From Gonatopus flavifemur (taxonomy: Eukaryota > Arthropoda > Insecta > Hymenoptera > Dryinidae): DNA of 64,000 nt. The position numbers and the translations under genes are program-made. The DNA is taken from positions 15,020,501 to 15,084,500 of the forward strand of contig JAFFJZ010000009.1 of NCBI GenBank assembly GCA_018340375.1, given 5' to 3'. The notes below the pieces were generated by a model that saw only the letters and a list, made by a program, of their open reading frames with translations, was not told the DNA's origin and made no database searches. Positions 1 through 64,000 of the stretch are shown here, piece by piece. Every line of letters begins with the position of its first letter. The stretch's first letter is position 1.

Positions 1-482
1 TACGTTAGATTCAAAATTTGTACCATAAAATAACTCTAAGCTTATTGGAGTCAACTGTATGCAACAGGTTTGAACCGATAGGAACATGGTTTCATGAATC
101 AAAAGTGCAGTGAGCTTCTTTACTCTTATGATTGGTATGAATTCTTGCCACAAAAAAACTCATCATTTGAAACTCCCAATAACAAACGTATATATATATA
201 CATAAACATTTGTATACGTATCCGTAAATGTTAGGATACTCACTACAATATCAAGTCATGAGGCAATTTACATATTGGTGCAGGTTTTATACATGTTTCT
301 CACCATTGCAAGATAGATCTAAAGCAATTCGAATGTCATATTACTGAATATTTTAAATCCATATATACATGTAATCATAAGATGAATTACTTTGCAGTAA
401 CAAAATTTCCTGTCATGAGATGCTCATCACTTGTGAAGGTTTATAAGACATTCAGAATGTACAAATGTTACTAGAATATATT
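1..482. other. AT-rich stretch, nothing recognised
   Basis: I see no coding region, inverted repeat or tandem array here. A short TA run lies near 190-210. Confidence 0.5.
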
Positions 483-627
483 CCTAAGAGGACACGGAGG
501 TCCAAAGAATGTTTAGTACAGGTGAATTGAACGTCCGGACATTTGATGGTCCATTGAACATTCCTTGAACGTGAAGGAACATACAATGAAACTAAATTTC
601 ACCTAAGAAGTTTATGTTCTCTTGGGG
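483..627. repeat. Short inverted-repeat element, family A, copy 1
   Basis: The left end reads CCTAAGAGGACAC and the right end reads GTTCTCTTGGGG, so the ends are imperfect inverted repeats. The interior matches the reverse complement of 61656-61776 over about 120 bp, which shows a dispersed family. No ORF is present, so it is probably a non-autonomous DNA element (MITE). A possible 3-bp ATT flank duplication is too short to trust. Confidence 0.6.
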
Positions 628-699
628 ATTAGAATGATTCATGAGTTCATATAATTTGTTCTGATATTCGCTTCTCTTAGGGGAATATTACTCCATTTT

Positions 700-1075
700 G
701 AGGGCCATGGAGCATTGAAAAACGGACAAAATTTTGCTACGTAGTTTTTAAAAAACTAAGCACCAATCACAAATTTTGAATATATAGCGATGAAGTGCAC
801 TCTTAGGATTTGGCTCTAAATATGAATCCAAAACCCAAAACACATTTCCAAACATGAGGAAATAAGTTGAACAAATTATTGACTTTTGTAGGTTAATATG
901 TTGATAATCGTTCGCATAATTTTTAGCAATCATTTGCAGCTCCAATTTCATATTCAAAGCTCAATTTCAGTAATGTACTTCATCACTGTGGATTTGAAAT
1001 TTGTATTTATTGCTTAGTTGACCAGAAAATACGTAGCAAAATTTTGCCCATTTCTTGAAGGACTCCATGGTCCTT
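700..1075. repeat. Foldback MITE (~110-bp inverted arms)
   Basis: The left arm (about 700-805) and right arm (about 965-1075) are imperfect inverted copies. Both contain the core CAAAATTTTGCTACGTA, followed by AACTAAGCA and a GATGAAGT block. The loop of about 160 bp has no plausible gene. The small ORF on the minus strand at 748-957 is arm sequence and is not supported as a gene. Confidence 0.7.
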
Positions 1076-2434
1076 ACGCAGAATGCGTCATTTTTTTGCG
1101 GGAAAATGACGCGTTTCGGTCAAAATGGCGCACATTTTTCTAAGGATTTTCACGAGTAGAAATTTTGGTAGCCCTGTTATCCACCAAAAGGTAAATGCAC
1201 CGAAAGATGATTGAACCGAAAATTCCAGCCCCTAAGGAAGATCTGCCGAAAGTTCATGTAATATACCCCGTATATTTTTTGTATACGTATAATATACCAA
1301 ACTATATGTAGAATTTTTTCCCATCCGTTAAGTGCGCGAATGTTGACCTACCCCAACCTTTTTCTTTCTACCGTTTGCCAAACTCCATATAGAGGAGCCT
1401 GGCACACGATGACGCGACAACGGCCAACCAAGCGTCGCGCCAGGCAATAAAACGGTCGAATGCAAACCCTTACAGGTATGCGTAAAGTATGCATGAAGTG
1501 AATATATGCATGCTTATATTCACTTTTTCTTCCCTTTAAAAATATACGTATTTTTGTACGTATATACATATAAAATATATATATATATGAATCCATCTAT
1601 TCATCAATTCGAATAATTTAGTAAATAAATTAAGTAGGGACAATAACAAATTATTATGATGAAACAACAAATAATATTTACAATTTGCTTAACAAATAAT
1701 GAACAAACAATTATTGAACAACCAAAAACCTGAACAAAGAAAAATAATAGAGTCAGAAACAGTTTAATTCAAACAAAACGTGTAATCCAAAAACAATTAA
1801 ATAATCCTTTTTTAATAATACTGAACAAATATCGAATTCAGTTGTTAAGTTTGAAATAAGGAATGAACTAGAAGGATGAAGCAGGAAATTTGTACATTAC
1901 CTTACCAAAATAGGAAGAATGGATATGTGAAGAGGAAACGGTGATAACAGGCATCGATCGGAAAATTCTTCGATCAACGGAACTTACACCCCACGGAAGG
2001 ACTACACCAAGCCTTTCACCACCATGCGTCAACCTACGATCGATGATTCGAACAAGTCCTTGCCCCCCTATAAGGGAATCTAGATATGCAAGGGTAGCAG
2101 CTTCTCCCACCTTAAGGGCACACCAATAGGACCAATTATCGATTCATGGATCACCCCCGAACTTAGGTCCGTGACCAATTAATAATATTACAACAGAAGG
2201 GGAGTCGATCGATCGCCAATCGTGAAGATTCACGATCGACACCTAAGTGATAGAAGGAGGGAAAACAACCCCTTCTATCAGAAAACTGAAAATCGAATTC
2301 TGATTGGCTGGACAACCCTTTCAAAGCGGGTGCACAGCCAGATCCATACACTTCTCAGCTCAATAGCCAACAAGCTCCGATAGCTTACTTCCAAACAAAG
2401 CTCAATAGCTAAAAAACCATTTTCTGGTTCGGCC
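1076..2434. other. Non-coding, nothing recognised; AAC/AAT-rich 1620-1850
   Basis: The stretch has only short ORFs in shifting frames. Positions 1620-1850 are biased toward AAC and AAT words, and 1560-1590 is a short TA run. A small imperfect hairpin built on CGATCG lies near 2205-2245. I see no gene or transposon end. Confidence 0.5.
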
Positions 2435-2780
2435 AACCGTCACGATTTCTGACATTGGAATCGAAATCGAACAACATCAATACGCTCAGAAGTGTAAACA
2501 ACAAAAAACCACTTCCTGGACAGCCGACGCTGAGCCAAACTCCAGTCAACCGTCACGATTTTTGACATTGGAGTCAAAATCGAACAACATCAATACGCTC
2601 AGAAGCGTAAACAACAAAAAAAACATTTTCTGGACTGCCGACGCTGAGCCAACCTCCGGCCAACCGTCACCATTTTTGACATTGGTGTCGAAATCGACCA
2701 ACCTCCATACGCTCAGAAGCGTGAGCCACGTCAAAACGTCATCCGAACTTGCCGACGCCGGGCCAACCCTTGGAACCTGA
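2435..2780. repeat. 113-bp tandem repeat, about three copies
   Basis: The phrase AACCGTCACGATTT recurs at 2435, 2548 and 2662, giving periods of 113 and 114 bp. Each unit also has a CGCTCAGAAGYGT block and a GACGCTGAGCC block. A fourth partial unit ends near 2780. The period is not a multiple of three and the overlapping ORFs run on both strands, so coding is unlikely. Confidence 0.8.
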
Positions 2781-3529
2781 ACTGATCAACTGAAATCAAC
2801 GTAAGCATAGCCCAAATTTCCGTATCCATATACGATCCTATTACATACAATTGATCTTTCTCAATAGGAGTCAATTGTTTGTCCCTCTGAGACCACTCAA
2901 CAGTGATATTCAGAAGCCAGCTACCCTCAAACCCCTCTGTTACTTCAATTCTATCTTTCACTGATTGTTACCACATTAGTTTCATTTTCCATTCAAATTT
3001 TCAGTAAATTTTGATTTCCCCCTCTCGAGAACACATTTCCCTCTCGTCACACGTTTATAAAATTCGAATTTGTTTGTTTTAACAGCGTGAATTAGAGGAA
3101 ACACTCAGAATAGCTGACGTTAGAGTTCAGGAACACTGGAGTACCCGAGTAGATGCCTAAACTACATAGAATTCCAAATATTCTCTTATTTTTGTGATTT
3201 TAAGTTATTTCAAGCGGGCCTCACCCCAAAAGGAATCTTACCGGATTTCAAATCTCTTCATTGGTTTCACCTTTTCTAACTATTTTTGAAATCCTCAATC
3301 CTACCCCTGCCTCTCCTAATTGATAAATAGGGGAATTACTTTAAATAGCCGTCCTGGATGGAAACACCCAGGACGTGACAGTTCACTGTATCGAATATTT
3401 TTTATCCAATAGTATCGCTTGTTTCTCATCGATACCAAGAGACTAACCATTCTGTAGTTTTCGGTACAATGAACATTCGGTGCACAAACGATTCGGTGTA
3501 TTGAAGGCCCACCATCATGATCAAACCGA
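2781..3529. other. Non-coding, nothing recognised
   Basis: I see no gene, no tandem repeat and no inverted repeat longer than about 15 bp. Confidence 0.45.
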
Positions 3530-3925
3530 TTTTCGACTCGTATGGGAATATTTCGCTAAAAAATTTCTGCAAAACCATGAATAATCTCTTAGAAACACCA
3601 CATTTTCTTTGCGAAAATCTGAAAAACTCTGACAAACTCTGAGAACCTCTGAAATTGTAATGGAACATCTAATAAGATGGGACATTCTGTACATACTTGT
3701 TTGAGTCTATAGAATTTCAAAATTTTTTAGTCATCAAAAAAATATTGAAAATTCATTAGTTTTGTCAGAACTTTTTCAGAGCGCAATTTCGTTCCCATTC
3801 ATGATTATTATTGCAGTTTGTCAGAGTTTTCCAGATTTTTGCGAAGGAAATGCGATGTTTTTCAGAGATTATGGTTTCACAGGAATTTTTCCGTGAAATA
3901 TTTCCATACGGGGTGATATTGATAA
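3530..3925. repeat. Foldback MITE (~100-bp inverted arms)
   Basis: The left arm (about 3535-3645) and right arm (about 3815-3920) are imperfect inverted copies. Shared words include TATGGRAATATTTC near the outside and AACTCTGACAAAC near the inside. The loop is short and non-coding. This fits a non-autonomous DNA transposon of unknown superfamily. Confidence 0.65.
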
Positions 3926-4060
3926 GCGACATGACTGATAATTCACATAGAACATCATTGATTCTAAAGGACCCTTATACACTATGATAGACCTCAGTTC
4001 TGTATTCTCATATGAATCGTCATAAATTTCATACAGGTTATCTTGACTTTGATTTCATAT

Positions 4061-4540
4061 AGGTTATTATTCACAGATCGTGGGGAAATTATGATAAAAG
4101 ATCATACAAAATTCTGTTCAGATTTTGGAGATGCTTTTGTTCAGAAATAATACCATAGGACATCTTTCTGGTAAACCGGATAGGACATCATAACAACCTG
4201 ATATCGCAAAAGTTATGATAGCCCGGATTTGTGAAAAATCGTATAGAATATGATAGAATCATATGTATCGCCATACAACCCGTCGAATTTTTATTCATAC
4301 AGGTTATCATTCACAGATTGTGAGGGAGTTAAGATAGGAGATCATACAAAATTTTGTTGAGATTTTTCACATATTATTGATCAGATACAATGCCATAGAA
4401 CACTTTTTCGGTAAACCGGATAGAAAATCATACCAGCCTGATATCACATAAGTTATAATAGTCCTGGTTTATGAAAAATCGCATAGAATATTATAGAATG
4501 ACTTGAATTTCATCCCCAATGTGACTTGTTAAGAATATCA
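4061..4540. repeat. 240-bp tandem duplication, two diverged copies
   Basis: AGGTTATTATTCACAG at 4061 recurs as AGGTTATCATTCACAG at 4301. Landmarks such as GGTAAACCGGATAG and GATCATACAAAATT keep the same spacing in both copies. No ORF crosses the unit in frame. Confidence 0.75.
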
Positions 4541-5190
4541 AAAGATATGATAGGTACTCGTTCATAAAATGCGCGATTCATTTCGGATAGTCCAGTTGTT
4601 GAATATCTGAAGTTCTATGTTAAAAATATGCGCCAAAAACATACTCTTAAATGATAAAAATAATTCCCATCATATCCTATCAGACACTTTAACAAGGGAA
4701 ATTTTCTTTTGACAAATGAACGCATTTGGTTAAATATTTCCATCGAATATCTTTCCACTCTATACGATCAATTTACTATACACAAATCTTATCTGATTCG
4801 AAGAAATACTCATACATTAAGAATGAGGAATCACACTTGCATGATCAATGGAATATAATGAAACTTATCGAACATTGCAGGTTTGAATTCTCAAACTTGA
4901 AGAACAAAGCATATGTATAATGAACCTATATAATATACCCGTGTGATATATAATAGAGATTATTATACAGTGTGTCCCTATCCACCCACTGCCCTTATTT
5001 GTATCATACACCCAGAAAAAAAATAATCTGGAAATGAGGAGAGGAATCCTTCTTAATCAGATATGATATTCCACTTGTTTTTCTTCTTCGATTGAGAATA
5101 CATCTCTGCATTTCGAACAAATCAAAATCGAACAAACGAGGATGAAGACAAATCCTCTCGATTGAAGAGGATTACTTTCAATGCCATACA
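4541..5190. other. Non-coding, nothing recognised
   Basis: The stretch is AT-rich. It lies downstream (on the minus strand) of the truncated LINE reverse transcriptase and shows no recognisable LINE 3' end or simple-repeat tail. Confidence 0.45.
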
Positions 5191-7108
5191 TTAGAGAAGA
5201 AATTGCATCTGCTCGAGTACTTCTTCATTTTTGACTTTGTCTATCCATTTTATTCTGAGCATCCTCCTATAACACCCCATTTTCAAAGCTTCAAGTCTTC
5301 GTTGATCAGTTTTCCCCATTGTCCAAGTTTCGCAACCATATAATGCTGTGCTCCAAACATAACTTTCCAAGAATTTCTTCCTTACTTCCAAGCTTATATT
5401 TTTTGAGCCTAATAACTGTTCCTTTTGGTAAGAAGCCTGTTTCCCTTGTGCCATCCTTGCTCTCATATCTCTTCCGCTTTTGCCGTTTTCTGTTAGTATG
5501 CTTCCTAGACATTTGAATTCTTTCACCTGTTCAATTGCCTCGGTATCTATTTTGATTTTCGTTCTTCTAGTTGTTTTCGCTGCTGTACACATCATGAATT
5601 TTGTTTTGTCTTTATTTATATTCATACAATAGTTTTCCAATAATATTGTTCTCATAGAGTTGAGAATATTTTCTAACTCAGTACTCCTCGTGGCAAGTAT
5701 AGCTATGTGATCCGCGAATCTCAACATACTTATATTTCCTCCCTGAATCTGTAATTGCGATTGAATTTCCTCCTTCACTTCGTTCATTGCTTCTTGTATA
5801 TATAAATTGAAAATCAGTGGCGATAATGAACTTCCTTGTCTCATCCCTCTTCTTATTTGTGCTTCCCCTTCCTGATCCTCTATGTCTATTATTGCACTTT
5901 GATTCTTATATAATTCGTATATTATTCTTCTATCTTTATAATTTATTCTCACTCTCTTCAGGATCGCAAACATCTCCCCCCACTTCACATTATCGAAAGC
6001 CTTTTGTATATTCGCGAAACCTATGTACACAGATTTCTTCAGCGCTATCCTTTTCTCTATTACTGCCCTAAGTGCTGAAATTGCTTCTCGCGTTCCCCTA
6101 TTTTTTCTAAAATCAAACTGATCTTCTGCCAATCTACTCTCTATTTTATTTTCCATCCTCCTGTATATGATTCTGGTCAGTATTTCCGAAGCATTTGAAG
6201 TTAAACTGATCGTTCTGTAGTTCTCGCATCTGTCTGCCCCTTGTTTTTTCGGGATAGCGACAATTTTATTCTTCTCGGAATCTTCCGGTACTTCTCCTTT
6301 TTCGTACATATCTCTTATCAATGCAAACAGTGCGTCACGAGTTCCTTCACTGGAGGCTTTTATAAGGTCCGCACTTATGCCATCTATGCCTGGCCCTTAT
6401 TATTTTTCAATTCTTCCAAAGCCTTGTCGAATTCTGATCTCAATATCGAATCTCCCAATTCTTCCTTATCTACATCCTCCTCCTTCTCTGAAAGTGCTAT
6501 ATCATCGTTTCCTATATACAAGTCTCCCAAATGATTGATCCACTGTTCTATTTTCTCTTCCATTTTCATCAATTGTCGTCCTAGAGAGTTTCTCATCTTA
6601 TTGCTTCTGGATTTCATTCGGCCGAAAAATCTTTGAATAATCCTATATGCTTCATCTATTTTTCCTAAATGCAATCTTATTTCTTTTTCCTGACATTCCT
6701 CTTCTAACCACTGTTCTTTTGCTTTCCTTGATTCTCTTATTATTTTATTTCTCAATGATTTGTATCGTTGCTGGCCTTCTTGGCTATCATTATTCTCGTA
6801 TTTTCTTCTTTCTCTTATCAATTCTCAAATTTGTCCCGTTGTCCATGGGTTTTTAGGTTCTACCCCATTATTCTTCAAAATTTTATCCGCACATTCTCTT
6901 ATATTTCCCTTCATCTTTGTCCATCTCCTCTCTATTCCAAAGTCCTTCTCTTCTTGATCTCTCAATCTTTCACCCAACATTCTCTCGAATGCCTCATGTG
7001 TCTGTTTTTGCTTGAGGTTCTTCGTATTTCATCTTTTCTGCGTTTCCCTTTTCTTCTTCAGAGATTTGAATTTAAGGGTAAATTCCATCATCAACATATT
7101 ATGATCAC
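5191..7108 (-). pseudogene. Non-LTR retrotransposon reverse transcriptase (RTE-like), broken and catalytically dead
   Basis: This is the reverse-transcriptase half of a LINE. Its endonuclease half lies at 26268-27161, beyond a 19-kb insertion. The conserved RT block is at 5191-6321 and the N-terminal coiled, charged part is at 6384-6821. A frameshift near 6390 separates them. RT landmarks include IPKK, the FRKNRGT block and GMRQGSSLSPLIF. Two catalytic positions are altered: motif A reads FANIQKAFD, with N for the expected D (codon 6010-6012), and motif C reads FADH in place of the F/YADD core (5707-5715). The C-terminus stops early at EEVLEQMQFLL, so the usual downstream C-terminal region is missing. 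The resemblance to the insect multicopy 'craniofacial development protein 2-like' class is family knowledge. The RTE assignment is likely but not tested by phylogeny. Confidence 0.88.
7101..7108. other. Target-site duplication, left copy (ATGATCAC)
   Basis: The eight bases ATGATCAC precede the left terminus of the giant foldback element. The right copy, ATAATCAC at 26260-26267, differs at one base. Eight-base duplications are typical of hAT (and P) elements. Confidence 0.75.
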
Positions 7109-7944
7109 CAAGGCCAGGAATTTGGTTTCGTTAAAAGACAGAGAGAGGAGATAGGTGGGGCTAATATTTCTGATTGGTTGTTATGGATTTGATGATTATC
7201 CGTTTACGCAATCTAGTGAAGCAAGCAATAAGTATGAAAATAGATGAAAAGGAAAACCTTCAACCGGTAAGGGTGGGTTCTGCAGAATAATCGATTTGCA
7301 GAAATTTCATTTCGCCGAAAAGTCACTAACTTGAAGTTCGATGACGATGCGATACATTGGGAGGTAACGGTCCCGTGGGATTGTAAACACAGATGTCTCT
7401 GTAGTCGCGTTCAACGGAAGATTATAAACATTGCAGGAAGATATGATACCGAAGAATTCAGGGGCGTACCCAGCATCTAAGAGGGGGGTAGCTGGTCACC
7501 CCTTGATCCTTTCTTAACATGGATCACACGGACGGCAAGAGGGGAAGAGAAGAAGCTGCGTAAGCCCATGAAACAGATCGCATACATATATTCCACGAAT
7601 CATATATGCATGCGCACGTGATTACATCACGTAATTGGAAGAACCGATCATTTGTATACTGGGTAAAATGGACACAAGAATGACTGAGATGAAATTATAT
7701 GTAATGCAGAGAGGAGTTGATGCTGGAGGTGCGATGTTTATTCTAGTGCAGGGAACACTGGGAATAGAATACACAACGCGATATTATTGGAAAAATTCCA
7801 CATCAGAGGAGAAGGAATTGAGAAGGTTCGAACACGCATCGGAACCAACAATTTGTAGAAGCGACTCTCCGACTGTTTGAGGGTAAAATTACCTTTCGGA
7901 GTGAAGCGATTCATCCGTGTGGTTTCCTTTTGGAATGAGATTAG
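7109..7944. repeat. Outer unique segment of left palindrome arm
   Basis: This segment is the inverted copy of 25430-26259. In the 246-bp stretch I aligned (7635-7880 against 25485-25730) there are about 12 substitutions, roughly 5 percent. A TTG-started 81-codon frame is open in both copies, but without an ATG or family match I do not call it a gene. Confidence 0.85.
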
Positions 7945-9870
7945 ATGACGAAACCTCCACGAAAAATCCTAATTCGGTCGGTTTGAGCATATATCCAGAG
8001 CACGAGATAGTACGAACAACCCTCTTCTTTTCAGGGAATGATTTCCATTGGTGAAATAAGTAATTTGAGCTGTAATTCGTTCTGTGAGTAATAAAACGAC
8101 GATATCTGCACCAACAATCATAATTCGGTCAGTTAAAGCATGTATCCAGAGCACGTGGGCGTAAGAACAACCCTCTCCGTTTTAGGCGATGATTTTAATC
8201 GGTCGAATGAGTAAATTGACCTGTAATTTTTTCTATCGGTGATGAAACGATGAGATCTCCACTAGAAATCGTGATTTGGTCAGTTCAAGTATATATCCGA
8301 AGGACAAGGTCGTCCGAAGAACCCTGTTCTTTTTAGGGGATGATTCCGAATGGTAAAATAAGTGAATCGAGCTGTAATGTTTTCTATAGGTGATAAAACG
8401 ACGGGATCTTGACTAAAAATCGTAATTCGGTCAGTTCAAGCACATATCCGGAGCACAAGGTCGTCAGAACAACCCTCTTCTTTTTGGGGGATGGTTTTGA
8501 TGAATAAAATGAGAGAATTAACCTTTAATTTTTTCTATGGGTGATGAAACGACGAGATCCCCACTATGAATCCTAATCCAGACAGTTCAAGCATATATCC
8601 GAAGCACAAGGTCGTCAGAACAACCCTCTCCTGTTTAGGGGATGATTTTCATTGGTAAAATAAGTGCATCGAGCTGTAATTTTCTTTATAGGTGATGAAA
8701 CGACGAGATCTCCACTAAAAATCGTAATTCGGTCAGTTCAAGCATATATCTAAAGCACAAGGTCGTCAGAAGAACCCTGTTCTTTTTAGGGGATGATTCC
8801 GAATGGTAAAATAAGTGAATCGAGCTGTAATGTTTTCCATAGGTGATGAAACGACGGGATCTTGACTCAAAATCGTAATTCGGTCAGTTCAAGCACATAT
8901 CCGAAGCACAAGGTCGTCAGAACAACCCGCTTCTTTTTGGAGGATGATTTTGATGAATAAAATCAGAGGATTGACCTTTAATTTTCTCTATGGGTGATGG
9001 AACGACGAGATCCCCACTATGAATCCTAATCCAGACAGTTCAAGCATATATCCGAAGCACGAGGTCGTCAGAACAACCCTCTCCTGTTTAGGGGTTGATT
9101 CCGATTCGTAAAATAAGTACATTGACCTGTAATTTGTTCTATGGGTGATGAAACGACGAGATCTCCACCAAGAATCATAATTCGATCAGTCCAAGCATAT
9201 ATCCAACGCACAAGGTCGTCAGAACGACCGTCTCCTTTTGAGGGGATGATTTTCATTGGTGAAATAAGTGCATCGAGCTGTAATTTTTTCTATAGGTGAT
9301 GCAACGACGAGATCTTGACTCAATATCGTAATTCGGTTAGTTCGAGCATATATCCGAAGCACAAGGTCGTCAGAACAACCCTCTCCTTTTTGGGGGATGA
9401 TTCTCATAAATAAAATGAGTGAATTGCCCTGCAATTTTTTCTATGGGTGAGGAAACGACCAGATCTCCACTATGAATCCCAATCCAGACAGTTCAAGCAT
9501 ATATCCAGAGCACAAGGTCGTCAGGACAACCCTCTCCTGTTTAGGGGATGATTCCAATTGGTAAAATAAGTAAATTGACCTGTAATTTCTTCTATGGGTG
9601 ATGAAACGACGAGATCTGCTCTAAAAATTCTCATTCGGTCAGTTCAAGCATTCTTGTCGTTTCATCATCCATAGAAAAAATCACAGCTCAGTCCACTCAT
9701 TTCACCAACGAATATCACCTCCTAAAAAGGAGAGGGTTGTTCTTACGACCTTGTGCTTTGGATATATGCTTGAACTGGCCGAATGAGGATATTTAGTGCA
9801 GATCTCGTCGTTTCATCACCCATAGAAAGGATCACAGCTCAATTCACTTATTTTACCAATGAAAATCATC
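7945..9870. repeat. ~153-bp satellite array (sat1), left arm, with polarity flip at ~9651
   Basis: About a dozen monomers carry the words TTCGGTCAGTTCAAGCATAT, ACAAGGTCGTCAGAACAACC and GATGAAACGACGAGATC. Successive GTCAGTTCAAGC words fall near 8279, 8432, 8580, 8735 and 8889, so the period is about 150-155 bp. At 9650/9651 the array inverts head-to-head, and reverse-oriented monomers run to 9870. There the transposase remnant begins without any spacer. Several frames are open for 60-90 codons, but the monomer length makes them chance frames. Confidence 0.85.
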
Positions 9871-10855
9871 AATTGCTGACACTCCTGGCATACCACGTAT
9901 TATTCATTGTGCCGAAATTCCTGAGGGCAATGCCCAAAGAATCGCTGAATTCGTCGAGCAGGCCTCAACGAAGCTTTGGCCAGACGGGATTAGGAGACAA
10001 AACGTTTTGCTATTCATTTCTGACGCAGCACCGTATATGATGGCGGCAGGACGCTTCCTCAAAACGGATGACCATTATGACCGACTTGTTCATGTATCGT
10101 GTTTAGTTCATGGCCCACATCGTGTAGCTGAAGAAATCAGGGGGTCTTACAGACTTGCTAATGACGTTATTGCGGAAACAAAAGCAGTTTTCCTAAAATC
10201 TCCAAGAAGAAAACGTTTATTCTTGCAGATAGTACCGGGGGTTCCTTCACCTCCTAGGCCTATCATTACCAGATGGGGGGAGTGGTTAAAAGCTGCTTCT
10301 TATTATTGCAATAACTTTAGACAAGTTCAAGCAGTCATTCAACAATTAGAACCAGATACAGCGGCAGAAGATCGTGCGCAAGAATTATGGGAAAGTCCTA
10401 ACCTTCAACGCGAATTTGAATTCATCCATGAGCATTATTGCTGCATCACCGAAGCTATGAAGCGATGAGAAGAACGGGGGATGCCGCTTCGTGACTCTCC
10501 TCAAATCTTCACGCGGGTTGCTGCAACAATTCATAGAAATCCAGCCATTCCTGCAAATATCAAAGAAAGAATGCAAACCGTTCTTTTCAATAACGCTGGA
10601 TTTTCGACGGATTTGATTAATATTTGTCAAATTTTACAAGGAGAACAAAACCAAAATCTCCCAAATGAGTGGAACATGCCTGACATCAACTGTATGACTT
10701 ATGCACCTACGACATCATGCGAAGTTGAAAGATCATTTTCAAGTTTCAAGAGTATCTTGCGTTCAAATCGACAATCATTAACAACTAGAAACTTGGAGAA
10801 ATTTGTAGTCGTGTATTTTAATCGACTTGAATTCATCGGAGAACCTGAGTGGTAA
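9871..10855 (+). pseudogene. hAT-superfamily transposase, 5'-truncated, one in-frame stop
   Basis: The frame holds about 328 codons of the central and C-terminal part of a hAT transposase. Visible landmarks are FISDAAPYMMAAGRFLK (the D region), VSCLVHGPHRVAEE (the C-x2-H region), ITRWGEWLKAASYY (TRW motif) and the C-terminal dimerisation signature TTSCEVERSFSSFK. A TGA at 10466-10468, after EAMKR, is the only internal stop; CGA to TGA is a likely cause. The 5' part, including any BED finger, is missing: the frame starts exactly where the satellite monomer ends, with a stop just upstream at 9860-9862. The right arm has no counterpart. An AATAAA-like signal lies near 11228. It could be the element's own relic transposase or a captured piece; I prefer the former because the termini are also hAT-like. 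Confidence 0.85.
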
Positions 10856-11286
10856 AATCTATTCAATAATTTTAATGATTCACTGCTTTTTTTCCCCCTA
10901 GTAGAATAGTATATATTCTTGAATTCCATGGAATTTATAAAAATAGCACATCAAAATTGTACACACTATCGCTATCTTCATGAATTTAACTTATCCCGTT
11001 TCAGATAAAAATCGCTGCATGAACTGGTAATCTTTACACCACGGATTCCCACACAGGCCAGTGGAAATATTGAAATTACTTCATTTGAGCTGGCGAACCT
11101 CGTTCTCTCTTTTAACTTTCTTTCATTTAACATTTTTAATCGATTTTTCAATCACTTTGTTGTGCTACTGTGTTATATTGTGGGATATTATCGCATTTGA
11201 AATGTTCTATTACAATGTAATGGAAAATAAAATAGAATGTGATATAAATTGAAATGTTCTGGTACATAAATTCTTGTCTATTATTT
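10856..11286. other. 3' flank of hAT remnant, left-arm specific
   Basis: This AT-rich non-coding stretch follows the transposase frame and contains AAAATAAAATAG near 11226. It has no inverted counterpart in the right arm. The arms become colinear again at about 11287. Confidence 0.6.
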
Positions 11287-11836
11287 CTAAAACTCACCTG
11301 AGGTCATATTGATTTCAGGATCAGTGGTGGGTATTTGAACTTTGGTCGGTTGTACCTCCTTGGTTCGTAAGTTATGAACCTCAAAAAATATAGAGATTAG
11401 AGTTGGCGGACTTTGAAAAATCATACAGAATTGGCACAGACTAGGGCAAATTTCATCTGGATGGATGATTGTTCAAGGACCCCCCAAGGATATTCCCTGC
11501 AAGTTCGATCGTTTGTACCTCCTTGGATCGGAAGTTATGGACCTGAGAATATATAAAAATGAGAATTTTCGAACTTTGAAAAATCATACAGAATTGCCCC
11601 TGACTGGCGCTACGTTTATATAGATGAATTAGTGTTCGAAGACTTCCGAACGATATTCCCTGCGAGTTCCATCGTTCTTACCTCCTTGAATCGGAAGTTA
11701 TGAATCTCAGAATATATGAAAATGAGAATTTTCGAACTTTGAAAAATCATACAGAATTGCCCCTGACTGAGGCACTCTTTGCATAGATGAATTATTGTTG
11801 AGAGACCTCCGGAGGATATTCCCTGCGAGTTTCATC
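11287..11836. repeat. Arm junction plus short sat2 array (reverse polarity), left arm
   Basis: At 11287-11345 a unique junction containing ATATTGATTTCAGGATCAG is the inverted copy of 23060-23105. It is followed by about three ~163-bp sat2 monomers in reverse polarity, recognised by AAAATCATACAGAATTGCCC and CGTTTGTACCTCCTTGG. The array is interrupted at 11836 by a hAT MITE. Confidence 0.8.
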
Positions 11837-12411
11837 CAGAGTTGCCAGTTTGCGAGAATAAAAAATCTTCAGATTCAGGGTTGAAGTATCTTAAGATTTC
11901 TTCAACTTCCTTTCAAAAATCTTCAGAAATTCTTTAGGTGATCAAACATATAAATTTCATGCTGAATACTAATAAACCATATTTCAATGGTGAGGTGTCA
12001 TTTGTTCTCTTGTTCGTTTGTTGATGACTGATAACTTTCCCAATTTTCTGATATTTTCCCTGGGATAGCCTCAATGTCCCGACTTGATAATAATATCCTC
12101 AAAGAATTCATCCCGGGAGGATATATCCCGAAAGTTAGATTTTTCGACAAATTCTCATGGCTTGTCCTGAAGGATTTATGAGAAATCAGTGACATAGCCA
12201 ATCCAGTTTCTTCGGGGAATTGAGCTTTTGATACTCTGGCACATTCTTTTTTATTTTCAAAAATTATAAATCCTTGAAAATTCTTGAAATTTCCTCGGAA
12301 TTCTGAGAATATCTTTAGATTTTCATCCAATTTCTTGACGTCTTTAGAAAATCTTAGGAACAAATATTTTTCCTCAGATCTGAAGGAAAATCCTTAGACC
12401 TGGAAACTCTG
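11837..12411. mobile_element. hAT-type MITE, 575 bp, perfect 8-bp target duplication
   Basis: The ends are CAGAGTTGCCAG and, as reverse complement, CAGAGTTTCCAG; both fit hAT CARNG. The flanks GTTTCATC at 11829-11836 and 12412-12419 are identical 8-mers that occur only once in the intact satellite monomer. The interior is AT-rich with no coding capacity; the minus-strand frame at 11998-12363 is a chance ORF. Confidence 0.88.
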
Positions 12412-12419
12412 GTTTCATC

Positions 12420-12545
12420 GTTTGTACCTGCCAAATTTTAGGGTGAAGGGCCGCGGAAGGTTGTGATAGCATTTTTCTCGAAGTTTCAGACATCATACAG
12501 AGTTCTTCGATATTCTGAAGCCTTAACTCCCAAACCAAGGAAGGA
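12420..12545. repeat. Conserved spacer at sat2 polarity flip, left arm
   Basis: This unique ~120-bp segment contains GTGATAGCATTTTTCTCG and lies between oppositely oriented sat2 arrays. Its inverted counterpart at 22455-22560 is more than 90 percent similar by eye, which shows that the arms are true inverted copies and not independently built satellites. Confidence 0.8.
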
Positions 12546-15500
12546 CGAACGATGAAACTAGCAGGAGATATCCTTGAGAGGTCCTCCAACAACAATTCCT
12601 GCATAGAAGAGTCGCCCCAGCCAAGGACAATCCTGTATGATTTTTCAAAGTTCTCAAATCCTGATTTTTATATATTCTAAGGTTCATAACTACCGAACCG
12701 AGGGAGGACGAACGATGAAACTTGCAAGAGATATCCTTTCGGAATTCCTTGAACAATAATTCATCCACATGAAAGTTGCCCAGTCAGGGGCAATTCTGTA
12801 TGATTTTTCAGAGTTCTCAAATCCTCGTTTTTATATATCCTAAGGTTCATAACTTCCGAACCAAGGACGTAAAAACGATGAAACTTGCAGGACATATCCT
12901 TGGGAGGTCCTTGAACGACAATTCATTCAGATGAAAGTTGCCCCAGTCAGGAGCAGTTCTGTATGATTCTTCAAAGTTTGAAAACTCTCATTTTTGTATA
13001 TTCAAATGTTCATCACCTCCGAACCAAGGGAGTACAAACGATCGAACTCGCAGGTAATATCCTGGAGTGGCCCTTGAACAATTATTCCTCAATTTAAAAG
13101 TTGTCTCAGTCAGGGGCCATTCTGTATGATTTTTCAAAGTCCGAAAATCCTCTTTTCTATCCATTCTAAGGTGCATAACTTCCGAACCAAGGGGGTACAA
13201 ACGACAAATTTGCAGGGAATATCCTTCAGAGGTCCTTGAACAATGATTCTCCCATATAAAAGTTTCCCCATTCAGGGGCAATCCTGTATGATTCTTCAAA
13301 GTTTTCAAATCCTCATTTTTATATATTCTGAGGTTTGTAACTTTCGAACCAAGGAAGGACAAACGATGAAACTTGCAGGGAATGGCCTTGTGAGGTTCTC
13401 GAACAATAATTTATGCATATAAAAGTTGCCCCAGTCAGGAGCAATCCTGTATGATTTTTGAACTCCGAAATCCCTCATTTTTATATATTCTAAGGTTCAT
13501 AACTTCCGAAACGAGGAGGTACAAACGATGAAACTCGCGGGTCATATCCTTGGGAGGTCCTCGAACAATGATTCTCTCATATGGAAGTTCCCCCAGTCAG
13601 GGGCAATGCTGTATGATTTTTCAAAGTTCTTGAATCCTCATTTTTTTATATCCTAAGGTTCATAACTCCCGAACCAAGGGGATACAAACGATCAAATTCG
13701 CAGAGAGAATCTTTGGGGGGTCCTCAGACAATTATTCATCCATACAAAAGTCATCCCAGTCAGGGGAAATTCTGTATGATTTTTCACAGTTCGGAAATCC
13801 TCATTTTTATCTATTCTAAGGTTCATAACTCCCGAACTAAGGGGATACAAACGGATGAAGTCGCAAGGGATATCTTCGGGATAACGTTGAACAATAATTC
13901 CCCACATAAGAGTTCCCCCAGTCAGGGGCAATTCCGTATGTCTTTTCAAAGTCCTAACATTCTGTTTTTTATGTATCCTAATCCTCATGACTTCCGAACC
14001 AAGGATGTACAAACGATGAAACTTGCAGGAAATATCCTTGGGAGGTCCTAGAACAACAATTCATCCAGATGAAAGTTCCCCCAGTCAGGGGCAGTTCTGT
14101 AGGATTTTTCAAAGTTCGAAAATCCTCTTTTCTATCCATTCTCAGGTTCATAACTTCCGAACGAAGGAAATACAAACGACGAATTTGGAGGGAATATCCT
14201 TCAGAGATCCTTGAACAATGATTCTCCCATATGAAAGTTGCCCCATTCAGAGGCAATTCTGTATGATTCTTCAAAGTTCTCAAATCCTCATTTTTTCATA
14301 TCCCGAGGTTCATAACTTCCGACCCCAGGGGATACAAACGATTAACTCCACAGGGAGAATCCTTGGGGGGGGGGGGCCCTCAGACAATTCCTCATCCATA
14401 TAAAAGTTGCCCCAGTCAGGTGCAGTTCTGTATGGTTCTTCAAAGTTCGAAAACTCTCATTTTTATATATTCTAATGCTCATAACCGCCGAACCAAGGGG
14501 GTACAAACGATGAATTCCGCAGGTAATATCCTTGAGTGGTCCTTGAACAATTATTCCTCAATTTAAAAGTTGTCCCAATCAGGGGCAATTCTGTATGATT
14601 TTTCAAAGTTCGAAAATCCTCCTTTCTATCCATTCTGAGGTGCATAACTTCCGAACCATGGGGGTACAAACGACAAATTTGCAGGGAATATCCTTCAAAG
14701 GTCCTTGAACAATGATTCTCCCATATGAAAGTTGCCCCATTCAGAGGCAATCCTGTATGATTTTTCAAAGTTCGAAAATCCTCATTTTTATCTATTGTAA
14801 GGTTTATAACTCCCGAACCAAGGAGGGAAAAACGCTCAAACTTGCAGAGAATATCCCTTGGATATCCTTGAACAATAATTCCTCACAAAAAAGTTCCCTC
14901 AGTCAGGGGCGATTCCGTATGACTTTTCAAAGTTCTAACATTCTCTTTTTTATGTGTTCTCAGGTTCATGACTTCCGAACCAACGGGGTGAAAACCATGA
15001 AACTCGCGGAGGATATCCTTGGGGGTCCTTAAACAATAATTCATCCATATGAAAGTTCCCTCAGCCAGGGGCGATTCTGTATGATGTTTCAGAGTTCGAA
15101 AATCCTCATTTTTATCTATTCTAAGGTTCCTAACTCACAAATCAAGGGGGTCAAGACGATGAACAATGCAGGGAATATCTTTGGGACATCCTTGAACGAC
15201 AATTCCCCACATAGATGTCCCCCCAGTCAGGGGCAATTCTGTATGATTTTTCGAAGCTCTAGCATTCTCTTTTTCATATATCCCATGGTCCATGACTCCC
15301 GAACCAACGAGGTAGAAACGATGAAACTCGCAGGGAGAATCCTTGACAGGTCCTCGAACAATAATATATCCATATAAAAGTCGCCCCAGTCAGGGGCAAT
15401 TCTGTATGATTTTCCAAAGCTCGAAATTTCACATGTTCATATATCCCGAGGTTCATAACTCCCGGACCAAAGAGGCACAAACGATGAAACTCGCGGAGAA

Positions 15501-15766
15501 TATCCTTGAAAGGTCCTTGGACAATAATTGATGCATATAAGAGTTGCCTAGTCAAGGACAGTTCAGTGTGATTTTTCAAACTCCGAAAATCCTCATTTTT
15601 ATATATCCTAAGGTTCATAACTCCCGAACCAAGGATGTAAAAAAGGTGAAACTTGCAGGAAATATCCATGGGAGCTCCTTGAACAACAATTCATCCAGAT
15701 GAAAGTTGCCTCAGTCAGGGGCAGTTCTGTATGATTCTTCAAAGTTTGAAAACTCTCATTTTTATA
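12546..15766. repeat. ~163-bp satellite array (sat2), left arm, about 20 monomers
   Basis: Each monomer has GGTTCATAACTTCCGAACCA, ACAAACGATGAAACT, a GGAATATCCTTGGGAGG block and CAATTCTGTATGATTTTTC. The GGTTCATAAC words fall near 12681, 12843, 13172 and 13496, giving 162-165 bp. The array resumes at 17062 after the mariner. ORFs of 60-130 codons on both strands reflect the repeat and not genes. Confidence 0.88.
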
Positions 15767-15768
15767 TA

Positions 15769-17059
15769 CAGGTTGATTGAAAAGTTCCTGCGCTCACCAA
15801 GAGATAGCACTGCTAGCTCGAAACTTTTTTTTTCTCAAGTTGGTATATCTGTCCTGAGAACACATGCGAAGTTACAAGTCATTCTGTCAATTCATTCTTT
15901 GTTAACAAGCCATTTGGAGTTGACGTGTCATTGATTTTTCTTAATATGGAAAAAATTGAATATCGTGCGGTCATTAGATTCTTTGTTTTGAAGGGTTTAA
16001 AAGCAAAGGAAATTTATGAACAATTGTTAGAAGTGTATGAGGAGTTCTCACCTTCAAAACGCACCGTTGAATTTTGGGCTGGTGAATTTAAACGTGGTCG
16101 TACTAGCCTTGAAGACGATCCACGCGAAGAACGACCAAAAACTGCAACCACAGCAGAAATCATTGAGCATGTACATAATATGGTTAGTGAAGATCCAAGT
16201 TTGACTGAGCGTGAGATTGCTAATGCCATAGGCATCTCAGACGAACGAGTACTCCATATTTTACATGAAGAATCACGTATGAAAAAACTGTTTGGAAAGT
16301 TAGTGCCGCACACGTTAACAATTCAACAAAAACTGGATCGGAAACAAATTTCTCAGCGTAATTTGGAGCGTTTCAAGCAGAATAAAACCGACTTCTTGCG
16401 TCGTTTTATAACTATGGATGAGACTTGGATCTACCATCATGATCCTAAATTGAAACAAGAACGTTTACAGTGGACTGAAGCTGATTGTTCAGCTCCAAAG
16501 CAGGTGAAGTCACAACGATCAGCAAAGAAGGTTATGGCATCAGTTTTTTGGGATGCAAAAGGAATTTTGTTCATTGATTATCTTCAGAAAAGTAAAACAA
16601 TCAACTCCGGATATTACTGCAGCCTTTTGGATCAGCTGGATGAAAAAATTCGTGAGAAAAGACCTGGTTTAAAGAAGAAAAAAATCATTTTTCATCAAGA
16701 TAATGCACCTGCTCACAAAAGTGTTTTGACGATGGCTAAATTCAAAGAACTCAAGTACGAATTGCTTGAACATCCACCGTATTCGCCAGATTTGGCTCCT
16801 AGCGACTACTATCTCTCCAGAAATCTCAAAAAATTCCTTCGTGGAAAGCATTTTTCGTCGAATGAAGAGGCCATAGCAGCCGTAGACGGTTATTTTGCAG
16901 ACCTTCCGGAAAACCATTATAAGGATGGGATAAAATTATTGGAAGATCACTGGAACAAGTGTATTGAGCTTCTAAGAGATTATATTGAATAAAAAAATAT
17001 ATTTCGTAACAAAAACAGTATTCTTTCATTTCGAGCGCAGAAACTTTTCAACCAACCTG
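15769..17059 (+). mobile_element. Mariner transposon, 1,291 bp, complete with TIRs and TA duplication
   Basis: The left end CAGGTTGATTGAAAAGTTCC and the inverted right end CAGGTTGGTTGAAAAGTTTC form the start of ~28-bp terminal repeats. TA dinucleotides flank both ends (15767-15768, 17060-17061). The element interrupts a sat2 monomer of the giant palindrome and encodes one full-length transposase. Confidence 0.95.
15946..16992 (+). CDS. Mariner transposase, intact 348 aa
   Basis: It cuts and joins the mariner ends in the nucleus. The first ATG that fits the family is at 15946 (MEKIEYRAVIRF); the frame is open upstream to a GTG. The N-terminus carries two helix-turn-helix regions (about residues 1-110). 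The linker has LVPHTLT, matching the family's WVPHEL. The catalytic triad is complete: D158 in TMDETW, D252 in HQDNAPAH and D287 in SDYYL, with 34 residues between the last two (DD34D). YSPDLAPSD is present. The length equals that of active mariners (about 345-350 aa), with no stops or frameshifts. This is the only transposase in the window that could be functional. One oddity is SDYYLS where SDYHLF is common. Whether it is expressed cannot be told here. Confidence 0.95.
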   Translation: MEKIEYRAVIRFFVLKGLKAKEIYEQLLEVYEEFSPSKRTVEFWAGEFKRGRTSLEDDPREERPKTATTAEIIEHVHNMVSEDPSLTEREIANAIGISDERVLHILHEESRMKKLFGKLVPHTLTIQQKLDRKQISQRNLERFKQNKTDFLRRFITMDETWIYHHDPKLKQERLQWTEADCSAPKQVKSQRSAKKVMASVFWDAKGILFIDYLQKSKTINSGYYCSLLDQLDEKIREKRPGLKKKKIIFHQDNAPAHKSVLTMAKFKELKYELLEHPPYSPDLAPSDYYLSRNLKKFLRGKHFSSNEEAIAAVDGYFADLPENHYKDGIKLLEDHWNKCIELLRDYIE

Positions 17060-17061
17060 TA

Positions 17062-17384
17062 TTCTAATGTTCATAACCGCCGGACCAAGGGGGTACCATC
17101 GATTAAACTCGCAGGGAATATCCTTGGGAGGTTCTTGAACACTAATTCTCCCATGTAAGGGTTGCCCCAGTCAGGGGCAATCCTGTATGATTTTTCGGCC
17201 CTCTCAAATCCTCATTTTTATATATGCTAAGGTTCAAAACGTTCGAAACAAGGAGGTACAAACGATTCAACTTGCAGGGAATTTCCTTGGGAGGTCCTCA
17301 AACAATCATTCATCCATATAGAAGTTGCCCCAGTTAGGGGCAATCCTGTACGAGTTTTCAAAGTTCGAAAATACCTGTATGAAG
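17062..17384. repeat. sat2 array, left arm, inner end
   Basis: About two more forward sat2 monomers follow the mariner and end at about 17384. The next bases have no match in the right arm. Confidence 0.8.
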
Positions 17385-17654
17385 TTAGCCCCCGAAGTGG
17401 ACGAAAATTTTTTTTCATGGCATCCGCAACAACGTGGTTAGTACCTGATCGTACCACAGGAAAATTTCGTTTGTACTCCAAAAATGGAAAAGTGACAAGA
17501 GTTTGAAGAAATCGATCGCCCATGACCTTCACCGATCATGCTGAATCTCATGTTCAAGGTCTTGGGATGTAGATGATTCTACCACAAAGGATTTCGCGGA
17601 AAAGCCAAGGAGGTGACGTTAGGAGCGAAAAACTGGATTGAAATGAGAAAAAAT
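17385..17654. other. Unpaired centre of the giant palindrome
   Basis: This ~270-bp unique sequence separates oppositely oriented sat2 arrays. It has no inverted partner and no convincing gene. It would form the loop of a cruciform or hairpin. Its boundaries are approximate because monomers at the edges are diverged. Confidence 0.7.
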
Positions 17655-20600
17655 TTCCTTGCGAACTTGAAACAATCACACAGAGCTGGCCCTGACTGGG
17701 GCAACTCTCATATAGATGAATGATTGTTCGAGGACCTCCCAAGTACATTCCCTGCGAGTTCCATCGTTTCGACTCCGTTGGTTCGGAAGTCATGGACCTT
17801 AGAATATATAAAAAAGAGAATGTTAGAACTTTGAAAAATCGTACAGAATTGCCCCTGAATGGGGGAACGTTTATATGGGAGAATAATTGTCTGAGGACCT
17901 CCCAAGGATATTCCCTGCGAATTCAATCGTTTGCATCCCCCTAGTTCAGAAGTTATGAACCTTAGAATAGATCAAAATGAGGATTCCCGAAATTTGAAGA
18001 ATCATACATAATTGCCCCTGACTGGGGCGAGTTTCTTATGGGAGAATGATTGTTCCAGGACCTCCCAAGGATATTCCTCGCGAGTTTCATCGTTTGTACC
18101 GCCTTGCTTCGGGAGTTATGAACCTTAGGATATATAAAAATGAGGATTTTCGGAGTTCAAAAATCATACAGGATTGCTCCTGACTGTGGCAACTTTTATA
18201 TGCATGAATTCTTGTTCGAGAACCTTCCAAGGACATTCCCTGCGAGTTTCATCGTTTGTCCCTCCTTGGTTTGGAGGGTAAGAACCTTAGAATAGATAGA
18301 AATGGGGGTTTCCGAACTTTGAAAAATCATACAGAACTGCCCCTGACCGGGCAACTTTCATCTGGATGAATCATTGTTCAAGGATCCCCTGAGGATATTT
18401 CCTGCGAGTTTCATCGTTTGTACATCCTCGGTTCGGAAGTTATGAACCTCAGGATATATAAAAATGAGGATTTTCGGAATTTGAAAAAGCATACAGAACT
18501 GCACCTGACTGGGCAACTCTTATATGCATCAATTATTGTTCAAGGAACTCCCAAGGATACTCCCCGCGAGTTTCATCGTTTGTGCCCCTTTGGGTCGGCA
18601 GTTATTAACCTTAGGATATAAGAAAATGAGGATTTGAGAACTCTGAAGAATCATACGGAATTGCCCCTGACTGGGGCAACTTTCATATAGGAGAATCATC
18701 GGTCAAGGATCTCTGAAGGATATTCCCTCCGAATTCGTTGTTCGTATTCCCTTCGTTCGGAAGTTATGAACCTTAGAATGGATAGAAAAGAGGATTTTCG
18801 AACTTTGAAAAATCATACAGAATTGCCCCTGACTGGAACAACTTTTATGTGGGGAATAATCGTTCAATGACTTCTCAAGGATATTACCCGCAGGTTTGGT
18901 CGTTTTTACCCCCTTGGTTCAGCGGTTATGAACATTAGAAGATATAAAAATGAGAGTTTTCAACCTTTGAAGAATCATACAGAACTGCCCCTGACTGGGG
19001 CAACTTTTATATGGATGAGAAATTGTCTAAGGGCACCCCCAAGGGTTCTACCTGTGGGGTCAATCATTCGTATCCCCTTGGGTCGGAAGTTATGAACCTC
19101 AGGATATGAAAAAATGAGGATTTGAGAACTTTGAAGAATCATACAGAATTGCCCCTGGATGGGGCAACTTTCATGCGGGGAATCATCGTTCAAGGACCTC
19201 CCAAGGATATTACCTGCAAGTTCCATGGTTTGTCCCTCCTTGGTTCGGCGGTGATGAACATTAGAATATATAAGAATGAGAGTGTTTAAACTTTGAAGAA
19301 TCATACAGAATTGCCCCTGACTGGGGCAACTTCCATATGGGAGAATCATTGTTCAAGGATCTCTGAAGGATGTTCCCTCCAAATTCATCGTTTGTATTCC
19401 CTCCGTTCGGAAGTTATGAACCTTAGGATATATAAAAATGAGGATTTGAGAATTTTGGAAAATCATACGGAATTGTCCCTGACTGGGGCAACTTTGATAT
19501 AAGAGAATTATCGTTCGAGGACCTCCCGAAGATATTTCCTGCGAGTTTTATCGTTTGTACATCCTCGTTCCGAAGGTTATGGGCCTCAGAATATATGAAA
19601 ATGAGGAATTCCGGAGTTCAAAAATCATACAGGATTGCTCCTGACTGGAGCAACATTTTAATATGCATAAATTATTGTTCGAGAACTTCTCAAAGACATT
19701 CCCTGCGAGTTTCATCGTTTGTCCTTCCTTGGTTCGGACGTTATGAACCTCAGAATATATAAAAATGAGGATTTGAGAACTGTGAAAAATCATACAGAAT
19801 TGCCCCTGACTGGGGAACCTTTCAAATTTGAAGAACCATCGTTCAAGGACCCCCCGAGGATATTCCCCGCAAGTTTGTTGCTTTTACATCCGTGGTTCGT
19901 AATTTATGAACCTTAGGATATATAAAAATGAGGATTTTCGGAGTTTGAAAAATCATACAGAACTGCCCCTGACTGAGCAACTTTCAAATGCATCAATTAT
20001 CGTTCAAGGACCTCCCAAGCATCTTCCCCGCAAGTTCCATCATTCGTGCCACTTTAATTCGGAAGTTATGGACCTCAGAATATACAAAAATGAGAGTTTT
20101 CAAAATTTGAAGAATCATACAGAACTGCCCCTGATTGGGGCAACTTACATGGATTGTTGTTCAAGGAACTCTCAAGGGCATCCCCTCCAAGTTTCACCGT
20201 TTGTACATTCTTGGTTCGAGAGTTATGAACCTTAGGATATATAGAAAAGAGTATGTTGGGACTTATGTGGGGAATTATTGTTCAAGGATATCCTGATGAT
20301 ATCCCATGCAAGTTTAATCGTTTGTACCTCCTCGGTTCGGGATTTATAAACCTTAGAATAGATGAAAATGAGGATTCTCGAACTCTGAAAAATCATACAG
20401 AATTGCCCCTGACTGGAGCAACTTTTGTACGGATGAATAACTGTCTGAGAACTCCCAAAGATTCCCCCTGCGAATTCAATCGTTTGTATCCTCTTGGTTC
20501 GGGAATTATGAACCTCAGGATAACAAAAAATGAGGATTTGAGAACCTTGCAAAATCATACAGAATTGCCCCCGACTGGGGCAACTTCCATATGAGAGAAT

Positions 20601-22454
20601 CATTGTCCAAGGACCTCTGGAGGATATTCCCTGCGAAATTCGCGTTCGTACTCCCTTGTTTCGGAGTTTATGAACATCAGAATATATATAAGAATGAAAG
20701 TTTCCAAACTTTGAAGAATCATACAGAACTGCCCCTGACTGGGCAACTTTCATCTGGATGAATCATTGTTCAAGGATCCCCTGAGGATATTTCCTGCGAG
20801 TTTCATCGTTTGTACATCCTTGGTTCGGAAGTTATGAACCTCAGGATATATAAAAATCAGGATTTTCGGAGTTTGAAGAATCATACAGAACTGCCCCTGA
20901 CTGGGGCAACTTTCATCTGGATGGATTGTTATCCAAGGACCTCCCAAGAATATTCCCTGCAAGTTCCATCGTCTGTCCCTCCTTGGTTCGGAAATTATGA
21001 ACCTCAGAATATATAAACATATGAATTTTCGAGCTTCGAAAAATCCCACAGGCTTGCCCCTGACTGGGCAACCTTTATATGCATCAATTATTGTTCAAGG
21101 AACTTCCAAGGATACTTCCCGCAAGTTTCATCGTTTGTGCCTCTTTGGTTCGGCAGTTATCAACCTTAGAATATATGAAAATGAGGGTTTCCAAAATTTG
21201 AAGAATCATACCGAACTGCCCCTGACTGGGGCAACTTCCATCTGGATGGATTGTTATCCAAGGACCTCCCAAGAATATTCCCTGCAAGTTCCATCGTCTG
21301 TCCCTCCTTGGTTCGGAAATTATGAACCTCAGAATATATAAACATATGAATTTTCGAGCTTTGAAAAATCCCACAGGATTGCCCCTGACTGAGGCGACTT
21401 TTATATGGATAAATTATTGTTCGAGGACCTGTCAAGGATTCTCCCTGCGAGTTCCATCGTTTGTACCTTGTTGGTTCGGAAGTCATGAACCTTAGAATAT
21501 ATAAGAAAGAGAGTCTTAGAACTTTGAAAAGTCATACAGAACTGCCCCTGACTGGGGGACGTTTCATACAGGAGAATGATTGTCTCAGGACCTCTCAAGG
21601 ATATCCCCTGCAGCTCAATCGTTCGTATCCCCTGAGTTCGGGAGTTATGAACCTTAGGATATATAAAAACGGGGATTTGAGAACTCTGAAAAATCATACA
21701 GAATTGCCCCCGACTGGGCAACTTCATTCATGTGGATGAATTATTGTTCAAGGAATTCCGAAAGGATATCCCCTGCAAGTTCCATCGTTCGTCCCCCCTC
21801 GGTTCGGTAGTTATGACCCTTAACCCTTAGCTGCCACACTTCGCCAGTGTAACATAGCTGCCACACTTCGCCAGTGTAACATAGCTGCCACACTGGGGTC
21901 GATTATGACCCCAACTGTAAATGTACACCAAAGCCAAGCTATGCGTAAATATATCTTGGAAGAATTTTAGAGAGTACTAAAACTATTCTCATTTTCAGTC
22001 AAATGATTTCCCTAAAGGAAAATTGATTTCGAATTTGTGAAAAAGTTATGTGCGTAGCACACATGCATCGCTTCTTTTCATCGATCGATAGGTATATTTT
22101 CGCTTTTAAATGAAATTATCACTGTATCATGGAGGAGAATTATATGAAACATGGACAATCATGTCACGCTAGGGTGGAGTAAAGTGAAGAAACTCTAAAG
22201 TGGCGCAGGATTGCGCGAAGAGTTCGAATTATTGAGTTTCTTGATGGTAATTCAAGATTGAATCATGTTGGGGTCAGTCTGACCCCAGTGTGGCAGCTGA
22301 GGGTTGGAATATATAAAAATCAGAATTTGAGAACTTTGAAAAATCATACAGGATTGTCCTTGGCTGGGGCGACTCTTCCATGCAGGAATTGTTGTTGGAG
22401 GACCTCTTAAGGATATTCCCTGCTAGTTTCATCGTTTGTCCCTCCTTGGTTCGG
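17655..22454. repeat. ~163-bp satellite array (sat2), right arm, reverse polarity
   Basis: The monomers are the reverse complement of those at 12546-17384, for example CAGAATTGCCCCTGACTGGG. Without the MITE at 21824-22303, the array is about 4.3 kb, against about 3.5 kb in the left arm. The difference equals about five monomers, as expected from unequal exchange. Two ~130-bp stretches near 20890-21016 and 21215-21341 are almost identical, showing recent local duplication. Confidence 0.85.
21824..22303. mobile_element. piggyBac-type MITE, copy 1 (480 bp)
   Basis: The ends are CCCTTAGCTGCCACACT and, inverted, CCCTCAGCTGCCACACT. The left flank is TTAA (21820-21823); the right flank TTGG (22304-22307) looks like a decayed TTAA. 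It is closely similar to copy 2 at 59649-60102. A 27-bp unit starting AGCTGCCACACTTCGCC is duplicated in tandem at its left end, which explains the extra length. It has no ORF. Confidence 0.88.
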
Positions 22455-22560
22455 GAGTTAAGGCTTCAGAATATCGAAAAACTCTATATGATGTCTGAAA
22501 CTCCGAGAAAAATGCTATCACGACCTTCTGAGGCCCTTCACCTCCAAATTTGGCAGGTAC
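22455..22560. repeat. Conserved spacer at sat2 polarity flip, right arm
   Basis: Inverted counterpart of 12420-12545, sharing for example the reverse complement of GTGATAGCATTTTTCTCG. The polarity of flanking sat2 monomers changes here, exactly as in the left arm. Confidence 0.8.
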
Positions 22561-23103
22561 AAACGATGGAACTCGCAGGGAACTCCTCCGGTGGTCCCTC
22601 AACAATAATTCATCTCTACAAAAAGTGCCCCAGTCGAGGGCAATTCTGTATGATGTTTCAAAGTTCGAACATTCTCATTTTTATATATTCTGAGATTCAT
22701 AACCTCCGATTCAAGGAGGTAAGGACGATGGAACTCGCAGGGAATACCGTTCGGAAGTCTTCGAACACTAATTTATCTATATAAACGTTGCGCCAGTCAG
22801 GGTCAATTCTGTATGATTTTTTACAGTTCGAAAATTCTCATTTTCATATATTCTCAGGTTCATAACTTCCGATCCGAAGAGGTACAAACGATCGAACTTG
22901 CAAGGGATATCCTTGGGGGGTCCTTGAACAATCATCCATCCAGATGAAAGTTGCCCAAGTCTGTGGCAATTCTGTATGATTTTTCAAAGTCCGCCAACTC
23001 TAATTTTTATATTTTCTGAGGTTCATAACTTACGAACGAAGGAGGTACAACCGACCAAAGTTCAAACACTCACCACTGATTCTGAAATCAATATTACCTT
23101 AGG
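22561..23103. repeat. Short sat2 array (forward) and arm junction, right arm
   Basis: About three sat2 monomers in forward polarity are followed by the junction containing CTGATTCTGAAATCAATAT (23060-23103), the inverted copy of 11287-11345. In this arm, sat2 passes directly to sat1 with no transposase remnant. Confidence 0.8.
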
Positions 23104-25429
23104 TAAGTTTTGACGAAACCTCCACTCAAGATCCTAATTTGGTCAGTCCAAGCATATATCCAGAGCACAAGGTTGTCCGAACAACCACCTTCTTTTTAGG
23201 GGATGATTTTCATTGCTGAAATGATTGAATTGACCTGTAATGTGTTCTGGGGGTAGTGGAACGACGGGATCTCCACTCAAGATCCCAATTCGGTCAGTCC
23301 AAGCATATATCCAACGTACAAGGTCGTCAGAACAACCCTCTCCTTCTTGGGGGATGATTTTCATTGGTAAAATGAGTAAATCGAGGTGTAATTTTCCCTA
23401 TGGGCGATGAAACGACGGGATCTCCACTAGAAATCCCAATTCGGTCAGTCCAAGCATATATCCAAAGCACGACGTCGTAAGAACAACCCTCCACTGTTGA
23501 GGGGATGATTTTCGTTGGTCAAATGAGTAAATCGACCTGTAATTTTTCCTATGGGGAATGGAACGACGAAATCTGCACTCAAAATCCTTTCTCAGTCAGT
23601 TCAAGCATGTATCCAAAGCACAAGGTCGGCGGAACAACCCCCTCCCTTTGAGGGGATGATTTCGATTGCGTAAACTAAGTAAATTGGGCTTGAATCTTCT
23701 CTATGGCTGATGGAACGACGAGATCGTCACTGAAAATCATAATTCGGTCAGTTCGAGCATATATCCAGAGCACAAGGTTGTAGGAACAACACTCTCCTTC
23801 TCGGGGGATGATTTGGATTGGTAAAATGAGTGAATTGACCTGTAATTTTTCCGATGGGGAATGAAACGACGGAATCTGCACTCAAATTCCTAATACGGTC
23901 ATTTCAAGCATATATCCACAGCACAAGGTCGTCAGCACAACGCTCTTCTTTTTAGGTGATGATTTTGATTGGTGACATAAGTAAATTGGGCTGTAATTCT
24001 TCCTATGGGTGATGAAACGACGAGATCTCCACTCAATATCCTCATTTGGCAAGTTCAAGCATATATCCAAAGCACAAGGGCGTAAGAACAACCCTCTCCT
24101 TTTTAGGAGGTGATATTCGTTGGTGAAATGAGTGAACTGAGCTGTAATTTTTTCTATGGATGATGAAACGACAAGAATGCTTGAACTGACCGAATTAGTG
24201 GAGATCTCGTCACCTCATCACCCATAGAACGAATTACAGCTCAATTTACTCATTTCACCGATGAAAATCATCCCCTAAAAAAGAGAGGGTAGTTCGTACA
24301 ATCTCGTGCTTTGGATATATGGTTGAACTGACCGAATGAGAATTTTTAGAGCAGATCTCGTCGTTCCATCACCCATAGAAGAAATTACAGGTCAATTTAC
24401 TCATTTTACCAATTGGAATCATCCCCTAAACAGGAAAGGGTTGTCCTGACGACTTTGTGCTTCGGAAATATGCTCCAACTGACCGAATCACGATATTTAG
24501 TCAAGATCCCGTCGTTGCATCACCTATAGAAAAGATTACAGCTCGATTTACTCATTTTACCATTCGGAATCATCCCCTAAAAAGAACAGGGTTCTTCTGA
24601 CGACCTTGTGCTTCGGATATATGCTTGAACTGACCGAATTACGATTTTTAGTAAAGATCTTGTCGTTTCATCACCTATAGAACAAATCACAGGTCAATTT
24701 ACTTATGTTACCAATTGGAATCATCCCCTGAACAGGAGAGGGTTGTTCTGACGACCTTGTGCTCTGGATATATGCTTGAACTGTCTGGATTAGGATTCAT
24801 AGTGGGGATCCCGTCGTTTCATCACCCATAGGAAAAATTACAGGTCAATTCACTCATTTTATTAATCAAAATCATCCCCCAAAAAGAAGAGGGTTGTTCT
24901 AACGACCTTGTGCTTCGGATATGTGCTTGAACTGACTGAATTACGATTTTCAGTTGAGATCCCGTCGTCAATTCACCTATAGAAAAGATTACAGCTCGAT
25001 TCACTTATTTCATCATTCGGAATCAGCCCCTAAAAAGAACAGGGTTCTTCTGACGATCTTGTCCTCCGGTTATATACTTGAACTGACCAAATCACTATTT
25101 TTAGTAAAGATCTCATCGTTTCATCACCGATAGAAAAAATTACAGGTCAATTTACTCATTCGACCAATTAAAATCATCGCCTCAAATGGAGAGGGTTGTT
25201 CTCACGCCCACGTGCTCTGGATGCATGCTTGAACTAACCGAATTGTGATTTTTAGTGCAGATATCGTCGTTTCATCACTAACAGAACGGATTACAGCTCG
25301 AATTACTTATTTCACCAATGAAAATCTTCCCTGAAAAGGTGAGGGTTGTTCGTACGATCTCGTGCTCCGGATATATGCTCAAACCGACCGAATCAGAATT
25401 TTTCGTGGAAGTTTCGTCATCCAATCTCA
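23104..25429. repeat. ~153-bp satellite array (sat1), right arm, with polarity flip at ~24176
   Basis: Forward monomers run to about 24175 and reverse monomers from 24176. The flip sequence ACGACAAGAATGCTTGAAC is the inverted copy of the left-arm flip at 9641-9660. The inner block is about 1.07 kb here, against about 0.22 kb in the left arm, where the hAT remnant lies. Confidence 0.85.
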
Positions 25430-26259
25430 TTTCAAAAGGAAACCACACGGATGAATCGCTTCACTCCGAAAGGTAATTTTACCCTCAAACAGTCGGAGAG
25501 TCGCTTTTACAAATTGTTGGTTCCGATGCGTGTTCGAACCTTCTCAATTCCTTCTCCTCTGATGTGGAATTCTTCCAATGATATCGCGTTGCGTATCCTA
25601 TCCCCAGTGTTCCCTGCACTAGAATAAACATCGCACCTACAGCATCAACTTCTCTTTGCATTACATATAATTTCATCCCAGTCATTCTTGTATCCATTTT
25701 ACCCAGTATACAGATGATCGGTTCTTCCAATTACGTGATGTAATCACGTGCGCATGCATATATCATTCGTGGAATATATGTGTGCGATCCGTTTCATAAA
25801 CTTACGCAGCTTCTTCTCTTCCCCTCTTGCCGTCCGTTGAAACATACATGTTAAGAACGGATCAAGGGGCGACCAGCTACCCCCCTCTTAGATGCTGGGT
25901 ACGCCCCTGAATTCTTCGGTATCATATCTTCCTGCAATGTCATATAATCTTCCGTCAAACGCGGCTACAGAGACATCTGTGTTTACAATCCCACAGGACT
26001 GTTACCTCTCAATGTATCGCATTGTCATCGAACTTCAAGTTAGTGACTTTCCGGCAAAATGAAATTTCTGCAAATCGATTATTCTGCAGAACCCACCCTT
26101 ACCGGTCGAAGGTTTTCCTTTCATCTATCTTTATACTTATTGCTTGCTTCACCAGATTGCGAAAACAAATAATCATCAAATCCATAACAATCAATCAGAA
26201 ATATTAGCCCCGCCTATCTCCTTTCTCTGTCTTTTAACGAAACAAAATTCCTGGCCTCA
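25430..26259. repeat. Outer unique segment of right palindrome arm
   Basis: Inverted copy of 7109-7944, ending with CCTGGCCTCA at the element terminus. It has roughly 5 percent divergence where aligned. Confidence 0.85.
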
Positions 26260-26267
26260 ATAATCAC
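26260..26267. other. Target-site duplication, right copy (ATAATCAC)
   Basis: ATAATCAC follows the right terminus and differs by one base from ATGATCAC at 7101-7108. In the LINE reading frame it covers the SDH motif of the endonuclease. Confidence 0.75.
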
Positions 26268-27161
26268 TATCTATATCTGCACTGGGATAAGTTTTACAGT
26301 TTTCACTTGGTCCCTAAATCTTTGTTTCACTGATATGTAATGAATTTGGTATCTTGCTGTTCCTCCTGGCATTTTCCAAGTGTAGATTCTCCTTGGATGA
26401 TTTCCAAATGAAGTGTTTGTGATAACCATCTTATGATTTTGACAAAATTCGACTAAACGTTGTCCTCTATCGTTCCTCCTCCCTAACGCGAAATCTCCTA
26501 TCATGTTGCCCTCTTTTCTTTGTCCTACCACCGCATTCCAATCCCCCATCACTATTAAATTCTCTTCTCCCTTCACATACTCTATCACTTCTTCTATTCC
26601 TTCGTACATTTCTCCAATATCTTCCTCCGAATATGCAGATGCGGGCATGTATACTTGGACTATGACTGTGTCTACCGGTTTTGTTCTGATTCTAACCATC
26701 ATCACACGTTCATTATGTTGCAAATAATTTTCTATTCTATTTCTTCCTCTTTTATGCATTACAATTCCTACACCTGCTTGACCGTTCTTTGATCCTGTAT
26801 GAATGATTCTATCATCCCCACCCCAGAAATCGCCCTCTTGTGGCCATCTCATTTCGCTGATCCTCATCACGTCTATATTCAACCTATTCATTTCTAATTT
26901 CAAATTTTCTAATTCTCCCGCTTGCCTCAGTGATCTAACATTCCACCCTCCGACTCGAAGAATGTTGTTTCTTTTCCCTATCCTATTCTTCGGTTTCCGT
27001 TCTGTGCTGATGAAGCTTTCTCGAGCAGCCTCCACACGGAGATCCGAACGGGAAACTAGTTTACCTCCGGAATATTTTACCCGAGAGAGCGCCACCATGT
27101 ATTTATTAATGTGTTCGTTTGTTTTCGTTACATAATATTCCAGGTTTGGAAAAGGTTTCAT
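26268..27161 (-). pseudogene. LINE endonuclease domain (apurinic/apyrimidinic type), split from its RT
   Basis: The frame encodes the N-terminal endonuclease of the LINE whose RT is at 5191-7108. Ordered motifs are WNVRSL, ISEMRW (metal-binding E), VQVYMPAS, MGDWNAVVG (D-x-N) and YTWKMPGG. The usual QIDYI is QIHYI here, so that aspartate is replaced by histidine. The ORF stops where the 19-kb insertion starts. In another frame the last bases read ADIDSD, and the sequence resumes at 7108 with GDHNMLMMEF. The insertion therefore lies on the catalytic SDH motif. The host element is thus one LINE of roughly 2.8 kb plus insertion. A minus-strand frame at 27158-27340 may be part of its 5' region, but I cannot support it. 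Confidence 0.88.
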
Positions 27162-27820
27162 TCCCTCGGGAAGTATTGAAACATGTCAAGGGAGGTAGTT
27201 TCCCCTCGCTTCCCTTCCGTTTTTGCCGATGTTTCTGGCATTAAGATGATTTCGTTTCTCTCAGTTTGTATTCTTCCTCTTGAGTAGTTCATTTCACTCA
27301 AAAAAAGATCCAACTCTGAGATACTTATCGTCCCCACCACGTAAAGGAAGCAGATACTACCAGGGATGGATAAAAAGGATATGCAGGACAGGTATCATGA
27401 ATATCCCCCTGGAAGACCCGCAATCATCCACGGGGAGGGATCACACCCATAGTGACGACATTTTTTTCGCAATCAATTCACCGGGATATTTTATTCAACG
27501 GAGAGAAATGCGTTCCATAGAACTGGCAATCGAAGAAATCCTCAAATTTTATTGTTAAATACGCAATAATTCTCGTTTTTATAGCAATACGAAGTTGTCT
27601 CGTTGACAATAAATAGCCAAATCAGCAATGTCGATAGTCATATTCTCACCATGATTATTGTGGGTTGATATATAACAATTCAGCAATATTATTGCCGGTT
27701 TTTTTCTCAGTGATGGGTGATTATGGTCGCGGGATATTTTTTCTAGGTGATTATTGTTGCGGGATGAAAGTCAGCGGGGATATTTTTGTGTGGGATATTT
27801 TCTCCGGGATCAATTGTCGG
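27162..27820. other. LINE 5' flank and unassigned sequence
   Basis: I see no conserved protein. GGGATATTTT-like words recur at 27488, 27732 and 27800 without a regular period. Confidence 0.4.
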
Positions 27821-27902
27821 AACACCGCAGCAACTACTTGAGTAGATGGTCAAAAATCGACTATTCAAGTAGTTGCGGCAACTATTCCTCTTTTCCCTGT
27901 AG
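27821..27902. repeat. Palindrome of the CAACTACTT family, short copy
   Basis: CGCAGCAACTACTTGAGTAG (27826-27845) pairs with CTATTCAAGTAGTTGCGG (27861-27878), forming a tight hairpin that contains TGGTCAAAAATCGA. The same words occur in the larger element at 58630-58871, so this is a truncated family member. Confidence 0.6.
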
Positions 27903-28039
27903 AAAATGGGCAATTCTCCGGAATTATAATTCACATAATGGCAATAGACAAGGGGGTTGACCAAATCGAAACTCTCCGATAACCCACAGTAATACGTGGA
28001 GGAGTATGTCCAATCCAAACTTTTCGAGATTACACAGCA
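27903..28039. other. Unassigned sequence
   Basis: Nothing recognised. Confidence 0.4.
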
Positions 28040-28790
28040 GCGTGAGGTTCATGAGAGCTGATTTTTAGCTCTACAAATGTTTCATAACGGTTCTACGGAC
28101 ATTAGAATTTCCTCTCCGGAATACTCTCAGGAAACATAGATGGAACGTTCGGTGGAAGTGCATCGAAAGTTTGATGAAGCTCCACAAAAATATCCATACT
28201 TGCATCAATCTCCATGAATTTATATGGATAACCAATTTATTAATTAACATAAATTGATATAAATTGATATACGAGGATGGTTCAAATATGAACCGGAACT
28301 TTTTGAATGAACGTGCGAAAAATTTAGTGTCGTAAAAGTGGCTGCACTGGGTGTTAGACCGGTGTTTTACGAAGTATAGAGAACAGCCGGAACCGCGTGA
28401 CCTCGCTTCTTAGTGTAGGTATAGCTATGAGCGAGAAGGATGTACCAGTGCTTGTTGCGCGACGCATCATTATTCGTTTTTTGGTCGAAGATAATGTGAA
28501 ATCCGCGGGAATCCATCAAAAATCACTCGAGCAGTTCGGGGATGAGTGCCTCTCCAATACTCAAGTGCTTGCATGGTGTTCCGTTCTCCGAAAAGGCCGA
28601 GGAGTGGTGCCGAACTTGCCACATGTGCGGCGATACTTGAACTTCCGATAAACCTCCAACGAACGTTCTATCTATGTTTTTTGAAAGTATTCCGATGAGG
28701 GAATTTCAACGTCCATAGAATCTTCATGAAACGTTTGTAAAACTGGAAGATAGTTCTCATGAACCTTAGGCCCGATCTATCCAGATTTGG
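28040..28790. repeat. Inverted-repeat element (~120-bp arms) with mariner relic in its loop
   Basis: The left arm 28040-28165 (GAGGTTCATGAGAGC ... AACATAGATGGAACGTTCG) and right arm 28650-28790 are imperfect inverted copies. The loop contains a truncated mariner starting at 28272. The arms may be an older MITE into which the mariner jumped, or they may have formed around it. Confidence 0.6.
28272..28651 (+). pseudogene. Mariner relic: 5' TIR plus N-terminal transposase fragment
   Basis: After a TA, the sequence CGAGGATGGTTCAAATATG with AACCGGAAC is a typical mariner terminal repeat of the kind starting CGAGGGTGGTTC. The frame at 28397-28651 contains an N-terminal mariner signature: ARRIIIRFLVEDNVKSAGIH, DECLSNTQVLAWCSVLRKGR. 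It ends after about 84 codons; the DDD region and the right TIR are absent. It belongs to a different mariner lineage from the intact copy at 15769. Confidence 0.75.
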
Positions 28791-29967
28791 TCTGAACGTT
28801 CGCTGAAGCTTCATATTCCCTTCGGGTGGAGAGTTGAATGAAGTTCTTCTGAAAAGATTGTCAGCCAACATGGACTTAAAAGCATGAAATCCAACGACGA
28901 ATGGAAGGAACACATTCAAAAAATTGATTTACAAATTGATATTTGTATCAATTTCAGTGCTCCATCTTTTTCTATCCATAATGGAGAAGAACTTTTTTGT
29001 GAAATGAGAAAAATTGATCAGATAATCAACCCTAACATGTATGTACCATTAGGCCCACCCCAGTCCAGGATGGGTCCCATCCTACCATTATGGGCACAAG
29101 ACTGGGCCAGAGTGGGCCAGAGTTAATACACGCTAGGGATGAGTAGAAACGATGTTTTCAATGACTTTTCCACATAATATTCTCTCGCTGTACTGTTGAA
29201 TTCATCCCATTCTATAACAAGAATCAGTTGAATCCTATTAGTAGAATCATGTAGTTTGATTACACTGAATTTTGGACTCAATTTGTCTTGACCGTCACTT
29301 TCTGACGCATAATCAGTGTTGGATTTCACGTGGATTTACGCCAACAAACCTGACTATCTAGAAAATCCATCACATCCATATCATGGATATGAATACTGGA
29401 AAGAAAACTTCGTTCCACTCACGTCCCAACATGATGATTGTCACTATTTACATTCAGATGTGACACATTGTTATAATGATGTATTTCTGTGTCACAGAAT
29501 TTGGAACTGGGGGCGTTCTTTGAGACATATTTTAGAGAATGGATGGTGGAACATTGGATGCTCATACCTCAAAATATCGCTGGTGGAGGAATTTATCACA
29601 CATATGTCAGTGCTGGATTGATAATCGTATATAGCTGTTTGTGACTCACCTTCCCTCACACCCAGATAACATGCTCTCACGAAGCGACGCACATGGATAA
29701 GGATTTGCGCGCAATATACTTGTACACTCACCTCCTAAAATGTTCCAGTGAAATTCGAAAAAATAAGAGAGTAATAGCAATTTGAATGTGCGCGCGTTTT
29801 GGGTGCGCTAGTGGCAGTTTGCACAGCTACACAGCAGCTCTTCTCCCATCTCCTATATACCACCTATTCTACTCGTCTCTAGTACACTAACTTGCGACTG
29901 GGTGTTATAGTGTTTGCTTGTTCTCACGTGGTCAGTTCGAATTTCGAAGTGTACTGAAGCAATAAAA
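28791..29967. other. Non-coding, nothing recognised
   Basis: Contains a GC-richer patch near 29045-29125 with repeated TGGGCCAGAG-type words. No gene or complete transposon end is visible. The 5' end of the Mutator-like element probably lies here. Confidence 0.45.
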
Positions 29968-31464
29968 ATGGGTGAGAATCGATACGGGAAAGGCAGTAAA
30001 AAATTGCACGGCAAATCAAAAAGGCTCGTAAGAAAATCACGCCCATCTCTAGGAAACCAGCATACCGCTGAGCATAGTACAGAGTTCACCAGTGCTTGAG
30101 CACGGGAATTGTCGACCAGTCATTTCGATATCAAACTTGACGAGGGCCATTCTTATAGCATATTATCGTTTGCCCTCGTTCTTCCGGCGTTGGTGAGTAT
30201 GCTACAATGTGAGAAGTGTTGTGAAGATGTGAAGTTTACCAAAACCGGGATTCGTGGACTTGGATTGAGAATTAATATTGAGTGTGAGCGCGGCTATCAA
30301 CATATCAATTCGTGTGAGCTAATAAACACATCGTTTCGAATGAATCAACGCATTGCTTTTGTTATGCGATTGCTTGGCGTTGGTCGCAACAGCTCGGTCT
30401 CTTTTGCGCACTCATGGATTTGATAGCTTCTTTTAGTAGAACTACCCACTACAGATTATCAGAGAATGTGAAAATAGCAGCAAGTCATATCGGTGGAATT
30501 TGTTTGAAAAAAGCTGGCGGAGAAGAAAAACTGGAGAGAAAGAAACAGGGTTAGCCGAGGACGAGTTGGTGGTTGCGGGAGACGGAACTTGGTCGAAGCG
30601 AGGTTTCAGTTCTTTGCTTGGCGTTTCAACCGTGATTGGTGAATATTCATGCAAAGTTTACGTCTCTTTGTTCCATCGGAAACCTGTAAAACTTGTGAGA
30701 TAATGTTGAAAAAATTGAATCGCGTCGTTTTTGATATATGGTATAACAGTGAGCACAATGAAACTTGTAATGCAAATTATCAAGGTAGCTCCGGAGGAAT
30801 GGAAGTTTCAGGCATTATAGAGATTTTTGAGAACTCAATCAAGTTGGATAATGCTGAATATGCGTATTACATCGGTGACGGTGATTCAAAGACGTTTACC
30901 AATCTATGTAACGCCAAGCCCTACGACGATTTTGTAGTGGAGAAGCTTGAGTGTGTTTTACACGTCGGTGAAAGAATGTTTCGGCAACTTACAGAAGTTA
31001 AAAAAACGATAACTCAATTACGAAAACTAAAAGAAGCTGGAGAGAAAAAATTGGAAGAGCAGTCTGAAAAAGTTGAGAAGCAGCTAGGAGAGACACCACG
31101 TAAGGGGAGAAAAATGAATAAATCCGATCCGACTCCACCTCCCGCTGTAAAAACTCAAAATTTTACTGGCAAAATTATGAAGCAAATGTCAATATATTAC
31201 GGATTGAACATCCGAAGGCACCCAGATTCTGTGGCCAATATGCAGAGAGGAATATGAGCAATACTTTACCATATGAGTTCCACCGATAAAAATCCACAAC
31301 ATGGATTTTGCGATCCGGACTGGTGCAAGTTTTTGAAGGCGCAAAAAGAAGGCATCTCATGCACACATAAGCCAGCCCTAAATGTGGAAGTCCAAGAATA
31401 TGTCAAACCTGTTTTTGAAAAATTGACCAATGCCAAATTATTAACCCATTGAAACCCATGGTGA
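29968..31464 (+). pseudogene. Mutator-like transposase, frameshifted and interrupted by LTR element
   Basis: The ATG at 29968 (MGENRYGKGSKK) fits the basic N-terminus of the arthropod Mutator-like transposase domain family. In order I see a zinc-ligand region (CEKCCEDVKF, later CERGYQHINSC), DGTWSKRGFSSLLG with the first catalytic D, CNANYQGSSGGMEVSG, IGDGDSKTF with the second D, and KLECVLHVGERM with the likely catalytic E. The pieces lie at 29968-30099, 30109-30423, 30500-30703, 30649-31257 and 31258-31450. They are separated by at least two frameshifts and three stops. The frame runs into the LTR at 31465. Sequence just right of the LTR element (45738-45765) can be read as AKPMDEM-stop-N, resembling the family's (T)QNPNESxN motif, so the gene probably continues there. 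Confidence 0.8.
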
Positions 31465-33183
31465 TGTTACGAAGTGACAAATGGCAAGTGTTGTTCATAT
31501 CACCTCGTCACAAATTATTTATTGTTCGGAACGGCCCGAGCGGCTGGACCGAATCTAATGTGTGGGTCCGCTCACGTTCTAAGCTTGCCAAGGAACTCCA
31601 AATTCCGAGGCGGCACCCGTAGATATGTTCAATGATTTCTTTTTAATGATGAAAGGAAAGAGAAATGAACTGATAGATTGACCTTTAGTTTTTAGGGCGA
31701 GTGTTATTCGCATCAATATTTATTTCTCTTGGAAAGAGAAAGAGAGAGAAAAAAGATGAAAAATATTACAATGAAACGATTTGAATAGGATGAAATGACC
31801 GATACAATGACTTTTTAATTACAAGATTTTTAACAGTGACATCGAGATAGTTTCTGATGGGAGAAAGTATGTGTATGTGTATGTGTGTTTGTATATGAGA
31901 ATAATTCACGAACCTACTTCCGTTCAAGCTGACCTTCGAATATCTGGCTGCAAGCTGGATCCAAAGTGAACGACCAAGATCTTGTAGATGATGGCAACTG
32001 GATCAGGAGTTTGGATACGGTTTGGATGCACTGAATTTAGTAATACTCTGACTTAAAAATTAATTCGGAAAGTCCGAGTGCGAAGATTTAAATAAGAGAG
32101 TGAGAGCGGTACAAACGGGTTTGGCGGAATAGGTATTCCGTCAAAAATTGTTACCGGCACGTGGAACTTGCGCGAGTTCGATCACGGGAACGAAGAACGT
32201 GAAGACGAGAACTTTGTCTTGTTTGACTTGGTAAATCCGCGTGTTATCGAGCCTGCTTTTGCAAGGCGTGTCCCCGATAGATCCCGAAAGTATACTCTGG
32301 CTTCCCATCAGGATCGCTCTTATCTAGAAGAGCGAATGATGTCTTTTTGCCGTTGGGAGTGGGGAATCACGCGATTGAATTTTTGCCGATTTCGAATTTG
32401 CTTTAGTTACCATGCTCCATAATCAATGAATGTGTGTCAGAGAGAAGTAATGAATTAGGAAGGGGATGGATGGAAGGTGCGCGGGCCACCTTGGACTCAG
32501 CTCGATGCAGTTTCAGCAAATTCTTCGCACATCGAAATGTTGCAAGTGACCTAGTCTTTATATGAACAGGAAGATGTCAGCAAATTCTTCGCATATCGAT
32601 ATGTTATGATGATTATTTGACAAAAAGTTTAATGAGTTTAAAAATGATGACAACAGGAGGTCCAATGATAGAGAATCTTAGGTCAATTCGTTCATCCTTC
32701 GTCGCATGTATGCGCGCTCTCATTTTCGCTTCGGATAGATGCATAGGAGTTGTTCTATGTTTCCAATATTTCTTCTCCATTTCACTTTCTCGAGTGTTTT
32801 CTCGGATTACATGCTATCACTTTCTTCCAAGAAAACCATTGGGGGAAATCGTTGATATTTTGACCTTGCGAGTTCTCTATCAGACCTTCCATGTCCGAAT
32901 TATCCAAGTATAGCTCAACTGTATCAACTTCAGTGAATCTGATGAATAAATGGATAGCAGTGATATCCCTCATGACGAGAGAAGCCTTCGAATTCATTGT
33001 TTATTATTCGAAGTAATTTCAATGTTCTCAAGACCTATGTTCTGGATATGTTTTGATAATTTCTGTATTAAATTCATTGACAGTATCCTCTGAATGAATT
33101 CGAACCCTTATCTTGCTTATGAGTGAAAGGTTTCATATAATCAGAAGAGAATAAGGGGGCAAGTTTTTGGTAGGCACATCACA
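31465..33183 (-). repeat. 3' LTR (1,719 bp)
   Basis: On the plus strand it runs from TGTTACGAAGTGACAAATGG to TAGGCACATCACA, so it has TG...CA ends in both orientations. In the first ~160 bp aligned by eye it differs from the other LTR at 8 positions, about 5 percent, indicating an old insertion. The short ORF at 32168-32422 recurs at 44712-44948 in the other LTR and is not a separate gene. Confidence 0.93.
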
Positions 33184-33196
33184 CCTCCCTACCCAA
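33184..33196 (-). other. Polypurine tract
   Basis: On the minus strand the purine-rich run TTGGGTAGGGAGG lies directly before the 3' LTR start TGTGATGTGCC, the expected site for plus-strand DNA priming. Confidence 0.75.
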
Positions 33197-33336
33197 GATC
33201 AAGCATGGGGAAACGGAACGTTTCCACATGGTTGGTCCAGAATAGAAAAAAAATGAACCGAACAAAAACTTGCTGTTTTTCCTTGTGCTAAGTCTGTAAA
33301 CAAAGTGATAAATTGATAATGCTATTGACGTCATGA

Positions 33337-34180
33337 TTAAAGAAAATCTGTTACATCCAGGGAATTCAAAGACTGTGTTCCGCGAGTTTTGTTTTGTTCT
33401 TTGAACCTATTGGAAATTGTTGTATGTTCGTGTGGTGATTTGTTCATGTTGTGGTGTTTCCTGAATCCATGAGGAGCTTCTGTTCGTGTGGTTGTTGTTG
33501 GTGGCGGTGGTGGTGGCAATGCTGGTCTAGTCGATGCTGCATGCATTTTCACGGCGATGTGATCTTCAGTGTGGGAGTGGTGGATTCTGGGTTGTCTGGA
33601 CCGTTTTGATCTCGGTGATAAATATGTGTTATCAAAAAAACAGGTGTTTTTCAATTTCCTGTATATCCACACGATGATTGCAATTGTTGATATTATTCCT
33701 ATGGATGACGGTATTCCCATGAATGTGATGCGCGAGACAAGTTCATTCCTTCGTCGGTGTTGTATTTCTTCTGCCTCTTTTTCGATGTCGTCCAGAGATA
33801 TTGCATCCCCACTGTTCTCCCAATCGTTGGTAATGTGCCGAATAGTATGTGTTGGCTTGATCGGTTGTCAGGGAACAGTCATCTATAGTGTATGTTCTGC
33901 AGATGTTTTGTGGTTTCTGTATGTGATTGTTGAGGTCTGGGGTGAGTTTGAGTAGTTCCGGAATGTCCAAGAATGATATCAAATTCCATTCTTCATGGTA
34001 TAATTCTGAACTAGATCGTTTGGCGAAGAAGATTCCAGTACCTTGTGGTACGTGCATGATTCCGGAATTTTCTCTCAGGAAAGTCCATTTATAACTGATA
34101 CTAAGAGGAATATTCCTTACGTAGAGTGGTGTCCGATGATATCCGATGTGTAGTCGCCCTGTTCCGAATCCTGTAATCAA
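33337..34180 (-). pseudogene. env-like relic (F-protein type), most of the ectodomain missing
   Basis: The frame at 33743-34180 resembles the N-terminal subunit of insect errantivirus/baculovirus F-type envelope proteins and ends in a furin-like basic site, RHRKRGR. The frame at 33337-33720 begins with a hydrophobic segment (GIISTIAIIVWIY) like a C-terminal membrane anchor with a cytoplasmic tail. The two are nearly adjacent and in different frames. The whole fusion subunit between cleavage site and anchor is therefore absent. No signal peptide is evident at the upstream end. This cannot make a working envelope protein. The env assignment rests on position after integrase, the cleavage motif and the anchor. 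Confidence 0.6.
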
Positions 34181-36401
34181 AAGGGAATTGGTAGTTGGGA
34201 TTTAGGAATGGGATTTTTGGAGTAGGTATGTAGTTGAGGTTTCTAGAATGTTGGGGAAGGATAGAAATATTTGCTCATTGGATTAGATCTTGAGGGTAGG
34301 TAGGTATGTTTGTTGTCTGTCTTTTTTGTTGAAGAATTTTTTTTTGTGGGGGTTCCTTTTTTCTGTCCTTTTCTTCTACTTTCTTGCCCCTCTTTCGATT
34401 TTTTTTTGTTCACTTTTTTTCTGGGGGGTTTGACAGTCTGTTTTGTTTTCATTTTTTTCCAAATACCCCATTTTTTGTATTCTCTCTTTTTTTGGATAGT
34501 CTCTCTTTTCTTTGAATGTATGTTGTTTTTTTTATGTATACTATTATGTATATCGGTGGTTTTGTACACTGTCAAAATTTTCTGAAGAATGTTTTTACTG
34601 ACAGCGATAATGATTTTATGCGTTTAATCCAGTTTAGATAGTGTTCTTTGTGATTCTGGTATCATTGAGAGGAGAGAGAAGAGAAAAAATTTGAGATTTT
34701 GGAAATTTTTGACAGTGTAGGGTAGGTGGTTTCTTCTGTATTTTCCTTTCCTTTGAGTTCCCTTTGGTTGTTTCGATGTCGTTAGACTTTCTTTCTGGTC
34801 GTCTCATGATGTTGAAGCAATGCGAAAATTATCGAAGCGGAATTTCGACAACGTTGGGATTGAAGCAGAAAATCAGAGTGAAAAAAGCAAAGCGGAATGT
34901 TCGACGCTGATTCATAAGAGGAGTAGATTGATTGGTGTATCATTTTATTGAAGGAATCGGTTCAAATCTAATAATTGTGTGTATATTAGAACTGAGGAGG
35001 CTAGGGGTACTTAGTTTCACCATTGGTCTTATACGTTACTATGTTCCTGGATTCGGAGATCGAAAAAAATTTTGAAATTAGGGATAAAGACTTGAAATCT
35101 CTGTAAAATTTGAGGATTCTGAGGAATTCGCGGAAATTTGAAAATCATCGAAAAATTCGAGGAATTGAAAACAATTTGATATTCTGGAAAAAATCGGAAA
35201 ATTTGAAAAATCCGGAAAATTCTGGAAAGGTCGAGAAATTCGGGAAAATTTTGAAAATTCTGGGAAATTTGGGCGGATTTGAGAATTTTGTGAAAATTTT
35301 GAGAAAGTTAAGAATTTTGAAAAATCTGGGAAATTTGAAAATGTTGGGATAAATTGAAAATTTGGAAGTGTTTGAGAATGATTAAAAAGAGTTCGAAACA
35401 TCAAAAGTAAAATTGAGAGAGAAATCGAAAATTCTGAGAAATTTTAGGAAATATCGAGAGAGAAGAAGAGAAAATGTAGAAGAGCAAAAAAAATGTTGAA
35501 TCTCGGAAATAATTGAGAAGTCTGAGGAAAATTGGGAAATGTTATGTGTTGTATATACCCTGAGAGAATTATATGGCAACGATTCACTAGAAGGAATAAT
35601 AACTTGGTGACAGACATTTCAGAATCGTAATAAGTACCATTCAAAATTGTGGTAAGATGCTTCATCGTATTCTGTACGGTTGCGAGAAGGGAAGCAACTA
35701 CGAATGGATGGAGCTCGAATACACGGCGATAACTCCGTCGTTCGTGGTCCTTATATGTTTCTCGGGTATACCATCTCTTACGCGTGAAGGGATCGTGATT
35801 TCGATATTATTCCAAACATTGAAATATTATTTCATAAACAATTTGATTTGCAATTGGCGTATGTTATTTATGCACAACATGTATATCTATACCCCTTCAC
35901 ACGTAATCAACGTTACTTCGATGAATATGAAGGAAAATAACTATCTCATGTATGGTTTGTATTTTGTTCTGTGGAAGATTCTGTTCTTCGTTGGTCACGT
36001 TACGTCAGGAATGAAGTTCGATGTTACGAATGGTTAGGGATGGAATAGACGGCGATCACTCGTGCGTGGAAGCATATACTTCGATATTGTATTGAAGCAG
36101 GTAGGTATCATGGTGTTTCCTTAGTATATCGTGCATGTGCGCGTATACGTGCATGCAATCGTATGGCATTGCTACGATTGACCGATGGGCGGGATTTATG
36201 TGACATTGTATGCTCCTTTACTTTGCTTATCACTCCACTCATTTTCTTATTCTCTTTGTTTGAAGGTTCAGGTTCTTTCTCCCTTCCTTCAATCTCAGCC
36301 GTATTAATGGCTGCTCTAGAACTCGATATATATATATATTCGTGCGTTATTGAATGGCCGTAATAATGGCTGCTATATATGGATGAATGAGTGTGTGTAT
36401 G
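34181..36401. other. 2.2-kb non-coding spacer between integrase and env
   Basis: Canonical errantiviruses have env close after pol; here 2.2 kb intervenes. Positions 34320-34560 are T-rich on the plus strand. Positions 35100-35560 consist of degenerate GAAAATTTG-like words. Basic or hydrophobic ORFs here (for example minus strand 34243-34575) are composition artefacts. It may be a foreign insertion, but I see no ends. Confidence 0.6.
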
Positions 36402-38056
36402 TTAATGTATGTAAGCCGGTTTTAGTTTGTCGAGATTTTTCGTAATATATGAATTTTCATCTGTCTGAATTGAAGCATTATTATTTGCAGTGATCTCTAA
36501 GACTTTGAAGGGGCCTAGGTAATGTTTGTCGAATTTGCTTATTCTTGGTTCTTTCAAAACGTATACCATTTGTGCGGGAAAGAGTTCTATTTCATTGGCT
36601 CTCTTATCATACTGTTCCTTCGATTTTTGCTTTGAATTCACTAGATTTGTATGGGCTATTTCTCGAATTTTGTCTAGGTGAGGGATTAATTCAGTGAGGT
36701 ACGAGTTATATGTTTGAAATTCCTCTGTACGTGGAAATGATGACGGTAATCGGGCTTGTTTACCAAAGACCAATTCGCAGGGTGGAAAGTTTGTTGCTTC
36801 ATGTGTAGAAGTATTATATGAGAACATGGCGAACGGTAAAAGTATGTCCCAGTCTTCATGGGATTCCATATGTTTCAAATATTCGGTTAGAACAATATGA
36901 CTACGTTCTAAGGATCCATTGGATTGTGGGCGATAACCCGAAGTTGGAATTTGTTTGATTCTGAAAATTTCAGCCAGTTGGGATAGAACATTCTCTACAA
37001 CTGCTTCACCTCTAGCAGTCAAGATACATCTTGCCGCACCGAAAGTGGCAATGCAATAGCGAGCAAATGCATCGGCTATAGGTGATGCCCTGGCATTGGG
37101 AATAGGGATAGCGAGACAGTATTTTGTGAATGTATCTTGCATCGTTAGAATGTATTTGTTCCCACCTGGAGTAATTGGGAGTGGTCCTGAAATATCTAAT
37201 GCAATTTTATCGAAAGGTTCTGACGATGTATCTGTAATCAACATTGATCCTTTTGTTTCGATTCTAACGAGTTTTTGTTCTTGGCAACTTTGACAAAATT
37301 TGATGTATGTTTGGATATCTTCGAACATTCTCTCCCAAAAATAATGTTGGCGTATTCTGTTATATGTTTTACCAACGCCTTTGTGACCAGCGAACAAACT
37401 TCCATGATATTCCTTTATGATTTGCGGTCTGATTTCTGATGGAGGTGTTTCTATCTCTCTCGTACACGATGTCATTCCGTAAGTTGGGTCCGTAAAGATT
37501 TCTTGGAATAAAAATTCAATGTGTTTAGGCTTCGGGGTAAAAATTGTCTGGTTGGGATATTGACTCGAATGGTACGTATGTTATCTTCGTCCATGGCATC
37601 TTCCAAATCTTGTAGGAAAATTTTTGAATCGTCGAATTTGACCTTATCCCTGAAATTATGTGTTGCTACCATGGTGTATGTGCGAGATGAAATTCTTTCG
37701 GAAATTAAAATTTCTCCTTCCCGTGGATGATGTTTACGGATTTTATCTGTTTGAATATAATTTAGTTCCGCTAGGGTTTTGTATGTTATGTCGTCAATTA
37801 CTCCGTCAGCGGGGATAAAATGATCGTAATCATCTTTTGTCCAGGTTAAGGGTTTTTCTGATATGGATACCATGCATTCTGATCTGTCTGAGGGTTCTGA
37901 GGGTGGAAGGGGTGTATACGGAAGGATTGAGGTGACGTTATCGGCGATATTGGGATTTTTGTGAGTTGTGTTTTGAGTTTCGTTAGATAATGGTTTTTCG
38001 GGCTCGAGGATAAGGTAATTCTTCAAATAACTTTTTGGTGATCTCATCTTCTCCAT
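36402..38056 (-). pseudogene. Gypsy integrase with N-terminal extension; catalytic D replaced
   Basis: The integrase frame (36402-37475, 357 aa) has the zinc finger H-H-C-C (EYHGSLFAGHKG ... FCQSCQEQK), the first catalytic D in DISGPLP and the E in NGSLERSHIVL. The second D, normally in LTDxG, is alanine: ILTARGEAVVENV (codon 37014-37016, GCT). The C-terminal GPFKVLEI/LKP module is present. Frame 37472-38056 directly upstream has the typical errantivirus pre-integrase region (HFIPADGVIDD, VATHNFRDKVKFDD), joined after a frameshift with 4-bp overlap. Strand transfer would be abolished by the D to A change. Confidence 0.88.
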
Positions 38057-38447
38057 TGGAATCGACTGAACTGTTGGGTATGGAGATTCTACGGAAAGTT
38101 TTGTTTGTAGATGTCGTTTGGAAAGGATCGAGTTTTTCTTGAGGTATTATTGTTCTATTGTAGGTTGATGAATCGTCAGACAATATTTCTGAATCGTAGT
38201 AACTGTAAGTTGGGCTTTGGTCGGGGGAGAAACTCAATATGTCTTCAATGTTTCTGATGAGGTTGGGTCCCAAATGTCTGAGACTGATGAGTTTGGAGTT
38301 GAGATAGGTGAATTTATGGGAGTTGTTGGGTCATTTGGGTTTTGTGGAAATTGTGTGGAGTTGACATTTGGGTTTGGGTTGGATGGGATTGATAGGTTTT
38401 CGTCCTCCAGGGTTATTTCATGAGTCAGAGTAGGAAGTGGACTGGGT
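37983..38447 (-). pseudogene. pol linker between RNase H and integrase, Pro/Ser/Asn-rich
   Basis: Overlapping minus-strand frames (37983-38273 and 38234-38482) encode low-complexity Pro/Ser/Asn-rich protein linking RNase H to the pre-integrase region. The frame changes show at least two small indels. No catalytic motif is present. Confidence 0.6.
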
Positions 38448-40027
38448 CTAGAGGAGCTGACAATTTGGAATGATTCGATCAATTCCTGTCTGTGAATTTT
38501 GTTTCTGTTGTAGTCTTCGTCTTTCTCTGACTCTAGCTGCGATGCAGCCTTCGTCTGCAGAATTTTGGTCGGTATTTACTGTGGAAGTTGGGTCTTCGTT
38601 GTGTCTGGGTCGAATAGGGTTTACTGGAACTATTGGGTTTCGTGAGAGAGCATTTGCGTTGGCATTAGCTCCGCCCGGTTTGTATGCGATTTCATCTAAA
38701 TTTGGATGTGAAAGTACTTGGTGTGCCCATTCACTCAAACGTGTCTCATCATCTTTGAAGGATTCTATGTGCCGTAATGGTTGATGATCAGTAATTATTG
38801 GAAATTTTTAATTGTGTAAATATTGACTGAATTGTTTCAATGCATAGGGAATAGCGAGAAGTTCCTTTTCGATAGTCGAATATCGTGTTTCTGTTCTTGT
38901 CAGAAGACGTGAAATGTACGCTACCGGTAAATCACTTCCTACTTTTCCTTGACTGAGAATTGCACTATACCGTAGTCAGATGCATCTGTGGTTATAATGA
39001 AATTTTTCGTGAAGTCTGGATATTGTAATAATGGTTCTGAAAAAAAGGCTGTTTTGAGTTTATCGAAACTTTTTCGTTGGTTAATTCCCCAAATGAATTT
39101 TGTCCCCTGTTTCAAGGGGTCTGCTATTGGTTCGGCTACTGTTGAAACATTTTGAATGAATTTTCGATAGTATCCTGCTAATCCAAGGAATTGTCGGATT
39201 TGTTTCTTCGGGGTTGGGAAATTTTGAACTGCTCCCAATTTTTTTGGATTTGGTCTCACACCTTCTGAGGTGAAGATGTGTCCCAAATAAATCATTTTTC
39301 TTTCGAAAAGTTCACATTTGTCTGTTTGTAAAACGAGATTGTGTTTTCTAAGTCGTTCTAACATTTCGCGGATTAATTTTACGTGTTATCCTATTGTAGA
39401 TGAATAAACAATAATGTCGTCTGAATAAACACATAATCCCTTCCCTATCATTTCGGAAAGAATTTTATCCATTAAGCGTTGGAAGGTAGCTGAAGCGTTT
39501 TTAAGATCAAAAGGCATGCGAACGAATTCGTAGTGCCCGAAAGCGGTTGAGGAAGCAGTTTTATCTCTATCGTCGGAATGAACGGGAATTTGGTGGAAGC
39601 CACTTGCTAAATCGAATACCGAAAAATGTTTTGCACCTCCCAAATGGTCTATTTTATCTGGAATTCGTGGTAATGGATGTTTATCGTCGACCGTTTTTGC
39701 ATTCAGAGCACGATAATCAACGGCTATCCTCCATTTCCTCTTACCATCTGGCCCAGCCTTTCTAGGGACAGGGTGTAGTGGCGCGTTGTATGGGGACTCA
39801 GATTCGATAACTATTCCTGATTCTTTCCAATTTTTTACTTGTTTTTCAATTTCTTCGATTATTGCTGGTACATAGGGATACTGTGGTTTGTTGATTGCAG
39901 AAAAATCGACTTGTGGAATTTTATGATGTATGGTAGTGCATTGTTTTAATGAGTCTCCAGTTATGTGAAATACGTCTGGGAAATCTATGATTATTGGTTC
40001 GGCAATTTCTCTGTATTCTGCACTCAA
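38448..40027 (-). pseudogene. Gypsy reverse transcriptase and RNase H, frameshifted
   Basis: Frame 39386-40027 has the RT fingers and palm: WRIAVDYRALN, VFDLASGFHQIP (motif A aspartate present) and CVYSDDIIVYS (YxDD-type motif C intact). It ends prematurely after SSTIG. Frame 38939-39364 continues with YLGHIFTSEGVRPNPKK, FLGLAGYYRKFI and RNase H TTDASDYG, then breaks. Frame 38448-38738 carries the C-terminal RNase H end and NANALSRNP. The pieces are colinear, so small indels and stops, not rearrangement, broke the gene. The catalytic residues seen are conserved, unlike those of the integrase. Confidence 0.9.
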
Positions 40028-40039
40028 CTTATTTAACTG

Positions 40040-40770
40040 TACCAGTTGATGTATTAAGAGGACTCTTTGGTCACCTTCTTTCGGATCTACTATATATTCC
40101 CAAAATCTTCTTCACTATCGCTGGAAAAATTATCATCTTGCGCCGATGAATGAGTGGGAATTTGGATTTCGTACTGGTCCTTCACTCCTGAGAAAATATC
40201 TTCTCGTTGAGTTGTGTTATTTTCTAATTTGGTTGTGTTATTGAGGGCGGAGTAAGAGGTGTTGGATTTATTTGAAATCGTTCGTTTTGGAGATTCATTT
40301 TCGATTCCAGTTTCATGAAGCGATAAGTTTTCGACTATTTCATCCAATTCGCAGTAGTTAGAAAAATCTATGGGTTTAATTGGAGCAATTTCATCGACTA
40401 TTGTGTTATGGTGGAATCAGATTTCCGTTTGGTTTTCTACGAGGAAAGGAGCTCCTAAAATTCCGTCGTAGGGTACTTTACAGTCCACTACGTAAAAATA
40501 GGCGTTTATTGTTATTCCCGCAAAGCTTAAATCTATGATTATTGTTTCTAAAACGTGTGTTGAACCAGCTATGCTTATGATCAAAGTACGTCGGTCTTTT
40601 TGAAATTCGGAATTCAGAGATTTGTAATGGATGATGTTGATTTCTGAGCCAGTGTCGATTGAAAATTCGCCTCCTTCTTTAATTAGTTTACTGGACTTCA
40701 GAGAGAGTGTGGGAGCAGAGGCTTGAGCTGAGAATCGGGATTTGTTATCTATTGCGAGAAACGGACCTTT
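40040..40770 (-). pseudogene. Gypsy aspartic protease and linker
   Basis: On the minus strand the frame through 40660 reads FSIDTGSEINIIHY, with the DTG active-site triad of retroviral-type proteases, followed by hydrophobic flap-like sequence and YDGILGAPFL (ILG motif). A TGA after NQTEI (near 40425) interrupts it, and 40090-40347 continues as an acidic linker before RT. The gag-protease junction needs a frame change near 40770. Confidence 0.8.
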
Positions 40771-41094
40771 CGGCGACTGTTTGATGGGTCTCCGCTCACC
40801 GATTCGCTGAGGTTCCGATGAACGCGGTTGGAGTTTAAAGATTGAGATCGTTGTAAGGGGGAGTGATTTCGGATGCTATAACGTGCTGGAGATTGACGGG
40901 GTGAATAGTCTGGACGATCCGGTGGTGGAGTTCAAGATCTCGATTGAAATCGCGAACAACGAGTTTCTTCCGTTCGAGAATAAGGATTTCTCTCTGGACG
41001 AAATTCTCGTCCTTCCCTGGATCTTTCGTAATTCATCTGTGTATCGGAATCTTCTCGTCAGGGATAGTATGCGCGATCTATGTCTCTCGATTCT

Positions 41095-42087
41095 CTATAG
41101 GGGGGGATTGTTCGTGCAATCCGGATCTCTCCAACGTGTTGGAGACGGGCTATCATTCCTCCAGCGGGGATCTCTTTCGAGGGTATTCATGGCATAGGAT
41201 TGTGGAGAGTGAGATCTGGGATACCTTGGATATGGTGGGTATGTGTCGTCCGGATAGCGCGGGGGTCCGTGAGATTCTGGACGGGGTGAGTTCCTTCGCG
41301 CTAGGTCGTATGGTGTAGGATATTGTGGATATGAGACGTTTGGCGAGTGATATGATGTAGATGGTGGATTAGGGTCGTATGAGAACGGAGATCTATGTTC
41401 ATACCGATAAGAGAGGGATGGATAATATTCTTCTGGTTGACTCGGATGATGGGAAGGCTGTGTGAATCTGTTATGGTGTAACTCTTTTAAGGATCCACCG
41501 TAATATGACTCTGCTTCGATCGCTCGATCACAGACGTCATCATAGTCGGCAGGATTCCCTAGCATAACGTATCTAGCGATTTTATCTGGGAGTCCATCTA
41601 AACATCCAGTTTTCGCGGCTCTATTTATGTGATCCTTCATCCCTTGCGTGAGTGTAGTATTTTCCTTTATGTACAATTTGGCGTCACGCACCACATAACT
41701 ATATCTATTGAGAAAATCTCTCACTGTTTCGTTTGGCTTACTGGCCGTAGTTTTCAAGTTCCTCATTATTTCTCCGGAAGATTTCGGGGTGGAAAACCTA
41801 CTTCCAAGTTGTTTCGCTAATGCAGCGAAATCCTCGAACTGTTTTCCATCTACGAAATATTGAGCAGGGTCAGTGAGTCGCGTTTTGATTCTATTCACTG
41901 TATCTCCTTGCGCCAGTTCAGGATTCATTTTATCGAATCGATCGACCTCCTGTAAGAAAATTTTGAGCGGAGGTGACTGTCCGTCGAACAGGGGTATCCG
42001 AGCTAGTTGTTCGCAGTCTCTGAATTCTGAATTAAATCTCGCGAATTCAATGAGGGTTTGAGAGATATCTAGTTCTTGATGCGGCAT
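41095..42087 (-). CDS. Gypsy gag polyprotein
   Basis: I start at the ATG at 42087 (MPHQELDISQTL), because the 44 upstream residues are basic, leader-like and unconserved in style. The N-terminal two thirds carry gypsy gag features: IPLFDGQSPPLKIFLQEVDRF, TVRDFLNRY and a helical C-terminal capsid part up to AIEAESYYGG. The last 130 residues are Tyr/Pro/Ser-rich. I see no CCHC zinc knuckle. The frame stops at 41095, and 40770-41094 keeps coding-like Arg/Ser-rich sequence in another frame. Nothing shows whether this is a true gag end or a broken one. Confidence 0.75.
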   Translation of the reverse strand: MPHQELDISQTLIEFARFNSEFRDCEQLARIPLFDGQSPPLKIFLQEVDRFDKMNPELAQGDTVNRIKTRLTDPAQYFVDGKQFEDFAALAKQLGSRFSTPKSSGEIMRNLKTTASKPNETVRDFLNRYSYVVRDAKLYIKENTTLTQGMKDHINRAAKTGCLDGLPDKIARYVMLGNPADYDDVCDRAIEAESYYGGSLKELHHNRFTQPSHHPSQPEEYYPSLSYRYEHRSPFSYDPNPPSTSYHSPNVSYPQYPTPYDLARRNSPRPESHGPPRYPDDTYPPYPRYPRSHSPQSYAMNTLERDPRWRNDSPSPTRWRDPDCTNNPPL

Positions 42088-44034
42088 GATGTGTTTGAAG
42101 TTGAGTCCGAAAGGAGACGAAAGAAAAAAAAATCGGGTATTTTTCCTCCCTCTTTTTTTTGAATGAATAGATTTTACGGTGAGTTTGGGAACCTTTCTCC
42201 TTCCACGAGGAGGAATCAAGAATTAATTCGGATTCTTGTTAAATCGACACGGACCGGGATTGAAAGTTTTGCCAAGTTCGGATTCTGTCAAATTTTGATT
42301 TTGGTAAAGTTGTCTCTTAAATCCTTTGAGGACTGCTCTTCGACCGGATTTAGGCATTGACGAACAGAATGTCAGGGAATGAGAGTGGACGGGAAACAAA
42401 ATTCTCCTGTTCCAGAGAAAAATCTACCACAGCATGCAGTCAGAATTTTCTCGAAACCGAGGTAGTGAATGTAAGTGGAAGAGAGAAAGTGGTGAGAAAT
42501 CTCTTTATTGAAAAATTTCGGAGCCTAATTCCCTGTTTCAGAGGAAAACTCACCGCGGACTGCAGTCAAGCTTCCTCGAGAGCAACGAGATGGCTGCAAT
42601 TCCTAATAAAAGATAAATGCACCGTATTCGGTTCGAAAGGAGTTACTTTGATATTCTCGTTGTACTATTATTTACAAGCTTAACAACAATCAAGCACCAC
42701 CGCAAGAGGCAGTCACCGACGATTGGAAAGATTCGTGAACACAGTAGAAAAATTTCGCGCTATTGCTCTCCAATATGAAACACTCACCGCTGAATGCAGT
42801 CAAATCCTTCACAAGAGAGAGAAAATCACGCAGAAGAATCGAGAATCGGATCAAGTTCTATAATCTCAATCTGTTTACACCCCTATCAATCGTTTCACCA
42901 TCATTACAGTCACTGTCAATTAGAAAGATCAATGAACAGATTCTTATCTACACGCTATAATCCCACAAATGCAAAACAATCACCACTGACTGCAGTCGAA
43001 AGTTTCATGAATGAGGAAAATAATATGACGCACAGACCCTTTGGTTTGAGGATAATATCACCATTAACCATTCACGGGCCTCAACAATGAACCAGCACCG
43101 CGTGAAAGGCAGTCACTGACCATCGAAAAAGTCCGCAAAATGCTCGAAGTCTCAAGTTATTATTCTCCTCTCGTGAAACACACACCACAGAATGCAGTCA
43201 TATATATCACAAGCAGAGATAGAGAACAACTTTGAAGAACTCAGTGATTTGATTCAGGATTTTACGTGAACACGAACAGTCTGATCGAGCAAACGAAGAA
43301 CAAGCAAATCCATCTCTTTTCCCACAAATTTACTGAAAGGGAACCATCTATGTCCAAACAACCCTAAAATTTCGATGCCGAAGAACGTGTTTTAACCGTT
43401 TGCGGTATACGAAGTTACTAGTTTACTTCCTGATCGCGGATGATATGATTCCCTAAGTTCTCGACTGTAAAAGATTGGGGTTCTTCAAGAACTATTTGTC
43501 ACGTAAAATGCGATGAATTAGGTATGATTGCCATTTGCAATCACACTACTTACATATGATACAAGAAAAAAAATAACAATTAGATAAAAGAGCATGAAGA
43601 ATTATTGAAGATGTGTAACATAGAGAAAAGAATTGTGTGTATTTAGTTCAGAGTATCGCGAAGAACTCGTGTAGTTAAGTGAGGTCAGCATGCAACGAAA
43701 CGTATGCAACGTTCGTCGTCGTCGACGACGTTGAAAAAAAGAATCGATTGTTTGACACAGCAACGCGGGAAAAGGAACTCTCACAATGAGATATCCTTCG
43801 TCGTATACAAATGTTTGATTGGAGGAAATTTCTTCAATGAATGAAAAGTTGAATTTGGAAGGGGAAGAAATTGAAATTGTGAATGAATCGAATCTTGTAA
43901 TGTCATTGAACAAACTACGTTATTGAGCAAAATCTCATCAACTCGATAAGTACCCTTATTGAATCGAATAGAGGAAGAAAAAAAATATTTACTGTTGATG
44001 AAGATCTCAGGGGACCCACACCCGGCACCAATTT
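42088..44034. repeat. Retroelement 5' leader with repeated CAC...TGCAGTC modules
   Basis: The 1.9-kb untranslated leader between the 5' LTR and gag holds recurring modules on the plus strand: CACAGCATGCAGTC (42428), CACCGCGGACTGCAGTC (42550), CACCGCTGAATGCAGTC (42785), CACCACTGACTGCAGTC (42981) and CACCACAGAATGCAGTC (43183). A second module, AGGCAGTCACYGAC, occurs near 42710 and 43107. Spacing for the last three is close to 200 bp. No ORF is convincing. Confidence 0.65.
44013..44030 (-). other. Primer-binding site
   Basis: Four bases inside the 5' LTR, the minus strand reads TGGTGCCGGGTGTGGGTC. It starts with TGG, complementary to a tRNA CCA end. I do not identify the tRNA. Confidence 0.75.
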
Positions 44035-45737
44035 TGTTACGAAGTGACAAATGGCAAGTGTTGTTCATATCACCTTGTCACAAATTATTTATTGTTCGAA
44101 ACGACCCGAGCGGCTTGACCGAATCGAATGTGTGGGTCTGCTCACGTTCCAAGCTTGCCGAGGAACTCCAAATTCCGAGGCGGCACCCGTAGATATGTTC
44201 AATGATTTCTTTTGAATGATGAAAGGGAAGAGAAATGAACTGATAGATTGACCTTCAGTTTCTAAGGCGAGTGTTATTCGCATCAATATTTATTTCTTTC
44301 GGAAAGAGAAAGAGAGAGAGAAAAGATGAAGAATATTACAATAAAACGATTCGAATAGGATGGAATGACCGATACAATGACTTTTTAATTACAAGATTTT
44401 TAACAGTGACATCGAGATAGTTTCTGATGGGAGAAAGTATGTGTATGTGTGTGTGTATATGAGGATAATCTACGAACCTACTTCCGTTCAAGCTGACCTT
44501 TGAATATCTGGCTGCGAGCTGGATCCAAAGTGAACGACCAAGATCTTGTAGATGGTGGCAACTGGATCAGGAGTTTGGATATGGTTTGGATGCACTGGAT
44601 TTAGTGATGCTCTGACTTAAAAATTAACTTGGAAAGTCCGATTGCGAAGATTCGAATAAGAGAGTGAGAGCGGTACAAATGGGTTTGGCGGAATAAGTAT
44701 CCCGTCAAAAATTGTTACCGGCACGTGGAACTTGCGCGAGTTCGATCACGGTACCAGACGAGAACTTTGTCTTGTTTAACTTGGTGAATCCGCGTGTTAT
44801 CAAGCCTGCTTCTGCAAGGCGTGTCCCCGATAGATCCCGAAAGTATACTCTTGCTTCCCATCAGGATCGCTCTTATTTAAGGAAGCGAATGATATCTTTT
44901 TGCCGTTGGGAGTGGGGAATCACGCGATTGAATTTTTGTCGATTTTGAATTCGCTTTAGTTACCATGCTCCATAATCAATGAATGTGTGTCAGAGAGAAG
45001 TAATGAATTAGGAAGGGGATGGATGGAAGGTGCGCGGGCCACTTTGGACTCAGCTCGATGCAGTTTCAGCAAATTCTTCGCACATCGAAATGTTGCAAGT
45101 GACCTAGTCTTTATATGAACAGAAGGATGTCAGCAAATTCTTCGCATATCGATATGTTATGATGATTATTTGACAAAAAGTTTAATGAGTTTAAAAATAA
45201 TGACAACAGGAGGTCCAATGATAGAGAATCTTAGGTGAATTCGTTCATCCTTCCTCGCATGTATGCGCGCTTCCATTTTCACTTCAGATAGATGCATAGG
45301 AGTTGTTCTATGTTTCCAATATTTCGTCTCCAACCCACTCTCTCAAGTGTTGTCTCGAATTACATGTTATCACTCCCTTCCGAGAAAACCATTGGGAGAA
45401 ATCGTTGATATTTTGACCTTGCGAGTTCTCTATCAGACCTTCCATGTCCGAATTATCCAAGTATAGCTCAACTGTATCAACTTCAGTGAATCTGATGAAT
45501 AAATGGATGGCAGTGATATCCCATATGACGAGAGAAGCCTTCGAATTCATTGTTTATCATTGGAAGTAATTTCAATGTTCTTAGGACCTGTGTTCTGGAT
45601 ATGTTTTGATAATTTCTGTATTCAATTCATCGGCAGTATCCTCTGAATGAATCCAAACCCTTCTCCTGCTCATGGGTGAAAGGATTCATATAATCAGAAG
45701 TGAATGAGGGGGGCAAGTTTTTGGTAGGCACATCACA
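44035..45737 (-). repeat. 5' LTR (1,703 bp)
   Basis: Direct copy of 31465-33183 with the same TGTTACGAAG and CACATCACA ends. It is the 5' LTR because gag and pol read on the minus strand away from it. About 5 percent divergence from its partner in the part I aligned. Confidence 0.93.
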
Positions 45738-45783
45738 GCGAAACCAATGGATGAAATGTGAAACTAATCCATGGAAACTTTTC

Positions 45784-46500
45784 CTGGCGATGCATGTCGA
45801 TTTTCAGTCAAAAAAATATGTAGAAATATTTGTTTATAGATAATTTGTTTGAACAATTTCTTTTCAAAAACGTCATACCCAAAAACTGACACCGGATTCG
45901 GAGTCTACAGGAAAAATTACATCGTAAACACGTATCATGAGCATTCAGAACGTCCAAAAATTGTTATAAAAATGTAAATAAACAATTTCAAAATGAAATA
46001 CCCTCTTGCGCCCATGCTCAAACTACCTCATATTTTGAAATACCATTGTATAGAATCTTGCTCTGGCGATGCATGTTGATTTTTAGTCGAAAAAATATGC
46101 AAAAAATGATTGTTTATAAATAATTTGTTTAAACAATTCCTTTCAAAAAACGTCATACCCAAAAACTGACACTGGATTCGAATTCTACGTGGAAATTGAC
46201 ATCGGAAACACGTATCATAAGCATTCATACCGTCTGTAAATAGTTATAAAAAAATTGATAAACAGTTTCAAAATGAAATACCCTCTTCCGCCCATGTTCA
46301 AACAATCCCATATTTTGAGATACTAACGTATGGAATCTTGTTCTCACGATGAACAATTGTCCCGGAAAAAACGACATAGCCAAAAACCGACACAGCATTC
46401 GAATTGTACAGAAGCAATCACATCGAAAACATATATTATGTACATTCATACTGTAAGGAAGTTTTTATAGAAGACAAAGAATTCCAGGAATGAAGTATCT
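45784..46500. repeat. 280-bp tandem repeat, about 2.5 copies
   Basis: CTGGCGATGCATG at 45784 recurs at 46063, and a diverged copy (CTCACGATG) starts at 46343, so the period is 279-280 bp. Each copy includes ACGTCATACCCAAAAACTGA or a close variant. Confidence 0.8.
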
Positions 46501-46737
46501 CCTCTCACCCATGTCTGAACTGTGATACAAAATTCTAGTCACGTTGTATATTTTATCTACGTCTCAATAAATATGAGTTCAAAGTGACATTGCACATCCC
46601 GTCAGACCCATCCTCCGGTTTGATTCAGGATTTATGAAAGTATGAGATTTCAACTTCTCTTGATTTTGCGCATCCTCTCACCACTCACTTTGCAGGTTGT
46701 TTCCACGTGGATGTTGTTTGTTCAGTTGGTCTGCTAC

Positions 46738-47177
46738 GTGGGTCTCCTTGCCTCTCACATTGGGGTGCTTGTTCCATGTTAGTCCCCCTGCCTTCCACAT
46801 CGGGGTGCTTTTCTCATGTGAGACTTCTTGCATCTCACATTGGAGTGCTCGCTTCATGTGAGTCCCCTTGCCTCTCATATCGGGCTGCTTGTTTCACGTG
46901 AGTCCCCTGGCCTCTCATATCGGGGTGCTCGTTTCACGTGAGTCCCCTTGCCTCTAACATCGGGATACTTCTCTCATGTGGGTCTCCTTGCCTCCTACAT
47001 TGGGGTGCATGTCTCATGTGAGACCCCTTGCCTCTTACATCGGGTTGCTTGTTTCATGTGAGTCCCCTTGCCTCTCACATCGGTGTGCTTGTTACATGTG
47101 AGTCCTCTTGCATCTCACATTGGGGTGATTGTTTCATGTGAATCCCTTCGCCTCTCACATTGTAGTGCCTCTTTTAT
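46738..47177. repeat. 40-bp minisatellite, 11 copies
   Basis: Eleven consecutive units, all exactly 40 bp, begin GTGRGTCYCCTTGCCTC and continue ACATYGGGGTGCTTGTTTCAT with substitutions only. The unit is not a multiple of three, so it is not protein-coding. It lacks the repeat-spacer structure of a CRISPR array. Confidence 0.92.
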
Positions 47178-47298
47178 GTGTGTCCATTCCATCACGTTCG
47201 TTCATTCGATATGCCTTTTCTCACTGTGTGGGATTGATGGTCTCAGGAAAGTCCTAAGTTTTGAAACTCTCCGTATGCTGTCGCATATGAGCGGTACA

Positions 47299-48492
47299 CT
47301 AATGTACATCACACTTTCTACAGAATCTTTGAGTCTTCCGATTGCAAGATCTGTTCATCGATATCAAAAAACCACATTTCTTTTGTACTCCTACTCCGAT
47401 GCTATGACTTTCTAATTCTTTAGGTTCTGTATGTTTCGGACGTTCCGGATCACATCTCATGCGCATACTGTCTTCTAAATAATATTCGCACACTCCTTTG
47501 ATAACATCTTTCATTTCTCTGTGACTATCTTTGTGGAGAAGATTATAAAGGACAGTTGCATTCGTTAATGATGATTGAATGAGCCTCAGAAACAAGCACC
47601 ATGTCCATTTCTTACTACGAATAGAAGGTGTTGCTCCATTGCAATACTGATCATGGACATCCACTCCACCCATATTTTGATTATAATCGGAAAACATGTT
47701 AGGAAATTCGATCGTACGCTGAGTTTTGTTCACCCATTCCCGCATAGGAACTTTGGGTTCAACGGCACAGTTAGTAGATAGGATTGAAACTGGTTTCACA
47801 TCCATTACTGTGACGTAATTCAATTTAAAATTGGTATCATAAACGCTCGTATGAGTTCCTCTCCCTTTTTTTTCGACAATTCAATTGGAACGTTTACTCT
47901 GTTTTGTCTGACTGTACCTGTAGCCTTCAGACCAAGTCGTTTCAAATGAACCAGTAAATCTGGGGATGTGAGAAAATTATTCATGTATACATTATACATG
48001 AATAATTCATCAGTCGGCACAGTACGCAGCAAATTTCTCAACATTCCCATAACTACTCTTGAACCCAATGCTACTGCATTCAAGATGGTCGCATTGTCAC
48101 TCTCGGAATTGAACTTACCGGTGTAAATGTCCAAATCGAAAATATTGCCTCCAACAGAACAAAAACCCCACAATTTAAAACCAAACCTAATTGGTTTATT
48201 CCGGATGCATTGTTTGATGCCAGAATGACTGAAGTACTTCACCATCATCTCGTCGATTGATAAGTTTGAACTAAACCACCTGAAACATTGAATATTGTCC
48301 TGGAATGAATTACATACAGATGCCTTATTTTCCAATACTTATCGTTATCACGTTGATCATCATTCCGGTAAAACCTGATTTTTCTTTTGATCGTGAGGAA
48401 TCTATTTTGCGACAGGGTCTGCTGCACAATTGGACATCCTTGAATCGATTTACTTGACCAATAATCCCTTGCGGATTCTCGTGAATTGATTA
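47299..48492 (-). pseudogene. piggyBac transposase, frameshifted, catalytic Asp lost
   Basis: Three minus-strand frames (48245-48492, 47820-48335, 47299-47823) are colinear with the piggyBac DDD transposase. Landmarks are RDYWSSK, SIDEMMVKYFSHSG with the first catalytic D, KPIRFGFKLW, VYMNNFLTS and MGGVDVHDQ with the third D. In VYMNNFLTS the position of the second catalytic D (DNF) is N (codon 47980-47982). The N-terminus before RDYWS is missing and the frame runs into the neighbouring element at 48493. The C-terminal Cys-rich tail survives in part (CNRKTQRFCRKC). It cannot be the source of the two piggyBac-type MITEs in its present state, and I see no TTAA ends for it. Confidence 0.88.
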
Positions 48493-48770
48493 CACAGGTC
48501 AACATTTGATCTACGCTGAAACACCAGAACAGAGGTGGGTACCTATGAGTTTTGGAGGTCACAGATCACGATTCCTGGATCCATATGACCCCATCACATC
48601 AGGATCAAGGTCAAATCAAGGTCAAACATCTCAAATCAGAGGATTTGATTCTTTTGATCCTGGATTCCGAACCAGCGTGAAATTTTACATCCAAATACAC
48701 TTTTACATTCAAATTGAAGTCAAATCTGCAGGTCATATGGAGGTAATATGCAGGTGAAACCCTTTTTTTG
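48493..48770. repeat. Left terminal/subterminal repeat of CAC-ended element (one copy)
   Basis: Inverted copy of one ~275-bp unit from 53160-53939. It contains the direct repeat AAGGTCAAATCAAGGTCAAA near 48607, a candidate transposase-binding motif (inference). Confidence 0.8.
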
Positions 48771-48897
48771 AAGCTCTTGTTCGATTTCAGCGGTTATTAC
48801 GTGTGATTGCGCCCAGGGCACTTCCCCGTGGTGACGGTGGGCAACGGAGTTGTCCCGCGTTTCGGCTGAGTCCCTGGGTTACGGTTTCCATGCCGTT

Positions 48898-49065
48898 ATG
48901 GCAACCACACGGGATAATGTTACGGGACAGGGTTTCGGAGACCCAGAACCAGCGGCTGGTCAGGGTGGGGAAGCGGGCTCGCAGGCGTCGTCATCATGCG
49001 AACGCAGCTCTGCATTGGTGGGAAACTTGGCCTTCGTAGGGTTGAATGCGACAAGTCAATCCTAG
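48898..49065 (+). CDS. Short GC-rich ORF (55 codons), unassigned
   Basis: The ORF MATTRDNVTGQG... ends at a TAG seven bases before the ATG of the transposase-like gene. It is Gly/Ser/Ala-rich and recognisably GC-rich compared with both flanks (the GC-rich patch spans about 48810-49040). It could be a 5' exon or leader ORF of the transposon gene, or a captured host fragment. I recognise no family and do not insist that it is translated. Confidence 0.3.
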   Translation: MATTRDNVTGQGFGDPEPAAGQGGEAGSQASSSCERSSALVGNLAFVGLNATSQS

Positions 49066-49798
49066 TCTTGCATGAACAGGGTGAACAATTCCTGTGTCGT
49101 GATTGGGGAGTATATTCCCCAATCGAAGAAATTTGTGTTTTCGGATTTAATGAGAAAAAAATATAACGAGTGCTTCGATATCGATAGCTACACATTCGAC
49201 AAGATTTGGACGCCTCAATCTATATGTTCTAGATGTCGCAGTGCCCTCAATGAATCTGATGAACGAATATTTTCGAGGCCAATGATATGGAGAAAACCAA
49301 CAGATCATACTTCTGTTTGTTAATTTCGTTTGACCAACGTAAAAGGCTTCAATTTTGTCAATGGACACGCAATTTCCTATGCGTGTGTGACATCTGTCAC
49401 TCTCCCTGTGTATATCAGCGCCAAAATCAATGGGAACGACAGTAGAGATGTAGATGATGGAGCCAACATTGATGAAATTCCCGCAGATAATATCACTATC
49501 GATGCAGAGACGCCAGATCAAAGTTTGAATACTTCAGAAAATGGAAAAAGTGATAGTTTTAGTGAAAAGGAATCAAACATTGAGGATAATAAATTGAATC
49601 GAGAAAAGATGCACCAAGATGAACTCAGTGACTTGTGCCGAGACTTAGGACTCTCAGAAGATAAATCTGAACTATTAGCATCCAGACTGGAAGAGAAACA
49701 ATTTTTGACTCCAGGAACGCATGTAACACACTATCGTTTAAGAGAACAGCCCTCTAGAAAGTTTCTCTCGAAGTTGCCAAATTTAGTTCATTGCAATA

Positions 49799-50691
49799 TA
49801 GCGTGAAACGTGTGGCAGGGAAATTAGCGAGTTGACAATTAGAAAAGCTACCTGACTCCCATGCTCAGGGTCTCCATTATGAATTTAATTTTCCACCTGA
49901 GGTTCTCAATTAATGAATAAGTAAATCGGATCGATCTTACCGGTAGCCGGAGGGTGAGGAGAGGGTAGTCGGGGTTCTCAAATTAATCAGTCCAATCAGT
50001 TTATATCGTGGACATATAATTTCGATGCACGAATTTACTTTGAGACAGATGTACATACAGGTCCATTTAGGAAATAAAACGAAAGATAGGGGCACAACCC
50101 ACTTCCCAGACACACTAGCTCATATGAAAAGAAAACCTTCGGCTCACCGCTATCACAGACAATTCACTGTCGTACACGTGTTGGAATCACGTTAATCAAT
50201 CGATTTTCTAAGCTTCGTCGCTTCGATACGCCGGCCAGAATACGAGTGACGAGATAGCGTGGCGCTGTTGCCTGCGTCCCTGTTCCCGTGACGTCATAAG
50301 TCCCGTTACGCTATCGGCCTAATCATCGATCCACTGATCGATGCTACCCTCGAGCGCTGGGGAAGAAATTGAATAAGGCATCGGCGGGCCCTCTGAACTC
50401 GCCACTCTCGCACGCATCCATCCATTCGGAAGAACTTATATCTAATTATATTTTATACGCTCTGAACAACAATTATATCGTAAGTTTGAAATCATTTAGC
50501 GAGGAAGAAAAACAAATTACATCCGCTCATATTCAAGAACACGATCTCAAGGATTTGTCTATCTATAATTAGTGCACTTCGTTTCTCTTCTTACTTGAAT
50601 TCGAAACAATTCCTCCAACACCGAAATAAACTGGACAACATTCAAATAACTTTCAATGGGTATTCAAACCCTGTTCAGTATAACCTATAAC

Positions 50692-50725
<34 letters not shown>

Positions 50726-51516
50726 CCATACGTATACATACACACACATAATATATGTGTATATATTCTTTACAACATGATTTGATTCAAAAAATGCATA
50801 CAAAATCAATGCAAACAGTTATTCAAATGAACGCTTCCCCGTATCAGAAGAGTATTGTTTGGTTTATAAATATGCGTGTAAAATGTGTGAATTTCCCATT
50901 ATTTCGTTGGATAGTACGTTTCGATTGTTCTGGATCAAAGACTTGAATTCTTTCTTTTTCCGCGATAATTCATAAATACCGATCTCAGGGCCTCAATCAT
51001 CGTAGTTTCGTAAAAACAAAACAAACTATTGACGTTTGATCTAACAATATATAAATTACAAATATAGTTCGTGTGTTTGGTTTAGATGTTGTTGTTCTTG
51101 TCGTTCTCAGCAGATGACAAGTTATTTTCCCCTTGGTATTCACTCGAGTATTGCAGGAAAGTTCGTCCTGGTGGCCTGTGAACGAACTGGCGTAACCCAC
51201 GTTGATCTCGCCGTTGATTATGAGAGTTGTAGCATCGGCGCCGAATTTTTTCCGTTTTCGGAATCATCCCGTAGACCGGTCCGAAACCTCCTTGCCTTCC
51301 GCGAGGACGTCCCTTACTAGGAGACCCATCGTCAGGGATAGAATCCGGGGTGATGCTTTCCGTGCCCTCGATTACCTCAGAAATAATCCGCTATTAGTGT
51401 CTTACATTCTTATTCTAGGGTCTGTCCGGGACTCGCAATGGCTCGTTTCCTGGCCGGTAGGCTCCCGTTCGGAGCTTCAAACACTGAACTTTGGAACGTG
51501 TTTCCACCACGTTACA
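49799..51516 (-). mobile_element. 1.72-kb insertion, probable solo LTR
   Basis: GCAATA occurs at 49793-49798 and again at 51517-51522, flanking the insertion. Excising it joins the codons for VHCN to NIEGLV and restores the frame. On the minus strand it begins TGTAACGTGGTGG and ends near CACACGTTTCA, so it has TG...CA-like ends, plus five extra bases (CGCTA) before the target repeat. It carries no coding domain. It is not the LTR of the 31-46 kb element. Strand is set by the TGTAACG end and is tentative. Confidence 0.7.
50697..50757. repeat. TA/CA microsatellite inside the insertion
   Basis: Runs of ATATAT followed by ACACACAC within the probable solo LTR. Confidence 0.9.
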
Positions 51517-52520
51517 GCAATAATATCGAAGGTTTGGTCAAAGAATACAGCATAGAGTCTACAGCTAGGGATTGGCGTCTGTTCATAGATTTTCCAAAAA
51601 GAAGCTCAAAATCTATCTTGCTTCACAACGGAAATGTCTACGCTCCTTCACTAGTTGCTCATTCTGTCTATCTAAATGAAAAGTACCATAACTTGGAATT
51701 ATTATCGCAAAAACTAAAGTATGAGATTCATAACTGGCAAGTTTGTGGAGACTTGAAGATATTCACAATTTCGCTTGGGCAACAATCGGGATTCACATCA
51801 TATCCATGCTTCATCTGTGAATGGAATAGTCAGGCTAGAGATGAACATTATGTTCGAAAAAATTGGCCGTCAAGAGAAAAATTGATTCCTGGTGGAAAAA
51901 ATATCAAAAGTCTGAGTCTGATATCAAGAGGAGAAGTTCTTTTACCACCGTTACATATTAAATTAGGGCTAGCGAAGCAATTTGTCGAAGTAATGAGAAA
52001 AAATGAAAGTGCTGCTTTTATGTACATTTTTCAAGTATTACCTCATCTTTCTGAAGCGGAAATAAAAGAGGGCGTATTCACAGGACCCGACGTAAGGACA
52101 CTCTAAAAAAATGAGGAAGTCGAGAAGCGAATGAATGATGAAGAAAAAGCAGCATGGTGCAGTTTTAGGGAGGTTACAGAAAAATTTTTAGGGAACAATA
52201 AAGACCCCGAGTATAAAAATATTGTGGCGAAAATGGTGAATGATTACAAAGAAGTAGGATGTTTGACGAATCTCAAGCTTCACTTTCTTGATTCTCATCT
52301 TGACTTCTTTCCACAAAATCTTGGAGCATTTAGTGGAGAACACGGTAAAAGAATGCATCAAGACTTAAGTGAGTTTGAGAGAAGATTTCAAGGTATTTGG
52401 GGGGAGAATATGTTGGCAGACTATTGCTGGTGTTCGAAAAGAGACACAACCGTGTCACATGAAAGGAAGGGAGTTGAGAGATCATTTTCAGGAAGTAAAC
52501 GTGAGCATTTCAAGTGGTGA

Positions 52521-53159
52521 CACCACATTGTACTTTAAAAGAATTGAATAAATTTTTCTTGGCTTGGAATACTCTTTATAGATTTGGAAATGAAAGGCCA
52601 TGATCTACAAATCGAGATCTGAAGTGGAAAGACAATTTTTGAAACGTGGAAATAGAGGCGTGCACAAGTGCGTTGACGTTCTAGCATAGTGACTTTCGAA
52701 AACCAAATCTCTGGCTTATCACCTGCCTATTTCAACCTGTCAGAAGGAAGTGAATATCGATCACATAGATGTAGAAAAGATGCAATTTGGGCTCAGTAAA
52801 GGAAATAAGAGGTGATTCCTAGCGAGTTATCTAGATTCACAGCGAACCGTTATGGAAACTCTAAACGTTTATCTGAGAACTGTATCTTGAAAATCGGTGA
52901 GAGCGTCAGCTCTGCCAACTTTCAATCAATTGCCTCGGTTTTTTTTAATTGTATTCGTGATATGATCATCCAATGAAATACATACGGGGGTGACGAAATA
53001 TTAATATTCACGTTTCTCTTAAGTCACGAATTTTGGGGTGAAAATCCTACGTTTTTCTTCAAATCGATGCCATTCCGTAAAAAAGCATGTTTCTCAAAAG
53101 CGATACGTATTTCACTACATTTTTGGTAACAAAAACGAATTATTTTTAGTGCATTGTTT
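52521..53159. other. 3' non-coding part of the CAC-ended element
   Basis: AT-rich, with no gene. GAATAAATT at 52546-52554 could act as a polyadenylation signal for the transposase gene. Confidence 0.5.
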
Positions 53160-53939
53160 TGGTTCAATCTTGGACTGGGTTATTTCTCCCATCAAACGAC
53201 GATTTATCAAGATCCAAAATTTCCCGGCTGTTCAGGATCCGGGATAAAAAAAAATGATATCCTTTGATGTGAAGATGTTTGTCCTGAATTTGACCTTGAT
53301 TCTGACGTGATGGGGGCATATAGTCCCCGAAATTGTGATCTGCGACCGCGAAAACATAGAAGTCAACCAATCCAAGACCCTGCTTAGCCAATATCAGAGA
53401 AGACATTCAAAAAAAGGATTTTCCTCACATATGACCTTCATATGACTTGCAGATATAACTTTAATTTGAATGTAAAAATGTATTTGGATGTAACATTCCC
53501 CGCTGGTTCGGGATCCGGGGTGAAAAAAATTATATCTTCCGATTTGAGATGTTTGATCTTGATTTGACCTTGATCCTGACGTGATGGGGTCATAAAGACC
53601 TAGGAATCTCACTCTGCGACCCCAAAAACGTAAAAGTCAACTAATCCAAGAGCCTGTTTAGCCTAATATCAGAGAAAAGATTCAAAAAATGGATCTTACC
53701 TACATATGACCTTAATATGACCTGCAAATACCACTTTCATCCGGATGTAAAAGTGTATTCGGATGTAAAATTTCCCGCTGGTTCGGAATCCGGGGCCAAA
53801 AAAATTATATCTTCCGATTTGAGATGTTTGACCTTGATTTGACCTTGATTCTGGAGTCATTGGGTCATATGGACCCAGGAATCGTGATCTCCGACCCCTC
53901 TGTTCTGGTGTTCCAGCGTGGATCGAATGTTGACCTGTG
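53160..53939. repeat. Right terminal region: three tandem ~275-bp subterminal repeats
   Basis: The word GATCCGGGR (or GAATCCGGGG) falls at about 53235, 53511 and 53786, giving periods of 276 and 275 bp. Each unit is the inverted copy of 48493-48770, so the right end has three copies and the left end one. Only the outermost unit reaches the terminal CACAGGTC. Confidence 0.85.
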
Positions 53940-53992
53940 ATATTAACGAGTAATGGCAACCAATTCTGGAAAATCCAATACCTTGTAGCTGA

Positions 53993-56187
53993 TTGGGCCA
54001 GAACAAACCTCTATCAAAGGTTCGGAGCTACCTTCCAACAAGCAAATGCTTAGTGTATTCTTCTACCATCATCAAACCCTCAAAACAAACGATCCGCGAG
54101 AGTTCCTATATAGTTATACGAGAAGCTACAGAACTTTGTCAAAGAGCTCGAATCCCAATCAGACACGAACAGGATTGTATCAGAAAGATGGAACGATTAC
54201 ATGAGAAATGGAAGAATTCGCAAAAACATCGCAACAGAAGAACACCTAAACAGCAAAGCGAACAGAGTGAATTCGTAGATGAACTCAATAATCTTTTCGA
54301 TATTGCTCATGCGAATGCGCTCACAATGATCAAGAATGCAAAAGATAAAGATTTTCTGATTGCCCAAAGAGGATGGGGTGGTCGTGGGTGCTTCAGTCGA
54401 ATTTCTAGAGTCCTGGTAGGGAAAGAATTGGAGATGCAAAGAATAAAAAAGAGAGCAGAGGCGTATAAGCGGAAGTGTGAAAAGGAACAAGCAAATTTCA
54501 TAGAAAGAGTGATACTGGATTCTAGCACTGATCATGAATCTACTAATGAGCAAGTTCCGTCAATTTCTGTGCCATCGACATCAAAGATCTCAACAAGAGA
54601 AACGAGAAGAGCGCGTACGGATATCATCACGTCATCGGTTACATCGGCTTTGGATATAGCTAAGTTAAGTGACAGGGAGGCAACATTCGTTCTATCAGCG
54701 ACAGCGCAATCTCTTGGAAATGACGTGAAAAATTGGAATATTAATCGGTCATCGATTAGGATGCAAAGGGCAATCATGTGTCAGAAAGTGGCCTTGAAAC
54801 TCAAAGAAGAATTTAATACTCCTGCTTCTCTTGTTGTTCATTGGGACAGTAAGCTACTTCCGGATCTCACAGGGAACGAGGAAGTTGATCGCCTTCCACT
54901 GATAGTATCAGGACTGGGTGTTGATCAACTTTTAGGTGTTCCAAAGGTACAATCAAGCACCGGTAAGTCACAGACAACAGCTGTTGCAGATTTAATCCAG
55001 GCGTGGAATGTTTTTGATCAGGTCAAAGCAATGTGTTTTGACACCACTTCCCCTAATACAGGTCATATAAATGGAGCCCTTGGAACAGAAACTGAACAAG
55101 AATCTATTGCACCTTGCGTGCCGTCACCATATCTTGGAAATGGTCTTAGGTGGTAAATTTAAAGGAGCCACAGGCATGGTTTCATCTGGCCCTGGCGTCC
55201 CAATGTTCAAGCGTTTCAAACAGTTTTAGATAAGAGTGAATAAATCTTCTTATAGATAGTAAACAGCAGTGAAGCTGCAGCTTCTATGATTGAGGATAAC
55301 AGGGATACTAGGGATAGAATCATTGAATTCTGCACCAACCTACTTCAAGAAACCGATACATCTTTCAGAGACGATTATAGAGAATTCTTGGAATTAGTGG
55401 TCATTTTTTGGGTGGTACGCCACCGCGGGGTGTGCACTTTTCCATCCCTGGAGCTATTCATCATGCAAGATGGATGTCTAAGGCGTTGTATTCACTCAAA
55501 ATATGGATGTTTCGCAATCAATTCACTCTCACAGCGAATGAAGAGAAGGGGCTACGTGAAATGTGTATATTTCTTGCGCTTGTGGACACCGAAGCTTGGT
55601 TTACAGCTCCATTCCCTATTTCTGCACCTTATAACGATTCAAGGCTCTTACAAAAGTTCAGCAATTATAGCAGTATAAATTCTTCAAGCTCTATTCCTAC
55701 TTACAACAAATTCGAAGAACATCTGTGGTATTCGAGTGAAGAACTTATTAGTTTGGCATTTTTTGATCAGACAGTCCCAATCAATTCAAAACGAGAGATG
55801 ATAAAAAACCTTCATAGAAGGGAAGGACTGGATGAGCCTCTGAAGAGAATCCAACAGAGAAGCAAACAATCAATCACCATGAAACTAGAAGATTTCGTAA
55901 CTAAGAACTCAGTAGTTTCATTTAATTGTCTGAATCTTCCGAAAACATTTTTTGAATACGACCCAGAAGCATGGCCTCAAAGAGAAAATTATAGGGGAGC
56001 TAAGGGAGTCGTGAGAAATTTGATACTTGTAAAGACAATGCTGAAAGAGCTGTGGCACTGATACAAGAGTATAACGATATTATCACAAAAAATGAAGACC
56101 AGAAACAATATCTACTTCAAGTTGTCGAAGAACATCGCAAACTCTATCCAAACTGTAAAAAGACAACGTTGGTGTATCCTTTATAGA
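53993..56187 (+). pseudogene. Uncharacterised multicopy transposon-type gene, at least three frameshifts
   Basis: Three or four colinear pieces read as one protein: 53993-55156, a short piece to 55210 in another frame (LHLACRHHILEMVLGG, SSGPGVPMFKRF), 55286-55410, 55408-56061 and a last piece to about 56187 (LLQVVEEHRKLYPNC). Notable motifs are LFDIAHANALTMI, VVHWDSKLLPDLTG, LGVPKVQSSTGK, AMCFDTTSPNTGHINGA (candidate catalytic D), ACRHH, KGLREMCIFLALV, WFTAPFP and HLWYSSEELISLAFFD. From memory, proteins with these motifs recur unannotated in insects and cnidarians, which argues for a transposon gene. The FDTT...NTG and CRHH words recall the D and C-x-H regions of hAT transposases, but I cannot assign a superfamily. 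The first in-frame ATG is about 65 codons in, so the 5' end is probably lost. Confidence 0.65.
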
Positions 56188-57379
56188 TTTTTTTTATAGT
56201 CTAAAACTTCCTGTGTATTTCTGAGCTATTACTAATTTTTATCACATAACTAATTTAATTAATTATAATAGCTGAGATTCGTGGAGAATGTTCATTTCAT
56301 GCTTTCATTTTGAGATTTAACCTCGTTGGGGCACCTCTAAATATCAATTTCAATGCACCAAAATTTTTGTGCATTATTTTTTTGGTTATCGTCGCCGATT
56401 TGGAGGGTCAGAACATGTAAAACGTATGTTCCAAAAATCGCCTCTTGAATGAGGACCACCCTATTGTTTATCTGAAGATGTTGATGAATTCAATCTGCTA
56501 ATTTCGATATAATAGTTTTCGCATCATAATCTATATTGTGCCAATGAGAACATCGGTTACAAATATCGAATTGACATCGGTAAACGACGGTCGGCGACGG
56601 TTGGTGATCGGTAACGGATCCGAATTATTTGGCGTTATCATTTCGCAGTCCGACCAAAGTCGGCCACCAACGGTTGCATACTGGCAGTCTGTATCGAACC
56701 ATTCATCTGAACCATTCATGGTCTGAGCCATTCATAAATCTCTATGTGAGGAGATTTTATGTATTATTTGATGCTGTAGTGAAGCGAGGAAGTCCGCAAT
56801 CTCACCCTGCCTTCCTCCAATCAAGAGAGGCCAAACAATAGTATACATTATTTCGTTTACAATAAATAATAACAAGTGCCCACTCTTCAAATTGGGAAAA
56901 GTGAGATTCTCACTCGAATGGAAAGATGAGTTCCCTTGTGGCAGCCCGAATAGTGAATTCTCACTAGAAGTGAACTCGAGACTCTTGAACAAAATTCAAG
57001 AATAGTGAATATCATTCAATTTCACGATCTTCGAAGACAATTTTCTGTATAAAATCAAGTGTAGGCATGTAATAGCTGAAAATAACACGTCTGAGAGGAT
57101 AAAATTGATTGCATCCAGAACATATAGCAATTTTCCTTCACTCAAGACGAAGACAAGACCAGACAAGAAATATTTTGTTGTGTTAACAACACTTCTGTTG
57201 TTTTAACAAAAGTTTTTTGTTGAAATGTGATCAACAAAATTCTCTGGTTAAAATGACCAAAATTTTGTTCAGTCTACAAAAATTTGGTTAGCGTAACAAA
57301 ATGTTTTCATAATAGTAACAAAACTATGTGATCGATTACATTTTCTGAAAATTTTTTTCAGTGTATACCGTCCGATGCA
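56188..57379. other. Non-coding; AACAAAA-rich stretch 57170-57320
   Basis: No gene is visible. Between 57170 and 57320 words such as GTTAACAACA, TTAACAAAAG and GTAACAAAATG recur irregularly. A sequence with TTTTTTTCAGTGTATACC at 57350-57367 may be a MITE end. Confidence 0.45.
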
Positions 57380-58629
57380 TTATGCCATTATCATGGAAGC
57401 AAATAATGTCTCACTGTCAGTGTACTCATTTTCAGACAAAAAATTAATAGAATTATGCAAACATTCTTCAGATGAGCCTTTATGTTGTAATTGTTGTCGA
57501 CTCTCTGTGATATACTTCACGTCTGATAGTTGGTTTCTATCTACGCCCGAATTCAATTCCTTTCTATCGTTTTGCTGCATTCACAGCCATAGATTTTTCA
57601 GGAGTCTGCATGCTCGAACTTCTTTACTTTTTCCTTCTTGAAAGGTTCCTTCTGATAAAATAAGGGGCAAGTACTTCAGGTCAAGATACAGGACACCCAA
57701 CAACGCATCATTGTTCAATAATTGTTGCTCCCTTGAATTCATGGTTGTGAAAAGAGCTTGAGCAAAAGACGTCGTGAGTTTCCCAATTTGCAGCTTACAT
57801 CTGAGCCAGGCTCCATAAAAATCACCTAGCAGCAGTTGTTGATCTTGAAGCATCAACGTTGTGATCCTCGCAGGTTCGAAAGTTTCCATGCACTCATAAA
57901 TGCGTTCCCAAGTGCTTGATGACAAATACAGATCTTTGTGTGCAGAACTTTAATCCACGCATACTTTTTTTGCATCTAATAATCTCCGTAGAATATTCGT
58001 TGTGGAGTTCCAACGTGTTGGCATATAGTTTCTTGACACCGTATGTATTGATTATTTGAGACATGCTCCCGGTCCGAAGCACTTTCATAACTTTTCAGGC
58101 CTGTAATAGTTTAGAATTGTTTGTAACAAAATACCGATAAGGTTTCCAAGCAGCACTCGAAGTTCCATGACATAGAAGAGACCAGGGCTATCTGTCTACG
58201 GAGGCTACGTGTTACAGTATCAATATCTCAGAAATATATATATGCATATCTGGGGCTACCGTTCTGAAGAGATATTATTGGATATCTATACTCTAAGAGC
58301 ACTCGGAGGTTTTTAAAACGTTCTAAGAACGTCCGCACGTGTTGAAAACATCCTTATAACGTTTCGAAAACGTCCAGGGAACATAATGCTGTCTGGGTAC
58401 CTGACTCATTCACCAGCTTTCGCTGTTCCGCACTGATTCCGCGGTTAGATGTTATTTTCACTGATTACAATTAGTCATATTTCACTGTGAAAATCGATTA
58501 ATGTTCACTGATTCACAGTGTATATGAACTGATTGGCAGTGGTACACTCATCACTGAACTCCAGTGGAATTCCACTGATACAGTAGTTCAAATTTTTTGA
58601 TAGTCTTAGATATTTTAATTTCTTTCACA

Positions 58630-58871
58630 AGGAAAAAAAGCAATACTTGCAGCAATTACTCACGTAGTTGATTTTCGACCAGGAACGGAAAGTAGTTCCA
58701 GCAACTACTTAGTAGTTGAAACAAATACCACGCCAGTTGGTGTGACTACGACATTATTTATCTCGACTAACGTGGTAGTCGCCTTAAGTACTAAGTAGTT
58801 GCCATAACTGCTTTACTTAGATGGTCAAAAATCGGCTACGTGAGTAGCTGCTGCAAGTATTTCTTTTTCTG
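58630..58871. repeat. MITE of the CAACTACTT family, in presumed hAT intron 2
   Basis: Inverted ends share AATACTTGCAGCA and ACTCACGTAG, followed by GATTTTYGACCA. The middle has several AGTAGTTG words. The copy at 27821-27902 is a shorter relative. Confidence 0.7.
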
Positions 58872-59648
58872 CGTGCAGTTTGGAGTGACATTCGATGGCT
58901 ATTTCCTTACTGCCTGGATGGTCTTATCCATTTTTTCTTTCATCATATCGTATATACATAATTGAAGAGTATGAGCAGCACATCGTACACCAGTCAATAG
59001 AGGATCATCCATATGATAAATAGTTTCTTCTGTTTCCATTTCTTCATCCTTCACATCTCCATCCTGACCCACCTCTTTCTCTTCCGACTCATTGAGCAAA
59101 TCGCCTTGTTCGTTCCGCAATAGATTCGTCATTTTTATCATATTTGCACCATTATCCGTTGTGCAGGTATATATAGTTTTGTTAAAGACACGGTCATATT
59201 CTTGCAAAATCTCTCTTATAACACAAGCCAAATACTGTGATGTATGTCGAACTTGAAGGATTCTTACACTCAATGTCTTGAGTTGTATTTTGCCATCTTT
59301 GATGAATTGTACATTCACGCCCAAGAATGATTCACCGTGACGAGATGTTACATCACATTTGAGACTGAATAATTGGACCTGCAATTTTGTGGAAGTGACA
59401 AATCAAGACATACAATGAAATTGTATTTATGTGTATATTTGCGAGGATGCATTAGTGTGAGTATGTCTCAGACTGCACAAAGTCTTGAAACAATTTTTAG
59501 ATTTCCTAAAGATATTTTTGAAACAGCCTCAGGTTCTTGAATTCGAGCAAATTCTGGGGGATTCAGAGAGATTCAGGAAGATTTCGAAAATCCTTGAAGA
59601 ATTTTTCAATCTCAATCAGAAAAATTCCGAGAGATTCACAGAGGTTAA

Positions 59649-60102
59649 CCCTCAGCTGCCACACTTCGCCAGTGTAACATAGCTGCCACACTGGGGTCGA
59701 TGATGACCCCAACTGTAAATGTATACCAAAGCCAAGCTATGCGTACATGAGCCTTGGAAAAATTTTAGAGAGTACTAAAACTATTCCCATTTCCAGTCAA
59801 ATAATTTACCTAAAGGAAAATTGATTTCGAAGTTGTGCAAAAATTATGTGTGCAGCACACATGGCATCGCTTCTTTTCATCGATCAATGGGTGTATTCTC
59901 GGTTCTAGATGAAATTATCACTGTATCATGGAAAAAAATTATATGAAACATGGATAATCATGTCACGCTAGGGTGGAGTGAGGTGAAGAAACTCTAAAGT
60001 GGCACCAGATTGCGCGAAGAGTTCGAATTATTGAGTTTCTTGATGGTAATTCAAGATAGAATCATGTTGGGGTCAGTCTGACCCCAGTGTGGCAGCTAAG
60101 GG
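59649..60102. mobile_element. piggyBac-type MITE, copy 2 (454 bp), intact TTAA flanks
   Basis: The ends are CCCTCAGCTGCCACACT and, inverted, CCCTTAGCTGCCACACT, flanked by TTAA on both sides (59645-59648, 60103-60106). It is closely similar along its length to 21824-22303 but without the 27-bp tandem duplication. It sits in the presumed first intron of the hAT gene and has no ORF. Confidence 0.93.
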
Positions 60103-60980
60103 TTAAAGGAGAGTTGAAGAAATTCAAAATGTATTACTCATCATCATCATGATGATCATCAACCCTTTCTATCATCCGCTGAACGCTCAGTTTCTACATA
60201 TCTACGACAGCCCTTATCTTGTATAATTAACAAAAATTGATTAATTAACAATCATTAACATTAACATTGTCATTGATTGACATTAATTAATCGATTAATT
60301 ATCTTGTGTCCTGTTTAATTAATGCATTACTACCTGACAAGTATCTCACTTTCTCTGCATTACTTCAAATTACTTTGGATCACTCAGAAAAATGTTCCAA
60401 AACATGGAGAGACTCGAAAAGATTTCAGAGAGATTCAGAGAGATTTTTTATCAGGGCAGCTGAACAGAGCAATATTTTCGATATGTTCAAGTGGGCTCAA
60501 CAACTATTCCTAGACAAGGGAATAATTTTTTATTAGTTGAAAGAACGTAATCTCACTTGTTCCAAATCTTCTCTGATCTCGTTCCGTACTTTGATAGCCT
60601 CATGTTTCACATCCGTTTGAACAGTGCTAGTGGAAATAGTGATCTTTTCCGTTTGTGGAAGCGTATCTAATATAGGATCAATAATACCGCGGAATCCTTC
60701 ATCTTGGGATATAGAAAAAGGTCTGCCGTTGAGGGTTACCAAAGTGACGCAACTTTGTCGAATGTTATCCGCATTTAACGCGACTTTTAATCGAGAAACC
60801 TTTGGAGGTGGCGTAGATGATTCGAGCTCTTTTTTTTGGTGGAGAAGAATGTCGTACGTCACGTAATCATGTTTTGGGTGGCAACTTCTCAGATATTTCA
60901 CTAAATTCCCAGCATGCCTTGCCTGCATAGTTTAGAATGATTTCGAATTCATTGTAATATGTATTGAGTATATTTTCATT

Positions 60981-61198
60981 GGTAAACGTCCCAGTAACCG
61001 AACATGCACCTATTTCCGAACAACATATAATACAATCAATTATTGAGTATTTATTCGAATTATAACCACCACTTAAAAACGAATAAGAATTCCGTGATTA
61101 TTCTAGTGGTGGTCATAATTTAGATAAATATTCTATAACTGATTATATTATATGTTGTTCGGAAATAGGTGCAGGTTCGATTACTGGAACGTTTATCT
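60981..61198. repeat. MITE with ~95-bp near-perfect inverted arms
   Basis: GGTAAACGTCCCAGTAACCG at the left mirrors GATAAACGTTCCAGTAATCG at the right. Shared inner words are GCACCTATTTCCGAACAACA and ACCACCACT. The loop is under 30 bp, so this is close to a perfect hairpin. Confidence 0.85.
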
Positions 61199-61200
61199 TA

Positions 61201-61776
61201 CCCTAAGAGAACCGGAAATTTTAAGGTGATACTAGCGGCGTGGCAAAAGCCAAACTGTTTATAACAAACTACGGGCAAACACTTCATATTAATTAGAATA
61301 TCGTGCTGTACAGCATTTTTACTTGAATCAGAGAAGTACTGTACAGAGCGATATTTTTATTGGAATATGTTGCTGAAGTTTGAATCGTTTATAGAAACGA
61401 AATGAAAATTCAAACTCACAAAACCTAATGAATCATCGTTATTTCTCACTTCGAATTAACTCCTGAGAACTGAAAACTTCGTTTGAAGAATGTACTGCAA
61501 GATTTTTGATCTCTCTCAACTGAACATTATATGGTTTGAGCACTAATTCGTTCCAATGAACAATTCAAACTTCCGCAACGTTATTGGAATGAAGCATTTG
61601 GCCGTACTTTGTCATAAACGATTTGGTTGCTGCCACGCCGCTAGTATCTCCTCAAGTGAAATGTAGTTCGATTGTACGTACATTCACGTTCATGGAATGT
61701 TCTGTGCACCATCAAATGTCCGGATGTTGAATGGAACTCTATTAAACATTCTTTAGACCTTAGTGTTCTCTTGGGG
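61201..61776. repeat. Family A element, copy 2, carrying a nested MITE
   Basis: The ends are CCCTAAGAGAACC and GTGTTCTCTTGGGG. Positions 61656-61776 are the reverse complement of most of copy 1 (483-627). The part 61221-61655 is foreign to copy 1, and its removal joins the two halves in the order seen in copy 1. Confidence 0.75.
61221..61655. repeat. Nested MITE with TACTAGCGGCGTGGCA ends (435 bp)
   Basis: AAGGTGATACTAGCGGCGTG at the left mirrors GAGGAGATACTAGCGGCGTG at the right, and similarity continues through CAAACTGTTTATAACAAA and beyond. A small hairpin using CTGTACAG (about 61305-61360) lies in the left half only, possibly a third nested insertion. Confidence 0.8.
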
Positions 61777-63509
61777 TATCTATGCACGCGGAAAAGTCAC
61801 CTATAAAATTACTATGTTTTATTGCAAAATAGAGGCAGGTTGATCCATCGAACTCATCTATCACATCTCATCATCAAAATCACTATTTTGTATCAAATGA
61901 TGGAGTTCTGTTGATAATTGTTAGATAATACGAGTAAAGTGATTTCAAAATATCACCTGGTGTTTAACGTTACAATTCCAATTCGCCTTCACTTCACTAT
62001 GAAATATAGTGATCTTATATACAACTGTTTTCTGTGGATGCTATATATAAATGGCTTTACGCAATAACGTCTTAACCAAAAGTTTTTCCTTCAAATCGAG
62101 TTACTATGATAAATTTATCCAGTGAAATTTCGAACAATTTTTGACTCAAGTTATTATTGCATAAAGCCATCCTTATAATATATCCTGTTATTTACGTTAC
62201 GTAATATTTCCCGATAGTACGAGACATGAACGAATTGAAATGACTGAACTCAATAATTTAATTCATACATACTGTCAATTCTTCCCCACAATTTTCAGCT
62301 TTGCAGACGGACACATTCTTATTTTCATCATATGTAAAAAATCATGGACTGGATTGGTAGAAGGTCTTCCTTGTCTGCTCATCTTGAACGCATCTAACAC
62401 GATTTTGAGTCGATTTTCCACCACTTTGCGCTCAAAATTCACTCATATCAATTAGTAATTTTGATGTGGTTCAGGTTAAATTTGATCACTTGAACCCAGT
62501 TGAGTTTGTTATTCATCCACTGAAACTATGGGTACCAATAGTTACAAATAAATATAAACCAATTTCGATATAATAATCCGATAAAATTGAAGTAAGATAG
62601 ACAAACCTTAAAAATGTGAATTTTTTGAAACCAGAATCATTGGGTGATTTTGGTAGATTTTTATAAACTGGTAAGGAAATAGGATTTATAATCTACCCCT
62701 TGCTGTTTTGAAAAGATTCCCTTAACGAGAAACAAAAAATTTCATAAGTTCTTTTAACACTTGATTTGTATGAGAATTTTGCTTTCAAGTTCTCCTTGAT
62801 TCATAGATCAGTTGGTTCGAATTCCCATTTTCCTTACATTTGAAACACTTTCAAACTGCCTCAAATACAATTGTTCCATCATTCTTGTCATATATTTCTT
62901 TATAGGTAACGTTCTTTCAGTCTTTCATTGGAGAGAAATGCGTAGCGATTCCAGTTCTATGGGAGACGATCAAAATGGAAAAGAAAATTTTATTTTCGTT
63001 TTATTTCATGCAGATTTCGTTATTTTATTATCTCAATAACATTATCGATGTTGCATTCCATTCCTCCCAGTTGCTCAGAAACAGAAACGAAATTCAAGAT
63101 TGATTTCCGTTTCTGTTGCCGAAAAACTTAGAGAAATTTGTCATATCATTTTGCTAAGTACGGATCCCTAATGATATTTCCTCAATAACGTCATTAGCGA
63201 TATATTTTGTTCCCATACGTTAGTTGAGAACAGAAACAATCAGTGAAATCGGATTGTGTTCTCGTTGCTAAGAAACAGAACGACATAATAATATTCGGTT
63301 ATGTTGTTCCGTTACGTTCTGGTTTCTGTTTTTTAGGATTCAACTTTGGCGCCCTGTAAAAAATACTGTTCAATAAAAAAAGAAGAGGAAAAATTTTTTT
63401 CATACTCTCAAAGCATGCACGAATTCAAGGCAAAAGATTGTAGAAAGGTTTGTGATAGAATAAACAAGAAAAAAACAGTTCAAATATGGGTCAATTTTCA
63501 TCCTTGAAA
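61777..63509. other. Non-coding, nothing recognised
   Basis: AT-rich with only short ORFs. The words GAAACAGAAACGA and GAACAGAAACAA recur between 63060 and 63340 without a fixed period. Confidence 0.45.
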
Positions 63510-64000
63510 CCGGTACTAGTCCCTTAAAGCAGGTTGTGGTTGATGATTTGCCTCGTTCCGGTCGTCCATCCACCAGCAGCACTGACGAGAATATTGATAA
63601 AATTAAAGAAATCGTCCTCGCAAATCGTCGTGTGAGCATTAGGGAGATAGCATCCGATCTTGGTATCTCGTTCGGATTGGTGCAGAACGTTATGCACAAT
63701 ATTTTGGCCATGAGACGAGTTGTAGCACGGCTTGTGCCGAGAGTGTTGAATTTGTTGCAGAAACAGCATCGCATTGATGTTGCTAAAGAAATGCTCTCTT
63801 TGGGCCAAAATGTTATCGAAGGCATCATTACCGGTGACGAAACATGGGTCTATGAATACGACATCGAAACCAACCAACATTCATCGGAACGGCGCTTTTC
63901 AGACGAGTCAAAACCTAAAGAAACCGCGACAGAGTCGATCTGAAATCAAGGTTTTGTTGACTGCTTTCTTTGATTGCCGTGGTGTGGTCCACTCCGAATT
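63510..64000 (+). pseudogene. Mariner transposase fragment running off the window
   Basis: The frame at 63536-63943 has VVDDLPRSGRPSTSSTDENI, a second HTH (VSIREIASDLGISFGLVQNV), ARLVPRVL (WVPHxL position) and the first catalytic D in GDETWVYEYDIET. A frameshift near 63925 moves the reading to RQSRSEIKVLLTAFFDCRG, which is still open at base 64000. The N-terminal HTH before VVDD is missing or decayed. The DD34D remainder would lie beyond the window. It is a third mariner lineage here. Confidence 0.85.

Follow-up and report, generated by a model that had tools for sequence, protein, structure and literature searches.

A 19-kb palindrome lies between positions 7109 and 26259 of the DNA analysed here (a stretch of 64,000 nucleotides, hereafter the window), and the question raised by this locus is whether it is a genuine mobile element and, if so, of which transposon lineage. 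Foldback elements have been puzzling in this respect, because many described copies lack a transposase and their lineage has been guessed from the length of the target duplication, as for Tetris. The original prediction read the palindrome as a foldback-like transposon with hAT-type ends. The analysis presented here supports this reading, in that the element emerges as a real, if damaged, member of a family of giant palindromic hAT transposons with satellite-filled arms.

Architecture and insertion site of the window element

The element is bounded by two inverted copies of a terminal module, T, of which the left one (7109-7946, plus strand) starts with CAAGGCCAGG and the right one (25419-26259, minus strand) ends with CCTGGCCTCA. 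The left copy is 94.5% identical to the reverse complement of the right one (790 of 836 aligned bases, the differences comprising 40 transitions and 6 transversions), and self-alignment of 7111-7946 with 26257-25419 gives about 94% over 841 columns; the palindrome thus has termini of its own, as predicted. Self-comparison of the region recovers the palindrome in the assembly, and its centre (17373-17661; 289 bp) is close in size to the ~270 bp originally claimed and is also present in C271, C348 and C358 (such labels denote contigs or elements of the window's own assembly). Two satellites, A (151 bp) and B (163 bp), between which no similarity is detectable, occupy the arms in mirror order across the centre, the blocks running A+, A-, B-, B+, centre, B-, B+, A+, A-. 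Local comparisons among T, A, B, the spacer, the centre and the region downstream of the gene yielded low scores only, while searches with T, A and B patterns in viral contigs and with the B pattern in prokaryote genome contigs returned no matches.

In the left arm, an A array (7947-9651, plus strand) is followed by the remnant of an inverted A array (9652-9871, minus), a transposase relic and its downstream region (9872-10855 and 10856-11288, both plus), a short B array (11289-11836, minus), a 94-bp spacer between the inverted B arrays that is present in other copies too (12430-12523, plus) and the main B array (12524-15768, continued at 17060-17372, plus). The right arm runs outward from the centre through its main B array (17662-21822, minus), the end of the B array with the spacer (22304-22554, minus), a short B array (22555-23111, plus), an inner A array (23112-24176, plus) and an outer A array (24177-25418, minus). 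Several mirrored pieces of the arms match at 93% (9652-9871 with 24176-23957, 11289-11816 with 23111-22584, and 12430-12680 with 22554-22304). Furthermore, mirrored A monomers taken in register from both ends (eight pairs, from 11 monomers on the left and 8 on the right) have a mean identity of 0.89, a value reached by none of 10,000 permuted pairings (mean 0.80). Within the opposite arm, each of six outer monomers is matched best by its mirror counterpart (7947/25269, 8098/25118, 8250/24973, 8401/24816, 8551/24665 and 8702/24515; identities 0.89-0.93), and for those at 7947, 8098 and 8702 this partner is also the best match overall.

Three foreign insertions are each confined to one arm. The left arm contains a mariner with an open transposase frame and a TA duplication (15769-17059, plus strand) and a hAT-like MITE, CAGAGTTGCCAG...CTGGAAACTCTG (11837-12411), with an exact 8-bp duplication, GTTTCATC; the right arm contains a TTAA-flanked MITE (21824-22303; flanks TTAA and TTGG). 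The claim that the two arms are inverted copies hence holds for the mirrored ends and the satellite order, but has to be qualified for these insertions, for the relic, which is unpaired, and for the main B arrays, which are partly reshuffled and align at about 75-77% identity in simple register. Palindromic and satellite DNA is difficult to assemble, and one contig, C358, starts within a member of the family, so that a hairpin read or a collapsed repeat has to be considered. However, the arms are 6-9% apart outside the main B arrays, and this divergence and the arm-specific insertions appear, as far as the sequence can tell, to speak against an assembly artefact; with the same architecture recurring at other loci, such an origin is scarcely credible.

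The insertion site lies, as predicted, inside a LINE, and the element is flanked by the anticipated 8-bp duplication with one mismatch, ATGATCAC on the left (7101-7108) and ATAATCAC on the right (26260-26267), which agree at 7/8 positions; among alternative lengths from 2 to 15 bp none but 8 fits. Joined with one copy of the duplication kept, the flanks read ...CKTYPSADIDSDHNMLMMEF..., and the joined LINE (...RFRDQVKNCKTYPSADIDSDHNMLMMEFTLKFK...) is colinear with its relatives, such as P0158 (RFRNQVKNCKTYPGADIDSDHNMMLMKCNLKFK). This protein-level comparison serves as a substitute for an empty site in the genome. The left copy encodes the SDH codons of the LINE endonuclease, a motif present in 40 of 57 LINE relatives (in 38 of these 40 within the joined-flank motif) and missing from 17. 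As the mismatch on the right turns SDH into SDY, the left copy looks ancestral. The window LINE has a frame change just upstream of the insertion, and the query used to search for relatives was read across it.

Related elements in the same assembly

The expectation of more loci with the same termini was confirmed: T (7109-7944) matches at least 42 stretches in the window's own assembly (40 of 45 candidates were scored, and some elements give two or more stretches). Mapping of modules in 20 T-matching stretches and three added later revealed a canonical arm, composed of T (0.84 kb), A+, A-, a 5' region of ~1 kb, the transposase gene, 433 bp downstream of it, B-, the 94-bp spacer, B+ and the centre. 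The gene has roughly 500 codons and points to the centre, and the opposite arm mirrors this arrangement. In the search for the transposase gene 85 of 338 candidates were scored, so that the counts are lower bounds: convergent transposase sequence is seen in both arms at a minimum of six loci (C1, C392b, C271, C348, C358 and C155), and gene sequence in one place only at 5 of at least 11 gene loci. The canonical order is kept on both sides in C1 (17.9 kb), C392b (20.5 kb) and C271 (15.8 kb). C348, enlarged by insertions to 47.7 kb between its ends, was mapped in its outer parts and not in its middle, C155 was mapped without its left side, and the left end of C358 lies beyond its contig. There are also short T-A-A-T forms (C401, 5.2 kb; C357a, 4.2 kb; C343, 3.7 kb). 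By eye, 14 of 15 A+/A- junctions look the same, an argument for a single origin of the inner A+/A- inversion. Two T ends and two genes in inverted orientation would also be seen in a composite of two separate hAT insertions. This explanation is highly improbable, given that T is found at the outer ends only in the mapped copies, that the spacer and centre are shared by several loci, and that one duplication brackets the window copy, with the LINE motif closing when its flanks are joined.

The anticipated duplications of different sequence at other loci were recovered in part. Five of the ten two-ended elements have a duplication of 8/8 (C392b, C348 and C46) or 7/8 (the window element and C1); in the other five it is not convincing (C401, 5/8; C357a, 4/8; C271, 2/8; C78a, none by eye; and C343, 6/8 at a self-complementary site with flanks that are inverted copies of each other). 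In a control of 89 mismatched left-right pairs, which left out C1's right end (a small change), C46 and C78a, 7/8 occurred four times and 8/8 never. The short element C343 (963770-968044; L038, L012, L017) sits amid a larger imperfect palindrome of repetitive flanks, 91% identical over the adjoining 564 bp and extending beyond. Copies without a duplication may be products of recombination between elements, by analogy with what excerpts of PMC2775673 describe for Galileo.

A sub-type of T that starts at about T position 157, with (C)GGTAAGGGTCGATTC and unrelated flanks, is seen at C46:2863012-2884800, C78:915274-919921, C357:727842, C370:5677214, C186 and C323. Its C46 copy has an exact 8-bp duplication, AAATTGAC, which suggests that the end of this sub-type has shifted by 157 bp compared with that of the main type. 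T-end pairs or single ends at C357 (727842), C370, C373, C385, C323, C78 (1786792), C35, C68 and C1 (17801249) were covered through the short loci of the T search, where such loci exist. At C35:1115093, C1:17801249 and C68:4690548 only the outer 140-160 bp of T match; these loci may represent MITEs or the termini of other forms of hAT.

The transposase and the superfamily of the ends

The relic in the window comprises the C-terminal two thirds of a DUF659-type hAT transposase, with one internal TGA and the N-terminal third lost. It is 72% identical to P0001 over 326 residues (177-502 of 502), beginning at residue 177 exactly at the end of the A- remnant. The predicted structure of this DUF659-type relative matches that of Hermes. 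A multiple alignment of 49 transposase sequences showed that D158, D227, C253, H256, W311 and W314 are invariant and E462 nearly so; together these residues presumably constitute the catalytic DDE, C..H and W motif set of hAT transposases. Through the transposase, the hAT assignment of the original prediction is supported. The relic, which had been taken for the only evidence of a transposase, is indeed hAT, but what had been missed is that it is the remnant of a gene held, like the region downstream of it, in both arms of better copies. Against Pfam, P0001 matches Dimer_Tnp_hAT (E 0.0023) and DUF659 (E 1e-7), neither of which reaches the curated cut-off, and the two relic halves alone match no family; PF05699 stands in the precomputed domain list of 2 of 120 homologs among the matches listed. 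When the transposase alignment was compared with the sequences of solved structures, five weak hits resulted, none to a transposase, and of relatives in viral contigs there were four pattern matches, none of them confirmed.

One could argue that the hAT gene is a passenger and that the ends stem from a different superfamily in which duplications of 7-10 bp occur, either a P/Galileo-like one or, following the proposal for Tetris, a Mutator-like one: Galileo, the best-known P-superfamily foldback, makes 7-8 bp duplications, and the published assignment of Tetris to Mutator itself rests on duplication length. We consider this improbable, because every mapped copy that has the gene, be it in one arm or in both, shows it at an identical location and in an identical direction, and because in C176 the gene's own 5' region directly adjoins the outer 160 bp of T, satellite A being absent from the junction. 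The other recurrent frame cluster (C166 and C358), by contrast, lies in a nested guest with its own 640-bp inverted repeats. Furthermore, the target sites of family elements follow the pattern nTnATnAn, a preference that we take to fit hAT, and no P-type transposase with a THAP domain, the mark of Galileo and the P superfamily, was found. Terminal inverted repeats of hAT transposons start with YARNG. The family combines 8-bp duplications, in half of the two-ended elements examined, with YARNG-like ends: those of the main type are (C/T)AAGG in 14 of 20 cases, TGAGG in four and GAAGG and AAAGG in one each, and those of the T157 type are (C)GGTAAGGG or close to it.

The C176 locus (3307883-3317893; L053, L052) has a single transposase gene, a T match of 83% and a 5' region expanded into 319-bp tandem repeats, and is possibly a pre-palindrome form of the family. 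A claim that it is an ordinary single-gene hAT was dropped, as its other end was not found within the 10 kb examined. C358:668-7941 (L051) and C166:3826163-3830043 (L044) each carry an insert of about 680 bp (89%), located at an identical site downstream of the gene. The nested guest is shared between the two at 97% over 2.5 kb and contains open frames, for which comparison with Pfam gave no family above the cut-off and one weak match below it (in C358).

Among the copies examined in the assembly none has a catalytically intact transposase. The right arm of C358 holds a single uninterrupted full-length frame of 522 codons, which was rejected as an intact transposase since, by eye, it has N at D158 and C at W314, both invariant in the alignment. 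C1 has frame changes in both arms, the left gene of C348 is split over 21 kb, the right gene of C392b is missing residues ~178-273, the N-terminus is absent from both arms of C271, and C155 and C358 keep gene pieces only on the left side. In the window element the right arm runs straight from B to A with no counterpart of the relic, and the direct abutment of the inner A array on B indicates that the right-arm gene was lost; with the left gene beginning only at residue 177, the window copy is a deletion derivative. Autonomous palindromic hATs, with a full transposase gene in each arm and arms kept alike by gene conversion as in Y-chromosome palindromes, are a possibility that we hold to be doubtful, since a largely complete gene on both sides is found in C1 and C348 alone, and each of these is broken. 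If they existed, such a transposon could restore a defective gene using the mirror copy that it carries, and satellites would grow inside the arms and seed new satellite DNA.

Likeness of the arms and known foldback systems

Within an element, the two arms show signs of homogenisation, a tendency that the original prediction had missed. Of 20 T ends, 15 have their own mate as the nearest of 29 others, C348 being represented on the left by the inner 587 bp of T only. In a tree of T ends 8 of 10 elements form a cherry (support 0.21 for C357a and 0.7-1.0 for the others); the ends of the window element and of C78a are not nearest mates and form no cherry. Over the transposase and its downstream region, identities between own arms are 0.992, 0.993 and 0.944, as against 0.904-0.941 between elements. 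In the left arm of C1, positions 5849 to about 7450 differ by about 7% from their mirror, as between elements, and positions 7500-9471 by <1%, identity being complete (482 of 482 bases) downstream of the gene. This sharp step, seen in one element only, is the footprint expected of gene conversion.

Arm likeness could alternatively reflect fresh re-palindromisation, in which the copying of a folded-back arm as a hairpin leads to replacement of the opposite arm. C271 is in keeping with it, as its arms are 98.2-99.6% identical in T, the 5' region, the gene and the downstream region, and 97% in the short B array, and share both the same T truncation and the same gene deletion. Re-palindromisation, however, predicts uniform identity and is therefore unlikely, since C1 shows a step, with its T ends again alike at 98%. 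Together, the inverted T pairs, the 8-bp duplications in half of the elements examined, the shared target preference, the transposase sequence in both arms at six loci and the likeness of the arms support a foldback hAT family, of which the window element is very probably a decayed, non-autonomous copy. For its movement and repair, we propose that a transposase from some copy, past or unseen, would bind both T ends and excise and reinsert the whole palindrome, with an 8-bp duplication arising on reinsertion. Where the long inverted repeats break, the opposite arm would serve as the template for repair, homogenising the arms, and unequal exchange or slippage would expand the satellites. Recombination between the A arrays of both arms would delete the middle and yield the T-A-A-T derivatives of 3.7-5.2 kb. 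In the window copy, the right arm no longer has the gene and the left arm retains only its C-terminal two thirds.

Long inverted repeats with tandem repeats fill most of the element, which makes it a foldback by structure, not by lineage. A typical hAT has a single gene and short terminal inverted repeats; with Hermes and other hATs the family shares the transposase fold, the DDE-type motif set, the C..H motif, the 8-bp duplication and the YARNG-like ends. Drosophila Foldback (FB) differs in its longer target duplication and in the Mutator-like transposase of FB-NOF. Its likeness lies in satellite-built long inverted repeats around a middle (FB is mentioned in excerpts of PMC4079207 and PMC2775673). 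The closest systems in the literature, judged from excerpts of the papers concerned, are Galileo and Tetris (PMC3573991, PMC4168063, PMC2775673, PMC3688188, PMC4079207, PMC9659126). Galileo, of the P superfamily in Drosophila, is described in such excerpts as having long inverted ends with internal tandem repeats, recruited arm sequence, 7-8 bp duplications, ends more alike within than between copies, and copies at inversion breakpoints without matching duplications (PMC3573991, PMC4168063, PMC2775673). Its repeats are reported as binding-site arrays in part of PMC3688188. The longest D. willistoni Galileo, per the excerpt of PMC4168063, is 9.0 kb long, with arms of 4.2/4.7 kb, tandem repeats of about 140 bp and no transposase segment, and in D. 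mojavensis, per that of PMC3573991, the longest-ended copies are never the nearly complete ones. Unlike Galileo with its P transposase, the present family has a hAT transposase, arms of up to ~9-10 kb and several copies with transposase sequence in each arm. Tetris/DAIBAM of the Drosophila virilis group resembles it as a foldback with arm repeats of about 220 bp, 8-10 bp duplications and a satellite link, but differs in that no transposase is known and the authors place Tetris in the Mutator superfamily (both from excerpts of PMC4079207).

A search of the open-licence literature found no foldback of the hAT type whose arms are built of satellites or each contain a gene. The family indicates that, separately from Galileo (P), a hAT lineage has arrived at the foldback form, its arms enclosing the transposase gene. 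As one genome holds long and deleted forms side by side, with a visible conversion tract, the family makes testable the origin of foldback arms, a possible role of inverted arms as a shield from mutational decay and the growth of satellites within them.

The window contains further transposon-related open frames, all on the minus strand. Those at 58899-60928, which we take to resemble a second, different hAT relic, gave no Pfam family in the two frames compared, and a second copy of the TTAA-flanked MITE (59654-60104) sits between them. The frames at 36402-42219 are presumably retrotransposon-like (reverse transcriptase, integrase and gag-like). Those at 47299-48335, which presumably resemble a piggyBac-type transposase, are adjoined by a 40-bp tandem array (46738-47185).
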